Source of the DNA: a virus | DNA length: 50,679 bases | IMG/VR virus record: IMGVR_UViG_3300030102_002459 | Coordinates: 1-50,679 of that record | Direction: 5' to 3' (one strand) | Shown: positions 1 through 50,679 of the stretch, one piece after another | How positions within the stretch are numbered: the stretch's first letter is position 1 | Layout of the letters: each line of letters begins with the position of its first letter | Position numbers and translations under genes: made by a program | Notes under the pieces: generated by a model | The model's database searches: none | What the model was told of the DNA's origin: nothing | Seen by the model: the letters and a program-made list of their open reading frames with translations, nothing else

Positions 1-75
1 TTTAGTTATTTTAGAAATAACTTTACGATTACTTAAGCTTCTAGCTCTTTGGTATTTGTATAAGTCTTTTTTCAT
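1..75 (-). CDS. Small gene cut by left edge of window (C-terminus missing)
   Basis: An open frame starts with ATG at 75 and runs off the window with no stop. The 25 visible residues are strongly basic and begin MKKDLYKYQRARSLSNRK. The start lies one base after the stop codon of the 86-aa gene upstream (77-79), the tight spacing seen throughout this array. No family is recognised; a small nucleic-acid-binding protein would fit the charge, but that is only inference. Confidence 0.5.
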   Translation of the reverse strand, partial: MKKDLYKYQRARSLSNRKVISKITK

Positions 76-76
76 A

Positions 77-337
77 TTAATCGCCTTTGTATTTACCCAT
101 AGAGTTATAAAACGATTGCGCCGCTTGATTAGAAAGTTCACGTCTAGCTTCATATTCCGCCTTGTGATCAAGAAAGTAATCGATACGCTCTTTGATACCA
201 TCTTCGGTTTCTGCAGTTAGTCTAGTGATGTAGTATGGAAACTCACCGAAAGCTTCGCATGAATAACCACTTGCTGATTTACCAGTGTAAGTAGTCCACT
301 CGTTGTAGTCATAATTTATATTTCTATAAGTTTTCAT
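77..337 (-). CDS. Hypothetical 86-aa protein
   Basis: A complete 86-aa frame. The N-terminal half is rich in Tyr, Trp and Gly. The C-terminal half looks like a charged helix (about residues 45-75, with DGIKERIDYFLDHKAEYEAR). The start ATG at 337 overlaps the end of the 39-aa frame upstream and is preceded by ATAACTATT, close to the TAACTATG start context repeated in this array. No catalytic motif, signal peptide or membrane segment is seen. Family not recognised. Its position suggests an early-expressed host-interaction gene, which is inference from location only. Confidence 0.6.
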   Translation of the reverse strand: MKTYRNINYDYNEWTTYTGKSASGYSCEAFGEFPYYITRLTAETEDGIKERIDYFLDHKAEYEARRELSNQAAQSFYNSMGKYKGD

Positions 338-443
338 AATAGTTATTTATTAAAGATGTTAGATATTCGTCATCATTTAGCTCTGACTCGTTTAAGTCAT
401 GAGCGTAAATGAATCTGATTAAAGATATTAAATCTCTTTGCAT
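324..443 (-). CDS. Hypothetical 39-aa acidic microprotein
   Basis: A 39-aa frame from ATG at 443 (context CTAACTATG) to TAG at 324-326. It starts MQRDLISLIRFIYAHDLNES, then becomes acidic (ELNDDEYL). Its last 14 bases overlap the start of the 86-aa gene, and only 11 bases separate its start from the gene before it. It fills what would otherwise be a gap and shares the start context of its neighbours, which is why it is called. Function unknown. Confidence 0.5.
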   Translation of the reverse strand: MQRDLISLIRFIYAHDLNESELNDDEYLTSLINNYYENL

Positions 444-454
444 AGTTAGTTATT

Positions 455-589
455 TTAGAACATTCCAAAGTCAGCGTTTAAATCACCTGTTGCAAATTGG
501 ACTATTAAGCCAATAATGCCGAGTGATGCTAGTGTTATATAGCCATAAACAACTACTTTTAGAATTGTATAGTGATTAAATTTTCGCAT
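455..589 (-). CDS. Hypothetical 44-aa single-pass membrane microprotein
   Basis: A 44-aa frame from ATG at 589 to TAA at 455-457. Residues about 10-32 form one hydrophobic segment (VVVYGYITLASLGIIGLIV), after a short basic N-terminus (MRKFNHY), so an inner-membrane protein with one helix is likely. It lies directly downstream of promoter-like copy 1, with 14 bases between the -10-like block and the ATG, and would head a unit of at least four small genes. Role unknown; small phage membrane proteins often modify host physiology or block superinfection, but nothing here proves that. Confidence 0.55.
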   Translation of the reverse strand: MRKFNHYTILKVVVYGYITLASLGIIGLIVQFATGDLNADFGMF

Positions 590-603
590 AATTATTTTAT
601 ATT

Positions 604-633
604 ATTATCCAATAGTTATTATATTTTGTTTGT
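604..633 (-). promoter_or_regulatory. Promoter-like element, copy 1 of 6
   Basis: Read on the minus strand: ACAAACAAAA block (ACA at 633-631), 20-base gap, then GGATAAT (610-604). All six copies in this region have exactly 20 bases between ACA and GGATAAT. This copy lies before the 44-aa membrane gene, and the stop codon of the 67-aa gene (619-621) falls inside it. GGATAAT resembles a -10 hexamer. The upstream block does not match the Bacteroidota -33/-7 consensus. Confidence 0.6.
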
Positions 634-822
634 ACAAGTTAATGTAGTGTAGTAATTTTCCCAAACAAGTTGTTTGTCTTCATTGTCAAGAGGTAATAAG
701 TTTTCCACTTCATAACCCACCATTGCAGTTGCAATAGCGTTAATGATTTCACGTTTAAGTATTTCACGATTGACTTCATCAAACGCTTGTTTCCAAGTTT
801 TATATTTAGAATTGTAGTACAT
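619..822 (-). CDS. Hypothetical 67-aa protein
   Basis: The frame is open to an ATG at 927, but the ATG at 822 is preferred. It has the array's ATAACTATG context, and the upstream extension would translate straight through the tRNA-like element at 850-889. The resulting 67-aa protein is helical and charged (KTWKQAFDEVNREILKREI), then acidic (LLPLDNEDKQLVWE). It ends in TCTNKI, whose codons form part of promoter-like copy 1. Family not recognised. Confidence 0.55.
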   Translation of the reverse strand: MYYNSKYKTWKQAFDEVNREILKREIINAIATAMVGYEVENLLPLDNEDKQLVWENYYTTLTCTNKI

Positions 823-849
823 AGTTATATATTTTAAAAAGTTAGTAGA

Positions 850-889
850 TGTCACGGTGAGAATCGAACTCACATTAACCATTGTGACA
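850..889 (-). ncRNA. tRNA-like element: acceptor stem plus canonical T-arm only
   Basis: On the minus strand TGTCAC (889-884) pairs with GTGACA (855-850). Between them, after a 10-base linker, is a perfect T-arm: GTGAG (873-869), loop TTCGATT (868-862), CTCAC (861-857). One unpaired C (856) joins the arms. This is the acceptor/T-arm half of a tRNA without a convincing D-arm or anticodon arm. It could be a degenerate tRNA, a phage attachment-site remnant copied from the 3' end of a host tRNA, a transcript-processing signal, or a terminator-like structure. Seen directly; the role is inference. Confidence 0.5.
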
Positions 890-958
890 ATTATCTGTTC
901 AACATTATTTATACTCGTGATGTACACATTTCAACGCGCGAGTTAAAATGAAGAGTGA

Positions 959-1189
959 TTATATCACATCAACATTTTGTAGAACTTTAGGAATTGAAGT
1001 CGAAGAAGTATATGACTTATATTTTTCCCAGCAATTTAATTTAGTTAAATTATCTTTCATTAGTTCAAAAGCTTTATCATGATTGTATTTGAAAGTTTTT
1101 CCAGATTTGAAAGTAACTTCGATGATAGAGTTTTGACCGATTAGTGATTTGCGAATAACAAATCTTTTTGATTGAATTGAATTTTGCAT
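959..1189 (-). CDS. Hypothetical 76-aa protein
   Basis: A complete 76-aa frame from ATG at 1189 (context ATAACTATG). It is basic at the N-terminus (MQNSIQSKRFVIRKS), followed by alternating hydrophobic/polar residues suggesting a small beta-sheet (SLIGQNSIIEVTFKSGKTFKYN) and a short helix. It lies downstream of promoter-like copy 2 with 36 bases of leader. The fold could be a small SH3/OB-like nucleic-acid binder, which is speculation. No recognised family. Confidence 0.6.
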   Translation of the reverse strand: MQNSIQSKRFVIRKSLIGQNSIIEVTFKSGKTFKYNHDKAFELMKDNLTKLNCWEKYKSYTSSTSIPKVLQNVDVI

Positions 1190-1225
1190 AGTTATTATAT
1201 TTAAGAATTAGTATTTGTTTATTAT

Positions 1226-1255
1226 ATTATCCAGTTTGAGTTTAGTTTTGTTTGT
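1226..1255 (-). promoter_or_regulatory. Promoter-like element, copy 2 of 6
   Basis: Minus strand ACAAACAAAACTAA with ACA at 1255-1253, 20-base gap, GGATAAT at 1232-1226. The upstream block encodes the last residues (HKQN) of the 44-aa gene, whose stop (1242-1244) sits inside the element. Serves the 76-aa gene. Confidence 0.6.
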
Positions 1256-1376
1256 GAATTATTTTATTTAACTCAATATCTACAAGTTCAGATATTTCAT
1301 CATTAGTTAAATGATTATATTCTTGTATGAAGTCAGTGAATAAATCTTCTCGTAGTGTATCGATATCAAGTTTCAT
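1242..1376 (-). CDS. Hypothetical 44-aa acidic microprotein
   Basis: A 44-aa frame from ATG at 1376 to TAA at 1242-1244. It is acidic and helical: MKLDIDTLREDLFTDFIQEY, then NDEISELVDIELNKI. It follows promoter-like copy 3 with 25 bases of leader, and its 3' end overlaps copy 2. Acidic helical microproteins are common among phage inhibitors of host enzymes, but the sequence alone gives no target. Confidence 0.5.
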   Translation of the reverse strand: MKLDIDTLREDLFTDFIQEYNHLTNDEISELVDIELNKIIHKQN

Positions 1377-1401
1377 AATTTAATTATTTTAAGTTTATTA
1401 T

Positions 1402-1431
1402 ATTATCCAATTAGTTATTAGTTTTGTTTGT
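1402..1431 (-). promoter_or_regulatory. Promoter-like element, copy 3 of 6
   Basis: Minus strand TTTACAAACAAAAC (ACA at 1431-1429), 20-base gap, GGATAAT at 1408-1402. Unlike other copies it lies wholly in an intergenic gap (1377-1486). Serves the 44-aa acidic gene at 1242-1376. Confidence 0.6.
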
Positions 1432-1486
1432 AAAGTGTATATTTGTTTAGTATTTAAAAAATAGTTAGAAGTATAACACTAAATGT

Positions 1487-1651
1487 CTATTTATATTGTT
1501 GAATTATTTTATTTACTTCAATTATATTATTATATTTATTATTAAATAGTATTTCATTATTTGAAGAATTTAGTATTGTAAAGTCATATAACTTATTATT
1601 ATGACAATATTGTATTTGAAATTTAGTTTTTACATTGAAGACATTTAACAT
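1487..1651 (-). CDS. Hypothetical 54-aa Asn/Lys-rich protein
   Basis: A 54-aa frame from ATG at 1651 to TAG at 1487-1489. Very rich in Asn, Lys, Ile and Tyr, as expected from this extremely A/T-rich stretch (MLNVFNVKTKFQIQYCHNNK). It is called because it lies immediately downstream of promoter-like copy 4 (26 bases of leader) in the same layout as its neighbours. The low complexity makes it less certain than the others. No family recognised. Confidence 0.42.
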   Translation of the reverse strand: MLNVFNVKTKFQIQYCHNNKLYDFTILNSSNNEILFNNKYNNIIEVNKIIQQYK

Positions 1652-1677
1652 ATTTAGTATTTTTTATTTACATTATT

Positions 1678-1707
1678 ATTATCCAAATTGACTTGTGTTT
1701 TGTCTGT
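1678..1707 (-). promoter_or_regulatory. Promoter-like element, copy 4 of 6
   Basis: Minus strand TTTTACAGACAAAAC (ACA at 1707-1705), 20-base gap, GGATAAT at 1684-1678. It lies 8 bases past the stop of the 78-aa gene and serves the 54-aa gene. Confidence 0.6.
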
Positions 1708-1715
1708 AAAATTAT

Positions 1716-1952
1716 TTATATAATTATATAGTCTAAATCAAATTCGTCAGTTAGTTGAGTGAATTTAATATTGTTAGCTGCAAGAGCTTCTATAGTTTCA
1801 GGCAGGCATTGTATAGTGTATTCGAACAGTATAAATGTATGATCTGAAAAGCTAGATTGATCCAGGTTGTTGTCAGCAAAGAACTGGTCACAGTCATCAA
1901 TGTAATGGATCTCGTCATTGGGTAGTAGTGATTGTAAAGTATTGTAATTCAT
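1716..1952 (-). CDS. Hypothetical 78-aa acidic protein
   Basis: A complete frame of 78 aa from ATG at 1952. Acidic (NDEIHYIDDCDQFFADNN ... DEFDLDYIII) with few basic residues. A central segment SDHTFILFEYTIQCL looks like a beta-strand core. The strongly negative surface would suit a DNA mimic or an inhibitor of a nucleic-acid-binding host protein, but that is speculation. Preceded by promoter-like copy 5 with 19 bases of leader. Its codon use is less biased than the adjacent 54-aa gene, supporting a real gene. Confidence 0.6.
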   Translation of the reverse strand: MNYNTLQSLLPNDEIHYIDDCDQFFADNNLDQSSFSDHTFILFEYTIQCLPETIEALAANNIKFTQLTDEFDLDYIII

Positions 1953-1971
1953 ATATATATTATTTAGTATT

Positions 1972-2001
1972 ATTATCCGGGTTGATTAGTATTTGATCTG
2001 T
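1972..2001 (-). promoter_or_regulatory. Promoter-like element, copy 5 of 6
   Basis: Minus strand ACAGATCAAA (ACA at 2001-1999), 20-base gap, GGATAAT at 1978-1972. The stop codon of the 24-aa frame (2005-2007) is three bases upstream. Serves the 78-aa gene. Confidence 0.6.
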
Positions 2002-2004
2002 GAT

Positions 2005-2079
2005 TTAGTTAGTCTGGTTAGTTACAGTATTGTACATGTTGATCAGTTGATCGGCAGTAAACATAGTTAGATAGTGCAT
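2005..2079 (-). CDS. Possible 24-aa microprotein
   Basis: A 24-aa frame from ATG at 2079 (context ATAACTATG, identical to the starts at 1189 and 822) to TAA at 2005-2007: MHYLTMFTADQLINMYNTVT and four more residues. It lies where each neighbouring promoter-like copy has a gene, 29 bases below copy 6. An internal Met at residue 6 is another possible start. It may be a leader peptide or a genuine microprotein. Too short to judge coding bias. Confidence 0.38.
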   Translation of the reverse strand: MHYLTMFTADQLINMYNTVTNQTN

Positions 2080-2108
2080 AGTTATATTGTTTAAGTTATT
2101 ACATATAT

Positions 2109-2138
2109 ATTATCCAGGTCAATCAGTAATTAGTCTGT
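2109..2138 (-). promoter_or_regulatory. Promoter-like element, copy 6 of 6 (outermost)
   Basis: Minus strand TTTTTACAGACTAA (ACA at 2138-2136), 20-base gap, GGATAAT at 2115-2109. It is the copy nearest the divergent control region and the likely entry point for minus-strand transcription of the array. Confidence 0.6.
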
Positions 2139-2141
2139 AAA

Positions 2142-2414
2142 AAGTCAAAGGGTAGGGGGTAACCGGCTGAAAATCAAGGGTATATGCGTAAAAATCTAGA
2201 AAAACAGGGGGACCCGGTAAAATCAAAATCGTTTTTGTAACAGACTGATAATCAAAATGTTAGGGGGTAGCACTATACTTCTAAATATCTAACGACTTTT
2301 TTTGTGACACTAGCCTTATAAGTAGTATTAGTAACAGGCTTATGTCACACTGAGGTAAAAAAACAGTGAAATCTGTAAGTATATATATTATAAACGAATT
2401 TTAAAAATAAGTAT
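2142..2414. promoter_or_regulatory. Divergent control region, possible replication origin
   Basis: No gene is visible here. The region separates the minus-strand micro-gene array from the plus-strand late genes. In an otherwise very A/T-rich sequence it carries G-runs on the plus strand: GGG 2150-2152, GGGGG 2155-2159, GGG 2178-2180, GGGGG 2207-2211, GGGGG 2263-2267. Two are in the shared context TAGGGGGTA (2153-2161, minus its last base variation, and 2261-2269). AATCAA occurs three times (around 2172, 2221 and 2250). A large inverted repeat follows at 2303-2349, then an A/T-rich stretch TATATATTATAAACG (about 2381-2395) that could hold the promoter for the fibre gene. An origin, operator cluster or packaging site would all fit; which one is unknown. 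Confidence 0.5.
2303..2349. repeat. Inverted repeat (imperfect stem-loop) before the fibre gene
   Basis: TGTGACA (2303-2309) is the exact inverse of TGTCACA (2343-2349). Inside, TAGCC (2311-2315) pairs with GGCT plus TA (2337-2342) around one bulged base, leaving a loop of about 21 bases. It could be a protein-binding operator or a leader hairpin. The same arms, TTGTGACA and ATGTCAC, flank the tRNA-like element at 849-889. Confidence 0.5.
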
Positions 2415-4643
2415 ATGGCTATTATTTATTCATATCCGTACGTAAGCACGGTAAATAACTCAGATACACTAGTAATAAGCGTGTCAGATACTACAGCAGA
2501 CAACGGGTTTTTAACTAAAAGCCTTACTGCAGACGATTTAGCATCGTATGTGACAGCACGTGTTAATCTAAACTTTTTAGGAGACACCGGAACAGGTGTT
2601 GTAAATCTTGATACACAAAATTTAAGTATTACAGGTACTGCAAACGAAATAGAAACAGCAGCAAGCAGTCAAACTATACAAATCGGACTGCCGGACAATG
2701 TAACGATAACAAATAATTTAACAGTAGGACAAGGCGTTAGCGGTAATCTCATAGTTGGAGACAGCGGTTCTCAAAGCCAGATATCAGGTTATTTGAATTT
2801 AGGTGAAGTATTTGTTGCAGACACACTAGAAGTAGATGGTGACACTACACTTAACAACGATCTTGATGTAAGTGGCAACGCTGAAATTGGTGGATCACTA
2901 AATATGACGTTAAGTAGAATTAATAATGTTCTTGATCCTACTCAACCTCAAGACGCTGCAACTAAACAATACGTTGATACAGCTGTAACTGGTTTACTAG
3001 AATTTAAAGGTACATTTAGAGCTGATACTGGAGAAATACTTTCAGGTACAAATGCTGGCTTCCATATATATAACTGCCCAGGTGGCGCAGGCTCAAGAGT
3101 TGGTTTTAACACGGGTGATTACTACATTGTATCTAGTTTTCCTGGGCAGTTTTATTGCTCAGGTCCTTTACTACAAACAGGAGATTCTATATTAGCCACT
3201 AGAGACAGAGCTGCCGGGTCATCTGTGATTAGTGATTGGGCAACGTTAGAAGGTGACAATGTTGAAGGTACAGGTCTAAATGGTAAAATACCGCTTTGGA
3301 CAGATACCCAAACACTAGGTGTTAGTAATATAAATCAAGATCCTATATCAGGAAACATCAGTGTATCGGCACCTACAACAATCAGCTCAACTCTTAATGT
3401 TTCTAGTGATTTAGAACTTGGCGCTGATCTGCTAGTTGGCGGTGGTACTGTACTTATGGGTGGTGGTACTATAGAAGAGTTAGCGCCTCCAGTAGATCCT
3501 CAAGATGCAACTAATAAAGCTTATGTTGATGGTTTAACCAGTACAAATGCTAGCAATATATCTACCAACGCAAGTAATATTTCGGCTAATACAACGTCGA
3601 TACAGACTAATGCCACAAATATCGCTACCAACACGACAGATATAGCGACAAACGCCTCTGATATAGCAGGTATTGCTCCTAATGTTGCTACAAATGCACA
3701 AAATATTGCGACTAACGCAACGAACATAGCTACAAACTCTGCCGGTATATCTACTAATGCTAACGCTATTACAGGAAAGGTTGATAGAGCTGGCGACACG
3801 ATGAGCGGCGATCTTAGTATCGTAAGCACCACCGGGAACCCAGTACTAACGGTAAACAATGTTGAACCCACTGGTACTAATTTTCAAGCTGCTATAGTTA
3901 GCCTACGTGCTACAGAAACAATCACTAATACCGTAAGCAGGGGAACTATTACAATACATGGGCCAAACAGCTTAAATACTGGAGGCGCAGGAAATCTTGT
4001 TATAGAAAATAAAACGGTAGCTGGAGGTCAAGTTGTAATAGCATCTAAAGACGCAGCTACTACTTATTTTAACAGGTTTAAAACAAACGGTCAAGTACAA
4101 TTTGAACAGTACGGGTCTGGTACATTAACAGGAACAGCTACACGCAACATAAGCGTTGACGCAAGTGGTAATTTAATTGAAACACCTGTGTCTGTTACTA
4201 CTAATACAACATTAATAAATGGTTTAGTAAATAACCTAGCTTCTGCAGGTAGCGGTAGTTTTGACTTTATGGAATGGGTAAGTAATATTACTAGTTCTAC
4301 GCAAATACCAGTTATGAAAACACCTAGAGACTTAGTATTAAAATCAGTATCTTATTCTTGGATGGGTGATACAGCTCTATCAATAGGTGTTGGTGAACAA
4401 GTAGCATTTACCATTGGTACCATACCATCAGGTTCTAATCCTGTTATAGCAAACTACACATCGGCTGTCAGTTTATTTGATTTAACAAATGCTGATGATG
4501 GTACATACGCTAATGATGTAGTAACTGGACTTAATCAAAATTTTAGTGCTGGAGATGTTATTGCGGTAGTTGGACAAGAAACAGGTACTGTTACACCAAA
4601 CTCAGGTGAATTAAGTTTAACATTCGAGTTTGAAGTAAGCTAA
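2415..4643 (+). CDS. Tail fibre / receptor-binding fibre protein
   Basis: 742 aa. The N-terminal region, with short beta repeats such as NLTVGQGVSGNLIVGDSGSQ, resembles the shaft of trimeric phage fibres. Two copies of a fibre signature, DPQDAATKQYVD-like (about residues 175-190) and DPQDATNKAYVD (about 360-372), are recognisable. Residues about 376-450 are a run of seven-residue TNASNIS/TNATNIA repeats, a trimeric coiled coil. KVDRAGDTMSGDL follows, matching the KVDKSGDTMTG motif common in phage fibres. The last 130 residues (from SGSFDFMEW) form a distinct C-terminal beta domain that is probably the receptor-binding head. It is the first plus-strand gene, far from the other tail genes, and is followed by a hairpin, so it may be expressed separately. 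Start chosen at ATG 2415 after an A/T-rich leader. Confidence 0.75.
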   Translation: MAIIYSYPYVSTVNNSDTLVISVSDTTADNGFLTKSLTADDLASYVTARVNLNFLGDTGTGVVNLDTQNLSITGTANEIETAASSQTIQIGLPDNVTITNNLTVGQGVSGNLIVGDSGSQSQISGYLNLGEVFVADTLEVDGDTTLNNDLDVSGNAEIGGSLNMTLSRINNVLDPTQPQDAATKQYVDTAVTGLLEFKGTFRADTGEILSGTNAGFHIYNCPGGAGSRVGFNTGDYYIVSSFPGQFYCSGPLLQTGDSILATRDRAAGSSVISDWATLEGDNVEGTGLNGKIPLWTDTQTLGVSNINQDPISGNISVSAPTTISSTLNVSSDLELGADLLVGGGTVLMGGGTIEELAPPVDPQDATNKAYVDGLTSTNASNISTNASNISANTTSIQTNATNIATNTTDIATNASDIAGIAPNVATNAQNIATNATNIATNSAGISTNANAITGKVDRAGDTMSGDLSIVSTTGNPVLTVNNVEPTGTNFQAAIVSLRATETITNTVSRGTITIHGPNSLNTGGAGNLVIENKTVAGGQVVIASKDAATTYFNRFKTNGQVQFEQYGSGTLTGTATRNISVDASGNLIETPVSVTTNTTLINGLVNNLASAGSGSFDFMEWVSNITSSTQIPVMKTPRDLVLKSVSYSWMGDTALSIGVGEQVAFTIGTIPSGSNPVIANYTSAVSLFDLTNADDGTYANDVVTGLNQNFSAGDVIAVVGQETGTVTPNSGELSLTFEFEVS
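3540..3773 (+). repeat. Heptad-coding repeat tract in the fibre gene
   Basis: About ten 21-base units encode degenerate TNASNIS/TNATNIA/TNTTDIA heptads with Ile or Val at a fixed position. The bases vary while the heptads persist, so selection acts on the protein: a trimeric coiled-coil shaft. Such tracts are places where phages change shaft length by recombination. Confidence 0.7.
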
Positions 4644-4651
4644 AAAAGTAA

Positions 4652-4674
4652 AAATCACTAAAACCAAGTGATTT
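4652..4674 (+). terminator. Stem-loop after the fibre gene
   Basis: AAATCACT (4652-4659) pairs perfectly with AGTGATTT (4667-4674) around a 7-base loop. There is no T-run, so it may be a weak terminator or a transcript-stabilising hairpin. A second small hairpin, TGCTC/GAGCA, lies just downstream (about 4689-4704). No gene is seen in 4644-4733. Confidence 0.45.
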
Positions 4675-4733
4675 ATAGAATATACCCTGCTCGGGTTAGA
4701 GCAACCAAATAAACTAACATAAAACCAAAACCA

Positions 4734-5018
4734 ATGACACTATATTACAAGACTCATACGTGGAGTAGTCAACCGCAAATATCCGAAGACCAAATAAACT
4801 TTTGGAAGCATATCGCTGATAAAACTAATTGGCGAATAGTACAACTACCAAATGGATATTTTCAAACCGAATATAAAGATCAAGATGGTGCATGGCAAGA
4901 TGTAACTCGTAGAGAAACACTTGACGGAGCTGAAGCTGCAATTGATGGCAGCATTGAGCACTACACTAAAAAGCTTGAATTTGTAAAAGGTCCTAAGGTA
5001 GTAAAAACCTTTGAATAA
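4734..5018 (+). CDS. Hypothetical 94-aa protein
   Basis: 94 aa, starting at ATG 4734 after an A-rich leader. It is rich in Trp, Lys and Asp (HTWSSQPQISEDQINFWKHI; later DQDGAWQDVTRRETLDGAEA). The pattern of short strands then a helix (AEAAIDGSIEHYTKKL) suggests a small alpha/beta domain. No signal peptide or membrane segment. It lies between the fibre gene and groEL. No family recognised; it may be a fibre chaperone or adaptor by position, but that is only inference. Confidence 0.6.
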   Translation: MTLYYKTHTWSSQPQISEDQINFWKHIADKTNWRIVQLPNGYFQTEYKDQDGAWQDVTRRETLDGAEAAIDGSIEHYTKKLEFVKGPKVVKTFE

Positions 5019-5050
5019 TATTATACAATCAAATTAAATTTAATTAAATT

Positions 5051-6607
5051 ATGTCAGACAAAATTGTCAAAAACCTTAACTTTGGGGAAGACGCAAAGAA
5101 CAAGGTATTTAAAGGTATAGAAAAACTCACAAAAGCTGTTAGCTCCACACTAGGAGCTAGCGGCCAATGTGTTATTTTAGAAGATGATCAGGGTAAACCT
5201 GTCATAACAAAAGACGGTGTAACTGTTGCAAACAGTATTATACTGCTAGACCCAGTAGAAAATATGGGTGCTACGCTTCTAAAAGAAGCTGCTAGAAAAA
5301 CTGTGCAAGAAGCTGGCGATGGAACGACAACAGCTACAGTACTAGCGCACTCAATTTTAACAGAGGCCTATAAAAATTTAGATAAAGATAACACTCGTAA
5401 CATTAAAGAAGGTATAAATAAAGCCGTTAATAATGTTGTTAAATACTTAGAGAAAAAAGCAATACAAGTTGAAGGTACTATGCTAGACGACGTTGCGACT
5501 ATTAGTTGTAACAATGATAAAGAGCTAGGTAAAATAATCGGGGAAGCGTTTAAAGCTGCTGGTGAAAACGGCGTTGTTGTTATGGAGCCAACGACCGAAG
5601 ATACTACAGAGCTTGAGTTAGTTGACGGTGTTCAATACGAAAAAGGTTTAACTAACTCACATTTTGTAACAAGCAAAGACAAACGAGTAGCTGAGCTTGA
5701 TAATCCATTAGTATTGCTATTAGAGTCACCCATAGAGTCTGTGCGTAAAATACAGTCGGTGCTAGAGTATGTAATTAAAAATAAGAAACCTTTACTTATA
5801 GTAGGTGATTTAGAAACTGAAGTGTTAGCAACGCTAGCAATGAATAGAGTTAAAGGTAATATAAAAGTTAATGTAGTAAATGCACCTACATACGGTATAA
5901 ACAAAAAAGATACACTTTCTGATTTAGCTGTATTAACCGGTGCTACTGTTGTTAACGAAGATCTTGGTGACGACTTAGATGTTATTAACCCTGATTTTTT
6001 AGGTACATGCTGGAAAAGTATTACTAATGACACAGAAACTATATTACAAGTAGATACATCTACTGATGAAATAAAAGAATTAATTAGTTCAGTAAAAGAT
6101 TTAATAGCTAAAGCTAAAGCACCCGGTGAAGTTATACGTCTTGAAAAACGTTTAGCTAGACTTTCAGGTAAAGTGTCGGTTGTAAAAGTTGGAGCAAATT
6201 CAGAGATTGAATTAAAAGAAAAATCGGATAGGGTCGAAGATGCTATCTGTGCTACTAAAGCCGCGGTAAAAGAAGGTATAGTGTCAGGAGGTGGTATAGC
6301 TTTGCTTGATGCGTCTAACAAAACCAAAGCTAAAAGCGTTGGTGAAAAGATTCTTCTTGAAGCTATTAAAGCACCGTTTAAAACTATACTAAATAATGCT
6401 GGACTGGAAGAGGTTGGTACGCCCGAAGAAGGTATGGGTGTTAATGTAATTACAGGCGACATTGTTAATATGATCGATAAAGGTATTATTGATCCTTTGC
6501 TTGTAACTAAAAGTGCACTCAAACACGCGGCTTCAGTGGCTACCACTATATTATCTACAGATTGTGTAATCAATAATTTAAGAGTTGGTGATGAAAGCAA
6601 TAGGTAG
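5051..6607 (+). CDS. groEL: GroEL-like chaperonin (phage-encoded, divergent)
   Basis: 518 aa, slightly short of the ~545 aa bacterial protein. Clear chaperonin signatures: [10 protein letters not shown] near residue 55, the nucleotide-binding [16 protein letters not shown] (Asp at about 90, equivalent to Asp87 of E. coli GroEL), and [22 protein letters not shown] in the C-terminal equatorial domain, where an Asp provides the catalytic carboxylate. The middle apical domain is much more divergent than the equatorial one. The usual GGM-rich C-terminal tail is missing (it ends [11 protein letters not shown]). It overlaps groES by 17 bases, so the two are co-translated. It would fold phage virion proteins in the cytoplasm. 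An AATTAAATTTAATT palindrome (5032-5045) lies just before the start. Identification as a chaperonin is very secure. Confidence 0.93.
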
Positions 6608-6854
6608 AAATATAATTATAAAAAAGAAAAAAGAAGATACCGTTAAAAAAACAGACGGTGGTCTTATGTTGACTGGCTCACAGCGAGTTGATATACGTTA
6701 CAAAGAGGCAACTGTGCTTCACTGCGGTGATGATGTTAAAGGTATAGAAGAAGGTAAAACTATATTCTATGATAAAAACGCAAGTCACCGCCTTGAAGTT
6801 GGCAAAGAAGTTTTCCATGTTATACGTGATATTGATGTAGTTGTTATATTATGA
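6591..6854 (+). CDS. groES: GroES-like co-chaperonin
   Basis: 87 aa from ATG 6591; upstream TTG/GTG codons in frame are less likely starts. The N-terminus [12 protein letters not shown] matches the LxDRVLVK strand of GroES. DGGLMLTGSQRVDIRYKEAT covers the mobile loop and next strands, and ATVLHCGDD ... EGKTIFYDKNASHRLEVGKE ... VIRDIDVVVIL follows the standard order ending in a DI(V)(V)V strand. It overlaps the end of groEL and the next gene (4 bases). It would cap the phage or host GroEL ring. Short length and a reduced mobile loop are the departures from the bacterial protein. Confidence 0.85.
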   Translation: MKAIGRNIIIKKKKEDTVKKTDGGLMLTGSQRVDIRYKEATVLHCGDDVKGIEEGKTIFYDKNASHRLEVGKEVFHVIRDIDVVVIL

Positions 6855-7294
6855 AGTTAGACGCTAGTGACATTAGGGATTTAAATCTTCTTAAACACTA
6901 TCGTATAATACGTAAGTGGGCTTGTAAAAACAATGATCTTAACGATGCAGAGCTAGAGTTGTTAATATATTTAGACTGCATGGATATGTTTACGCGTAAA
7001 GATTTTGAAGACGGTACATATTCTTTTAGTTGGGATAACCGGCGTTGGAACAAGCTTTTACAAAAAGACTGGATTACACTTTGGAGAAAGTATAATAGAA
7101 CTACACAAAAGTATAATATATACAAAGTATCATTTAAAGGTAAACAGTTGATATCACGCATGTATAGAATTATGCTAGGTGAAGAAGATATACCTACTAG
7201 CACCAGACGTAATAGCATAATGAAAGGCAAAACTTACAGTGATAAAGTTTTGTCGTTTGCTATTAATAAAGTCAATAAAGATAAAAACAGATAA
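6851..7294 (+). CDS. Winged-helix-like putative DNA-binding protein
   Basis: 147 aa, starting inside the stop of groES (ATGA-type overlap). The order of segments, helix (LNLLKHYRIIRKWACKNNDL), helix (DAELELLIYLDCMDMFTRKD), helix (RWNKLLQKDWITLWRKYN) then two strands (TQKYNIYKVSFKGKQLISR), is that of a MarR/PadR-type winged helix, followed by a basic tail. Similar proteins are common near structural genes of marine phages. It could regulate late genes or be a virion-associated protein. Motif-level assignment only. Confidence 0.5.
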   Translation: MKLDASDIRDLNLLKHYRIIRKWACKNNDLNDAELELLIYLDCMDMFTRKDFEDGTYSFSWDNRRWNKLLQKDWITLWRKYNRTTQKYNIYKVSFKGKQLISRMYRIMLGEEDIPTSTRRNSIMKGKTYSDKVLSFAINKVNKDKNR

Positions 7295-7296
7295 TT

Positions 7297-7593
7297 ATGC
7301 CTAATAAAGATAAAACAATGGCGTACATGGTAGATCCTACTTTACCGCCTAACATGCAACCTCAAGCTTTTAGCTATGATGTACCAGTTCAAGCAAATAT
7401 GATGGGTAACGCTAAGCCTGTATTTAATCAACAAACTATGGGTATGGCTCAAACTGCTTTTGGCACACCTACTATGAGACAAGCTTCGGTTGGAGCACCG
7501 TTTCAAGTTAGTGAAGCTCAAATGAAAGCGTTTGGACCAGGAGGATCACACGAAAATCCAGAGTTATTAGCTGCAATAAAAAAAAATGATTAA
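7297..7593 (+). CDS. Hypothetical 98-aa Met/Gln/Pro-rich protein
   Basis: 98 aa beginning two bases after the preceding stop, with an AATTATG start. Rich in Met, Gln, Pro and Gly (NMQPQAFSYDVPVQANMMGN; SVGAPFQVSEAQMKAFGPGG) and likely poorly structured. No catalytic motif or membrane segment. Probably a minor virion or assembly protein by neighbourhood. Not recognised. Confidence 0.55.
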   Translation: MPNKDKTMAYMVDPTLPPNMQPQAFSYDVPVQANMMGNAKPVFNQQTMGMAQTAFGTPTMRQASVGAPFQVSEAQMKAFGPGGSHENPELLAAIKKND

Positions 7594-7603
7594 ATAAACA
7601 ATT

Positions 7604-7807
7604 ATGGATCACAAGATAGAAAAATTAATTAGAAAACCTGTTCTTGAGGGACAAGTGGGTGAGTCTCATGTTTGGGATGGGCCGTTAAGTACTGAAGGTT
7701 TCCCAATGGCTAGTGGTAGTAGTTCTGGTATTACAGGTATGAAGCTTAAAATGGCTAAATGTAAATACACGCCAGGACCAATAACTAAAAAAGCCCAAGG
7801 TGCCTGA
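7604..7807 (+). CDS. Hypothetical 67-aa basic protein
   Basis: 67 aa from an AATTATG start at 7604 to TGA at 7805-7807, overlapping the next start by 8 bases. The N-terminus is charged and helical (DHKIEKLIRKPVLEGQ), the centre is Gly/Ser-rich (MASGSSSGITG), and the C-terminus is basic (KLKMAKCKYTPGPITKKA). No family recognised. Confidence 0.5.
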   Translation: MDHKIEKLIRKPVLEGQVGESHVWDGPLSTEGFPMASGSSSGITGMKLKMAKCKYTPGPITKKAQGA

Positions 7808-8063
7808 ATTAAATAAAAAAACCTTAAAGTGCAATAAACCTAGAAAAACACCAGGTCATAAGACTAAATCACATATTGTTAAAGCTTGTGAAAATGGTAA
7901 AGAAAAAATAATTAGGTTTGGCCAACAAGGTGTAAGTACTGCCGGTAAGAAGCAAGATAAAAAATCAAAAGCAAGACGTGCTAGCTTTAAAGCGCGCCAT
8001 GCAAAAAACATTAAAAAAGGTAAAATGTCTGCCGCTTACTGGGCTGACAAAGTAAAATGGTAA
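7800..8063 (+). CDS. Small very basic conserved phage protein
   Basis: 87 aa from GTG 7800. Highly basic, with the pattern PGHKTKSHIVKACENGKEK then IIRFGQQGVSTAG and the C-terminal block FKARHAKNIKKGKMSAAYWA ending KVKW. I know this pattern (R-F-G-Q-Q-G-V ... FKARH ... KMSAAYWA) from many marine podovirus genomes, where it is unnamed. Two Cys residues are present. Likely a minor virion or nucleic-acid-binding protein. The non-ATG start is supported by overlap with the preceding gene and by the lack of an early ATG. Confidence 0.65.
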   Translation: MPELNKKTLKCNKPRKTPGHKTKSHIVKACENGKEKIIRFGQQGVSTAGKKQDKKSKARRASFKARHAKNIKKGKMSAAYWADKVKW

Positions 8064-8065
8064 TT

Positions 8066-8791
8066 ATGGAAAAAGGATTATTTGGCCAGTACACTGGCAA
8101 CGCAAGACACTCACGCACACCTGTAACAAAAAAGAATTACAGAGCTTCAGTGGCAGATGATGCTGCGCATATTCATTATTTAAAAGAAGATATTAACTAC
8201 GACGCTAAGCATGGTCATAGCGATGAGAATATGACTGCAGATGAAAAGCATATATCTAAGTTAGCAGGTGACATGAAGTATGATAAAAAACATCACTCAC
8301 CATTAAACAGTGGTCACGTTGATCCTAAAACTGGTGAAAGTATATATGACGCTGATGGATTTTTAAAACCTGAATTTATGGCTGAAGGTACTCAAGACCT
8401 TACACCTGAAAAAATGTATACTCGTGATCTTGGCATAAATCAAGGTACTTATGGTACGGCTGATTATATTCCAGGTAGAAAATATTCTCAAGAACGAAGA
8501 GAAATAGGTTCAACAGGTGATAGAATTAAACAAAAACCTGGATATAGATACCAATTTACATCGGTTTCAGGAGATACAGACCCTTTTCCTAATAATCCAT
8601 TTATTAGACTAGATTTTGACGAGCAAGGTGATTTAGTTGAAAATGCAAAAGTATTAGGCGAAAAACGAGTTTCAGGTTTGGTTGGTAGATCTTTTTCACA
8701 GCAAGATGTTGAAGAAATGAAAGGTAGATATGATAGATATATGGCTCCTAAAAGAAAAGCTCAAGAATATTTTAAATTAAAAAAGTCTTAA
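8066..8791 (+). CDS. Hypothetical 241-aa protein
   Basis: ATG 8066 (AATTATG context) is preferred over the ATG at 8057, which overlaps the previous stop. 241 aa, hydrophilic, His-rich near the N-terminus (HIHYLKEDINYDAKHGHSDE; KKHHSPLNSGHVD). The middle is Gly/Tyr-rich (PGRKYSQERREIGSTGDRIK). The end is a charged helix (QQDVEEMKGRYDRYMAPKRK). No signal peptide or membrane segment. Embedded in the run of small virion-type genes. Family not recognised. Confidence 0.55.
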   Translation: MEKGLFGQYTGNARHSRTPVTKKNYRASVADDAAHIHYLKEDINYDAKHGHSDENMTADEKHISKLAGDMKYDKKHHSPLNSGHVDPKTGESIYDADGFLKPEFMAEGTQDLTPEKMYTRDLGINQGTYGTADYIPGRKYSQERREIGSTGDRIKQKPGYRYQFTSVSGDTDPFPNNPFIRLDFDEQGDLVENAKVLGEKRVSGLVGRSFSQQDVEEMKGRYDRYMAPKRKAQEYFKLKKS

Positions 8792-8947
8792 ATGAAATCA
8801 AAAGGTTTAGGTGATGACATAGCTAAGTTTACTAAAGCTACTGGTATTAAAACTATAGTAGATAGAGTATCTGAAGGTCTAAACATAAACTGTGGCTGTA
8901 ATAACAGACAAGAGTGGTTTAACGAAAAATTTCCATATAGAAACTAA
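8792..8947 (+). CDS. Small conserved phage protein with CGC motif (51 aa)
   Basis: A 51-aa frame directly after the preceding TAA, ending in TAATG with the next gene's start. The order GLGDDIAKFTKATGIKTIVD, then NCGCNNRQEWFNEKFPY, matches a short protein seen in many phage genomes (GLGDxIxKxTxATGIKxxVxxx...CGCxxRxxxLNxxFPY). The CxC pair might bind metal. Function unknown. Coding is supported by perfect TAATG packing on both sides. Confidence 0.65.
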   Translation: MKSKGLGDDIAKFTKATGIKTIVDRVSEGLNINCGCNNRQEWFNEKFPYRN

Positions 8948-9258
8948 TGGCATTTAAACTAACACCTCCGTTTCCAATAGACAACACTCCAGTGTATCAT
9001 GTTGATATGGAAGATGGTGTGTTAGGTAAAGCTAACAACAACGGTACTATTATTATAAATGATAAAGTAGGGCCAAATAAATTACACGATGTTATAGCTC
9101 ACGAAAAAATACATATCGCGCAAATGAAACGTGGTGATCTTGATTATGATGACTGTAATGTTTATTGGAAAGGTAAAACAATACCTAGATCAAGTATAAA
9201 AGAAGGTGCTCACGATCTGCCATGGGAAGCTGAAGCATATAAAAAAACTAAAAAATAG
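8947..9258 (+). CDS. Minimal zincin-like (HExxH) protein
   Basis: 103 aa. HEKIH at residues 52-56 sits in a helix (KLHDVIAHEKIHIAQMKRGD), the zinc site of metallopeptidase-like folds. A downstream Glu in LPWEAEAYKK (94 or 96) could be the third ligand. There is no signal peptide, so it would act in the cytoplasm or the virion. Small zincin-like proteins of this type occur in phage and plasmid genomes and may be peptidases or degenerate domains. The metal site is visible; the activity is inferred. Confidence 0.6.
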   Translation: MAFKLTPPFPIDNTPVYHVDMEDGVLGKANNNGTIIINDKVGPNKLHDVIAHEKIHIAQMKRGDLDYDDCNVYWKGKTIPRSSIKEGAHDLPWEAEAYKKTKK

Positions 9259-9261
9259 GTA

Positions 9262-9295
9262 ATAATATTAGTATAACAATTTAATCTAATATTAT
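9262..9295 (+). promoter_or_regulatory. Hairpin covering the start codon of the secreted-protein gene
   Basis: ATAATATTAG (9262-9271) pairs perfectly over 10 bases with CTAATATTAT (9286-9295), leaving a 14-base loop. The right arm includes the first two bases of the ATG at 9294. All but two pairs are A-T, so it would be weak and temperature-sensitive. It may limit translation of the following gene. Confidence 0.45.
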
Positions 9296-9668
9296 GAAAA
9301 AACTATTTTTAGCACTATTATTTAATCTAATATCAATTACATCTTTTAGCCAAGACAATTTTAAAGGTTGGTGGAAGTGTAAAGTTTCTGAATATATAAC
9401 TATAATAAGCACTGGAGAATATGGTGTTTCACAGGTTATGAACTATAACCCATTTAACGATAGTTATGTAGAAGAAAAAATAATAAAGAAAAATAAAAAT
9501 ACTTTTATAACAACTTTGTTTAACCCTGCAAATGGTTACTTTGTTAAAATAAAGTATAAACTGAAAAATAAAGATAATTTAATTTGTAAGTACAGTGGAG
9601 ACTATAATAAAACATTACTTCTTACTAGATACAAATTTGATTTTTTAAATAATAAACTAAAAAAATAA
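9294..9668 (+). CDS. Small secreted protein of unknown function
   Basis: 124 aa with a clear Sec signal peptide, MKKLFLALLFNLISITSFSQ, whose end (FSQ) is typical of Bacteroidota exported proteins. The mature part is a small beta-rich domain (DNFKGWWKCKVSEYITIIST ... YFVKIKYKLKNKDNLICKYS) with two Cys. It looks like a lipocalin-like or beta-sandwich domain but is not recognised. Periplasmic location is inferred from the signal. It sits among virion-type genes with a start-codon hairpin upstream. It may be a host-derived cargo gene or a superinfection-exclusion factor. Confidence 0.6.
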   Translation: MKKLFLALLFNLISITSFSQDNFKGWWKCKVSEYITIISTGEYGVSQVMNYNPFNDSYVEEKIIKKNKNTFITTLFNPANGYFVKIKYKLKNKDNLICKYSGDYNKTLLLTRYKFDFLNNKLKK

Positions 9669-9672
9669 AACA

Positions 9673-10233
9673 ATGCCGTATTCACCAATGCACAAACATT
9701 GCACGCCTGTTAAAAATTTAAAAGGCAAAACAACCGGACTTATGATGGAAGGTTCTGCAATGCACATGTCAATGCTCCATAAGGAGACAGACAAACAAGA
9801 GAAAAAAGATCTATTAAAAGATATGCCAGTTGATGACAAAGCATCGGCTATGGAAATGTCTCCATATAAAATGGGTCATGAAGATTCACCAGCTGAAATG
9901 GATCACAGCCCAATGGAAATGGGACATGAATCTCCAGCTAAAATGGGACATGAATCTCCAGCTAAAAATCTTAACAAAGGCTATGGTTATGAAGTTAAGT
10001 CGCCAGCTAAGATGAAGCATGATTCACCAGCTAAAAACGTAAACAAAGGTTATGGTTATGAAGTTCCAAAACCATCGGTAGCTAAAATGGGGCATGAGTC
10101 ACCTGCTAAGTTTACTGGTATGAGTGGAGGTTCAGCTTTGCACGAAAAAATGCAAATGGTTAAAGTGGATGGTAAAATGGTTCCTAAGTTTGCAGCTGAT
10201 GGAAAAGGTAAAAATGATTTAAAGAAAAAATGA
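9673..10233 (+). CDS. Repeat protein rich in Met, His and SPAK motifs
   Basis: 186 aa, hydrophilic and probably disordered. It contains five or more copies of (K/E)MGHESPAK-like units (KMGHEDSPAEMDHSP, EMGHESPAKMGHESPAK, KMKHDSPAK, KMGHESPAKF) and a longer duplicated block (N-x-NKGYGYEV, twice). The Met/His density is unusual and could bind metal. SPAK-like repeats occur in proteins of Bacteroidota and marine phages, where they are usually of unknown role. The last four bases overlap the holin-like gene. It may be a virion decoration or DNA/metal-binding protein; unproven. Confidence 0.6.
   Translation: MPYSPMHKHCTPVKNLKGKTTGLMMEGSAMHMSMLHKETDKQEKKDLLKDMPVDDKASAMEMSPYKMGHEDSPAEMDHSPMEMGHESPAKMGHESPAKNLNKGYGYEVKSPAKMKHDSPAKNVNKGYGYEVPKPSVAKMGHESPAKFTGMSGGSALHEKMQMVKVDGKMVPKFAADGKGKNDLKKK
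9871..10110 (+). repeat. Tandem/dispersed repeats encoding MGHESPAK units
   Basis: Contains an exact 24-base tandem duplication (9919-9942 and 9943-9966) encoding MGHESPAK. A longer similar pair, around 9946-9994 and 10018-10065, encodes (H)(E/D)SPAKNxNKGYGYEV. The exact repeat implies recent slippage or recombination. Confidence 0.75.
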
Positions 10234-10625
10234 AAAAACTTTTAAGTCTTTTAACAGGTGGTTTAGTTAAAGACGTAGGTGATGTAATTGATAAACTTAC
10301 AACTACAGACGAAGAAAGATTAGCTGCTAAACAAAAGATTCAAGAGTTATTAGAAAAAGCAGATCAAGACGCGCAGACTCAAATTACTGAGCGCTGGAAA
10401 CTTGATATGCAATCAGATTCATTTTTATCAAAAAATATCCGCCCGCTAGTGTTAATATACTTAACTGTTATATTTACGGCATTAGCATTTTTCGATGGTA
10501 ACATTGGCGGGTTTAAAGTAGCTGAAGAGTATATCCCAATATTTCAGTCACTATTAATTACAGTATACGGCGCTTATTTTGTAGGCCGTACTTGGGAAAA
10601 GTCAAAAAAAAGTAAACAAGAATAA
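10230..10625 (+). CDS. Holin-like membrane protein (gene-transfer-agent holin type)
   Basis: 131 aa. The cytoplasmic N-terminal half is a charged amphipathic helix (DEERLAAKQKIQELLEKADQ ...), then RWKLDMQSDSFLSKNIRPLV leads into a first membrane helix (about 71-90) and a second (about 101-120, YIPIFQSLLITVYGAYFVGR) with a basic C-terminus. The W-x-x-D-x-x-S-D-S-x-L-S-K-N-I-R-P pattern is that of the three-helix holin family found in gene transfer agents and many phages. It would form the membrane lesion that lets the endolysin reach the cell wall. The M15 peptidase candidate lies 30 kb downstream. Confidence 0.7.
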   Translation: MKKLLSLLTGGLVKDVGDVIDKLTTTDEERLAAKQKIQELLEKADQDAQTQITERWKLDMQSDSFLSKNIRPLVLIYLTVIFTALAFFDGNIGGFKVAEEYIPIFQSLLITVYGAYFVGRTWEKSKKSKQE

Positions 10626-10636
10626 AATTAAATTAA

Positions 10637-10873
10637 ATGTCACAATCAATTACAGCTGAAGAGCTTAAACAAATTAAAGATCAACAAGCAGAATTAGGTC
10701 AAGTATTAAATCAAATAGGTCAGTTAGAAGCAAATAAACACGCGCTACTTCATAAAATTGCTGGTATTAACGAAAGTATTGAAGATACTAAAAAGCAATT
10801 AGAAGAAAAATATGGATCTATTAATATTGATTTAGAAACAGGTACTTACACAGATATTGAATCAGAGGACTAA
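10637..10873 (+). CDS. 78-aa coiled-coil protein
   Basis: 78 aa, almost entirely helical with heptad-like Leu/Ile spacing (AEELKQIKDQQAELGQVLNQ ... IGQLEANKHALLHKIAGINE ...). No membrane segment. It overlaps the following start as TAATG. Short coiled-coil proteins of this kind are widespread in phages upstream of the terminase genes. Function unknown; possible assembly or oligomerisation factor. Confidence 0.6.
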   Translation: MSQSITAEELKQIKDQQAELGQVLNQIGQLEANKHALLHKIAGINESIEDTKKQLEEKYGSINIDLETGTYTDIESED

Positions 10874-11100
10874 TGAGTACTGTTATAAGAAAAATCAGTA
10901 TTGGTTCTGATTACAAGAACGATGCTATGCACTATGCGTTAGGCCAACAAGTCTACGGTGGTCATGAGATATCACATATTTTGTTTGAAGACGAAGACGC
11001 TTCTTATAACATATTCATAAAGAAAAACAATGAGGTGTTGCCATGGAAGAAATTTAACTCTAACATGGCTATATCCGTTGAGTATGATTTAGAATATTAA
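10873..11100 (+). CDS. Hypothetical 75-aa protein
   Basis: 75 aa with TAATG overlaps at both ends. The pattern IRKISIGSDYKNDAMHYALG ... GGHEISHILFEDEDASYNIF ... suggests a small beta-sheet domain. The phrase 'VIRKISIGSDYKNAMHY..GQ' is familiar from other marine phage genomes but carries no assigned function. It sits between the coiled-coil gene and the tandem GroES-like gene. Confidence 0.6.
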   Translation: MSTVIRKISIGSDYKNDAMHYALGQQVYGGHEISHILFEDEDASYNIFIKKNNEVLPWKKFNSNMAISVEYDLEY

Positions 11101-11708
11101 TGAAAAGCGTTTTTGATTTTATAGTTATACCAGACGGAAAAAGGTATAACAATGAAGTTGATCTAAACGGCGATAAACTTATAGTTAATTCTAGTATAGA
11201 AAACTTTAAGTTAATTAACAGAACAGCAACTGTACTTACGGTTCCAACTGCTTTTCAAACGCCGATACAAGAAGGTGATAAGATAATTATACACCACAAT
11301 GTGTTTAGAAGATATTATAACCATCAAGGTAAAGAAGTTGATAGTAGTAAAACGTTTAACGACAATAGATACTTGTGTCAATACGATCAAATATATCTTT
11401 ACAAGCGTATGGTAAAATGGTTGCCAGTTCGTAACCATTGTTTTATTATGCCTATAAAAAATAACGATACATGGTCTAAAGAACCAGAACAAAAAAACAA
11501 AGGTATAGTAAAAATAGGTAATAAAACACTAGATTCACTTGGTATATATGAAGGTGATTTAGTTGGTTTTAAATCTAACAGAGAGTTTGAGTTTATTATA
11601 GATAAACAAAGACTATATTGTATGCAATCAAATGATATTTTAGTTAAATATGAGTTCAAAGGAGACGAGAAAGAATATAATCCAAGCTGGGCGAAAAGCA
11701 GTAGATGA
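11100..11708 (+). CDS. Tandem GroES-like domain protein (second co-chaperonin candidate)
   Basis: 202 aa read as two GroES-like barrels. First: FDFIVIPDGKRY ... INRTATVLTVPTAFQTPIQE then GDKIIIHHNVF, ending NRYLCQYDQIYLYK (about 1-102). Second: HCFIMPIKNNDTW ... KGIVKIGNKTLDSLGIYEGD then LVGFKSNREFEFIIDKQRLY and CMQSNDILVKYE (about 113-185). The second closely follows the GroES order GxVxxVG ... GDxVxF ... L-x-M-x-x-x-D-I-L-x-x-x-E. It overlaps the small terminase candidate by 59 bases. It may be a dedicated co-chaperonin for capsid folding, analogous in role to T4 gp31, or a structural protein that reuses the fold. Assigned by pattern only. Confidence 0.55.
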   Translation: MKSVFDFIVIPDGKRYNNEVDLNGDKLIVNSSIENFKLINRTATVLTVPTAFQTPIQEGDKIIIHHNVFRRYYNHQGKEVDSSKTFNDNRYLCQYDQIYLYKRMVKWLPVRNHCFIMPIKNNDTWSKEPEQKNKGIVKIGNKTLDSLGIYEGDLVGFKSNREFEFIIDKQRLYCMQSNDILVKYEFKGDEKEYNPSWAKSSR

Positions 11709-11925
11709 GTTAATTAAAGTAGCTGAAGAAAAAATCATTACTAACACTGAAGATGATGTTTCTGCAGATAGACTTAAAAACGCTGCGGCTACTAAAAAGC
11801 TTGCTATATTTGATGCGTTTGAAATATTAGCTAGAATAGAAGAAGAAAAAAATATACTTGAAGACAAACCTAAAGAAACTAAAGAAAAAAGTTTTAAAGG
11901 CTTTGCTGAAGGTAGATCAAGATAA
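11650..11925 (+). CDS. Candidate small terminase subunit
   Basis: 91 aa, helical and charged (KETRKNIIQAGRKAVDELIK ... DRLKNAAATKKLAIFDAFEI ...), ending in a basic tail and overlapping the large terminase start by one base. Position directly before terL, size and helical content fit a small terminase subunit that recognises DNA and assembles as a ring. No helix-turn-helix is obvious, so the call rests mainly on location. It begins inside the preceding gene (59-base overlap), which is unusually large for this genome. Confidence 0.5.
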   Translation: MSSKETRKNIIQAGRKAVDELIKVAEEKIITNTEDDVSADRLKNAAATKKLAIFDAFEILARIEEEKNILEDKPKETKEKSFKGFAEGRSR

Positions 11926-14144
11926 TGTACGAGCAGTCTTTAGTAAAAGTAATAAAAGATCACATTAAACCTAAAGTTTTAAAAAGAAATAATAGGTACA
12001 AAAAGTGGAGTTATGGTTATGATGTTGAAAACGATATTATAGTCATAAGTAAAGACGGTACTATAGGTGATGTAATTGAAATACAAAACCTTAAAATAGC
12101 TTTACCAGCTAAGCCAGATAACGTTTACGTTTGTTCTAAAAAAGAAGAACGATGGGCTAAAACAGAATATCCTAAGCAGTTGTCTAAAATAAAAAATGTA
12201 TTTGAGTGGGAACAATATCCTATAGATTTTAAAGAAACTTGGTACGATTATATAGATGAAGAATTTAGAAGAAGAGAAGAAGGTTTTTGGTTTAAAAATA
12301 AAGGCGTATCTACTTATATTACTGGTTCTCATTACATGTTCTTGCAGTGGTCTAAAATTGACGTTGGGGCCGCTGACTACAGAGAGTCAAATAGATTATT
12401 CTATATTTTCTGGGAAGCTTGCAAAGCAGACCAACGCTGTTATGGTATGTGCTACCTCAAAAACAGACGCTCTGGTTTTTCATTCATGGCGTCATCAGAG
12501 CTGGTTAATCAAGCAACCATATCTTCAGACTCACGGTTTGGGATATTGTCCAAATCTGGAGCCGATGCTAAGAAAATGTTTACAGATAAGGTTGTACCAA
12601 TATCCATTAACTACCCGTTCTTTTTTAAACCAATACAAGACGGTATGGACCGTCCAAAGACGGAGCTCGCCTACAGGGTACCAGCTTCAAAACTCACAAG
12701 AAGAAAACTTGATCAAGGCGAGGCACCGGAAGAGCTCGAAGGACTTGATACTACAATTGACTGGAAGAACACAGGTGATAACTCCTATGACGGTGAGAAG
12801 CTTAAACTCCTCGCGCATGACGAATCAGGTAAATGGGAAAGGCCGGACAACATCCTCAACAACTGGCGAGTTACTAAAACAACGCTAAGATTAGGTAGCA
12901 AAGTTGTTGGCAAGTGTATGATGGGGTCAACTAGTAATTCTCTTGACAAAGGAGGTGATAACTTTAAAAAATTATACTATGCTTCAGACGTCACGCAAAG
13001 AAACCGCAATGGACAGACTAGCTCGGGATTATATAGTTTGTTCATACCTATGGAATGGAACTACGAAGGATTCATTGATTCTTATGGCTTACCTGTATTC
13101 GACTCACCAAAAGACGCCGTTAAAGACGCGCAGGGTGATTTAATTACTACAGGTGTTATAGAACACTGGGAAAACGAAGTTGATGGTCTTAGAAATGATC
13201 AGGATAGTTTAAATGAATATTACCGTCAGTTTCCTCGTACAGAGAAACACGCGTTTAGAGACGAAGCAAAGTTATCTTTATTTAATCTAACTAAGATTTA
13301 CGAACAAATAGATCACAATGAAGATATGAAAAATAAAACATCAGTTACACAAGGTAATTTTCAGTGGGCTGGTGGTATTAAAGATACAAGTGTAAATTTT
13401 GTACCTGACAACAACGGTAGGTTTTTAGTTTCATGGATTCCACCTATAAATCTACAAAACCGTGTAATAATAAAAAATGGAGTGAGGTTTCCAGGTAATG
13501 ATCACGTAGGAGCTTTCGGCTGTGATAGTTACGATATATCTGGAACAGTAGACAAACGTGGTTCAAAAGGATCGCTACACGGTTTAACTAAATTTAGTAT
13601 GGAGCAAGCTCCTTTTAATATGTTCTTTTTAGAATATATATCAAGACCTCCAACAGCTGAAATATTCTTTGAAGATGTTTTAATGGCATTGCATTTTTAT
13701 GGCATGCCTATACTTGCAGAGAACAACAAGCCTCGATTATTATACTATTTAAAACGTAGAGGGTATAGAAAATTTTCAATGAACAGACCAGATAAAATAT
13801 ATAACAAGTTGTCTGTTGCAGAAAGAGAAATAGGTGGTATACCTAATTCAAGTGAAGATATTAAACAAGCTCACGCTGCTGCTATAGAATCATATATAGA
13901 AGATCACGTAGGTTTGAATGAAAACGGATATGGTGATATGTACTTTCAAAGAACATTAGAAGACTGGGCTAAATTTAACATAAACAACAGAACAAAGTTT
14001 GATGCAACTATTAGTTCTGGCTTAGCTATAATGGCTTGTAATAAAAATAAATATACACCAGTAAACATACAACAACGAGATCCAGTTAACATATCGTTTA
14101 AAAAATATGATAACACAGGTTATACTTCAAAAATAATACAATAA
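11925..14144 (+). CDS. terL: Terminase large subunit
   Basis: 739 aa. The ATPase domain has a non-classical Walker A-like segment, LKNRRSGFSF (about 178-187), without the usual GKT. A Walker B follows, KLLAHDESGKW (Asp299-Glu300), then a coupling region around MMGSTSN. The C-terminal nuclease region starts near GAFGCDSYD (Asp534), where the first acidic residue of the RNase H-like nuclease is expected; TAEIFFEDVLMALHFYGMPI follows. The motif YITGSHYMFLQWSKID recalls terminases of Bacteroidota podoviruses, including crAss-like phages. It cuts and pumps phage DNA into proheads at the portal. The next gene, portal, starts one base after its stop. Codon choice in about 12520-12900 is noticeably more G/C-rich than the flanks. 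Confidence 0.85.
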   Translation: MYEQSLVKVIKDHIKPKVLKRNNRYKKWSYGYDVENDIIVISKDGTIGDVIEIQNLKIALPAKPDNVYVCSKKEERWAKTEYPKQLSKIKNVFEWEQYPIDFKETWYDYIDEEFRRREEGFWFKNKGVSTYITGSHYMFLQWSKIDVGAADYRESNRLFYIFWEACKADQRCYGMCYLKNRRSGFSFMASSELVNQATISSDSRFGILSKSGADAKKMFTDKVVPISINYPFFFKPIQDGMDRPKTELAYRVPASKLTRRKLDQGEAPEELEGLDTTIDWKNTGDNSYDGEKLKLLAHDESGKWERPDNILNNWRVTKTTLRLGSKVVGKCMMGSTSNSLDKGGDNFKKLYYASDVTQRNRNGQTSSGLYSLFIPMEWNYEGFIDSYGLPVFDSPKDAVKDAQGDLITTGVIEHWENEVDGLRNDQDSLNEYYRQFPRTEKHAFRDEAKLSLFNLTKIYEQIDHNEDMKNKTSVTQGNFQWAGGIKDTSVNFVPDNNGRFLVSWIPPINLQNRVIIKNGVRFPGNDHVGAFGCDSYDISGTVDKRGSKGSLHGLTKFSMEQAPFNMFFLEYISRPPTAEIFFEDVLMALHFYGMPILAENNKPRLLYYLKRRGYRKFSMNRPDKIYNKLSVAEREIGGIPNSSEDIKQAHAAAIESYIEDHVGLNENGYGDMYFQRTLEDWAKFNINNRTKFDATISSGLAIMACNKNKYTPVNIQQRDPVNISFKKYDNTGYTSKIIQ

Positions 14145-16562
14145 ATGATTTATACTAATGTAAATAGTTCCTTTCCAAGTCAGGTGGTACCAGACGCAGA
14201 AAAGAATACTTTAGAATACGGTTATCAAGTGGGTAGAGCTATTGAAAACGAATGGTTTAGAGGTGATCGTGGTTTAGGTGCCGGTGGTCGCTTTGGTAAT
14301 AACTGGCAAGATTTTCATAGATTAAGATTATACGCTAGAGGTGAGCAGTCTGTTGCAAAATATAAAGATGAATTATCTATTAACGGTGATTTGTCTTATT
14401 TAAATTTAGACTGGAAACCAGTTGCAGTTTTATCTAAGTTTGTAGATATTGTAGTAAATGGCATGACTGATAAAGGTTATGAAATAAAATCTTTTGCTAC
14501 AGATCCATTTGCTTTAAAACAAAGAACTGATTACGCTAGTGGTATAATGAGGGATATGAATTCTAAAAAATTGTTAACTTCTATAAAAGATAACTTAGGA
14601 GCTGATCTTTTTAACACATCTGATCCTAGCAACTTACCTGAAAGTAAAGAAGAATTAGATTTATATCTTCAATTAAACTACAAGCAAAGTATAGAAATAG
14701 CAGAAGAAGAAGCTATATCTAATGTTTTAGATTACAATAGATATGAAGAAATAAAAAAGAGGTTGGCATATGACTTAACTGTTCTAGGTATATCTTGTGT
14801 AAAAACTAATTTTAATTTAGCTAATGGAGTTACAGTTGAATATGTAGACCCAGCTAATTTAGTTTATTCATATACAGAAGATCCTAACTTTGAAGATATA
14901 TATTATGTTGGTGAAGTCAAAAGTGTTAGCTTAGAAGAAGTTAAAAAACAATTTCCTTACTTAACTCAAACTGAATTAGAAGAAATACAAAAATATCCAG
15001 GCGATTCAAATTACACTAGAAACTATTACGGTCAAGACGATAACTATAACAACGTTCAAGTTTTATATTTTGAATACAAAACCTATAATAATCAAGTATT
15101 TAAAATAAAGCAAACAGATCAAGGTTTATTAAAAGCATTAGAAAAGCCAGGTGATTTTAATCCACCTGAAAATGAAAACTTTGAAAGAGTGCATAGAGCT
15201 ATAGAAGTTTTGTATACTGGAGCTAAAATACTTGGTCAAGAAAAAATGCTTAAATGGCAACTGTCTGAGAATATGACAAGGCCATATAGTAATCAAACTA
15301 AAGTTCAAATGAACTACGTCATATCTGCTCCAAGAATATACAAAGGTCGTATTGAAAGTTTAGTTAGCAAGTGTATTGGGTTTGCTGATATGATACAGTT
15401 AACTCATTTAAAAATACAACAAGTTTTAGCTCGCATGGTACCTGATGGCGTGTTTGTAGATGTTGACGGTTTAGCAGAAGTTGATTTAGGCAATGGCACC
15501 AACTATAATCCGCAGGAAGCTTTAAACATGTACTTTCAAACTGGTAGTATTGTTGGTAGATCTAAAACAATAGAAGGTGATTTAAATCCAGGTAAAGTTC
15601 CTATACAAGAGCTTAAAACTTCTTCAGGTATGCAAAAAGTGCAAGCTTTAATACAAACATATCAGTATTACTTGCAAATGATACGTGACGTAACCGGATT
15701 AAATGAAGCTAGAGATGGTAGTCAACCTACAAAAGACGCTTTAGTAGGTTTACAAAAACTAGCTGCAGCTGCTTCTAACACCGCTACAAAACACATACTA
15801 CAGTCACTTATGTATTTAACCGTTAGATCTTGTGAAAATATAAGTTTAAGAATAAACGATATGTTAAATTATCCTTTAACTAAAGCTGCTTTATTAGATT
15901 CTATAAATTCATTTAATGTAGCTACTTTAAACGAAATACAAGATTTAAGTATGCATGAGTTTGGTATATTTTTAGAACTAGAACCAGAAGAAGAACAAAA
16001 GCAAATACTAGAAAAAAATATTCAAATAGCTTTACAAGCTGGTCAAATAGGTTTAGAAGATGCTATTGATATTAGGCAAATATCAAACATAAAGCTTGCT
16101 AATCAATATCTTAAATTAAGTCAAAAAAGAAAGCGCGAAAGAGATCAACAAGCTCAACAAGCTAATATACAAGCTCAAGCTCAAGCTAACTCTCAAACAG
16201 CTGAAAAAGCTGCTTTAGCTGAAGTACAAAAGCAACAAGCTTTAACTGAGTCTAAAGTTCAAATAGAACAAGCTAAATCTCAGTTTGAAATACAGCGTAT
16301 GCAAACTGAAGCATCAATTAAAAAGCAGTTGATGGCTGAAGAGTTTAATTACAACATACAACTTGCTGAAGCTAGAGCTAGAGTTGAAAGAGATAAAGAA
16401 AAAGAAATAGAAGATCGTAAAGATGAGCGTGCTAGAATTATAGGTACGCAACAATCTGAAATGATATCACAGCGTCAAAATGATGAATTACCAAAAAACT
16501 TTGAATCAGCTGGTAATGATGCGCTTGGAGGATTTGGACTAGAACAGTTTGAACCTCGTTAA
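14145..16562 (+). CDS. Portal protein
   Basis: 805 aa. The N-terminal half contains the portal-like segments WKPVAVLSKFVDIVVNGMTD and YDLTVLGISCVKTNFNLANG, then VEYVDPANLVYSYTEDPNFE, which are typical of portals in Bacteroidota podoviruses and crAss-like phages. The stem/clip follows (RIESLVSKCIGFADM ... GLNEARDGSQPTKDALVGLQ). The last ~180 residues are a long Gln/Ala/Glu/Lys-rich coiled coil (barrel/crown). It forms the dodecameric ring through which DNA enters and leaves the head. It directly follows terL and precedes the scaffold gene, the usual packaging order. Confidence 0.87.
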   Translation: MIYTNVNSSFPSQVVPDAEKNTLEYGYQVGRAIENEWFRGDRGLGAGGRFGNNWQDFHRLRLYARGEQSVAKYKDELSINGDLSYLNLDWKPVAVLSKFVDIVVNGMTDKGYEIKSFATDPFALKQRTDYASGIMRDMNSKKLLTSIKDNLGADLFNTSDPSNLPESKEELDLYLQLNYKQSIEIAEEEAISNVLDYNRYEEIKKRLAYDLTVLGISCVKTNFNLANGVTVEYVDPANLVYSYTEDPNFEDIYYVGEVKSVSLEEVKKQFPYLTQTELEEIQKYPGDSNYTRNYYGQDDNYNNVQVLYFEYKTYNNQVFKIKQTDQGLLKALEKPGDFNPPENENFERVHRAIEVLYTGAKILGQEKMLKWQLSENMTRPYSNQTKVQMNYVISAPRIYKGRIESLVSKCIGFADMIQLTHLKIQQVLARMVPDGVFVDVDGLAEVDLGNGTNYNPQEALNMYFQTGSIVGRSKTIEGDLNPGKVPIQELKTSSGMQKVQALIQTYQYYLQMIRDVTGLNEARDGSQPTKDALVGLQKLAAAASNTATKHILQSLMYLTVRSCENISLRINDMLNYPLTKAALLDSINSFNVATLNEIQDLSMHEFGIFLELEPEEEQKQILEKNIQIALQAGQIGLEDAIDIRQISNIKLANQYLKLSQKRKRERDQQAQQANIQAQAQANSQTAEKAALAEVQKQQALTESKVQIEQAKSQFEIQRMQTEASIKKQLMAEEFNYNIQLAEARARVERDKEKEIEDRKDERARIIGTQQSEMISQRQNDELPKNFESAGNDALGGFGLEQFEPR

Positions 16563-16592
16563 AAACTTTTAATTATTTAATTATATTATATT

Positions 16593-17786
16593 ATGTCAGA
16601 AGAAGTAAAACAAGAAGGTGAATTTAAAGCTAAAAAACCTTCTAAACCTAAAAATTTAGGTAAAACAAATGAGGTAACTAAAATTGAAATACCTAGTACA
16701 GCTGTAGAAGCTCAAGGTGAAGTAGTTCCTGAAGTAACTAAAGTTGAAATAAAAGAAGAAGATGCCGTTCAAACACAAGAGACAGATGGTAGCGATGTTA
16801 CTATCGAAGGATCCGAAGACAGTAGCGACAGCCAAAAAGTGGTTGAAGAAGTACGGGAAACCGAAGAGAAAATAGAAACACCTTTAACTTTAGTTGAAGA
16901 AACTGAAGTTAATGATCCAGTTGAAGTTACTAAAGAACCTGTACAACAAACAGAACCAACACCACAGTTACCTGAAAATATTGAAAAGCTAGTTTCTTTT
17001 ATGGAAGAGACTGGTGGTACAGTCGAAGATTATGTTCGGCTTAACGCAGACTATACTAATGTAGATAATAATACGTTAGTAAGAGAATATTATAAACAAA
17101 CACGGCCGCATCTTGATCATGATGACGTAAGTCTTTTATTAGAAGACTTTAGTTATGATGAAGAGTTAGACGACGAAAAAGAAATACGCAAAAAAAAGAT
17201 TGCGTTTAAAGAAGAAGTTGGAAAAGCTAAAAACTTTTTGGAAAACTTAAAAGGTAAATACTACGACGAGATCAAGTTGAGACCGGGCGTAACTCAAGAG
17301 CAACAAAAAGCTGTAGATTTTTTCAATCGATACACTGAAGAGCAAAACGCTGTAAAGCAATTGCATGATGATTTTGTTAACCGTACTAATAATTTTTTGA
17401 CTGATGATTTCAAAGGTTTTGATTTCACCGTTGGGGACAAGAAGTTTAGATATGGTGTTAAAAATCCAAAGCAAATAGCTGACGCTCAGTCTGATATTAC
17501 TAATTTTATCGGGACGTTCTTAGATAAAGAAAATAAAATATCAGATCTGTCAAGTTATCATAAAGCTTTGTATGCAGCTAGAAATGCTGATACTTTAGCT
17601 CAACATTTTTATGAGCAAGGAAAAGCTGATGCTGTTAAAGACGTTATGGCTAAGTCAAAAAATATTTCGACTGAACCACGTCAGACAGCACAAGGTGAAG
17701 TATTTGTAAATGGATTAAAAGTTAAAGCTATTAGTGGTGTTGATTCTTCAAAACTTAAAGTTAAAAAAGTAACATTAAAAAACTAA
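16593..17786 (+). CDS. Scaffolding-like protein
   Basis: 397 aa. The first ~140 residues are acidic, low-complexity and probably disordered (Glu, Val, Thr-rich). The middle is charged helix (LLEDFSYDEELDDEKEIRKK), and the C-terminal 60 residues are basic. Position between portal and capsid, acidic disordered N-terminus and helical body are those of a T7 gp9-like scaffold that guides prohead assembly and then leaves. No peptidase motif is seen. A short stretch (about 16780-16860) has more G/C-rich codons than its surroundings. Confidence 0.7.
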   Translation: MSEEVKQEGEFKAKKPSKPKNLGKTNEVTKIEIPSTAVEAQGEVVPEVTKVEIKEEDAVQTQETDGSDVTIEGSEDSSDSQKVVEEVRETEEKIETPLTLVEETEVNDPVEVTKEPVQQTEPTPQLPENIEKLVSFMEETGGTVEDYVRLNADYTNVDNNTLVREYYKQTRPHLDHDDVSLLLEDFSYDEELDDEKEIRKKKIAFKEEVGKAKNFLENLKGKYYDEIKLRPGVTQEQQKAVDFFNRYTEEQNAVKQLHDDFVNRTNNFLTDDFKGFDFTVGDKKFRYGVKNPKQIADAQSDITNFIGTFLDKENKISDLSSYHKALYAARNADTLAQHFYEQGKADAVKDVMAKSKNISTEPRQTAQGEVFVNGLKVKAISGVDSSKLKVKKVTLKN

Positions 17787-17797
17787 ATTAATTAATT

Positions 17798-19261
17798 ATG
17801 GCTATAAGTCCTTTATTTGGGAGTATTGTCCCATCTCAACAACAACAATTGCTAGACACGAACTTCCTGTCTTTTAATGGAGGTTCTAACCCTGGCGATT
17901 CTGATACTTTTGCACAGCAGTATCTACCTGAGATTTATGAGCAAGAAGTAGAGCGATACGGAAACCGTACGCTTTCTGGATTCTTGCGTATGGTAGGTGC
18001 TGAGATGCCGATGACTTCTGATCAAGTCATTTGGTCTGAGCAAAACCGTTTGCACATCGCTTATGAAGACTGTACAAACGACCAAGTCAACACAATTGGT
18101 ATTCCTGTTGCAGGTGACGTTAAAAACGTCGTTTCTCCAAACTCAACTATTGTTGCTTTGGACGGCGCTGGTAACGAACTAACAGGTGTTGTAACTGCTT
18201 CAAACCTAACAACTGGTGATTTAACAGTTGCTCCGTATGACGCTACAACAACTGCAGCTCTTGCAACTACAGGTATTAAGATTTTCGTTTATGGATCTGA
18301 ATATGCAAAAGGATCATCTACACCTAATAACACTTCAACTACTGTTGCTGATGGTTATGTAAGTGTAGATCCTGCGTTTACTCAGTTTTCTAACTCACCA
18401 ATCATCATCAGAAACAAATATGTAGTTTCTGGTTCTGACACTGCTCAGATCGGTTGGGTTGAAGTTGCTACAGAAGACGGAACATCTGGATATCTATGGT
18501 ATCTAAAAGCTGAGTCTGAAACTCGCTTACGTTTCGAAGATTATTTAGAAATGGCGGTAGTAGAAGGCGAAAAAGCTGATACTAGTTTAGGTGCTGGCTC
18601 TGCATTTGCTGCTGGGTTTAAAGGTACAGAAGGTTTATTTGCTGCTATTCAGTCTCGTGGTAACGTAGAGTCAGGCTTTAATGCTGCCGCTCCCGCACTA
18701 GGTGAGTTTGACAATATTCTAAGAAACTTAGACACACAAGGAGCTATTGAAGAAAACATGCTTTTCTTGAATCGCGAAACTTCACTAGGTTTTGATGATA
18801 TGCTAGCTGCAGTAAATGCTGCTTATTCTGGTGGTACTTCTTTTGGTATCTTCGAAAATTCAGAAGACATGGCATTGAATTTAGGATTCAGCGGTTTCCG
18901 CAGAGGTTCTTATGACTTCTACAAAACTGACTGGAAATATCTAAACGATGCCTCTACAAGAGGTGCTATCGAAGACGGATTAATTCCTCCAGGATATGGC
19001 ACTAGTGCTATCGACGGAGTATTAATTCCTGCAGGTACATCAACTGTATACGATCAAATTCTTGGTACTAACATCCGTCGTCCATTCTTGCACGTACGAT
19101 ACAGAGCGTCACAAACTGACGATCGTCGTATGAAGTCTTGGTTGACTGGATCTGTTGGTGGTGCTTTCACAAGTGATCTTGATGCGATGGAAGTAAACTT
19201 CCTATCTGAAAGATGTCTTTGTGTGCAAGGTGCTAACAACTTTGTATTATTTACTAAGTAA
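17798..19261 (+). CDS. Major capsid protein
   Basis: 487 aa, located after the scaffold and followed by a strong hairpin. It has the smooth, mostly neutral composition of a capsid subunit: an N-terminal arm (QQQQLLDTNFLSFNGGSNPG) and a long helix-like segment (DTFAQQYLPEIYEQEVERYG). There is an inserted beta domain around residues 100-210 and a C-terminal segment ending CLCVQGANNFVLF. Codon choice is visibly different from neighbours (more C-ending codons such as TTC, AAC, GAC), as expected for a very highly expressed gene. The HK97-like fold is inferred from family knowledge, not proven. Confidence 0.82.
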   Translation: MAISPLFGSIVPSQQQQLLDTNFLSFNGGSNPGDSDTFAQQYLPEIYEQEVERYGNRTLSGFLRMVGAEMPMTSDQVIWSEQNRLHIAYEDCTNDQVNTIGIPVAGDVKNVVSPNSTIVALDGAGNELTGVVTASNLTTGDLTVAPYDATTTAALATTGIKIFVYGSEYAKGSSTPNNTSTTVADGYVSVDPAFTQFSNSPIIIRNKYVVSGSDTAQIGWVEVATEDGTSGYLWYLKAESETRLRFEDYLEMAVVEGEKADTSLGAGSAFAAGFKGTEGLFAAIQSRGNVESGFNAAAPALGEFDNILRNLDTQGAIEENMLFLNRETSLGFDDMLAAVNAAYSGGTSFGIFENSEDMALNLGFSGFRRGSYDFYKTDWKYLNDASTRGAIEDGLIPPGYGTSAIDGVLIPAGTSTVYDQILGTNIRRPFLHVRYRASQTDDRRMKSWLTGSVGGAFTSDLDAMEVNFLSERCLCVQGANNFVLFTK

Positions 19262-19270
19262 GATTATTTT

Positions 19271-19304
19271 AAAGGTAACGGGCGCTTCGGCGCCCAGCGC
19301 CTTT
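19271..19304 (+). terminator. Strong hairpin after the major capsid gene
   Basis: GGGCGC (19280-19285), TTCG tetraloop, GCGCCC (19290-19295), with an outer AAAGG (19271-19275)/CCTTT (19300-19304) stem across small internal loops, followed by ATTTAAC. A very stable G/C stem in an A/T-rich genome. Likely a terminator or a stabiliser that isolates the abundant capsid message. Confidence 0.75.
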
Positions 19305-19330
19305 ATTTAACAATTATATTATATTATATC

Positions 19331-20101
19331 ATGGCAAAAACAAAAGAAAAACCAGCTGTAGAAAAAGGTTGGGAAATTAAAGATAGAACGTATTTTGTAA
19401 CCGGAAGGTACAAACCGTTAACATTAAGAATACCATCGAAGCATAGTACAAAAGTACCTATGTTGTGGTATGACGAAGAAACGAATACTCAAAGGGAGTT
19501 GCGGTATGCGACTAATATGGATAGTCCATTTAGAGACGAGCAAGAAGGTGAAGCTACTATTGGAACTATATTATTTAAAGACGGTGCATTAGTTGTGCCT
19601 AAACGGTTTCAAGCTTTACAAAAACTGTTATCACTATATCACCCTTATAGAGGAAAACGTTATAAAGAATACGATTCAGTCGTTGAAGCTCACGACGAAT
19701 TAGATATTATGGAGTTGCAAATTGATGCGCTCAACGCTGCAAGAAGTATGGATATAGATCATTTAGAAGCTATTATGCGTGTTGAAGTTGGAAGTAAAGT
19801 AAATCAAATGTCATCTAAAGAATTAAAACGAGATGCACTTATGTTTGCTAGACAAAATCCAGCTTTGTTTATTGATCTGGCTAAAGATGAAAATGTACAA
19901 CTTAGAAACTTTGCTATACTAGCTACAGAAGCTAAAATTATAAAATTAGCAGACGATCAAAGGTCATTTACATGGGCATCAAATGGTAAAAAATTAATGA
20001 GCGTACCGTTTGAAGAAAATCCTTACTCTGCTATGGCAGCTTTCTTTAAGACTGATGAGGGCGTAGAAGTCTTTAAGTCTATCGAGAAAAAGCTAAAATA
20101 A
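19331..20101 (+). CDS. Conserved phage protein of unknown function (256 aa)
   Basis: 256 aa. An N-terminal beta-rich part (RTYFVTGRYKPLTLRIPSKH) is followed by a helical part containing LNAARSMDIDHLEAIMRVEV then GSKVNQMSSKELKRDALMFA, and finally RSFTWASNGKKLMSVPFEEN. I have seen this block arrangement (ALNAARSMD ... MSSKELKRD ... FARQNP) in many marine phages next to the capsid gene, without assigned role. Probably a minor capsid or head-completion protein. It is flanked by hairpins on both sides, so it could have its own expression level. Confidence 0.6.
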   Translation: MAKTKEKPAVEKGWEIKDRTYFVTGRYKPLTLRIPSKHSTKVPMLWYDEETNTQRELRYATNMDSPFRDEQEGEATIGTILFKDGALVVPKRFQALQKLLSLYHPYRGKRYKEYDSVVEAHDELDIMELQIDALNAARSMDIDHLEAIMRVEVGSKVNQMSSKELKRDALMFARQNPALFIDLAKDENVQLRNFAILATEAKIIKLADDQRSFTWASNGKKLMSVPFEENPYSAMAAFFKTDEGVEVFKSIEKKLK

Positions 20102-20113
20102 CATGTAACAATA

Positions 20114-20144
20114 GTATAGGGCTCGTTCACTCGGGCCCTTATAC
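20114..20144 (+). terminator. Hairpin between head and adaptor genes
   Basis: GTATA (20114-20118) pairs with TATAC (20140-20144), and GGGCTCG pairs with CGGGCCC-type bases across one bulge and two G·U pairs. There is no T-run on the plus strand, so termination would be weak; it could instead be a processing hairpin. Confidence 0.5.
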
Positions 20145-20159
20145 TTAAAAAAAATATAA

Positions 20160-21170
20160 ATGGCAATAAACGTAAATACTGTTTACACTACAGTGTTATC
20201 TATATTAAATAAAGAACAGCGTGGTTATATAACGCCAGACGAGTTTAATAAATTAGCAACACAGGTTCAATTAGATGTTTTTGAAAATTACTTTGAAGAT
20301 CTAAATCAACAGCTACGTGTACCTCAAACAGATAATACGTATGCTAATCGTCAAAAAAATATAGACAACTTAATATCTATATTTAAAACTATAGGTGGAC
20401 TTACTAGAACAGCAAAAGGTGCTATAGTTACTTTTACAGTAACTAACTTTGGAACTAGCTTTACTCCAGGTAATTATCAAGGTCTTCAAGCAACTCCTAC
20501 TTCAAATAATTCTTCTAGGTTTACTGTAAATAGTGTAGACTCGGTAACTGGCGCTATAACAAACCTATCTTTAGGAAGAGGAGGTAGTGGTTATTCTACT
20601 AGTGGTAGTTCTGTAATTTTAACATCTCCTGGTGGCGGAACAGATTGCACTATAAATATAACAAGTGTAAATCCTCAAGATTATTTTACCGGACCAAGCG
20701 ACGTGCACAGAATAGGTAGAGTTGTATTTAACGAAACTAAAGAACTTCAACGAGTACAAAGAGACGAATTGCTACATTTAAACTTATCTAAATACACTAA
20801 ACCTAGCGCTACATATCCTGTATACTTATACGAACAATCTACTCCCGGCTCTAACGGTATTAATACAGGTCAACCTCACATTTATGTTTATCCTCAAGAT
20901 ATTTATACTGAATTTAATGCTAACATTATGTTTAGCATTAGTTATATAAGAAAACCAAATAATGTTCAATGGGGTTTTAGCGTAAATCAAACTTTAGGTA
21001 ATTATGTATATGATCCTACAACTTCTATTCAGTTTGAGTTAGATGCTACAGAACAGACAGAAGTGATATTAAGAATATTAGCTTATGCTGGTGTAGTAAT
21101 AAGAGATCCTCAAATTATACAAGTAGCTTCGCAAGCTGTTCAAGCTGAAGAAATAAATTCAAAAAGTTAA
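20160..21170 (+). CDS. Adaptor/ring-type virion protein
   Basis: 336 aa. The helical N-terminal part (NTVYTTVLSILNKEQRGYIT then DEFNKLATQVQLDVFENYFE) is a pattern I know from marine phage virion proteins. Next comes a Gly/Ser/Thr-rich inserted beta domain (about 80-175), then TGPSDVHRIGRVVFNETKEL and an Asp/Glu-rich helical C-terminus (ELDATEQTEVILRILAYAG). Its position between capsid and nozzle genes suggests a head-to-tail adaptor (ring) protein, like T7 gp11 or the crAss ring proteins. Function inferred from order and shape. Confidence 0.6.
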   Translation: MAINVNTVYTTVLSILNKEQRGYITPDEFNKLATQVQLDVFENYFEDLNQQLRVPQTDNTYANRQKNIDNLISIFKTIGGLTRTAKGAIVTFTVTNFGTSFTPGNYQGLQATPTSNNSSRFTVNSVDSVTGAITNLSLGRGGSGYSTSGSSVILTSPGGGTDCTINITSVNPQDYFTGPSDVHRIGRVVFNETKELQRVQRDELLHLNLSKYTKPSATYPVYLYEQSTPGSNGINTGQPHIYVYPQDIYTEFNANIMFSISYIRKPNNVQWGFSVNQTLGNYVYDPTTSIQFELDATEQTEVILRILAYAGVVIRDPQIIQVASQAVQAEEINSKS

Positions 21171-21173
21171 TAA

Positions 21174-22415
21174 ATGGGTTTAATAACAGAAAACAATAGA
21201 CAATATTACGAAGGCGCACAAAGCTTTAGAGGTGATGGCACAACAGATCAGTTTCAGTGCACTTTTAATACTGATTTAGTTTTATATAGTGCAGACCCAA
21301 CTGATCCTGAATATCCTTTAAATAATTTTAAAGTTTATTCTAGTACAACTGGCGCTCCAGGCAGCTGGTCTGAAGTTACATCTGGCTATACTGTAGGTCA
21401 AATAGAAGTCGGTGATGGCACAAAAAATGTTATAGACTTTACTAATAACACTCCAGCAGATGGGACTTTTATAGTTGTTCAACTTAAAAAATTAGATGGC
21501 GGCGAGTATGGTGGTACATCAAACGACAAAGCTTACGGTAATGAAGTAGAAAAAAACTGGGGATCATACGCTTACACTAAACTTGATGAAATTATAGAAA
21601 ACTTTTTAGTTGCTTATGTAGGTGCTGGTAAACTTATACAAGACGTAAAAAGAACAGATGTTATATTTCACGCTAAAAGAGGTTTGCAAGAATTTAGTTA
21701 CGATACATTAAAAAGTGTAAATAAATTAGAAGTTAGTATACCTCATAATCTTAGTATAGCTATACCTCAAGATTATGTTAATTATGTTAATTTATATTGG
21801 ATAGATCAATCAGGTGTCAAAAGAGTTATTATGCCTGCAGATATGCTTACTACAAATCCAACAGATTTATTTTTACAAAACACAAAAGGTATACCTATTC
21901 AAGATCAATTTAATGACAATATAGATACAACATCTGTAACAGAAGATCGTTGGAAAAACAATATATTAAAAGAAAGAACTAATCCTGAGTTTATAGACGA
22001 TACTATGCTAGGTTTAGAGTATTACTACGGTTGGCCGCAGTTTGGGTATGGTCAATTGTATGGATTAGATCCACAGTTTGCAAATTCTAGTGGTTATTAT
22101 ACTATTAACGAAAGAGATAATAAATTTTCATTTTCTGCAAATTTAGTAGATAAAATTGTAGTTATAGAGTACATTTCTGATGGACTTTCTACTGATTTAG
22201 ATACTAAGATACCTAAGTTAGCTGAAGAAGCTCTCTATGCTTATATAAAGCATGCTATATTAGCTAGTAGAATTAATCAACCAGAATATATTATACAGAG
22301 GCTTAAAAAAGAAGCTAGTGCTCAATTAAGAAACGCTAAAATACGTTTGTCTAATATTAAGTTAGATCAAATTGTACAAGTTATGCGTGGTAAGTCTAAA
22401 TGGATAAAACACTAA
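21174..22415 (+). CDS. Tail tubular / head-tail adaptor protein (T7 gp11-like role)
   Basis: 413 aa. The first ~120 residues look like an inserted beta-sandwich domain (NRQYYEGAQSFRGDGTTDQF). The rest has the adaptor pattern VIFHAKRGLQEFSYDTLKSV then LEVSIPHNLSIAIPQDYVNY and VNLYWIDQSGVKRVI, followed by a helical C-terminus (LAEEALYAYIKHAILASRI, KKEASAQLRNAKIRLSNIKL). This order is typical of the ring that joins portal and nozzle in podoviruses. It begins three bases after the previous stop. Confidence 0.65.
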   Translation: MGLITENNRQYYEGAQSFRGDGTTDQFQCTFNTDLVLYSADPTDPEYPLNNFKVYSSTTGAPGSWSEVTSGYTVGQIEVGDGTKNVIDFTNNTPADGTFIVVQLKKLDGGEYGGTSNDKAYGNEVEKNWGSYAYTKLDEIIENFLVAYVGAGKLIQDVKRTDVIFHAKRGLQEFSYDTLKSVNKLEVSIPHNLSIAIPQDYVNYVNLYWIDQSGVKRVIMPADMLTTNPTDLFLQNTKGIPIQDQFNDNIDTTSVTEDRWKNNILKERTNPEFIDDTMLGLEYYYGWPQFGYGQLYGLDPQFANSSGYYTINERDNKFSFSANLVDKIVVIEYISDGLSTDLDTKIPKLAEEALYAYIKHAILASRINQPEYIIQRLKKEASAQLRNAKIRLSNIKLDQIVQVMRGKSKWIKH

Positions 22416-22421
22416 AATTAA

Positions 22422-25400
22422 ATGGCAGAAGTTAAAAACGCTTTCATTAAATCCAAAATGAATCGTGACCTAGATGCTAGGTTGATTCCAAGTGGTGAAT
22501 ATCGTGAAGCTTTCAATGCTCAGATTAGTAGATCTGAAGGTGATGATGTCGGCACTCTTGAAAATATATTAGGCAATAGTATTGCACCTGATGGAAATAA
22601 TGTTTTAACAGGCGAAGCACAATTTGAAGCAGGTGAAGCTTATGCTAGTAATTTAACTGCCATAGGTTATACTGTAGACGAAAGAAACGATTGTATTTAT
22701 ATTTTTTTAACAGACGGCACGCGTCAGTCTAAAACAGATCCATTTGTAACAAGTCCTAATAGTGGTTCTAATCATTTTATATATAAGTATGATGCAGCTA
22801 ACAACTTGTCAACAAAGTTGGTTAGCGGCGCTTTTTTAAATTTTTCTAAAAATTTTCCTATATACGGTATAAATTTAATAGAAGATTTATTGTTTTTTAC
22901 AGATAATTTTAATCAACCTAGAAAAATAAATGTAACAACAGCTTATAACGATACTACATATTATACTACTGAAGATCAAATATCAGTAGCTAAATACAAT
23001 CCTTGGCCGGCAATACAATTGTATCAAGACTCTACTGTTTCTCCTGGTGATTATGAAACAACAATGAAAGATGTTGTTAGTAAATTTTTACCTAACGGAG
23101 GAACAGCTTTATCTACTAATGCTGTAGCTGGTTTAACTACGTTTCCTATTCAAGACATCGAAATACCTTTTTATCCTGCACTACAAAGTACAACAAGTGC
23201 GAATGAACCGCAGGCTGGTATGCGTGTAGGTGTAATAACAGCTGCTAGCCAATATAAAGGTGTTATAACAGATACAGGTTTAACTGTTGTTGATTACACA
23301 TCTCCTCCTGATCTAGAATTAAGCGGTGCTATTACTTTAGCTCAAAACGATCAACTTGTTTTTAATTTTAACCCGTATTACGACAATCAATACGCTGGTG
23401 ACTCTAGATTTTTAGAAGATAAATTTGTTAGGTTTAGTTATCGTTTCAGATATGATGATAATGAATATTCTATATTTGCTCCATTTACTCAACCTTGTTT
23501 TATACCAAAGCAAGATGGTTATTTTTTAAATACAGAACAAAATCTAGGTGATCAGCAAAGCACGTTTGGGTCTACTATAGTTGATTTTATGGAAAATAAA
23601 CTCAACCAAATAGATTTAAAAATTCCTTTACCGTGTGTTGGAGGTTCACTTAGTAGTGAATATAAAGTAAAAGAATTAGATATAATATTTAAAGAGTCTA
23701 ATAGTTTAGCCGTACAAGTTGTTGAAACTGTACCTATAGACACCATAGCTTCTCAAGCTGCTAGTTCAAGTACATATACATATACGTACATAAACAAAGA
23801 ACCTTTTAAAACTCTACCTGAAGCAGATTTAATTAGAGTGTACGATAAAACTCCTGTTAAAGCTTTATCTCAAGAAATTGTAAGTAATAGAGTTGTTTAC
23901 GGTAATTATCAAAACAAACACACGCCTCCAGCCTCTATTGATTACTATGTAAGTGTTGGAGAGAAAGAGGCTTTTGATTTAAACACTGGTACAGCCGATA
24001 CTGATGGTGCGTTTATAACTGCTACTACAGTAAATCTTACAAACTTATCAACTGGTTTTACTCCTTTAGTAGGTCAGCAAGTTACAGGTGCAGGTATAGC
24101 TGCAGATACATTGGTTGTAAGCTACGCCGCTCCTCTTCTAACATTAAACAAAAATCAAACTGGAGTTATTACAGGAACTACATTGACTTTTGCAACCATA
24201 GGTGAAGATACAGATAAAACAGGAATTATAGAATATCCAAGCAGCTCTGTTAAAACAAACAGAACATATCAAGTTGGTGTTGTTCTTTCTGATAGATATG
24301 GTAGACAATCTAGTGTTATACTTTCTAATAACAATGACGTTGTAACTATAAATGATATAGCTTACTCAGGTGATACCGTGTATTCTCCATATCCTGATAA
24401 TAGTAATTTAGCTAACGGTATACATAAGTGGCCAGGTAATTCACTTAAAATGTCTTTTAATAGTGAAATTACTGGTAGTGGAAATTTTTGGCCTGGTATA
24501 TACAATGGTGATATAACAAGTACTGATTACAATCCGCTAGGGTGGTACACATACAAAATAGTTGTAAAGCAAACAGAGCAAGAGTATTATAATGTATACA
24601 CAGCTGGAGTTATGCAAGATAATCCGTTTGATTATTCAACTTCAGCTCCACCTACATCTGTAGCTCCAATAAATGCAAATACATCATTTGTAACACTAAT
24701 CAACGATAATATTAATAAAGTACCTAGAGATTTAAGTGAAGTTGGACCTCAAGATAAAACTTTTAGAAGTTCAGTCATATTATTTGGTAGAGTTGCTAAC
24801 AATACAGCTAACTATAGCAATACGGGTAACGAACAATTTTACCCGCAAAGACAATCATTTACAACCAATGCTATTGAAGATTTATTCGACTTGTTTGACG
24901 TGCTGCAGTTTACGCAAGGTACTACTGTTGTTCCTATAACAGATCCCACAAGTCCATTTAGTGCTTTTTACAAAGCAGACTCAAACCCTTTTGTAGGTGA
25001 GTTTGTTACATCGCAAGATGCTAATTTTCAATTTGGTGTTTTTAATACTAAAACAATTAATGATTACAATAAAATAGAAAATTTAGCCATACTTGAAACA
25101 GCTCCGACTGTATCTAGGTTAGATATATACTGGGAAACATCTTCATCAGGCATTATATCAGATTTAAATAACGCTGTCTCAAACGCTCCTACTACCGCTA
25201 CGGCTAGGTTTGATAGTTTCAACACTACTCCATTTCAAGAAAACATAAGCACTGGTAGTGATATTCTTGCTTCTAACTTTGAAATAGTAGATAGCTTTGG
25301 AGTAGAATATGATCCAACTGTTTATAATGCCGGAGCTGGTGATGGAGATGGTATCATTGTGACTTTAACTTCTGTTAAAAACGCAGCTGGAACCGAAGTA

Positions 25401-26363
25401 CATAGTATACCTTCTCCATACTTTACTCTCACAAACCCTGTAGACACCGCGACTGATAAAGAATTTAATGTTCAAGTGACTAGTGATTTTACTAATAATA
25501 TTTACTATGGAGCAGACGCTAACGTTAGAAACTTTACTTTTACTTTCAATGTAACATTAAATGATGGTGTAAATCCAGCTACAACAACAATTATAGAAAA
25601 AACCGCTAATTTATCAAATATAACTGTATCGTTATTTGAAAGCAACGGTACAACTCCTTTACCTGCTACAGAAAATTTAGGCATACAGGCTGTTCCAGCT
25701 AGTGGTTACGGTTTGGTAAAAGCAATGAAATCTAAAAACGGATCAGGTCCTGCTACTTCGGGTGAAGAATTAACTTGGACTATACTTAGTGTTTTAAATG
25801 GCACTACTAATGTTTCAAGTCAAAACTATTTTCAATTAACAACTAGTGCTACTTCTAGTATATCTTCTTGTAATTTAGAAGTTATAAATACTATTCCAGC
25901 TGATCCAACTTCAGGTTATGATGTAACTATTCAATGTTCTGACGGTGGTGGTGCTGCGCAAACATACGTGTGTAATGTTAAGTTTGGTACTGTTCCAGCT
26001 TCAGTAAAACAAATTGAAATGGAAGATGCAGGTCCTGATGGCGAGCGGCCACTAGATGTTGTTGTTGTTGAGGTTAATGATCAACCTGCAGTAAATGGAA
26101 CTAATGGATATTATGTTTATGATGGTGACTGGAACGATTTGCAAACTGAAGCCACTTTCGGTACAATAACTTTAGATTTTACAAACGCTTCAACTACAAC
26201 TGCATGTGGAAGTAACCCTAGGCAATGGTTTTTCTCTTCTGTATCACGGGCCCAAGCTACAGAAACTGTATGGGATGATTGTGCTAATGGAGGATCAGGT
26301 TATGTGGAAGGTAGTGTTAGTAATATTAACACTTCAGGTTATGCATTTAATATAAACTTTTAA
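22422..26363 (+). CDS. Nozzle / stabilisation protein, N-terminal part (1313 aa)
   Basis: 1313 aa. The N-terminus FIKSKMNRDLDARLIPSGEY then REAFNAQISRSEGDDVGTLE and NILGN is the hallmark of the nozzle/stabilisation (T7 gp12-like) proteins of podoviruses: an unordered list of ligands followed by a beta-propeller. Blades with Tyr/Phe-rich strands follow (YIFLTDGTRQ, FTDNFNQPRKI, FVRFSYRFRYDDNEYSIFAP). From about residue 900 the sequence becomes Ig-like, with repeated Thr/Ser/Asn strands (FEIVDSFGVEYDPT ... ). It is unusually long, and the expected C-terminal propeller part seems to be encoded by the next large gene. Forms the tail tube below the adaptor. Confidence 0.75.
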   Translation: MAEVKNAFIKSKMNRDLDARLIPSGEYREAFNAQISRSEGDDVGTLENILGNSIAPDGNNVLTGEAQFEAGEAYASNLTAIGYTVDERNDCIYIFLTDGTRQSKTDPFVTSPNSGSNHFIYKYDAANNLSTKLVSGAFLNFSKNFPIYGINLIEDLLFFTDNFNQPRKINVTTAYNDTTYYTTEDQISVAKYNPWPAIQLYQDSTVSPGDYETTMKDVVSKFLPNGGTALSTNAVAGLTTFPIQDIEIPFYPALQSTTSANEPQAGMRVGVITAASQYKGVITDTGLTVVDYTSPPDLELSGAITLAQNDQLVFNFNPYYDNQYAGDSRFLEDKFVRFSYRFRYDDNEYSIFAPFTQPCFIPKQDGYFLNTEQNLGDQQSTFGSTIVDFMENKLNQIDLKIPLPCVGGSLSSEYKVKELDIIFKESNSLAVQVVETVPIDTIASQAASSSTYTYTYINKEPFKTLPEADLIRVYDKTPVKALSQEIVSNRVVYGNYQNKHTPPASIDYYVSVGEKEAFDLNTGTADTDGAFITATTVNLTNLSTGFTPLVGQQVTGAGIAADTLVVSYAAPLLTLNKNQTGVITGTTLTFATIGEDTDKTGIIEYPSSSVKTNRTYQVGVVLSDRYGRQSSVILSNNNDVVTINDIAYSGDTVYSPYPDNSNLANGIHKWPGNSLKMSFNSEITGSGNFWPGIYNGDITSTDYNPLGWYTYKIVVKQTEQEYYNVYTAGVMQDNPFDYSTSAPPTSVAPINANTSFVTLINDNINKVPRDLSEVGPQDKTFRSSVILFGRVANNTANYSNTGNEQFYPQRQSFTTNAIEDLFDLFDVLQFTQGTTVVPITDPTSPFSAFYKADSNPFVGEFVTSQDANFQFGVFNTKTINDYNKIENLAILETAPTVSRLDIYWETSSSGIISDLNNAVSNAPTTATARFDSFNTTPFQENISTGSDILASNFEIVDSFGVEYDPTVYNAGAGDGDGIIVTLTSVKNAAGTEVHSIPSPYFTLTNPVDTATDKEFNVQVTSDFTNNIYYGADANVRNFTFTFNVTLNDGVNPATTTIIEKTANLSNITVSLFESNGTTPLPATENLGIQAVPASGYGLVKAMKSKNGSGPATSGEELTWTILSVLNGTTNVSSQNYFQLTTSATSSISSCNLEVINTIPADPTSGYDVTIQCSDGGGAAQTYVCNVKFGTVPASVKQIEMEDAGPDGERPLDVVVVEVNDQPAVNGTNGYYVYDGDWNDLQTEATFGTITLDFTNASTTTACGSNPRQWFFSSVSRAQATETVWDDCANGGSGYVEGSVSNINTSGYAFNINF

Positions 26364-26364
26364 T

Positions 26365-26457
26365 ATGTGCTTGGATAGCAAATTGAAAAACAAAAAAAAA
26401 TATTACAAACGTTGTATTAGTAAACAATGCAGTGTAACAACTTTAATAAATAGGTGA
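26365..26457 (+). CDS. Possible 30-aa basic Cys-containing microprotein
   Basis: A frame ATG 26365 to TGA 26455-26457 fills the 100-base gap between the two nozzle genes: MCLDSKLKNKKKYYKRCISK and ten more residues, basic, three Cys. It starts TAATATG right behind the preceding stop and leaves six bases before the next start. Packing favours a real gene, but it could be a scar of whatever separated the two nozzle parts. Too short to decide. Confidence 0.3.
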   Translation: MCLDSKLKNKKKYYKRCISKQCSVTTLINR

Positions 26458-26463
26458 TTATAA

Positions 26464-28194
26464 ATGGGTGCGATAGTTGAAGTTAAATTTTTTAACTCAT
26501 TTCTTTTAAAGAAGATAAATGATAATTCGGGCGCTGATGTTCCAGCTTATGATGGTTCTAGAGGTATACCAGCAACTATTGGTGGATATAGTCAAATTGA
26601 TCCTAATTACAACACAGCAGCATCGTGGGTTGTTGAAGAAGCTAGAATACGAGGTGGGTATAACAATACTAATGTAGATTATGGTGTAAAAGCTTATGCC
26701 GTAGAACCTGATCCAGCTGGTTATGTTAGAGGTAATTCTCTTATTTACTCTGGTATATTTAACTCTAGAACAGGTGTAAACAATACTAATGAGTTTCCCG
26801 TTGGAGAAGAAATAACTAAAGCAGTTGATCCAGCTAAAGGAACTATACAAAAACTATATGCTGAAGATACTAACTTAATTATATTCCAAGAAAATAAAGT
26901 TAATAAAGCTTTAATAGATAAAGATGCTATATACACTGCTGAAGGTGGTGGTGTTCCTGTTAGTCAATTAAAACTAGTTATAGGACAAATAGTGCCTTAT
27001 GCTGGTGAATATGGTATAAGTCAAAATCCAGAAAGCTTTGCTGTGTATGGTTATAGAAAATATTTTACCGACAAACGAAGAAATGTTGTTTTAAGGTTAT
27101 CACAAGACGGTATAACAGAGTTATCTAATTATGGCATGCGTGATTACTTTAGAGATGAGTTTAACTCTATAGATATATCAGGACCCGGAAGAATTATAGG
27201 TGGTTGGGATATGCACAGCAAACAGTATGTTGTTTCAACTAGACCAAATATAAATGCTTCTGTTAGTACATTTAAAACTCTTTCTTTTGATGAGTCAGTT
27301 TTAGGTTGGACAAGTTTTTATTCTTACGATCCAGACAAAATATTTAGTTTACGTAATATATTTTATTCATTAAAAGATAACAAGCTATACCAACACTACA
27401 GCGAAACAGATGTTAATGGTAATCCTGTAAATAGAGGTAGATTTTACGATAAAGATAACAACTCAACCATAAAATTTGTATTTAATCCTAATATAAGTTT
27501 AGTAAAAAACTTTAAAACAATTAACTACGAAGGAAGTAGCGGTTGGAGAGTTAATTCATTTGTTTCTGATTCTACAGATAACGAGTTTGATTTTAGTGGT
27601 GGAGGTTTTCAATACGTAACAAATAGCGATAATACTAATTCTGTTAGAAGTTATTTTGAGGGCGAGTATGTTGTTGTAGAATGTTCTGCTGAAGTTGTGA
27701 ACAATGTAGCTGCAAATCAATTAATAATCACAAACGTGACTGGTCAAGTAATAGTAGGTGCTCCGGTTATTGGTCCTGGAATTATACCAAATACTACAGT
27801 TCAAGCTTGGGATCCATTTACATTAACTTTAACTTTAAATCAAAACGTTACAGCTGTTCAGCGAACAGAAATTACACTTACGACAGAAGTGTTAAGAGCA
27901 GATTATGCTACTGCTTTTGGAACTAATAATCCTCCTTTTGATAGATTTCATGCTGGTTTTGATAGAAAAGAAAATAAATATTTTGCTAACTTAGTAAACA
28001 ACAGCACGGCAACTGTTGGTGAGGTTAGATTTGGAAGTGAAATGACAGGTATTAAAGGATTTTTTACAACTGTTCAAGTTTCTACTGACATGACAATAGA
28101 TGCCAACACGCATCAAGCTACATCAGGAACAGATGTAGGAGGTATAAAAGAATTATTTGCAGTGTCATCTGACTATGTAGAATCATCATATTAA
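26464..28194 (+). CDS. Nozzle / stabilisation protein, C-terminal part (576 aa)
   Basis: 576 aa. It resembles the distal half of podovirus stabilisation proteins: a strand-rich region with YVRGNSLIYSGIFNSRTGVN, then AVDPAKGTIQKLYAEDTNLI and IFQENKVNKALIDKDAIYT, then FAVYGYRKYFTDKRRNVVLR and SQDGITELSNYGMRDYFRDE. These are the propeller/tip segments of one large protein in related phages. It starts MGAIVEVKFF after AAATG and could form a second component of the nozzle together with the 1313-aa protein. Confidence 0.68.
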   Translation: MGAIVEVKFFNSFLLKKINDNSGADVPAYDGSRGIPATIGGYSQIDPNYNTAASWVVEEARIRGGYNNTNVDYGVKAYAVEPDPAGYVRGNSLIYSGIFNSRTGVNNTNEFPVGEEITKAVDPAKGTIQKLYAEDTNLIIFQENKVNKALIDKDAIYTAEGGGVPVSQLKLVIGQIVPYAGEYGISQNPESFAVYGYRKYFTDKRRNVVLRLSQDGITELSNYGMRDYFRDEFNSIDISGPGRIIGGWDMHSKQYVVSTRPNINASVSTFKTLSFDESVLGWTSFYSYDPDKIFSLRNIFYSLKDNKLYQHYSETDVNGNPVNRGRFYDKDNNSTIKFVFNPNISLVKNFKTINYEGSSGWRVNSFVSDSTDNEFDFSGGGFQYVTNSDNTNSVRSYFEGEYVVVECSAEVVNNVAANQLIITNVTGQVIVGAPVIGPGIIPNTTVQAWDPFTLTLTLNQNVTAVQRTEITLTTEVLRADYATAFGTNNPPFDRFHAGFDRKENKYFANLVNNSTATVGEVRFGSEMTGIKGFFTTVQVSTDMTIDANTHQATSGTDVGGIKELFAVSSDYVESSY

Positions 28195-28198
28195 AATT

Positions 28199-28978
28199 AT
28201 GGAACAAATATTAGAACAATTACAAATACTATTTTTTGGAGATCCAGAGTTAGGTTTAACATATGGATTAGCGCCTTTAGCTGTAGCTGGTTTAGTGACA
28301 GCAGGAGGTAGTGTTCTTGGTGGTATATTTGGAGCTTCAGCTGCTAAACGTGCCGAAAGAAAAGCTGCTGCAGAAAAACAAAGATTACAAAGAAAACTAG
28401 ATAACCTAGAAAATAATAGACAAGCTATTATAAATCCATATGACGAAGTAGAAGATCTTTCTACTATGATTACAAATCCATATGAAAATCTTGGTGTTGC
28501 TACTCAAGCCGCAGAGTTTCAAGCTGAAGAAGCTGACATTGCTTTAGCAAATACGTTAGATACTTTGTTAGCTACAGGTGCTAGCGCTGGTGGCGCGACT
28601 GCTCTTGCACAAGCAGCTTTACAAAGTAAAAGAGGAGTTTCAGCTAGCATTGAACAGCAAGAAGCTGCTAATGAAAAATTAAAAGCTGAAGGTGAAATGC
28701 AAGAAAGTCAATTAAAAATGGCTGAAGCTCAAAGACTACAACAAGCTAATGTAGCCGGTAGAACGTTTGAGTTTAATGTTAGAGAACAAAGAGAAACAGC
28801 TCAAATGGATAGAGTTGCAGCGCAATTATCGGGAGCTGAACGTAGAGAAGCTCAAGCACAAGCAGACAGAACTGGAGCGATAACAGCTGCTATTGGAGGT
28901 GTTACTCAAGGTATAGCTACTATGGCGAAAGGCGGAGCGTTTGCACCTAAAGACACACCAAACAATCCAAATGATTAA
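28199..28978 (+). CDS. Internal virion protein (T7 gp14-like role)
   Basis: 259 aa. A hydrophobic Gly/Ala-rich segment near the N-terminus (GLAPLAVAGLVTAGGSVLGG, about 23-45) is followed by a basic coiled coil (AAKRAERKAAAEKQRLQRKL) and long Ala/Gln/Glu helices. The combination is typical of ejection protein gp14, which enters the outer membrane first during DNA delivery. Its place directly before two larger internal proteins supports this. A second Gly-rich helix near the C-terminus (AITAAIGGVTQGIATMAKGG) may also insert in a membrane. Confidence 0.68.
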   Translation: MEQILEQLQILFFGDPELGLTYGLAPLAVAGLVTAGGSVLGGIFGASAAKRAERKAAAEKQRLQRKLDNLENNRQAIINPYDEVEDLSTMITNPYENLGVATQAAEFQAEEADIALANTLDTLLATGASAGGATALAQAALQSKRGVSASIEQQEAANEKLKAEGEMQESQLKMAEAQRLQQANVAGRTFEFNVREQRETAQMDRVAAQLSGAERREAQAQADRTGAITAAIGGVTQGIATMAKGGAFAPKDTPNNPND

Positions 28979-28980
28979 TT

Positions 28981-30462
28981 ATGAGTTATAGAAATCCACA
29001 ACAGTTTATCGACACGCAAAGCGGTCAGCACTATAGAAATCTTATTAAGAGTGTAGTTAAAACTGGTGACGATCTTGCTAAAAGTATTATAAAACAAAAC
29101 GCAGAAGTAGCTAAACGTAATAACGATATAATCACTGGCGCAGAAAAAAAAGAACAACAGATACTAGGTAGATATGGAGATGTTACAGCTGGTAACCCTG
29201 CTTTTAACTTTGGAGAAGGTTTTGAATATTATATAAATCAATATAGTGATTTAAATATAGCGGTAGAAACCGGAAAAAGTGAAAACCCTGTAGCGGCTAG
29301 ACAACGTATGGCTGAAATAGAGCAGTTACCTATTATGGCTAAAGATGGTTTAGCTGGTTTAGTTGAAATGACAGAAGATCTTATAGAAGCTGCAAATAAA
29401 AGAGGTCAAATGGGTGGATTAGATTTAGCTAGCATGCAGGTTAGAGACGAAAATGGCAATATATCAACTACAAAAGTACCAAACTATTTAACGGGTGAAA
29501 TGGAAGATGGTACTACTGATTTAGAAGCGTTATTAATAATGGCTGATCAATTAAAAGGTGCTCGATCTTTCAATGTAGTTGAAGAAAATGGTAAATTAGT
29601 TCCTGCTTATACATTAGGTAATAGACAATACACTTACACTCAAATACAAAACTATTTAGCTGGACCTGAAAGTGGTGGTGTATTTAATTCTATACCTGAC
29701 GAAACTCAAAGTTACACAGAAGCTGCTAAGCTTGCGATGACTAATGATCCAAATGATCCTCAAAAACAAATTTTAAATCCTAAGTATTACGAAAATCAAC
29801 CTGTACAAACAAGAGTAGATAACAAAGGAAACACGATAAAATTTCAACAAGTTAACATTGATATGTTAAAAAATCAAAGCGAACCAATAAACCAAACGTT
29901 AAGAGCAGACGCAGCTTCGCTTAGCAATACAGATAAAATATCTTTTTACAATAATATACTAGTTAATAAAGAAAATCCTAATCAGTTTCAATATGGTAAG
30001 TTATTAAACAAAGAAGAAGAAGAAAAGTTTATTGAGGCGTATATAGATTATGGCTTAAAAAACTATGTACAACAGCAACATCAAGTTGGTTTTATAAAAG
30101 CTGAGAAGCCGGAAGAAGTAAAAGCTCCTAAAACCTCAGAACTAAAGCTAGAAGCTTTTGAAGAACTTATAGATACAAAAGGAGGTAAAGAAAAAATTTA
30201 CAGTGCTTTTGTTACAGGACCTGGCGCTAATGTAGCTGATCAAATAAGCCTTATGCTACAAGACTTAGCTATACCAAACGAAGTGTTACAAGTTCAAGAT
30301 AGTGAAGGTAACGTAGATCAAGACATTATAAAAATAGATGTTGCTGGAAGAGAAGGTAAAATAGATATAGATGTTACTAAACCAGATATGGCTATTGCTA
30401 AGTTGAAGTACGCTATATCAGGTGACTATAGTCATGTAAGAGAACTTCAAAAACAAAATTAA
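28981..30462 (+). CDS. Internal virion protein (T7 gp15-like role)
   Basis: 493 aa, soluble, charged and mainly helical, starting with a conserved-looking N-terminus (SYRNPQQFIDTQSGQHYRNL) and a long helical segment (VKTGDDLAKSIIKQNAEVAK). No signal peptide or catalytic motif. Position between the gp14-like and giant internal proteins, and size, match the middle ejection protein of podoviruses, which forms part of the periplasmic DNA channel. Called from order only. Confidence 0.58.
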   Translation: MSYRNPQQFIDTQSGQHYRNLIKSVVKTGDDLAKSIIKQNAEVAKRNNDIITGAEKKEQQILGRYGDVTAGNPAFNFGEGFEYYINQYSDLNIAVETGKSENPVAARQRMAEIEQLPIMAKDGLAGLVEMTEDLIEAANKRGQMGGLDLASMQVRDENGNISTTKVPNYLTGEMEDGTTDLEALLIMADQLKGARSFNVVEENGKLVPAYTLGNRQYTYTQIQNYLAGPESGGVFNSIPDETQSYTEAAKLAMTNDPNDPQKQILNPKYYENQPVQTRVDNKGNTIKFQQVNIDMLKNQSEPINQTLRADAASLSNTDKISFYNNILVNKENPNQFQYGKLLNKEEEEKFIEAYIDYGLKNYVQQQHQVGFIKAEKPEEVKAPKTSELKLEAFEELIDTKGGKEKIYSAFVTGPGANVADQISLMLQDLAIPNEVLQVQDSEGNVDQDIIKIDVAGREGKIDIDVTKPDMAIAKLKYAISGDYSHVRELQKQN

Positions 30463-30467
30463 ATATT

Positions 30468-33400
30468 ATGTTTAAATATAAATTAGGCGAAGATATTTTT
30501 AATGTTCCAGCTGAAGAGGTAGATATTTTTGAAATGGAAACTCCTGATGCTATCAGAATTACAGACGAAATAACAGATCCAGAAGAGGGAAAGACAAACG
30601 GTGTTGCGGAAGAGGGTGCAACTGTAACACCGAAAACCGGGCCAGCACCCGAGATAATAGACGACACTGGAGCTCCGGAAGTTACGGGCTTCAAGCCGGT
30701 AGAATCTTCATTGGGATCAAAGTGGACTGACAACTTTGTAGAATTAGAAGGAATACAGTTTGATGATGGAGCTATAGGTTTAGGCGCTATAGAGCTAGAA
30801 GGTGTTACTGTTACAGCCGATCAATATAAAAAAGTAGAACAAGATATAGAAAACGAAGGTGCTAAACAAGTTGAAGAACAAGTTATAGCTATGAGCCCTG
30901 GTGACATTAGCGGTTTAGTAAAGTTTTTATCAGATAAAGGTAATGATCTTTTTGGTAAACCTGAAAAAGCTGAAGATATAAGTACAACAGCTAGTCTGTA
31001 TGGCACGACTGTAAATTCGTTGGTTCAATTAAGTGGTGTAGATGATAGGGCTAATTACGTTTTGTCTGCGTTTACTAATCAAATACCTGATAATGTTTTT
31101 TTAAATATATTAGGTGAAGACGCTGGCAGAAGAGCTATACAAGCTAATAGAGATTATTTTAAAAGAACAAACGAACAGTACGATTATATTAATAGTTTAA
31201 ATTTACCTACGCTGGGATTTACAGACATAGGTAAAAAAGAAGGATTATCTAAAGTAGGTACTGGCTTGGCGGCTACGCTTAACGGTATATCTGCATTTGC
31301 TACTTCAGCGGCTACGTCTGTTGCTACAGGTGGTGTTGGTCTTGCTACGGATATAGGTGCTAACGCTATAAAAAGTTTTAACGATACTAAAGCTCAGTCG
31401 TTAGGGTTAACATCTGAAGAGCTGTTTGCTTCTGGTCAAGGTGAAATATTAATACCAAGCTCTATAGCAGTTTTGCAATTTGGTCTAGAAAGAATTGGTA
31501 TAAAAAAAGTAGGTGAGTATTTTAATAAATTACCAGCTGGTAAAACTAAAGGTTTATTTTCTATGTTAAACGTAGGAAACGCAGAAGCTATACCTGAATA
31601 CCTGCAAGGTGGTTTAGATATATTTAATGAAGGGCTTGCTCAAGGTTTAAATGCTGACGATGTTAGTGTAAAAGTTTTAGATTATTTAACTTCACCTGAT
31701 GGTATTGAAAATTACCTTCAAGGATTAGTTGGTGGCGCAGGTGTCGCAGGTGTAGGCTCTGCTGCAAGAAAACTTAGAACTAATAAAGATAACGAAGCTA
31801 TATCTAAAATTATTAGAGATCTTAATGATTTAGAGAATAGTAAGTTTAGAAAAAATTTAACAGCTGAAGATATAGCTGGTATTAATACAGCTCAAGAGGA
31901 ACTTAGATTTAATTTAACTCAGATTATAGACAAAAGCAATGCTTTAGCTGGAACTTTATCTGATGCACAGATAGAAGAACTAAATACTAATTCTGATTTT
32001 TTAACAAGCTCTGCAGATAAAATAAATGAAATAGAAGCATCTGATGAGTTTACGCAGAAAGATAAAGAGGTTTTATTACAAACTATAGAACAACAAAGAG
32101 AAGTAGCGTCTCAAAACATATTTGATATACGCAGTGAAGCTGAAAAGTTTTATAGTAATTTGTTTAATGTAAGAGCTGCCGCTGAAAAAAGAGACGATAT
32201 TAAAGTTCTTGATTTTGCTAATGCTGATGAAATACAAACATACTTAAATGATAATCCTGATCTTGTGGCTGAAGGTGGTAGAGTAGCTGCTTCTGGTGAA
32301 CAAGGATTTTTTATACCTGGTGCTGGAGATAGTCCTGGCACTATTATAATCAACAGAGAAAAATCTTTAAATGAAAAAGCTGTTAATGTAGCTAGCCATG
32401 AATTTTTACACTACGTGTTAGACAGTACTTTAAAAAATAATCCTGCTGCCGCTATAAATCTAGGTAATGCATTGTTAAAAGAGCTAGATAAAATAGATGT
32501 AAACAAAATAAAAGATAGCAACTTTAAAAAACGGATGGAGCTTTACAAAGATGAAAAAGTAGAGATTCAAATGGAAGAAGCTTTAACTTTATTTTCAGAC
32601 GCTTTAGCTACAGGTGATATACAGTTGAACGAAGATATATCAACTATGCTTGGTGACAGGTTTCGTAGGGTTTTAGGTAGAGTCGGCGTCAAAGTAAAAT
32701 TCAATAAAGGTAGCGATGTAGTTAATTTTGTAAAAGACTTTAATAAAAGTTTAGAAAAAGGTGTACTAACAAAAGCTCAACAAGCCGTAGCTCAAGAAGG
32801 CGCAGAGGGTGAATTAATACCACAAGCAGAGCAACAAGCCGACGAGCAAATAATTAAAGAGTCAAGATCTGAAGAGGCTTCACAGCGTGTTCAAGAAATA
32901 TACGATCAGCAAGGTACAGCTGGATCGTTTGAAATAATAGAACAGTTTAAACCTATTACTAGCAAGCTAGTTGAGCGTAGGTCTGAAGCTCCTGGATTTG
33001 ATAGACAACTACTTACAGACGAAATAGAAACAGGGCAGCGTGGTATAATAGATTTAATTAGCGAATATGATCCTGACTCAGGTGTACCGCTAGCGGCTTA
33101 CATAAATAAGTTTTTACCAGCTAGAGCTATTGAAGCTTCTAATAGAATTTTAGGTGAAGAGTTTACAGAAGATGTTACAGAAGCTAGAGGCGTTGTAGCA
33201 GAGGAAACAGATGTTGAAGTTACTGAAAAACCTAAAGGCCCAAGAAAACCTACCGAAACAACTATATTTAGCGATACAGTATTAAATAATTTAGGTGTAG
33301 AAAATAAAGCTGAAGCTGAAAAACAAATATCAGATGCTACTAGCAAAGCGTTTGAAGGTCAAGATATTACAAGGTTTGGTCAAACTAAAAACGTACCTGT

Positions 33401-36400
33401 TGCTGTTGCAGAGATATATGGTAAAATGTTTGGTGTAAATCCAGAAACTATATACGACAAGAAACGTAACTACTCTAAAAAAGATGCTGAAGGTTTAACT
33501 CGTATAAAGCAATACTTAATAGACAATGCTGCTAGTGATTTTGCTAGACTACCAAGGACTAAAGATGACTTTGGTAAAGCTACGTTTATACCTAACAATG
33601 TAATGAACGCTCTGTATACAGATGGTGAGCTAACAGGTACATTAAAAGATTATTTAGATCTTATTAGAGAAAAACCTGTTAAACCTATTTACAGAGATAG
33701 AGTAGGTCAAACTATACGAGGATTATTTAATACTAGTATTAGAAACCGTATGGTTGAAGATATTATACCTAGTAAACCTGAAAGAGCTAGAGCTGGTGCT
33801 AAGTTTAGTAAAGCTAAAGCTAAACCTAAAACAGGTATTAATGCTGAAATAGAAACTATAGTTGGTGGGCGTCTTCCTTTTACACCGGAAGGTAATCAAG
33901 AGTTTAGAGATTTTTTAGCAGTAGAATTACCTAAATACTTAGGTAAAGATGTTACAAAAATTATAAAACCTGGTGATGTAGCTGGTGCTGGTAATTCTGC
34001 TGTTGGTAGTAGGAAAACTAGTGGTGCTATAGGTAGAGGTTTTAGATTTATAGGTAATAGACAAAGAACTCAACAGTTTATACCAGAAACAGATCAAGCG
34101 CTAGAAGCAAACGAGGTTATGGATCTTGAAGTGGTTCGTAAAGAAATTGATCAAGCGGTTCAATTGTTGTCGCCTGAACAAGTAAAAGATATAAATGCTG
34201 CAACATCTAGTCAGACTAGAGCCAGCATGAAAAAGAACGAAGCTAATAAAGACTCTATAAAACGTGGTAGACGTTTAGTATTGGACGCTTTATTTAAAGC
34301 TGTTCAAGCTGATCCTAAAAACATTATACCTATACGCGAACTTTTATATAATCAAAACGCTAACACTAGTTTTGGTAGAAAGTTTGCTACGGTGATATCT
34401 ACAGAAACAAATTTAAAACCAAAAGAAAACACTTGGGAAGAACATGTTTATCAGTTTGGTAATTGGGCTAAGCGTACCTTGCAAGCATTTAAAACAGGTG
34501 ATCCTAATATAGTAAACAATTGGTTGCAATGGGCTGATGATAATTATTATCAGGAAGTTACAGGTAAACCTACACAAGCAGTTGTTGATGGTGTGTATGA
34601 AGGTTGGAAAGCTAAAGCGCAAGAACATCCATATTTAAAACAATCATTAGACGAAGCGTTTAAAACAGGTGATTTTAGTAAAGTACCTTCATCAGACATA
34701 AGAAAGTATAATGAGTTTTTTACTTTAAATCCTAACATTAGAACTAGAGACGGTATAACTGACGCTCAAAGATATAATGTAGAAGTGCCTGCTAGTTTGC
34801 AAAATAATAAAGCTGTAGTTAATGAGCAAGGTAAACTTATATATCAACAACTAATAGGTTACATTACGCCACAACAAGCTAAAGAACAAATACAAGAGTT
34901 TTCTAAGTTAGCTCCTAGTATATTAAAGGCTTCTAAATCAAACAACAAAAAACTACCGCCTGGTATTAGATTAGAAGACCCAGGTACGTTTGATCAGTTT
35001 GGTATGGTTGACGTTGTTACTAAACAAATGTTCCCTGCAATAGCAGACTTAGACGTAGTTAAAGCAGGTAGACTAACAGCTTACGAAGCTCTTGATCCTG
35101 ACCAGCAGTTTGAAGTTATGGCTCAAGTTCCTGGTAGTCCAGTGCAAGAAGCTATAGCTGTTATGTCTATATCAGATCAAGCTATTAGATTTTCACGTAA
35201 CGCTGATGCGCCTAACAAAGGTATAAGCGTATGGGACTTTGATGATACACTTGCTACAACTAAATCTAATGTACTATACACTATGCCAGACGGAACTAAA
35301 GGCACATTGACAGCTGAGCAGTTTGCTAAACAAGGTGAAGATCTGTTAGATCAAGGTGCTGAGTTTGATTTTAGTGAGTTTGAGAAAGTTACCAAAGGAG
35401 CTAAAGGTCCTATGTTTGAAAAAGCTGTAGCTCGTAATAGAAAGTTTGGTAACGATAACGTGTTTATTCTTACAGCCAGAACACAAGCGGCCGCAGAACC
35501 TATACACCAGTTTTTAAAAGCAATAGGTTTAGATATACCACTTAGAAATATTGTAGGTCTAGGTAACAGTACGCCTGAAGCTAAAGCTCGTTGGGTTGTA
35601 GGTAAAGCCGCTGAAGGTTACAATGACTTTTATTTTGCAGATGATGCTTATAAAAATGTTAAAGCAGTACAAGATGCTCTAAGTGTACTAGATGTTAAAT
35701 CAAAAGTAAGACAAGCATATGTTAAACACAGTAAGTCAGAGGCTTTGGACAAAGGATTCAACGATATACTAGAGCAAACAACTGGTATTGCGTCGGAAAA
35801 AGAATACAAAAAAGTTAAAGCAGAAGTAGCAGGTGCATCGCGTGGTAGAGTGTTTAGAGGTATACCATACTCAGCTCAAGACTTTGTAGGATTGTTATAT
35901 GAAACCTTAAGTAAAGGTAAACTTGGTGATTCACAAATGGCTTGGTATAAAGAGCATTTAATAAAACCTTACGCTAGAGCAATGAACGATATAGATAATG
36001 CTCGTTTAAATATGATGCAAGATTATAGAGCTCTTAAAAAACAATTAGGTGTAGTACCAAAAGATCTGCGTAAAAAAGTTATAGGTGAACCGTATACCCG
36101 TGAGCAAGCAGTACGTGTTTATATATGGAACAAACAAGGTACAGAAGTACCTGGCATCAGCAAGCAAGATTTAAAAGATCTTACTAAATATGTTCAAGAC
36201 AATGCTGAATTACAAGTATTTGCGGATCAAATAATTGCTATACAAAAAGGTGATCAATACGCTAGTCCTCAAACTGGTTGGCCTGCTGGTAGTATTACTA
36301 CAGATATATTGCGCAGTATTAACACGGGTGTTAGAGCTAAATACTTACAGCAGTGGCAAGATAATGTAGATGTTATATTCTCTGAAAAGAATATGAATAA

Positions 36401-37754
36401 GCTTGAGGCTGCATATGGTAAACCATACCGTAAAGCTATGGAAAATATGCTACAACGTATGAAAACAGGTCGTAACAGAACATTTTCTGACGATAGTTTA
36501 ACAGGTAGATTTACAGACTGGTTGCAAGGTAGTATTGGTACTATTATGTTCTTCAACACTAGATCAGCATTACTACAAACAATATCTTCTGTAAACTTTA
36601 TAAACTTTACAGACAACAATCCGCTTGCAGCAGCTAGAGCTTTTGCAAATCAAAAACAATACTGGTCAGACTTTATGACATTAATAAATTCTGACTTTTT
36701 AAAAGCTAGAAGATCTGGTTTAAGATTTAACGTAACTGAAGCTGACATTGCTAACATGGCTAAAGAAGGTGGACCAAGAGCTGTAGTAAATAGATTGTTG
36801 CAATTAGGTTTTGCACCCACACAAATAGCAGATAGTTTTGCTATAGCATCAGGTGGCGCTACGTTTTATAGAAACAGGATAAAATCTTTAATGAAACAAG
36901 GAATGTCTAAAACTGAAGCTGAAGCTCAGGCATTTGAAAACTTTAGGGAAAATGCTGAAGAGTCTCAGCAATCTGCAAGGCCAGATCGTATATCAATGCA
37001 ACAAGCAGGACCATTAGGTCGTTTGATATTAGCGTTTGCTAACACACCAGCTCAGTACGCAAGACTTACAGATAAAGCTATACGTGATCTCAAAAATAAT
37101 AGAGGTGATGCTAAAACAAATATAAGTAAAATTATATATTACACTACAGTGCAAAACCTTATATTTAACGCTTTACAGCAAGCTATATTTGCCTTAGCAT
37201 TTGATGACGAAGAACCAGAAGACGAAGAAAAGAAAGATAAGTATATTAGTATCGCTAATGGTATGGCTGACTCGTTACTACGTGGAACAGGTTTTGCTGG
37301 TGCGGCTGTATCTGTGGGTAAAAATGCGATCATACGAGTCTTTGACGAAATGGAAAAGAAACAACCTAAACTTGAAAAAGTAGGTTATGAATTAACTAAA
37401 ATATCACCACCAATATCTGCTAAATTATCAAGAATAAACCAAGCAGCAAGATCATATCAATGGGATAAAGATGAAATGATTAACGGTGGTTGGGGATTAG
37501 ACAATCCAGCTTACTTAGCAGCAGGTAATGTAGTATCAGCTTTAACAAATGTGCCGATAGATAGAGGTATAAAGAAAATGAATAACATAGTGAAAGCTAC
37601 TGATACAGACTTAGAAGCCTGGGAAAGACTAGCATTAATTGGTGGTTGGCAAGACTGGGAAATAGGATTAGGTGAAGAAACAAAACAAAATAAACCGCAG
37701 CCCAGAAAAACTAAAAGAAAAGTAGTTAAAAAACGTAAAGTTATAAAAAAATGA
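30468..37754 (+). CDS. Giant internal virion / polyvalent protein with zincin and HAD signatures
   Basis: 2428 aa, the largest gene. Position and size match the T7 gp16-like ejection protein. Recognisable parts: acidic low-complexity linker (about 25-75); Gly/Ala-rich hydrophobic stretch (about 265-300); a zincin helix VASHEFLHYVLD (HEFLH 644-648) with a candidate third ligand in MEEALTLFSD (703-704); a block around GVPLAAYINKFLPARAIEAS (about 870); and an HAD-type phosphatase domain with WDFDDTLA (Asp1590, Asp1592), FILTART (Thr1669) and FYFADDAYKN (Asp1725-1726). The long helical C-terminal module (NNPLAAARAFANQKQYWSDF ... GPLGRLILAFANTPAQYARL) occurs at the end of internal proteins in many marine podoviruses. 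It ends in a Lys/Arg tail. Domains like these fit the 'polyvalent protein' concept, in which several enzymes are delivered with the DNA. Enzymatic activity is inferred. Confidence 0.75.
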   Translation: MFKYKLGEDIFNVPAEEVDIFEMETPDAIRITDEITDPEEGKTNGVAEEGATVTPKTGPAPEIIDDTGAPEVTGFKPVESSLGSKWTDNFVELEGIQFDDGAIGLGAIELEGVTVTADQYKKVEQDIENEGAKQVEEQVIAMSPGDISGLVKFLSDKGNDLFGKPEKAEDISTTASLYGTTVNSLVQLSGVDDRANYVLSAFTNQIPDNVFLNILGEDAGRRAIQANRDYFKRTNEQYDYINSLNLPTLGFTDIGKKEGLSKVGTGLAATLNGISAFATSAATSVATGGVGLATDIGANAIKSFNDTKAQSLGLTSEELFASGQGEILIPSSIAVLQFGLERIGIKKVGEYFNKLPAGKTKGLFSMLNVGNAEAIPEYLQGGLDIFNEGLAQGLNADDVSVKVLDYLTSPDGIENYLQGLVGGAGVAGVGSAARKLRTNKDNEAISKIIRDLNDLENSKFRKNLTAEDIAGINTAQEELRFNLTQIIDKSNALAGTLSDAQIEELNTNSDFLTSSADKINEIEASDEFTQKDKEVLLQTIEQQREVASQNIFDIRSEAEKFYSNLFNVRAAAEKRDDIKVLDFANADEIQTYLNDNPDLVAEGGRVAASGEQGFFIPGAGDSPGTIIINREKSLNEKAVNVASHEFLHYVLDSTLKNNPAAAINLGNALLKELDKIDVNKIKDSNFKKRMELYKDEKVEIQMEEALTLFSDALATGDIQLNEDISTMLGDRFRRVLGRVGVKVKFNKGSDVVNFVKDFNKSLEKGVLTKAQQAVAQEGAEGELIPQAEQQADEQIIKESRSEEASQRVQEIYDQQGTAGSFEIIEQFKPITSKLVERRSEAPGFDRQLLTDEIETGQRGIIDLISEYDPDSGVPLAAYINKFLPARAIEASNRILGEEFTEDVTEARGVVAEETDVEVTEKPKGPRKPTETTIFSDTVLNNLGVENKAEAEKQISDATSKAFEGQDITRFGQTKNVPVAVAEIYGKMFGVNPETIYDKKRNYSKKDAEGLTRIKQYLIDNAASDFARLPRTKDDFGKATFIPNNVMNALYTDGELTGTLKDYLDLIREKPVKPIYRDRVGQTIRGLFNTSIRNRMVEDIIPSKPERARAGAKFSKAKAKPKTGINAEIETIVGGRLPFTPEGNQEFRDFLAVELPKYLGKDVTKIIKPGDVAGAGNSAVGSRKTSGAIGRGFRFIGNRQRTQQFIPETDQALEANEVMDLEVVRKEIDQAVQLLSPEQVKDINAATSSQTRASMKKNEANKDSIKRGRRLVLDALFKAVQADPKNIIPIRELLYNQNANTSFGRKFATVISTETNLKPKENTWEEHVYQFGNWAKRTLQAFKTGDPNIVNNWLQWADDNYYQEVTGKPTQAVVDGVYEGWKAKAQEHPYLKQSLDEAFKTGDFSKVPSSDIRKYNEFFTLNPNIRTRDGITDAQRYNVEVPASLQNNKAVVNEQGKLIYQQLIGYITPQQAKEQIQEFSKLAPSILKASKSNNKKLPPGIRLEDPGTFDQFGMVDVVTKQMFPAIADLDVVKAGRLTAYEALDPDQQFEVMAQVPGSPVQEAIAVMSISDQAIRFSRNADAPNKGISVWDFDDTLATTKSNVLYTMPDGTKGTLTAEQFAKQGEDLLDQGAEFDFSEFEKVTKGAKGPMFEKAVARNRKFGNDNVFILTARTQAAAEPIHQFLKAIGLDIPLRNIVGLGNSTPEAKARWVVGKAAEGYNDFYFADDAYKNVKAVQDALSVLDVKSKVRQAYVKHSKSEALDKGFNDILEQTTGIASEKEYKKVKAEVAGASRGRVFRGIPYSAQDFVGLLYETLSKGKLGDSQMAWYKEHLIKPYARAMNDIDNARLNMMQDYRALKKQLGVVPKDLRKKVIGEPYTREQAVRVYIWNKQGTEVPGISKQDLKDLTKYVQDNAELQVFADQIIAIQKGDQYASPQTGWPAGSITTDILRSINTGVRAKYLQQWQDNVDVIFSEKNMNKLEAAYGKPYRKAMENMLQRMKTGRNRTFSDDSLTGRFTDWLQGSIGTIMFFNTRSALLQTISSVNFINFTDNNPLAAARAFANQKQYWSDFMTLINSDFLKARRSGLRFNVTEADIANMAKEGGPRAVVNRLLQLGFAPTQIADSFAIASGGATFYRNRIKSLMKQGMSKTEAEAQAFENFRENAEESQQSARPDRISMQQAGPLGRLILAFANTPAQYARLTDKAIRDLKNNRGDAKTNISKIIYYTTVQNLIFNALQQAIFALAFDDEEPEDEEKKDKYISIANGMADSLLRGTGFAGAAVSVGKNAIIRVFDEMEKKQPKLEKVGYELTKISPPISAKLSRINQAARSYQWDKDEMINGGWGLDNPAYLAAGNVVSALTNVPIDRGIKKMNNIVKATDTDLEAWERLALIGGWQDWEIGLGEETKQNKPQPRKTKRKVVKKRKVIKK

Positions 37755-38923
37755 AAAAACTTATATTGTTTTTAAGCATATTATTGTTTTCAATAAATAC
37801 TAATGGTCAGTTTTTTAAATCATTGTATGACGATTTTGTTAAGTACGGAACTGTGTATGCTGCAGGTAACGTAAGTAACGCTAAGCTAGAGCAGCCAAAG
37901 TATTTTGTTAGAACTAATCCAGATAATCTATACGATATACCACTTGTTGTAGATCAAACTACATACCACGATTATAATTATAGATTTGGTATTGGTATAC
38001 GTAAGCTAGCAAGGTTCGGTTATGAAAGTCGACCAAACTTTTATAATGGTACAGAAAACAATGTAGGTTTATCTGCACCTACAGCCGCAGTAAAAGGATT
38101 AGAATATTTGTTACATTGGGAAAAACAAAGAGTTGATGGTAATGAGTTTGATAACAAACGTTTATTTGTAAGACACACAGGTAATTATCATATAGCTAAG
38201 TATGAAACAAGAGAATCAGGTAATGTTGGCTTTGAGTATGCTTCTGGCGAAGTAAGAGCTAGATTACCTATAGGTAATAAGTTTAGTATATCTGCAGGTG
38301 TTATATACCGCACCCATCAAAAAGCTTACGGTTACAATCCAATTGAAATATGGTTAAATGAAATGGATGTTAACGGGAATGCACTACACCCATGGTGGAC
38401 TCTAGGCTATGAATATGGTTTTATAGACGAACTCACTGAGTATAATAATCTAATTACAGGACAACAATTTTATAACTATGTTTGGAAAAATTCTCAAGGC
38501 GACATAATAGCTTATACTGACCAACAGTTTAGAGATCAGGTGTTTGGTGGGTTAATGAATAGATTTAATCAAGAAGCTTGGTCTGAGCTAGATCCTTTTG
38601 CTGAGATAGCGCCTATAATAGGATTTGATTTTTATCACTATAAAAATAATTTTTGGTTGCATGCTTATGGTAATTGGATAATGCCTCATCATAGTTATGT
38701 AGAGGGCAATGAAGATTTTAGTTATTTACATCGTAACAGCTGGGGTAAAGGAGGTCACAATGATTTATTAGGCGGTGAACAATGGGACGATTATCAAGCA
38801 GGTTTAATGTTTGGTTGGAAAGTAACTAAGTCAATAGGTATATTTGTAGAAGGCGAATATACTAAATTTTGGGACTCAGAAATATTTAACTCTAATCTTG
38901 GAATCAATATAACATTTAGATAA
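37751..38923 (+). CDS. Secreted beta-barrel-like (outer-membrane) protein
   Basis: 390 aa with a signal peptide MKKLILFLSILLFSINTNGQ in Bacteroidota style. The mature protein is rich in Tyr, Phe, Trp and Gly with alternating strands (YDYNYRFGIGIRKLARFGYE-type runs; VGFEYASGEVRARLPIGNKF; SIGIFVEGEYTKFWDS) and ends in an aromatic-containing strand LGINITFR, as in outer-membrane barrels. No SusC/TonB box or TolC motif is seen. Phages rarely encode such proteins. It could alter the host surface (superinfection exclusion), aid lysis, or be a virion protein. It overlaps the giant gene by 4 bases. The barrel call is inferred. Confidence 0.6.
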   Translation: MKKLILFLSILLFSINTNGQFFKSLYDDFVKYGTVYAAGNVSNAKLEQPKYFVRTNPDNLYDIPLVVDQTTYHDYNYRFGIGIRKLARFGYESRPNFYNGTENNVGLSAPTAAVKGLEYLLHWEKQRVDGNEFDNKRLFVRHTGNYHIAKYETRESGNVGFEYASGEVRARLPIGNKFSISAGVIYRTHQKAYGYNPIEIWLNEMDVNGNALHPWWTLGYEYGFIDELTEYNNLITGQQFYNYVWKNSQGDIIAYTDQQFRDQVFGGLMNRFNQEAWSELDPFAEIAPIIGFDFYHYKNNFWLHAYGNWIMPHHSYVEGNEDFSYLHRNSWGKGGHNDLLGGEQWDDYQAGLMFGWKVTKSIGIFVEGEYTKFWDSEIFNSNLGINITFR

Positions 38924-39207
38924 TGGCACAGCAAATAGGGGAAAACACAAAAGTAACTCTTGATCTGAAGACAATAGGTATAATTATAGGTGGTGCAATA
39001 TCTTTAGCCACTATGTATTTTACTTTAAAATCTGATATAGCTCTCGCTAAGGAACTTCCTGAGCCGGTAATATCGAGAACAGAATATGATTTAAAAGATG
39101 AACTTGTGCGTCAAACAATAATGGACACACAGGAAGATGTTGATAAAATACTTGAAGAGTTAGAAAAAATAGATGGACGTTTATACGAAATAAGAAAAAA
39201 TCAATGA
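38923..39207 (+). CDS. Single-pass membrane protein with coiled coil
   Basis: 94 aa. A hydrophobic helix around residues 17-36 (TIGIIIGGAISLATMYFTL) is followed by a charged heptad region (DELVRQTIMDTQEDVDKILE then ELEKIDGRLYEI). This is the layout of small phage spanin/Rz-like or holin-associated proteins and of antiholins. The genes on both sides are exported proteins, so a role in the cell envelope is plausible. No lipobox is seen. Confidence 0.6.
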   Translation: MAQQIGENTKVTLDLKTIGIIIGGAISLATMYFTLKSDIALAKELPEPVISRTEYDLKDELVRQTIMDTQEDVDKILEELEKIDGRLYEIRKNQ

Positions 39208-39614
39208 GAACTTTAATATTACTTTTATTTAGCGTATTAGCTCACGCACAGTCAGATGTGCCAGAAAAATATTGGATCGACGATAGTAATTTTGAAGATA
39301 CAATAGGTGATGATAATGCTTTTGGTGATGACAATAACGAAACTATCGTTGTAGAGTTTTGGGCAAAGTTTAACGAAGCTAATTGTTTTAATGATTGGAA
39401 ACAAATAAAAGATGCATCATATTATAGAGTTGATATATCAAAAGCGCCACAAGCTAAAAAGAAGTATAGGGTTAGAATGGTGCCTACTGTTCTTGTTTTT
39501 AAGTCTGGTAGTATGGAAAAAATATTTAAAGCCGGTCTTGACCTTACGCTTCCTGTTGGGTTGGCTGAAATACAAGAAACAATAAATGAAATTAACTTAG
39601 CATCAAATTTTTAG
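39204..39614 (+). CDS. Secreted thioredoxin-fold protein lacking the CxxC site
   Basis: 136 aa. A short signal peptide (MRTLILLLFSVLAHAQ) is followed by an acidic spacer (IGDDNAFGDDNN), then a thioredoxin-like core: TIVVEFWAKFNEANCFNDWK, YYRVDISKAPQAKKKYRVR, MVPTVLVFKSGSMEKIFKAG. The cis-Pro loop (VPT, Pro94) is intact, but the usual CxxC is reduced to one Cys (Cys61 in NEANC). So it is unlikely to be a normal disulfide oxidoreductase and may instead be a binding module or one-Cys redox protein. Exported; overlaps the previous gene by ATGA. Confidence 0.68.
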   Translation: MRTLILLLFSVLAHAQSDVPEKYWIDDSNFEDTIGDDNAFGDDNNETIVVEFWAKFNEANCFNDWKQIKDASYYRVDISKAPQAKKKYRVRMVPTVLVFKSGSMEKIFKAGLDLTLPVGLAEIQETINEINLASNF

Positions 39615-39616
39615 TT

Positions 39617-39661
39617 ATGGAAAATATATGTCCAATTTGCATTGGCTGCGGCTTTTGCTAA
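39617..39661 (+). CDS. Candidate 14-aa Cys-rich microprotein (CxxCxxCxxC)
   Basis: ATG 39617 to TAA 39659-39661 encodes MENICPICIGCGFC: four cysteines in exact CxxCxxCxxC spacing, close to the cluster-binding motif of ferredoxins. The start has the local TTAGTTATG context and lies two bases after the previous stop; the next gene follows 11 bases later. It could coordinate metal or an Fe-S cluster, or be a chance frame. The regular Cys pattern in such a short frame is notable. Confidence 0.4.
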   Translation: MENICPICIGCGFC

Positions 39662-39672
39662 AATAAAATATT

Positions 39673-39816
39673 ATGGGAAAAATTAGTCCAGCTTGTAAAG
39701 CTGCAGCAAAAAAGAAGTTTAAAGTATGGCCTAGTGCTTATGCCTCTGGTTGGGGTGTACGCTGTACCAAGGCTGGTGGGCCAGGTAAAATGGGAAAAAG
39801 TAAAAAGAAAAAGTAA
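39673..39816 (+). CDS. 47-aa basic protein with KVWPSAYASGWGV motif
   Basis: ATG 39673 (TATTATG) to TAA 39814-39816. The core ACKAAAKKKFKVWPSAYASG then WGVRCTKAG is a motif I know from small proteins of many phages (KF-x-VWPSAYASG-x-x-V-x-C), followed by a Lys-rich end. It ends TAATG, coupling it to the next frame. Likely nucleic-acid-binding or virion-associated; function unknown. Confidence 0.65.
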   Translation: MGKISPACKAAAKKKFKVWPSAYASGWGVRCTKAGGPGKMGKSKKKK

Positions 39817-39941
39817 TGGATAAAAATTTAAGATCAGTAGTTGCGGAGCTTAAAAAAGCATCACGTATGCACGCGGCTCAAGCTAAAAAAATTGAAGCTC
39901 ACATTAAAGCTATGCAACGAGGTAGCAAGAAAAAGAAGTAA
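39816..39941 (+). CDS. 41-aa basic helical microprotein
   Basis: ATG 39816 to TAA 39939-39941, coupled at both ends by TAATG. Starts MDKNLRSVVAELKKASRMHA and ends in a Lys run; it should form one amphipathic basic helix. Coding is supported mainly by its exact packing between two recognised small genes. Function unknown; DNA condensation or membrane association are possible. Confidence 0.55.
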   Translation: MDKNLRSVVAELKKASRMHAAQAKKIEAHIKAMQRGSKKKK

Positions 39942-40129
39942 TGGCTAAAGCGTATAGAGGAGTTTTAAAAGCTCGTATAAATAAACTATACGGAGGTGAT
40001 GTTACTTGTAGTAAAGTTAAAAAACTTAAGTCACGTGAACAAGCTACTAAGCGAGACGTGCAGTTAGCTAACTGGTTTATTAATATGCAAAACTGTGGTC
40101 ATGGCAGATCCAAAAAAAGGAACAGGTAA
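39941..40129 (+). CDS. 62-aa basic hypothetical protein
   Basis: 62 aa, basic (KAYRGVLKARINKLYGGDVT; KLKSREQATKRDVQLANWFI), TAATG-coupled to the gene before it and overlapping the next start by 29 bases. The pattern TCSKVKKLKSREQATKRD, then NWFINMQNCGHG, is reminiscent of short conserved marine phage proteins but has no name. Two Cys and a His near the C-terminus could bind metal. Confidence 0.55.
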   Translation: MAKAYRGVLKARINKLYGGDVTCSKVKKLKSREQATKRDVQLANWFINMQNCGHGRSKKRNR

Positions 40130-40388
40130 AAAACCAAAAGGCTCAGGAAGAAGACTGTATACTGATGAAAATCCTAAAGATACAGTTAAAATAAAATACG
40201 CAACAGAAGCTGATGCAAGAGCTACATGTAGTAAAGTTTTAAATATAAATAAACCGTTTGCTCGTAAGATACAGATACTAACTGTTATGGAGCAAAGATC
40301 TAGATTTGGTAAGAAACCCAAACAAGCTGCAATAGCTAAAGCTTGTAAAAATAAAGTACGTAGAAAACATGGCAAAAAAAAGACCTGA
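40101..40388 (+). CDS. 95-aa basic conserved phage protein
   Basis: ATG 40101 is preferred over the upstream GTG in frame, because MADPKKGTGKKPKGSGRRLY is the N-terminus I know from similar marine phage proteins. A central stretch NPKDTVKIKYATEADARATC and a helical/basic C-terminus (AIAKACKNKVRRKHGKKK) follow. Very basic. Probably a virion or DNA-binding protein. Overlaps both neighbours. Confidence 0.65.
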   Translation: MADPKKGTGKKPKGSGRRLYTDENPKDTVKIKYATEADARATCSKVLNINKPFARKIQILTVMEQRSRFGKKPKQAAIAKACKNKVRRKHGKKKT

Positions 40389-40608
40389 GTGGAAAGACTC
40401 TGATGCGCCAGATGCTAAAGGTAAGTTTAGAGATTTATCTTGCGATGCTTTAGCTGATTGGATGATTAAGAGTAGAAAAGGAAATAAAAAGAAAATAGTT
40501 GGTAGTTTAAATCAGCAGATAGTATTTAATCGTAAGAAAAATCCTACGTATGCAAAAAAAATGAAGTGTGCTAGGAATAAAGCAATGAAAAAACTAGATA
40601 AAAAATGA
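40369..40608 (+). CDS. 79-aa basic conserved phage protein
   Basis: 79 aa: RPEWKDSDAPDAKGKFRDLS then CDALADWMIKSRKGNKKKI and GSLNQQIVFNRKKNP, a recognisable arrangement (LSCxALADWLI...GNKxKIxGSxNQQIxFN) found in many marine phage genomes. Ends in a Lys-rich helix. Overlaps the previous gene by 20 bases and the next by four. Function unknown, probably virion or genome-binding. Confidence 0.65.
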   Translation: MAKKRPEWKDSDAPDAKGKFRDLSCDALADWMIKSRKGNKKKIVGSLNQQIVFNRKKNPTYAKKMKCARNKAMKKLDKK

Positions 40609-41012
40609 TTGATCAAAAGAAAAGTCCATTAGCTCATTGTTGGGCTAGCGTATTGCATAGTCCTGAAACAAACAAAATGCGTAAAAGAGTTGCTAGCTAT
40701 GGTAAAGGCGCGGGTAATGATCCATCATTATCTGCGGCTGAAAAAAGAAGATCTCCACTTAATAAAAAATCTAAAATAAAAGGTGGTGGAACTAAGAAAG
40801 TTTGTTTACCTGCTGCTAAAGTAAAATCAATGAGCGCCGCTGAAAAGAAAAAAGTAATTGCAGCTAAACGTACCGCTGCATCTAAAGGTGATTATAAAAG
40901 ATCAAGCAAGTCAAATGTAAAAGGCGCTCGTAAAAAAGGAGCAACATTACGTGACTGGTTTGAAAAAGAAAATTGGATTAATGTAGCAACAGGAGAACCC
41001 TGTGGAAAATAG
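40605..41012 (+). CDS. 135-aa basic protein with C-terminal 'LRDWF..ENWI..ATGEPCGK' domain
   Basis: 135 aa. The middle is Ser/Lys-rich and repetitive (KRRSPLNKKSKIKGGGTKKV then CLPAAKVKSMSAAEKKKVIA), with a SMSAAEKKK-like helix. The C-terminus GATLRDWFEKENWINVATGE then PCGK matches a small domain present in many phage proteins (DUF5872-like, from memory). Its charge suggests genome binding or packaging. Start by ATGA overlap. Confidence 0.65.
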   Translation: MIDQKKSPLAHCWASVLHSPETNKMRKRVASYGKGAGNDPSLSAAEKRRSPLNKKSKIKGGGTKKVCLPAAKVKSMSAAEKKKVIAAKRTAASKGDYKRSSKSNVKGARKKGATLRDWFEKENWINVATGEPCGK

Positions 41013-41014
41013 TT

Positions 41015-41368
41015 ATGAAGTATTTTGAATATGAAGAATTTGATTCGCCTGATATACAAGGTAGTGGGCAGATGATGAGTAAAGAGTTATTGAGTAAGTT
41101 AGATATGATACGCGAAGAGTTTGGTAAACCTATACATGTAAACTCTGGTTATCGCACTGAAGCTCATAACGAAAAAGTCGGTGGAAAACCAGCATCGTCA
41201 CATTTAAAAGGTTTAGCTGTAGACATAGCGTGTAGCGCTAGTAGAGATAGATTTAATCTTGTAAACTTATTTGTTAAACATGGAGTAACTAGAATAGGTA
41301 TTGCTAAAAATTTTATACACGTAGATATCGACGGTGACAAAGATCCTGATGTTATATGGACTTATTAA
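41015..41368 (+). CDS. M15-type peptidase, probable endolysin
   Basis: 117 aa, the compact form of the M15 (D-Ala-D-Ala/L-Ala-D-Glu) peptidase. Visible motifs: IHVNSGYRTEAHNEKVGGKP (about 40-59), ASSHLKGLAVDI with zinc ligands His63 and Asp70, and NFIHVDID with His102. No signal peptide, so it would rely on a holin. It cuts the peptide part of peptidoglycan. Adjacent genes include a membrane protein (41378-41734), and a holin-like gene lies at 10230. Family is secure; the exact bond cut is not known. Confidence 0.82.
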   Translation: MKYFEYEEFDSPDIQGSGQMMSKELLSKLDMIREEFGKPIHVNSGYRTEAHNEKVGGKPASSHLKGLAVDIACSASRDRFNLVNLFVKHGVTRIGIAKNFIHVDIDGDKDPDVIWTY

Positions 41369-41377
41369 ATTATAAAC

Positions 41378-41734
41378 ATGTTTAGAAATAAAGAGTTAAG
41401 AGGTTATGTAGGTGCAGCAACAGTGTTTGCTATGGTTATGGGGTTGTTATTGTTTCTAGCATTTAAAGAAATACCAGAAACAAATAATGATATATTCAAA
41501 GTTATTGTCGGTATGCTAGTAGGTAGTTTATCAGTGGTAATATATACTTTCATAGGTAAGAATCCTGAAGAGTTAGAGTCGTTGAAAGCTAAAAACGAAG
41601 CATTAGAAGATAAAGTAGCCGGTATGGTTATCGAAAAAGATAAACTTGAAAAGCTATTACGCGACACTCAAACTGAAGTAATTGATAAGCTCGCTGTGTC
41701 AGGTAAGAATTTTAAATTTGAAGTAAAAAAATAG
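41378..41734 (+). CDS. Membrane protein with coiled coil, lysis-associated candidate
   Basis: 118 aa. Two hydrophobic segments (AATVFAMVMGLLLFLAF, about 13-29; FKVIVGMLVGSLSVVIYTFI, about 40-59), then a charged coiled coil (NPEELESLKAKNEALEDKVA). The last gene of the late unit, right after the M15 peptidase, so a holin, antiholin or spanin-like role is likely. The coiled coil would lie in the cytoplasm or the periplasm depending on topology. No lipobox is visible. Confidence 0.62.
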   Translation: MFRNKELRGYVGAATVFAMVMGLLLFLAFKEIPETNNDIFKVIVGMLVGSLSVVIYTFIGKNPEELESLKAKNEALEDKVAGMVIEKDKLEKLLRDTQTEVIDKLAVSGKNFKFEVKK

Positions 41735-41747
41735 GAACAAAAATAAA

Positions 41748-41798
41748 ATGGGCGTACCATACCCAACAGTTCCTAATAAAGAAAGGGCCCTCAAATGA
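41748..41798 (+). CDS. Candidate 16-aa microprotein ending in the terminator loop
   Basis: ATG 41748 (context AATAAAATG) to TGA 41796-41798: MGVPYPTVPNKERALK. Its stop codon lies in the loop/right arm of the terminator hairpin. A peptide starting MG(V/K)PYPT..N seems familiar from other phage genomes, but I cannot verify it. If real, translating ribosomes would disturb terminator folding, giving a coupling between translation and read-through. Confidence 0.33.
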   Translation: MGVPYPTVPNKERALK

Positions 41799-41812
41799 GA
41801 GCCCTTTTTTTT
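41782..41812. terminator. Bidirectional terminator between the converging units
   Basis: AAAGGGC-C-CTC (41782-41792), loop AAAT, GAG-A-GCCCTTT (41797-41807), followed by an eight-T tract to 41812 on the plus strand; on the minus strand the stem is followed by TTTCTTTATT. It ends both the late unit and the ribonucleotide reductase unit, whose stop codon (41811-41813) is right at the T-tract. Confidence 0.88.
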
Positions 41813-43577
41813 ATCCGTCACAAGCCAAACAGTCTGGATCCATAGCTCTCGCTGCTATATCACCTCGCAACACTGACTCGGTCCGCATATAATATAATGT
41901 TTTAATACCTTTTTTCCAAGCATCTATATGGACTTGATTAATCCACTTAGGCGATGCTTCAGAAGGAAATGCAAGATTTAAACTTACAGCTTGATCAATA
42001 TACTGCTGGCGTATACCAGCTTGATTAACAAGCTCTAGTTGATTTATTTCTTTAAACGTTTTAAATACATCTTTGACTTTATCAAAGCCCGTTAGGTCTA
42101 ATGTATCGTGCTCAGAAAGACGTACTAGTTTACCATTTACATAACCAAAATCATCTAGCTCTTTAATATCTTGTATGCTACCTCCGTCTTCTAGAATTTT
42201 ATCCCAGGTTTCTTTAGTATTTATACCTGCCTTACGTAATACTTTTTCTAGTTCTTTGTTTTTCCTAATGAACGTACCCTTCGCGCTTTGTTCAGTGAAA
42301 ACATTAGCGGCCCAAGGCTCAATACCAGGACTAACATTACCGGCAAGCTTACTATTAGACACAGTAGGAGCAACAGCCCTAAGATGAGTGTTACGAAAAC
42401 CAGTGCCACGACACCAAAGAGGTTCACCGTAAACCTCAGCCAATGCTCTTGATGCTCGCTCAGATTCAATTTTAATTTGGCTAAATATACGTCTTGTCTG
42501 AAACTGCGCTTGTAATCCTTCGAAAGGTATACCGTTTTGTTGCAGGTACGTATGCCAACCAAGAACTCCCAAGCCAAGTGCTCTGCCCTTCTCAGCAGAT
42601 CTAACAGAGTTTCCAAAGCCTTTAAGCCCTTTAGCTTTCTGAATAAATTCCTCCAACACTCCATCAAGAAACCATATAGCGTCGTATATAAGGTTTGTAT
42701 TTTTCCACTCTTCATATTTAGTAATATTTAAACTACTCAAACAACAAACAAAACTATGCGACTCATCTGTGTGTAATACTATTTCACTACAGATGTTAGT
42801 CATATGTACTTTTAAAGCGTTGTCTTTGTATGCGTCTGGATTAGCTTTGTTAGTGTTTCCTTTAAACAGTATATACGGTTCTCCAGTTGACTTTCGCTTT
42901 CTAAGTAATTTACTCCATCGGCTTCTAGCTTCCGCATCTCCTTGTTCAAGACGACGCATAAACTTGTCACCAACAACTGCGCATTGATGTAAGTTAAGCG
43001 ATTGTCTGTTAACGTCTCCTTTAGGTTCTCGTATTTCAAGCCACTCTTCAAAATCGTTGTGTTCAATGTTGATATTAACGCTAGCAGCTCCGCGTCTAAC
43101 TGATCCTTGATTTGTAGCAAGTATTGTTGAATCGTATATCTTGCAGAATGGCACGACTCCGTCTGATGTTCCATTACCTGTTATTGTTGCGCCGGCGGGT
43201 CTAATCATATTGATACCAATGCCAACTCCGCCGCCGTGCTTTGCGAGTAGCATCATCTCTAAGTTTTTAGTACCAATGTCATGTATGCTATCACCTACAT
43301 CTATACCAAAGCAACTAATAGGTAAACCACGATCGGTACCTGTATTAGATAAAACTGGTGATGCTAAACATAACCAACCTTTCCAGATATAATCAAAAAA
43401 AGTATCTGTTAGTTCTGGCTTATATAAACGTCTAGCAATTGTACCAGCTACACGCATATAAGCATCACGAGGTGATTCCCATGGTAATAAGTAACCTCCT
43501 GCTATAGTTTTTTTGTATACATCAGTGTCACCCCAAGCAGGATAGTCGACACCTTTTTTCCAATCGTTATTCCACAT
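41811..43577 (-). CDS. nrdA: Ribonucleotide reductase class I, large (alpha) subunit
   Basis: 588 aa, versus about 760 in E. coli, because there is no N-terminal ATP-cone. Catalytic features present: SPVLSNTGT then LPISCFG (Cys89, first of the redox pair), NICSE (Asn261-Cys263-Glu265, thiyl radical site), CCLSSLNI (Cys278/279, second of the pair), LYYMRTES (tyrosine pair for radical transfer) and a C-terminal CLAC for reduction by thioredoxin/glutaredoxin. It reduces ribonucleotides to deoxyribonucleotides with NrdB. Its start overlaps the stop of the membrane gene upstream (TAATG), and nrdB lies 450 bases upstream. Lack of the ATP-cone suggests no dATP shut-off by that domain. Confidence 0.92.
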   Translation of the reverse strand: MWNNDWKKGVDYPAWGDTDVYKKTIAGGYLLPWESPRDAYMRVAGTIARRLYKPELTDTFFDYIWKGWLCLASPVLSNTGTDRGLPISCFGIDVGDSIHDIGTKNLEMMLLAKHGGGVGIGINMIRPAGATITGNGTSDGVVPFCKIYDSTILATNQGSVRRGAASVNINIEHNDFEEWLEIREPKGDVNRQSLNLHQCAVVGDKFMRRLEQGDAEARSRWSKLLRKRKSTGEPYILFKGNTNKANPDAYKDNALKVHMTNICSEIVLHTDESHSFVCCLSSLNITKYEEWKNTNLIYDAIWFLDGVLEEFIQKAKGLKGFGNSVRSAEKGRALGLGVLGWHTYLQQNGIPFEGLQAQFQTRRIFSQIKIESERASRALAEVYGEPLWCRGTGFRNTHLRAVAPTVSNSKLAGNVSPGIEPWAANVFTEQSAKGTFIRKNKELEKVLRKAGINTKETWDKILEDGGSIQDIKELDDFGYVNGKLVRLSEHDTLDLTGFDKVKDVFKTFKEINQLELVNQAGIRQQYIDQAVSLNLAFPSEASPKWINQVHIDAWKKGIKTLYYMRTESVLRGDIAARAMDPDCLACDG

Positions 43578-43855
43578 TATTTAAAAAATAGTAGCGCGTA
43601 CGCTATCATTACGTTTAAGTTTACTATTACTAAATTCCATTGCTTTGCCACCCAAACTTGTGGCGTGCAAAACAAACCAGCTAAAAAATATATTACTACG
43701 CCCGGTGTTTCAGGCAACATATGAGGAGCGGTTACAAAAAAACCAGTCCCCATATATCCTAATCTATTAGCTAGTCTTTCCGTCGGCGTCAGACGGCGTT
43801 CCAGTACTAGGCTCTTTAGCCACTTTCTCTTTAATCTGCTCGATAGCTTGCTCAT
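43577..43855 (-). CDS. Small membrane protein between nrdB and nrdA
   Basis: Up to 92 aa. The certain part is LANRLGYMGTGFFVTAPHML, then PGVVIYFLAGLFCTPQVWVA and KQWNLVIVNLNVMIAYALLF, with two or three membrane helices. The N-terminal 30 residues overlap the 75-aa gene by 89 bases, so a shorter version from the ATG near 43753 (58 aa) is possible. Similar small membrane proteins accompany RNR genes in other marine phages. Function unknown. TAATG-coupled to nrdA. Confidence 0.55.
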   Translation of the reverse strand: MSKLSSRLKRKWLKSLVLERRLTPTERLANRLGYMGTGFFVTAPHMLPETPGVVIYFLAGLFCTPQVWVAKQWNLVIVNLNVMIAYALLFFK

Positions 43856-43994
43856 AACCTGGCATTAGTTTTAAAGTTTCATGTGTGCCATATGATAAAG
43901 TTTTCATAGACGATACTTCACCAAGCAATAGCTCGGCTACACGCCCTAATGACTCTATCTTTTTTTGCATTTCAATTAATTTACTCTCTTTCAT
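43767..43994 (-). CDS. 75-aa helical protein
   Basis: 75 aa: helix MKESKLIEMQKKIESLGRVA then ELLLGEVSSMKTLSYGTHET, a second helix (EQAIEQIKEKVAKE), and a Ser/Thr/Gly-rich tail. It starts 33 bases after nrdB ends. Pattern IGRVAELLLGEVSSMKTLSYGTHETLK is reminiscent of short conserved phage proteins beside RNR genes. Function not known; perhaps an assembly partner or accessory factor. Confidence 0.58.
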   Translation of the reverse strand: MKESKLIEMQKKIESLGRVAELLLGEVSSMKTLSYGTHETLKLMPGYEQAIEQIKEKVAKEPSTGTPSDADGKTS

Positions 43995-44026
43995 ATAACT
44001 CGTCTATATATTCTTTTTCAATTACA

Positions 44027-44986
44027 TTACCAGATATCTTCAAAGTCTTCTCCTTCATTAGCCTTTGAATAATCAGTTGGCCGAATAGCAAAGAAATCTG
44101 TATGAGTATGACCACCGGTAAGATGATAAAACCAATCAAGGTTATCAGCCGCTTTAGTATCAACCTCGAAGAAGGCGAGATATCCAAGCTCTTGTAGTTT
44201 TTCATTTGTTCTTTTTCTTATAAATTGTTTAAGGTCGTATGCTTTTAGATTTTCAATATCACCCATTTCAAACATCTTGTCAATATACTTTTCTTCTAAG
44301 TCTACCATTGTTTTAGCAGCTTCAACTATATCTTCTTTACAATTTTCTAGTAAACCAGGCGTTTCGTTACACATGTCACGAAAAAGTTTACAACCCATTT
44401 TGCTGTGCAATGATTCATCACGCACACTCCATTTCATTTGTTGACCTATACCTTTTAATAAGTTTCTTAACTGAAAACTATAGAGTACAGCAAATGCAGA
44501 GTACAAGCTAACCCCTTCAGCAAAAGCGCTAAAGACAGCAAGAGAGCGCCCAATCCCGCTAGGATCGGTGCCGCTATAACTAACCAGATTGTCAAACCTT
44601 CCAGCAGTTGCCGGCTCGTGTAAAAAAGCTTCATAATCTTCAAGACCTAATGTTTCGTTTAAATAACTATAAGCTACAGCATGTATTGTCTCTTGTGAGC
44701 CAAACATCATAGCCATCTGTTGTATCTCATGTTTAGGAAACCATGATACAACTTTCTGTGTCCAGTAGTCTGATACAGCACACTCTGTTTGGGCAAAACC
44801 GAGTAATATGTTTCCGACTAAATTCTTCTCTTTATCATTTAATTTTTCCTTCCAATCTTTAATGTCACCTTGCATAGGTATTTCAGTGTGTAACCAAAAT
44901 GCCTGAGCTTGCTTTAACCAACCCTCTGTGTAGTAATCAGGGTATTCAAACGGTTTGTACGCTATGCGCTCATCAAATAATCCCAT
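44027..44986 (-). CDS. nrdB: Ribonucleotide reductase class I, small (beta) subunit
   Basis: 319 aa, a ferritin-like helical protein. Metal ligands by alignment with E. coli (D84, E115, H118, E204, E238, H241): Glu68 (QTEC), Glu99 and His102 (QETIH), Glu157 (FAEGV), Glu191 and His194 (RDESLH). The Tyr equivalent to Tyr122 is Tyr106 (HAVAY). The first ligand is Glu instead of Asp, at the exact spacing (31 residues before Glu99). The C-terminus (GEDFEDIW) gives the aromatic/acidic tail that binds NrdA. It generates the radical for NrdA. The cofactor (Fe/Fe with Tyr radical, Mn/Fe or Mn/Mn) cannot be decided here. Confidence 0.92.
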   Translation of the reverse strand: MGLFDERIAYKPFEYPDYYTEGWLKQAQAFWLHTEIPMQGDIKDWKEKLNDKEKNLVGNILLGFAQTECAVSDYWTQKVVSWFPKHEIQQMAMMFGSQETIHAVAYSYLNETLGLEDYEAFLHEPATAGRFDNLVSYSGTDPSGIGRSLAVFSAFAEGVSLYSAFAVLYSFQLRNLLKGIGQQMKWSVRDESLHSKMGCKLFRDMCNETPGLLENCKEDIVEAAKTMVDLEEKYIDKMFEMGDIENLKAYDLKQFIRKRTNEKLQELGYLAFFEVDTKAADNLDWFYHLTGGHTHTDFFAIRPTDYSKANEGEDFEDIW

Positions 44987-45147
44987 TACTTAAACACTTC
45001 ATATGCCACGTCTATAAATGGCAGGTAAAATACATATGCTGTTTGTGTAGGTTCTTCGTATGTTCTCACGCCGAATAATATACCTGGGTAAAACCCAAAA
45101 GATAACGACCAAGTCTTATCGACCTTGTCCTCTGTATTGTTTGACAT
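44986..45147 (-). CDS. 53-aa conserved phage microprotein upstream of nrdB
   Basis: ATG 45147 to TAA 44986-44988, TAATG-coupled to nrdB. Sequence core: WSLSFGFYPGILFGVRTYEE then YVFYLPFIDVAYEVF. I know this arrangement (FGFYPGILFGxRTY ... YVxYLPFxD) as a small gene in marine phages. Aromatic-rich and amphipathic; possibly membrane-associated. Function unknown. Confidence 0.65.
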   Translation of the reverse strand: MSNNTEDKVDKTWSLSFGFYPGILFGVRTYEEPTQTAYVFYLPFIDVAYEVFK

Positions 45148-45250
45148 AATTTTTACTTTGTTTATTGTTACTGTTTTTTGTTTTAGCGTGGACGCCTGGC
45201 CTACGCACTTTTGATTTTTCTTTGTATGCGAATAAATTTAATTTAGCCAT
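45116..45250 (-). CDS. 44-aa basic phage microprotein (RPGVH...YRGQG motif)
   Basis: ATG 45250 to TAA 45116-45118. MAKLNLFAYKEKSKVRRPGV then HAKTKNSNNKQSKNYVKQYR and GQGR. The (K/R)RPGVHxKxKxS...KSKNYxKxYRGQG(R/K) pattern is one of the commonest tiny phage proteins; its role is not known. It overlaps the next gene by 32 bases in another frame. Very basic. Confidence 0.68.
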   Translation of the reverse strand: MAKLNLFAYKEKSKVRRPGVHAKTKNSNNKQSKNYVKQYRGQGR

Positions 45251-45416
45251 ACACTTTTATATTATATTTATCGTGTTGTTCAACTATATCTTTATACTTT
45301 AAAAAACCTCGTTGATTAACTGACCATTTAATAAACTTATCGATCTGTCTTTCAGCATACTTACGCCGAGCTACATCTTTTGCTTGTCGCGTATCAACTG
45401 TATTGTTCTGTCGCAT
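45243..45416 (-). CDS. 57-aa basic hypothetical protein
   Basis: ATG 45416 to TAA 45243-45245, overlapping the endonuclease gene (46 bases) and the 44-aa gene (8 bases). Helical and basic: RQNNTVDTRQAKDVARRKYA then ERQIDKFIKWSVNQRGFLKY. It fills the gap between two supported genes. No family recognised. Confidence 0.5.
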   Translation of the reverse strand: MRQNNTVDTRQAKDVARRKYAERQIDKFIKWSVNQRGFLKYKDIVEQHDKYNIKVYG

Positions 45417-45826
45417 TCGGCTTGATTTTGTGGTTTATATAAAGTTATGTTAGGAAATTGTTCAGTGACTAATTTTTTAAATAACTTCCAACGCATTGGA
45501 AAAGACTCGTTAGCCCTGCCTTTGCATTCAATAATAAAATTGTCACCGATAAAGTCTGGAGTGTATTTAATAGGTAATATTCGTTTTCCTCCTCTGTTTT
45601 TATAATCTCCTTTACCATTTGCTTGTCGTGCATAACACTCGTTTTCAAAATGAAAACCATTTAATAAAACAAACGTTTCTCCTTCGTACTTAGCTTTAAT
45701 CTTTGCTTTTTTCAAAGCCATATACATATATCGCTCAAGGCCTGAGGCAAAGTTGATACCATCATATGATATCCGCCTTGCCTGTACTGGTCCTCGTTTT
45801 TTACGCTTATACTTCTTGCGTATCAT
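45371..45826 (-). CDS. PD-(D/E)XK endonuclease (T7 endonuclease I / resolvase-like)
   Basis: 151 aa, basic N-terminus (MIRKKYKRKKRG). Nuclease motifs: FASGLERYMYMAL (Glu31), ILPIKYTPDF (Asp91), FIIECKGR (Glu100, Lys102), followed by FPMRWKLFKKLVTEQFP. The E ... PD ... ExK spacing is that of PD-(D/E)XK nucleases such as T7 endonuclease I, which resolves branched DNA before packaging. It is in the replication/recombination arm. Exact substrate is unknown. Confidence 0.75.
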   Translation of the reverse strand: MIRKKYKRKKRGPVQARRISYDGINFASGLERYMYMALKKAKIKAKYEGETFVLLNGFHFENECYARQANGKGDYKNRGGKRILPIKYTPDFIGDNFIIECKGRANESFPMRWKLFKKLVTEQFPNITLYKPQNQAECDRTIQLIRDKQKM

Positions 45827-46103
45827 AATGTAAACCTTCGTTACCGTTTTGACCTATGATATCCATGCGGCGTAACATTGCCTCTTCTATTTCATCAGTC
45901 AAGCATCGTCGCGCTGCTTCAATATAAAGTAACGCATCCATTATTTCTTCTTGAACATCAACTAAAAAACGATCTAGATCTTTAACTTGACCTTCAATTT
46001 CTTCTAGCATTGTAGCACCATATTTTTTTTGGCCTATAATACTACGTTCGTCCATCTTCCTTAGCACGGCCTGTACTATCTTGTCTTTGGTTTTAATCTG
46101 CAT
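45807..46103 (-). CDS. Small MazG-like nucleotide pyrophosphohydrolase candidate
   Basis: 98 aa, helical. KKYGATMLEEIEGQVKDLDR then VDVQEEIMDALLYIEAARRC holds the EE..MDAxxY pattern seen in all-alpha NTP pyrophosphatases of the dATP/dGTP (DUF550/MazG) type (KYG...EExxDxxxY). It overlaps both neighbours. It may cleave non-canonical or purine (d)NTPs to tune the nucleotide pool during replication. Only the metal-binding helix pair is visible. Confidence 0.6.
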   Translation of the reverse strand: MQIKTKDKIVQAVLRKMDERSIIGQKKYGATMLEEIEGQVKDLDRFLVDVQEEIMDALLYIEAARRCLTDEIEEAMLRRMDIIGQNGNEGLHYDTQEV

Positions 46104-46851
46104 CTTTCACAAATGTTCCGTTTACCATACTTCCAGATCTAGCACTGATTTCATTGTAAGCGGACTCAATACACCGCTCAATGTTATGGCCACCCAATTT
46201 GGCCAGGTTGGTGAGTACCACAACGGAATCACCAATAGCATCAATAAACTCAGCTTCATCGTCTTTAAGTATTGCTTGTCCGAGTTCGCCGATCTCTTCC
46301 ATAAGTTTAACAAATTGTGTTTTAGTATCTCCACTATCATATATACCTCGTTTATCAGCCCAGTCACGAATACTGTCAAAGACAGTTGCGCCTGTAACTT
46401 CTGTAGCCAGTTCAGCTATAAAAGCTTCATGATAAGCCTTGTTATAAATGTAACATCTCTCGTTATTGTACATAGACGTCTTTGCATTGTGTACAATCCA
46501 TGGTATTGTAGTTGAATTGATTTCGAATTTACCGTGTAGAGTTTCCCAGCTGAGCCCAATGTTATCCATCAGAAGCCCTTTAAGTTTATTAGCCGGACAC
46601 GGAAAGGTTGACGTTTGTTCTGTAGCGTTTATATTCATTTTCTTAAATAGATTTTTATATAATTTTCTGTCGACCTTATAGCCATAAGACTTTTGAAGTT
46701 CTATTTCGCGGTCTGATATAAAATCTATATCGTTTGACTGCTCAAGAACTTCATACTCTCCCTCCTTATAGCCTTGCATAAGGGTTACTCGGGTATTAAG
46801 ATCACGTGTAACACCTATCTTTTTACCTGGTATGTGGTATAAATAATACAT
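46093..46851 (-). CDS. GIY-YIG-like domain fused to a MazG domain
   Basis: 252 aa. Residues 1-75 resemble a GIY-YIG nuclease domain: YYLYHIPGKKIGVTRDLNTR (GIY-like strand, KIGVT in place of YIG, catalytic-type Arg21) and ISDREIELQKSYG with a candidate Glu49. Residues 80-150 are an unassigned linker. Residues 155-250 are a MazG pyrophosphohydrolase: LMEEIGELGQAIL (Glu185, Glu186, Glu189), then EFIDAIGDSVVVL (Glu201, Asp204), the EExxE...ExxD metal site. It probably hydrolyses (d)NTPs or alarmones. The nuclease part may be structural rather than active. Two MazG-type genes in a row is notable. Confidence 0.68.
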   Translation of the reverse strand: MYYLYHIPGKKIGVTRDLNTRVTLMQGYKEGEYEVLEQSNDIDFISDREIELQKSYGYKVDRKLYKNLFKKMNINATEQTSTFPCPANKLKGLLMDNIGLSWETLHGKFEINSTTIPWIVHNAKTSMYNNERCYIYNKAYHEAFIAELATEVTGATVFDSIRDWADKRGIYDSGDTKTQFVKLMEEIGELGQAILKDDEAEFIDAIGDSVVVLTNLAKLGGHNIERCIESAYNEISARSGSMVNGTFVKDAD

Positions 46852-46856
46852 TTAAA

Positions 46857-47495
46857 TTATATTTTATCGTTATACAAATGTAAGTTATGCGCATGGTGGT
46901 AGTATGTACCAACAGGCAAATTTAATCTCTCTGCAACTAATTCTTGCAATGATGCAAACTGGTATTGATCGTTACAGAAACCGTACCAGAGGTCGTTAGA
47001 ACGCATATAGACGGACATATACAGCTTGCCTTGTACTACAGTAAACTGTACCGCGTACGTACATGGCGTGTCAAACTTATAAGCATTTATTTCTTTACCA
47101 TCATAAATACTTATAGCAGCTTGTCTGTTATCTTTTTTTCGTAACTTTTCAATAACAAGTTCAAGTTGATTGTTTCTTTGCCACTGCCAACCATAGTTTG
47201 AATTAACATCTCCATCTGGATCAGCCATACATTTCCATATAGCTGGAACCTTGCCGTATATCTCGCCTAACTTAGCAATGTTTCTGTCACCAGACATATA
47301 CCATTGCCATTCAGCTTCAGCATATTCATGCTTCCAATTACGTTCTTTATTTGTAATTACTTTGTCAGTAGGATTTTCTATTGTAAATCCTATATTAAAT
47401 AAAGCTTTGGTACCTGCAAACTCAACACCATTTGCAATGATCTCGTTATGCATATACTCATAAGCTTCATTTGCTGTCTCGAAAGTATTTCTCAT
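46857..47495 (-). CDS. Thymidylate synthase / dCMP hydroxymethylase family protein
   Basis: 212 aa from ATG 47495 (MRNTFETANEAYEYMHNEII); an upstream ATG in frame at 47516 is possible. Hallmarks with the longer numbering: TPCTYAVQFTV (catalytic Cys152), MRSNDLWYGFCNDQYQF (Arg172-Ser173 phosphate binding, Asn182), HHAHNLHLY near the end. It methylates dUMP or hydroxymethylates dCMP. Asn in the base-recognition motif favours a uracil substrate. It ends right after the HxY motif and is therefore shorter than the ~264-residue bacterial enzyme, missing the C-terminal closing segment. It overlaps the upstream gene by 29 bases. Confidence 0.7.
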   Translation of the reverse strand: MRNTFETANEAYEYMHNEIIANGVEFAGTKALFNIGFTIENPTDKVITNKERNWKHEYAEAEWQWYMSGDRNIAKLGEIYGKVPAIWKCMADPDGDVNSNYGWQWQRNNQLELVIEKLRKKDNRQAAISIYDGKEINAYKFDTPCTYAVQFTVVQGKLYMSVYMRSNDLWYGFCNDQYQFASLQELVAERLNLPVGTYYHHAHNLHLYNDKI

Positions 47496-47739
47496 AATAA
47501 TATCTATAATATTCATAGATCTTCTCCCACACTACGTCTTTACCGTATACATGAGGCGATCGGTTTGTTTTATTGTTTACGGTTATATCAATATACCATT
47601 CACCAGGTTGTTTAGCGAATGGTGCTATCTTTATACCGTTTCTAATACACCAGTCAATTGCCTGATGATCAAGCTCTGTAGTTTCATATGTACCCATATT
47701 CCACTCAGACTTTTTTCTAGGCTTCCAGTGCGGAGGCAT
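47467..47739 (-). CDS. Hypothetical 90-aa protein
   Basis: 90 aa: MPPHWKPRKKSEWNMGTYET then ELDHQAIDWCIRNGIKIAPF, EWYIDITVNNKTNRSPHVYG, and a Tyr-rich helical end (EKIYEYYRYYYEKYF). TAATG-coupled to the primase-helicase stop. Pattern familiar from marine phage replication clusters, without function. Possibly accessory to the thymidylate-synthase-like neighbour or the primase. Confidence 0.6.
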   Translation of the reverse strand: MPPHWKPRKKSEWNMGTYETTELDHQAIDWCIRNGIKIAPFAKQPGEWYIDITVNNKTNRSPHVYGKDVVWEKIYEYYRYYYEKYFRDSK

Positions 47740-49451
47740 TACTCCCAGGGCATTTTCTCATCTTCAGCCATACCAGGCAAAACATGAGGAATAAAACGAC
47801 CTGATTTATGTTCCCATTTAAAATGTGCTTCAGCTCCGTTTTCACCTAAGTTTTGAAACTTAACTTTTAATACTTTAGCTTTAACAGTCTTAGCATCATA
47901 GTCTCTATGTACTAATATGCCGTGGTAACTAGCATCATACCATTCGCCACCACCTTTAATGTTATACATAGTTGGTTCTTCAATTTTGCCATTGCTATCT
48001 TTATACATTTTAGTTGGGTGAGCTACGATAAACGTGAGCACGTCATACTTCTTACAAAACATTTCTATCTTAGTTAGATACTCCATTGTGTATCTATTTA
48101 CATCTTCTGTTTTGCAATCAATATCTCTAATCTTATTAAACGGATCAATAACTAAGCATTTAATACCTTTACGTTTTACAAGCTCAGCGCCTTTACGTAG
48201 CACTGATTCAAGACTATACTTATCCATGTCAATGAAGAAGTAATTATCATTAACATGTTCTGACACTTCGTTCCACTTAGCGCTACCAATGTCTGCACGT
48301 GTAGGCATGTCACCCCACGTCTTACGCATTAGTTTATGGGCATGTAAATAAGTTGGCGCATTTTCTGGACTAGCAAACGCTGTCTTCCAACCATAGTTCG
48401 CATTATACCCAACGACCATTTGATCGACGAAGTCACTTTTACCGGAACTAGGAATACCAGTAACAGTAATAAACTGACCAGTGTAAGTCGAAAAGATGTC
48501 ATCAAAATTAGGAAGGCCGATCTGGTAACCGGGCTTGAAACCATTTTTAACGAAGTCAGTAACTTCGTCCTCAATGTCTTTGAAAGTTGTGACGTTTTCA
48601 AGGGGTACCGGTCGGGCTTTTGTAATACGCTCTGCCAGTTTTTGTTTTCCATACTTTAATAAATATTCATTAGCGTCTTTACAGTCTTCGAAGGTTACTA
48701 AAAAACATACTTCAGCACCGAGCCTACGTATAAGCTCTTGCTGTAGCATTTGACCAGCGTCATCTTGATCAACTGCAAGTATTACTTTTTCTTTATCTTC
48801 AAAGTAATCAATACAATTATCTAAATAATCTAGGTTGTTGTTTGTTAGCGTAGCTCCGTTAGGAACTGATATAGCATTTTTAACACCAGCTTCATGTAAA
48901 GCCAGCACGTCCATTTCACCTTCAGTAATTATACACGTGTCATAACCTACAATGCTGTTGATATTATAAAATACTTTTTCAGCGCCCTTATATAGCTTAA
49001 AGTTTTTACGACCATCTCTGTATTTAACATTGATTAGTTGGTCGCCCATTAAATAATTAAACCATATAGTATTTTCAGTCTTACCTGTCTGTGGCATATA
49101 CTCAGGACCCTCACCGACCCGAAGATCGGTAAGAGTTTTCTGAGATATACCTCGTGTCTCAAACCATTGTACAACTTTGCTGTTAAGCTTTTTAGTTGGC
49201 TTTTGGTCTGGTCTTACGTACTCTTTTTCACTAGCACCTTTACGTTGATAAGTGTGTAGTTGAAACGTTGTACTACAATTGTGACAAGTACCGAGACCCC
49301 GTTCCCAATCATACGAAGCACACTGTGCTTTCTGATTTTTAGGTTGCCTAGTGTGAGAACACAAAGGGCATATGCCTTGTGTTTTACCTTCTTTTAGGCC
49401 ATATTGATTGAACTCATCAATCAAGAATCCATTGATCTCTACTGTCTGCAT
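47739..49451 (-). CDS. DNA primase-helicase (T7 gp4-like)
   Basis: 570 aa. A zinc-binding domain at the N-terminus (CPLC 28-31, a Cys at 44, CHNC 56-59), then the primase TOPRIM domain (ITEGEMDVLAL with Glu178; AVDQDDAG with Asp229 and Asp231) and a DnaB-type helicase domain with Walker A GIPSSGKSD (332-340) and Walker B CLVIDPFNKI. It unwinds DNA at the fork and primes lagging-strand synthesis. It sits next to SSB and the exonuclease. No DNA polymerase is visible in this window; it is presumably in the unsequenced segment or supplied by the host. Confidence 0.9.
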   Translation of the reverse strand: MQTVEINGFLIDEFNQYGLKEGKTQGICPLCSHTRQPKNQKAQCASYDWERGLGTCHNCSTTFQLHTYQRKGASEKEYVRPDQKPTKKLNSKVVQWFETRGISQKTLTDLRVGEGPEYMPQTGKTENTIWFNYLMGDQLINVKYRDGRKNFKLYKGAEKVFYNINSIVGYDTCIITEGEMDVLALHEAGVKNAISVPNGATLTNNNLDYLDNCIDYFEDKEKVILAVDQDDAGQMLQQELIRRLGAEVCFLVTFEDCKDANEYLLKYGKQKLAERITKARPVPLENVTTFKDIEDEVTDFVKNGFKPGYQIGLPNFDDIFSTYTGQFITVTGIPSSGKSDFVDQMVVGYNANYGWKTAFASPENAPTYLHAHKLMRKTWGDMPTRADIGSAKWNEVSEHVNDNYFFIDMDKYSLESVLRKGAELVKRKGIKCLVIDPFNKIRDIDCKTEDVNRYTMEYLTKIEMFCKKYDVLTFIVAHPTKMYKDSNGKIEEPTMYNIKGGGEWYDASYHGILVHRDYDAKTVKAKVLKVKFQNLGENGAEAHFKWEHKSGRFIPHVLPGMAEDEKMPWE

Positions 49452-49455
49452 TTAA

Positions 49456-49770
49456 TTAAAATGGTAAATCATCATCGACCTGAGCGGTCGCAGCTTGTTG
49501 TACAGGTGCAGGCCCACCATCTCGAGGCGCAGCCGCTACGTTGTCTCCATTTGTCCATACTACTTTTACATTACCTAAGTAAACCTTATCTTGTTTAGCG
49601 TCACGCTCATCTTTGGATTGTTGTACAGTCACTGGACCGTTGTTACCAAACTGATCTGGTTCATCATTAATTGTAATAGTAATAGGCAAGTATTTACCTT
49701 TTTTACCTTCGATAATTTTATCTTTAGGTATTTTAGTAAGGTCAATACTTGTTGCTAAAATACTAGCCAT
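49456..49770 (-). CDS. ssb: Single-stranded DNA-binding protein
   Basis: 104 aa. The first ~75 residues carry beta-strands that could form an OB-like fold (LPITITINDEPDQFGNNGPV; VYLGNVKVVW). There is a Gly/Pro/Ala/Gln-rich linker, then the acidic tail VDDDLPF, the SSB C-terminal signature that recruits replication proteins. It is shorter than bacterial SSB. It overlaps the next gene (TAATG) and lies four bases before the primase-helicase start, which supports a replication role. Confidence 0.78.
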   Translation of the reverse strand: MASILATSIDLTKIPKDKIIEGKKGKYLPITITINDEPDQFGNNGPVTVQQSKDERDAKQDKVYLGNVKVVWTNGDNVAAAPRDGGPAPVQQAATAQVDDDLPF

Positions 49771-49949
49771 TATACATAAGAATTTAACTGATTAAACATA
49801 CGCTGCAACTGATCTTTAGTCGCGTTAGAATTACGACGCAAGTTATCTACAGCTTTAACATGGTTTTGGTTCGCGTAAAAGTTATTTACATTAGTTTCAA
49901 TACCTGATACTGAACATACTTTAGTTTGAGTTTTTCTTGCTCTTGCCAT
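49770..49949 (-). CDS. 59-aa basic phage microprotein
   Basis: ATG 49949 (AATTAATATG context) to TAA 49770-49772. The frame is open farther upstream, but that part overlaps the exonuclease gene and lacks plausible coding, so this ATG is preferred. MARARKTQTKVCSVSGIETN then VNNFYANQNHVKAVDNLRRN, a helical/basic pattern known from short phage proteins upstream of SSB. Function unknown. Confidence 0.62.
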   Translation of the reverse strand: MARARKTQTKVCSVSGIETNVNNFYANQNHVKAVDNLRRNSNATKDQLQRMFNQLNSYV

Positions 49950-49959
49950 ATTAATTGGT

Positions 49960-50679
49960 TTAAAGGGTTTTATTAATAAAATATTGTGAAGGATCAAAAC
50001 CTTCTTGCTTATAAAATAAATCATAAGCATCGTTTGCTCGTGCAACTTTATCAGAGCCACGCTCATAAAAGTCTGTTGAGCAATCAAATAATCCGATCTG
50101 ATGTGTCTCTTTATCTATAACAATAAATAACATTTCATAACCGAATAATTTACTATATATGTATGCTTGACTATCATAGTTATACATACGTGCACTATTT
50201 TGAAATTTGTTTATGTTTGCAGTAGTCTTTAAATCAATTACTAGTTTCTCATCGTGATTAACTATATCAGCTTTACCTTTCCACATATTGTTTCCGAGCT
50301 GTGCTACTCCAGGCACTTCGTATTCTACGTTTTCTCCACGTATAAGACCTTCGCAAACTTCGTTGCTTAACATTTTATCTGTCATTAATTCGATCTTATC
50401 TACTTCGTGTTGTAGTAAACATAGTTCGCCACCTGATATCTCTTTGTAAGCCTTAGTGTTCCTAGTTGATGATTCAACTACTTTATACTTTTTCAGTTTA
50501 TCTGGTTCAAGTATTGCAGTGTGAAAATATCCACCAACTAAGAACGCTGCTGAAGGCTTCGAAGGTTGACCATATGCGAGAGGATTATTTAGAAGAGCTG
50601 ATATGTCGCTATTACTAAGATAACGTCTACCAAATTCCCCGTAATAATCTTCATCATTGCGCAGTTTGTTTATTACTTG
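49960..50679 (-). CDS. PD-(D/E)XK exonuclease, RecE/Cas4-like (N-terminus cut by window edge)
   Basis: The frame is open from the right edge to TAA at 49960-49962, so 239 residues are visible and the true start lies outside. The ATG at 50385 is internal. Visible parts: NDEDYYGEFGRRYLSNSDIS (substrate region), AAFLVGGYFHTAILEPDKL (as in RecE/DUF3799-type exonucleases: FGTALHTAVLEP), then MWKGKADIVNHDEKLVIDLK (K-A-D ... D-L-K: catalytic Asp and Asp-x-Lys), and SQAYIYSKLFGYEMLFIVID. It would resect DNA ends for single-strand annealing recombination. It heads the SSB/primase cluster. Confidence 0.78.
   Translation of the reverse strand, partial: QVINKLRNDEDYYGEFGRRYLSNSDISALLNNPLAYGQPSKPSAAFLVGGYFHTAILEPDKLKKYKVVESSTRNTKAYKEISGGELCLLQHEVDKIELMTDKMLSNEVCEGLIRGENVEYEVPGVAQLGNNMWKGKADIVNHDEKLVIDLKTTANINKFQNSARMYNYDSQAYIYSKLFGYEMLFIVIDKETHQIGLFDCSTDFYERGSDKVARANDAYDLFYKQEGFDPSQYFINKTL

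Follow-up and report, generated by a model that had tools for sequence, protein, structure and literature searches.

Six two-block elements at the left end of a podovirus genome are, as judged from their sequence, very probably sigma-type promoters, and it is rather probable that the class to which they belong (here class I) comprises the early promoters of flavobacterial podoviruses and is recognized by the host's core polymerase together with a factor supplied by the phage. The window, that is the whole stretch of DNA analysed, corresponds to the entire IMG/VR record IMGVR_UViG_3300030102_002459 (50,679 bases). It belongs to a podovirus, and its terminase has 62% identity to that of MW202828 (an uncultured podovirus), about 46% to those of the Flavobacterium elemo phages, and further matches in phages of Cellulophaga, Tenacibaculum and Maribacter. 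The phage also encodes GroEL and GroES homologues (5051-6607 and 11100-11708, both on the plus strand).

As the original prediction had it, the minus strand carries six copies of the pattern ACA(A/G)A(C/T)nAA-N14-GGATAAT, with exactly 20 bases from ACA to GGATAAT in all six, and a small ORF is found 14 to 36 bases past the end of each GGATAAT block:

2109-2138, minus strand: putative class I promoter, copy 1 (upstream block from 2138 down to 2130, GGATAAT at 2115-2109, predicted +1 at 2102)
2005-2079, minus strand: 24-aa ORF after copy 1, doubtful as a gene
1972-2001, minus strand: putative class I promoter, copy 2 (predicted +1 at 1965)
1716-1952, minus strand: 78-aa ORF after copy 2
1678-1707, minus strand: putative class I promoter, copy 3 (predicted +1 at 1671)
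1487-1651, minus strand: 54-aa ORF after copy 3
1402-1431, minus strand: putative class I promoter, copy 4 (predicted +1 at 1395)
1242-1376, minus strand: 44-aa ORF after copy 4
1226-1255, minus strand: putative class I promoter, copy 5 (predicted +1 at 1219)
959-1189, minus strand: 76-aa ORF after copy 5
604-633, minus strand: putative class I promoter, copy 6 (predicted +1 at 597)
455-589, minus strand: 44-aa ORF after copy 6

The further claim of one promoter per micro-gene holds approximately, as each of the six ORFs is preceded by a copy but at least two other minus-strand ORFs (77-337 and one beginning near 822) are not. Likewise, the bases between the two blocks had been described as variable; in the relatives this is true of about 7 of them, and the upstream block there is longer, TTACAAACTAAATACGA. 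Between the micro-genes, at about 850-960 of the minus strand, there is also a tRNA-like acceptor and T-arm remnant (GTGAG TTCGATT CTCAC), for which neither ARAGORN nor Rfam returned a call.

A chance origin of the six elements was ruled out by Markov controls and by an independently trained matrix. GGATAAT alone is not rare, occurring 8 times in the window against 6.5 expected, and six of these eight occurrences belong to class I copies; when dinucleotide-Markov sequences were generated, the full two-block pattern was absent from all 200 versions of the window and turned up once in 5000 versions of bases 1-2400. A weight matrix trained on other contigs only recovered the six copies with scores of 21.9-36.5 bits, and no other match of 14 bits or more was present in the 50.7 kb. 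A plain sigma-70 scan of the array region, with 24 sites against 18 expected, was not informative.

The pattern is not confined to this record, and a search of related phages, which had been proposed along with the prediction, revealed arrays across the family with both gap and strand conserved. Taken together, about 27 related genomes contain 182 distinct class I sites, with the consensus TTACAAACTAAATACGA-N7-TGGATAATA; the gap is constant in 178 of 181 sites, nearly all the sites of a genome lie on one (early) strand within the early region, and Markov controls gave no match. A search allowing mismatches in the records of the terminase relatives yielded arrays in G011 and G044, with a nearly silent reversed-pattern control, while a stricter form of the motif, scanned across IMG/VR, matched 119 stretches, many of them multi-copy, and the same terminase was present in 33 of the 38 records tested among them. 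These data support class I as a putative promoter class common to uncultured podoviruses related to the phages of Flavobacterium and Cellulophaga. Positions 5, 6, 13 and 23 of the motif (counted from the A of ACA as position 0) shift together within a genome (z 7-15) and most spacer bases hardly do so, as is expected for a motif that co-evolves with its reader. Two relatives, MW202828 and elemoF, are free of class I, and no array of this type was found among the early genes of the elemoviruses. In MW202828 (L081, about 44,500-50,000) most of the small early genes are preceded instead by a 16-bp palindrome, GTGTCGTTAACGACAC.

The best evidence that the elements are promoters is the agreement of two independent features on a single base. 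Position 36 of the motif, the predicted +1, is a purine in every site (A 0.61, G 0.39), and in 39 of 197 sites an ATG begins exactly at this position, with almost none at the adjacent offsets; because the two features coincide there, transcription likely starts at this base, 7 bases after GGATAAT. About one fifth of the class I sites would therefore yield a leaderless mRNA; the leaderless share in Flavobacterium psychrophilum is 5.5% (PMC9723704). With position 36 as +1, GATAAT falls at -12 to -7 and ACAAAC at -36 to -31, which corresponds to a canonical sigma geometry. Overall, TTACAAACTAAATACGA lies at about -38 to -22 and the -10 block, GGATAATA, at -13 to -6, so that the elements combine two conserved blocks and a fixed spacing with a -10-type block 6-7 bp before the inferred purine start. 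The median distance from position 36 to the ATG is 15.5 nt, compared with 51 nt for random positions in the same regions. Replication origins can lie at divergent junctions, and a repeated array at such a junction could consist of operators, replication iterons or other repeated binding sites that are no promoters. This is the least credible of the readings, as the sites are directional, occupy one strand, keep a fixed short distance to gene starts (the 15.5 vs 51 nt above), and display a purine and an ATG at a fixed offset together with a -10-like hexamer.

The promoters of Flavobacterium, the host group expected for these phages, are of a different kind. The sigma-A of F. psychrophilum recognizes TAnnTTTG at -12 to -5 (PMC9723704), whereas in class I the same positions are occupied by GATAATAT, with ACAAAC near -35, which bears out the earlier statement that the element does not match the Bacteroidota TTTG/TAnnTTTG consensus. 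More generally, class I resembles none of the mapped flavobacterial motifs, which comprise TAnnTTTG variants, sigma-54, TAnnTTGY and an ECF type (PMC9723704), and the full Bacteroidota sigma-A consensus (TAnnTTTG with TTTG/TTG near -33) is not enriched in the class I phages. Class I as a general host promoter is disfavoured by its near-absence from 397 Flavobacteriaceae genomes, of which 4 contain the pattern with up to 2 mismatches, even if a phage super-consensus may be infrequent in hosts by which it is still recognized. In a few marine flavobacteria, isolated exact class I sites are present in the chromosome (L347 322, L348 181 and L349 4273), where they are followed by a TerB-like gene beside parA/parB or by paralogous small secreted-protein genes, possibly phage-responsive genes of the host. 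Two class I copies in G087 were considered as att repeats and rejected as such, each of them standing before a paralogous small secreted-protein gene. A single exact site on the minus strand (L346 3132) was found in contig QCKH01000009.1 (63,985 bases, labelled as a Prochlorococcus SAG), which may be a contaminating phage contig.

The scan for a phage sigma factor that had been suggested with the prediction was successful in the long relatives and negative in the window record. Among the early genes of the relative G075, one (L238:5374-6129, minus strand) gave a sigma-factor match to phrog_351 (E=2e-20) and, weakly, to Pfam regions 2 and 4; the sigma profile matched FliA (1rp3) over nearly its whole length (E=5e-11), the structure model matched sigma factors with a Z of 13, and 26 homologues align end to end. 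Of 44 records, 27 contain the gene, and nearly all the long ones with class I arrays are among them; in the relatives it is located 1-5 kb downstream of the array. It is absent from the motif-free MW202828 and elemoF, and a tblastn search of 50,697 phage records gave no cultured-phage match. As for the window, no terminal repeat was found in the 50,679-base record, and a gene is interrupted at its right end:

49960-50679, minus strand: DUF3799 nuclease gene, incomplete because the record ends within it (the part from the first in-record ATG is 49960-50385)

Because the long relatives measure about 60-70 kb, about 10 kb of the early region are probably missing from the record. In G075 the genes past DUF3799 are ERF and then the sigma factor, two genes beyond DUF3799. 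The phage studied here should therefore have its sigma gene in the lost part, shortly beyond where the record stops on the right, and the gene is probably absent from the window only because the record is incomplete.

A second motif, class II (TnGTAAA-N14-TGTRATWATA), is also bipartite, keeps the same distance to +1 and has in common with class I a RATWATA -10 element that is not host-like. It precedes late genes as well, and some of its predicted starts would be leaderless. Class II was rejected as a host promoter, with a count of 4 against 6 for the reversed control; for TTTG/TAnnTTTG, the positive control, the enrichment was itself modest. The window contains a palindrome at the divergent early/late junction and a class II-like site:

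2304-2348, no strand: 45-bp interrupted palindrome, GTGACAcTAGCC...GGCTtATGTCAC
2353-2383, plus strand: class II promoter-like site, AGGTAA-N15-TGTAAGTATA, preceding a plus-strand operon that starts at 2415

Weaker class II candidates lie near 9237 and 26432, both on the plus strand; weak sites of this class are uncertain because the Markov controls gave 28 matches of at least 12 bits across all genomes. The palindrome has the form GTGACAnTAGCC-(about 20)-GGCTAnTGTCAC and is found in relatives (e.g., G051 1575-1618 and 8876-8919, G075 6745-6788), where it recurs over the ATG (ATGTCAC) of an HTH gene of about 206 aa adjoining the sigma gene; it looks like an operator or an RNA hairpin tied to the HTH protein. 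G-rich blocks of the GGGGNCCCGG and AGGGGGTAGCACTATAC type are conserved at the divergent junction of most relatives and in the window are located at about 2140-2300, with the first class I site on one side and the palindrome on the other.

The two classes are distributed on opposite sides of the sigma gene. On the early strand and within 12 kb of it, 128 of 134 class I sites lie 5' and 26 of 27 class II sites lie 3' of sigma; in 23 of 24 cases a class II site follows the sigma stop codon within 200 nt, mostly at 6-17 nt and before the ERF gene, and in the 950 nt that precede the sigma gene neither class was found (0 of 24). This order is in favour of an unmodified host RNA polymerase that, with a host sigma, would read class I at the onset, after which the phage sigma would switch transcription to class II, the array being an ordinary immediate-early region and class II serving recombination and late genes. 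Small host-takeover genes are usually immediate early, and this, together with the isolated exact class I sites in flavobacterial chromosomes, agrees with such a scheme. We nevertheless regard it as rather unlikely, in view of the dissimilarity of class I to both the sigma-A TAnnTTTG and the alternative motifs (PMC9723704), of the near-absence of the pattern from the 397 Flavobacteriaceae genomes, although a phage super-consensus could be rare there anyway, and of the concerted drift of the motif between phages.

The proposal of a phage-specific, sigma-type promoter class is supported by the conservation of the motif, its fixed gap and strand, its sharp predicted +1 and its near-absence from the hosts, and a phage-supplied factor is favoured because of the shared, non-host-like RATWATA -10, the concerted base shifts and the conserved sigma gene. 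According to this preferred reading, the host core RNA polymerase with a phage-supplied specificity factor would recognize class I, each promoter would serve a single tiny early gene or a small number of them, in some cases with leaderless mRNA, and read-through from the array would reach the HTH gene and the phage sigma gene. The most likely candidate for the factor is the phage's own sigma, to which we give slightly less than an even chance; a virion-delivered factor is less likely than the phage sigma, and a virion factor or RNA polymerase takes up most of the rest. If sigma were needed for its own operon it would require a kick-start, since no class I or II site was found in the 950 nt upstream of it, and the position of class II right behind the sigma stop fits class II, not class I, as the sigma regulon, which favours something already present as the reader of class I. 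Other observations that count against the preferred reading are the isolated chromosomal class I sites, the absence of the sigma gene from the window record, and the lack of correlation between motif divergence and sigma divergence (Mantel r about 0); the motif tracks terminase distance slightly better.

A second sigma-like element is encoded within a large gene of the window:

32880-33200, plus strand: sigma-70-region-2-like domain, about residues 805-911 of a 2428-aa giant virion-type (polyvalent) protein (ORF 30468-37754)

In a PDB profile search this domain matched mostly sigma factors (best E=0.0097), and sigma factors were the top structural matches of its model (pLDDT 83), with a Foldseek probability of 0.97 but E=0.46, and a Z of 9.0 to sigma-B. 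No Pfam sigma match was obtained for the domain. Among the ORFs that rank next for its profile are the phage sigma factors themselves. In a two-step cascade, the injected domain would direct the host core to class I and the resulting sigma would open class II. This is an improbable scheme, considering that the domain was detected in 10 of roughly 25 genomes with class I arrays, so that it cannot be the sole universal reader of class I, and that no -35-binding part was seen in it.

It is quite improbable, too, that class I is read by a phage-encoded or virion-carried RNA polymerase, be it N4-, crAss-, P23-45- or T7-like. The phages show a match to the muzzle domain PF25729, which indicates a distant structural kinship with the crAss-like phages, a lineage known for virion RNA polymerases, and AATACGA...GG in the motif has a superficial likeness to a T7 promoter, but no such polymerase was found: the T7-type profile PF00940 was silent in the phages, as it was in the controls, no convincing DxDGD motif was present in them, and the profile of the giant protein had no PDB match. 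A T7-like promoter starting at GG is also disfavoured, because the purine and the ATG at position 36 place +1 not there but twelve bases after the second G.

In SPO1 and T4, the arrays of early promoters before small host-takeover genes are enhanced versions of the host primary promoters. The class I array is similar to them in its many near-identical, putatively strong promoters, each for one or a few tiny early genes, and differs from them in being unlike the flavobacterial sigma-A TAnnTTTG (PMC9723704). Phage-specific promoters used with a phage sigma are an already known kind of system, as SPO1 (gp28), T4 (gp55) and the group 2 jumbo phages (PMC7824862) also combine a sigma-70-family factor of their own with phage-specific bipartite promoters for the different temporal classes. 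Unlike those, the phages described here are uncultured podoviruses of Bacteroidota with two classes, of which class II begins immediately behind the sigma gene; the upstream block of class I comprises 17 bases, and the sigma dependence is putative. Non-host promoters in temporal classes are found as well in N4 (PMC4496689), in P23-45, with its vRNAP and nvRNAP (PMC10770324), and in the crAss-like phi14:2, and a further trait shared with the virion RNA polymerase systems is the presence of both a giant virion-type protein and a crAss-type muzzle domain; in contrast to these, no RNA polymerase was found here, and what the giant protein contains, in 10 genomes, is a domain resembling sigma region 2. 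Since no cultured-phage match to the sigma factor and no paper were found, class I appears, as far as we could tell, to be a new promoter class.

Marine Bacteroidota phages face hosts with an unusual primary sigma, and how transcription starts there is poorly documented. For this uncultured family, two explicit putative promoter classes can now be proposed, with a sigma factor at their boundary and with start predictions at the level of the single base, which make a direct test possible. Class I also provides a simple sequence marker by which such phages can be found and oriented in metagenomes.
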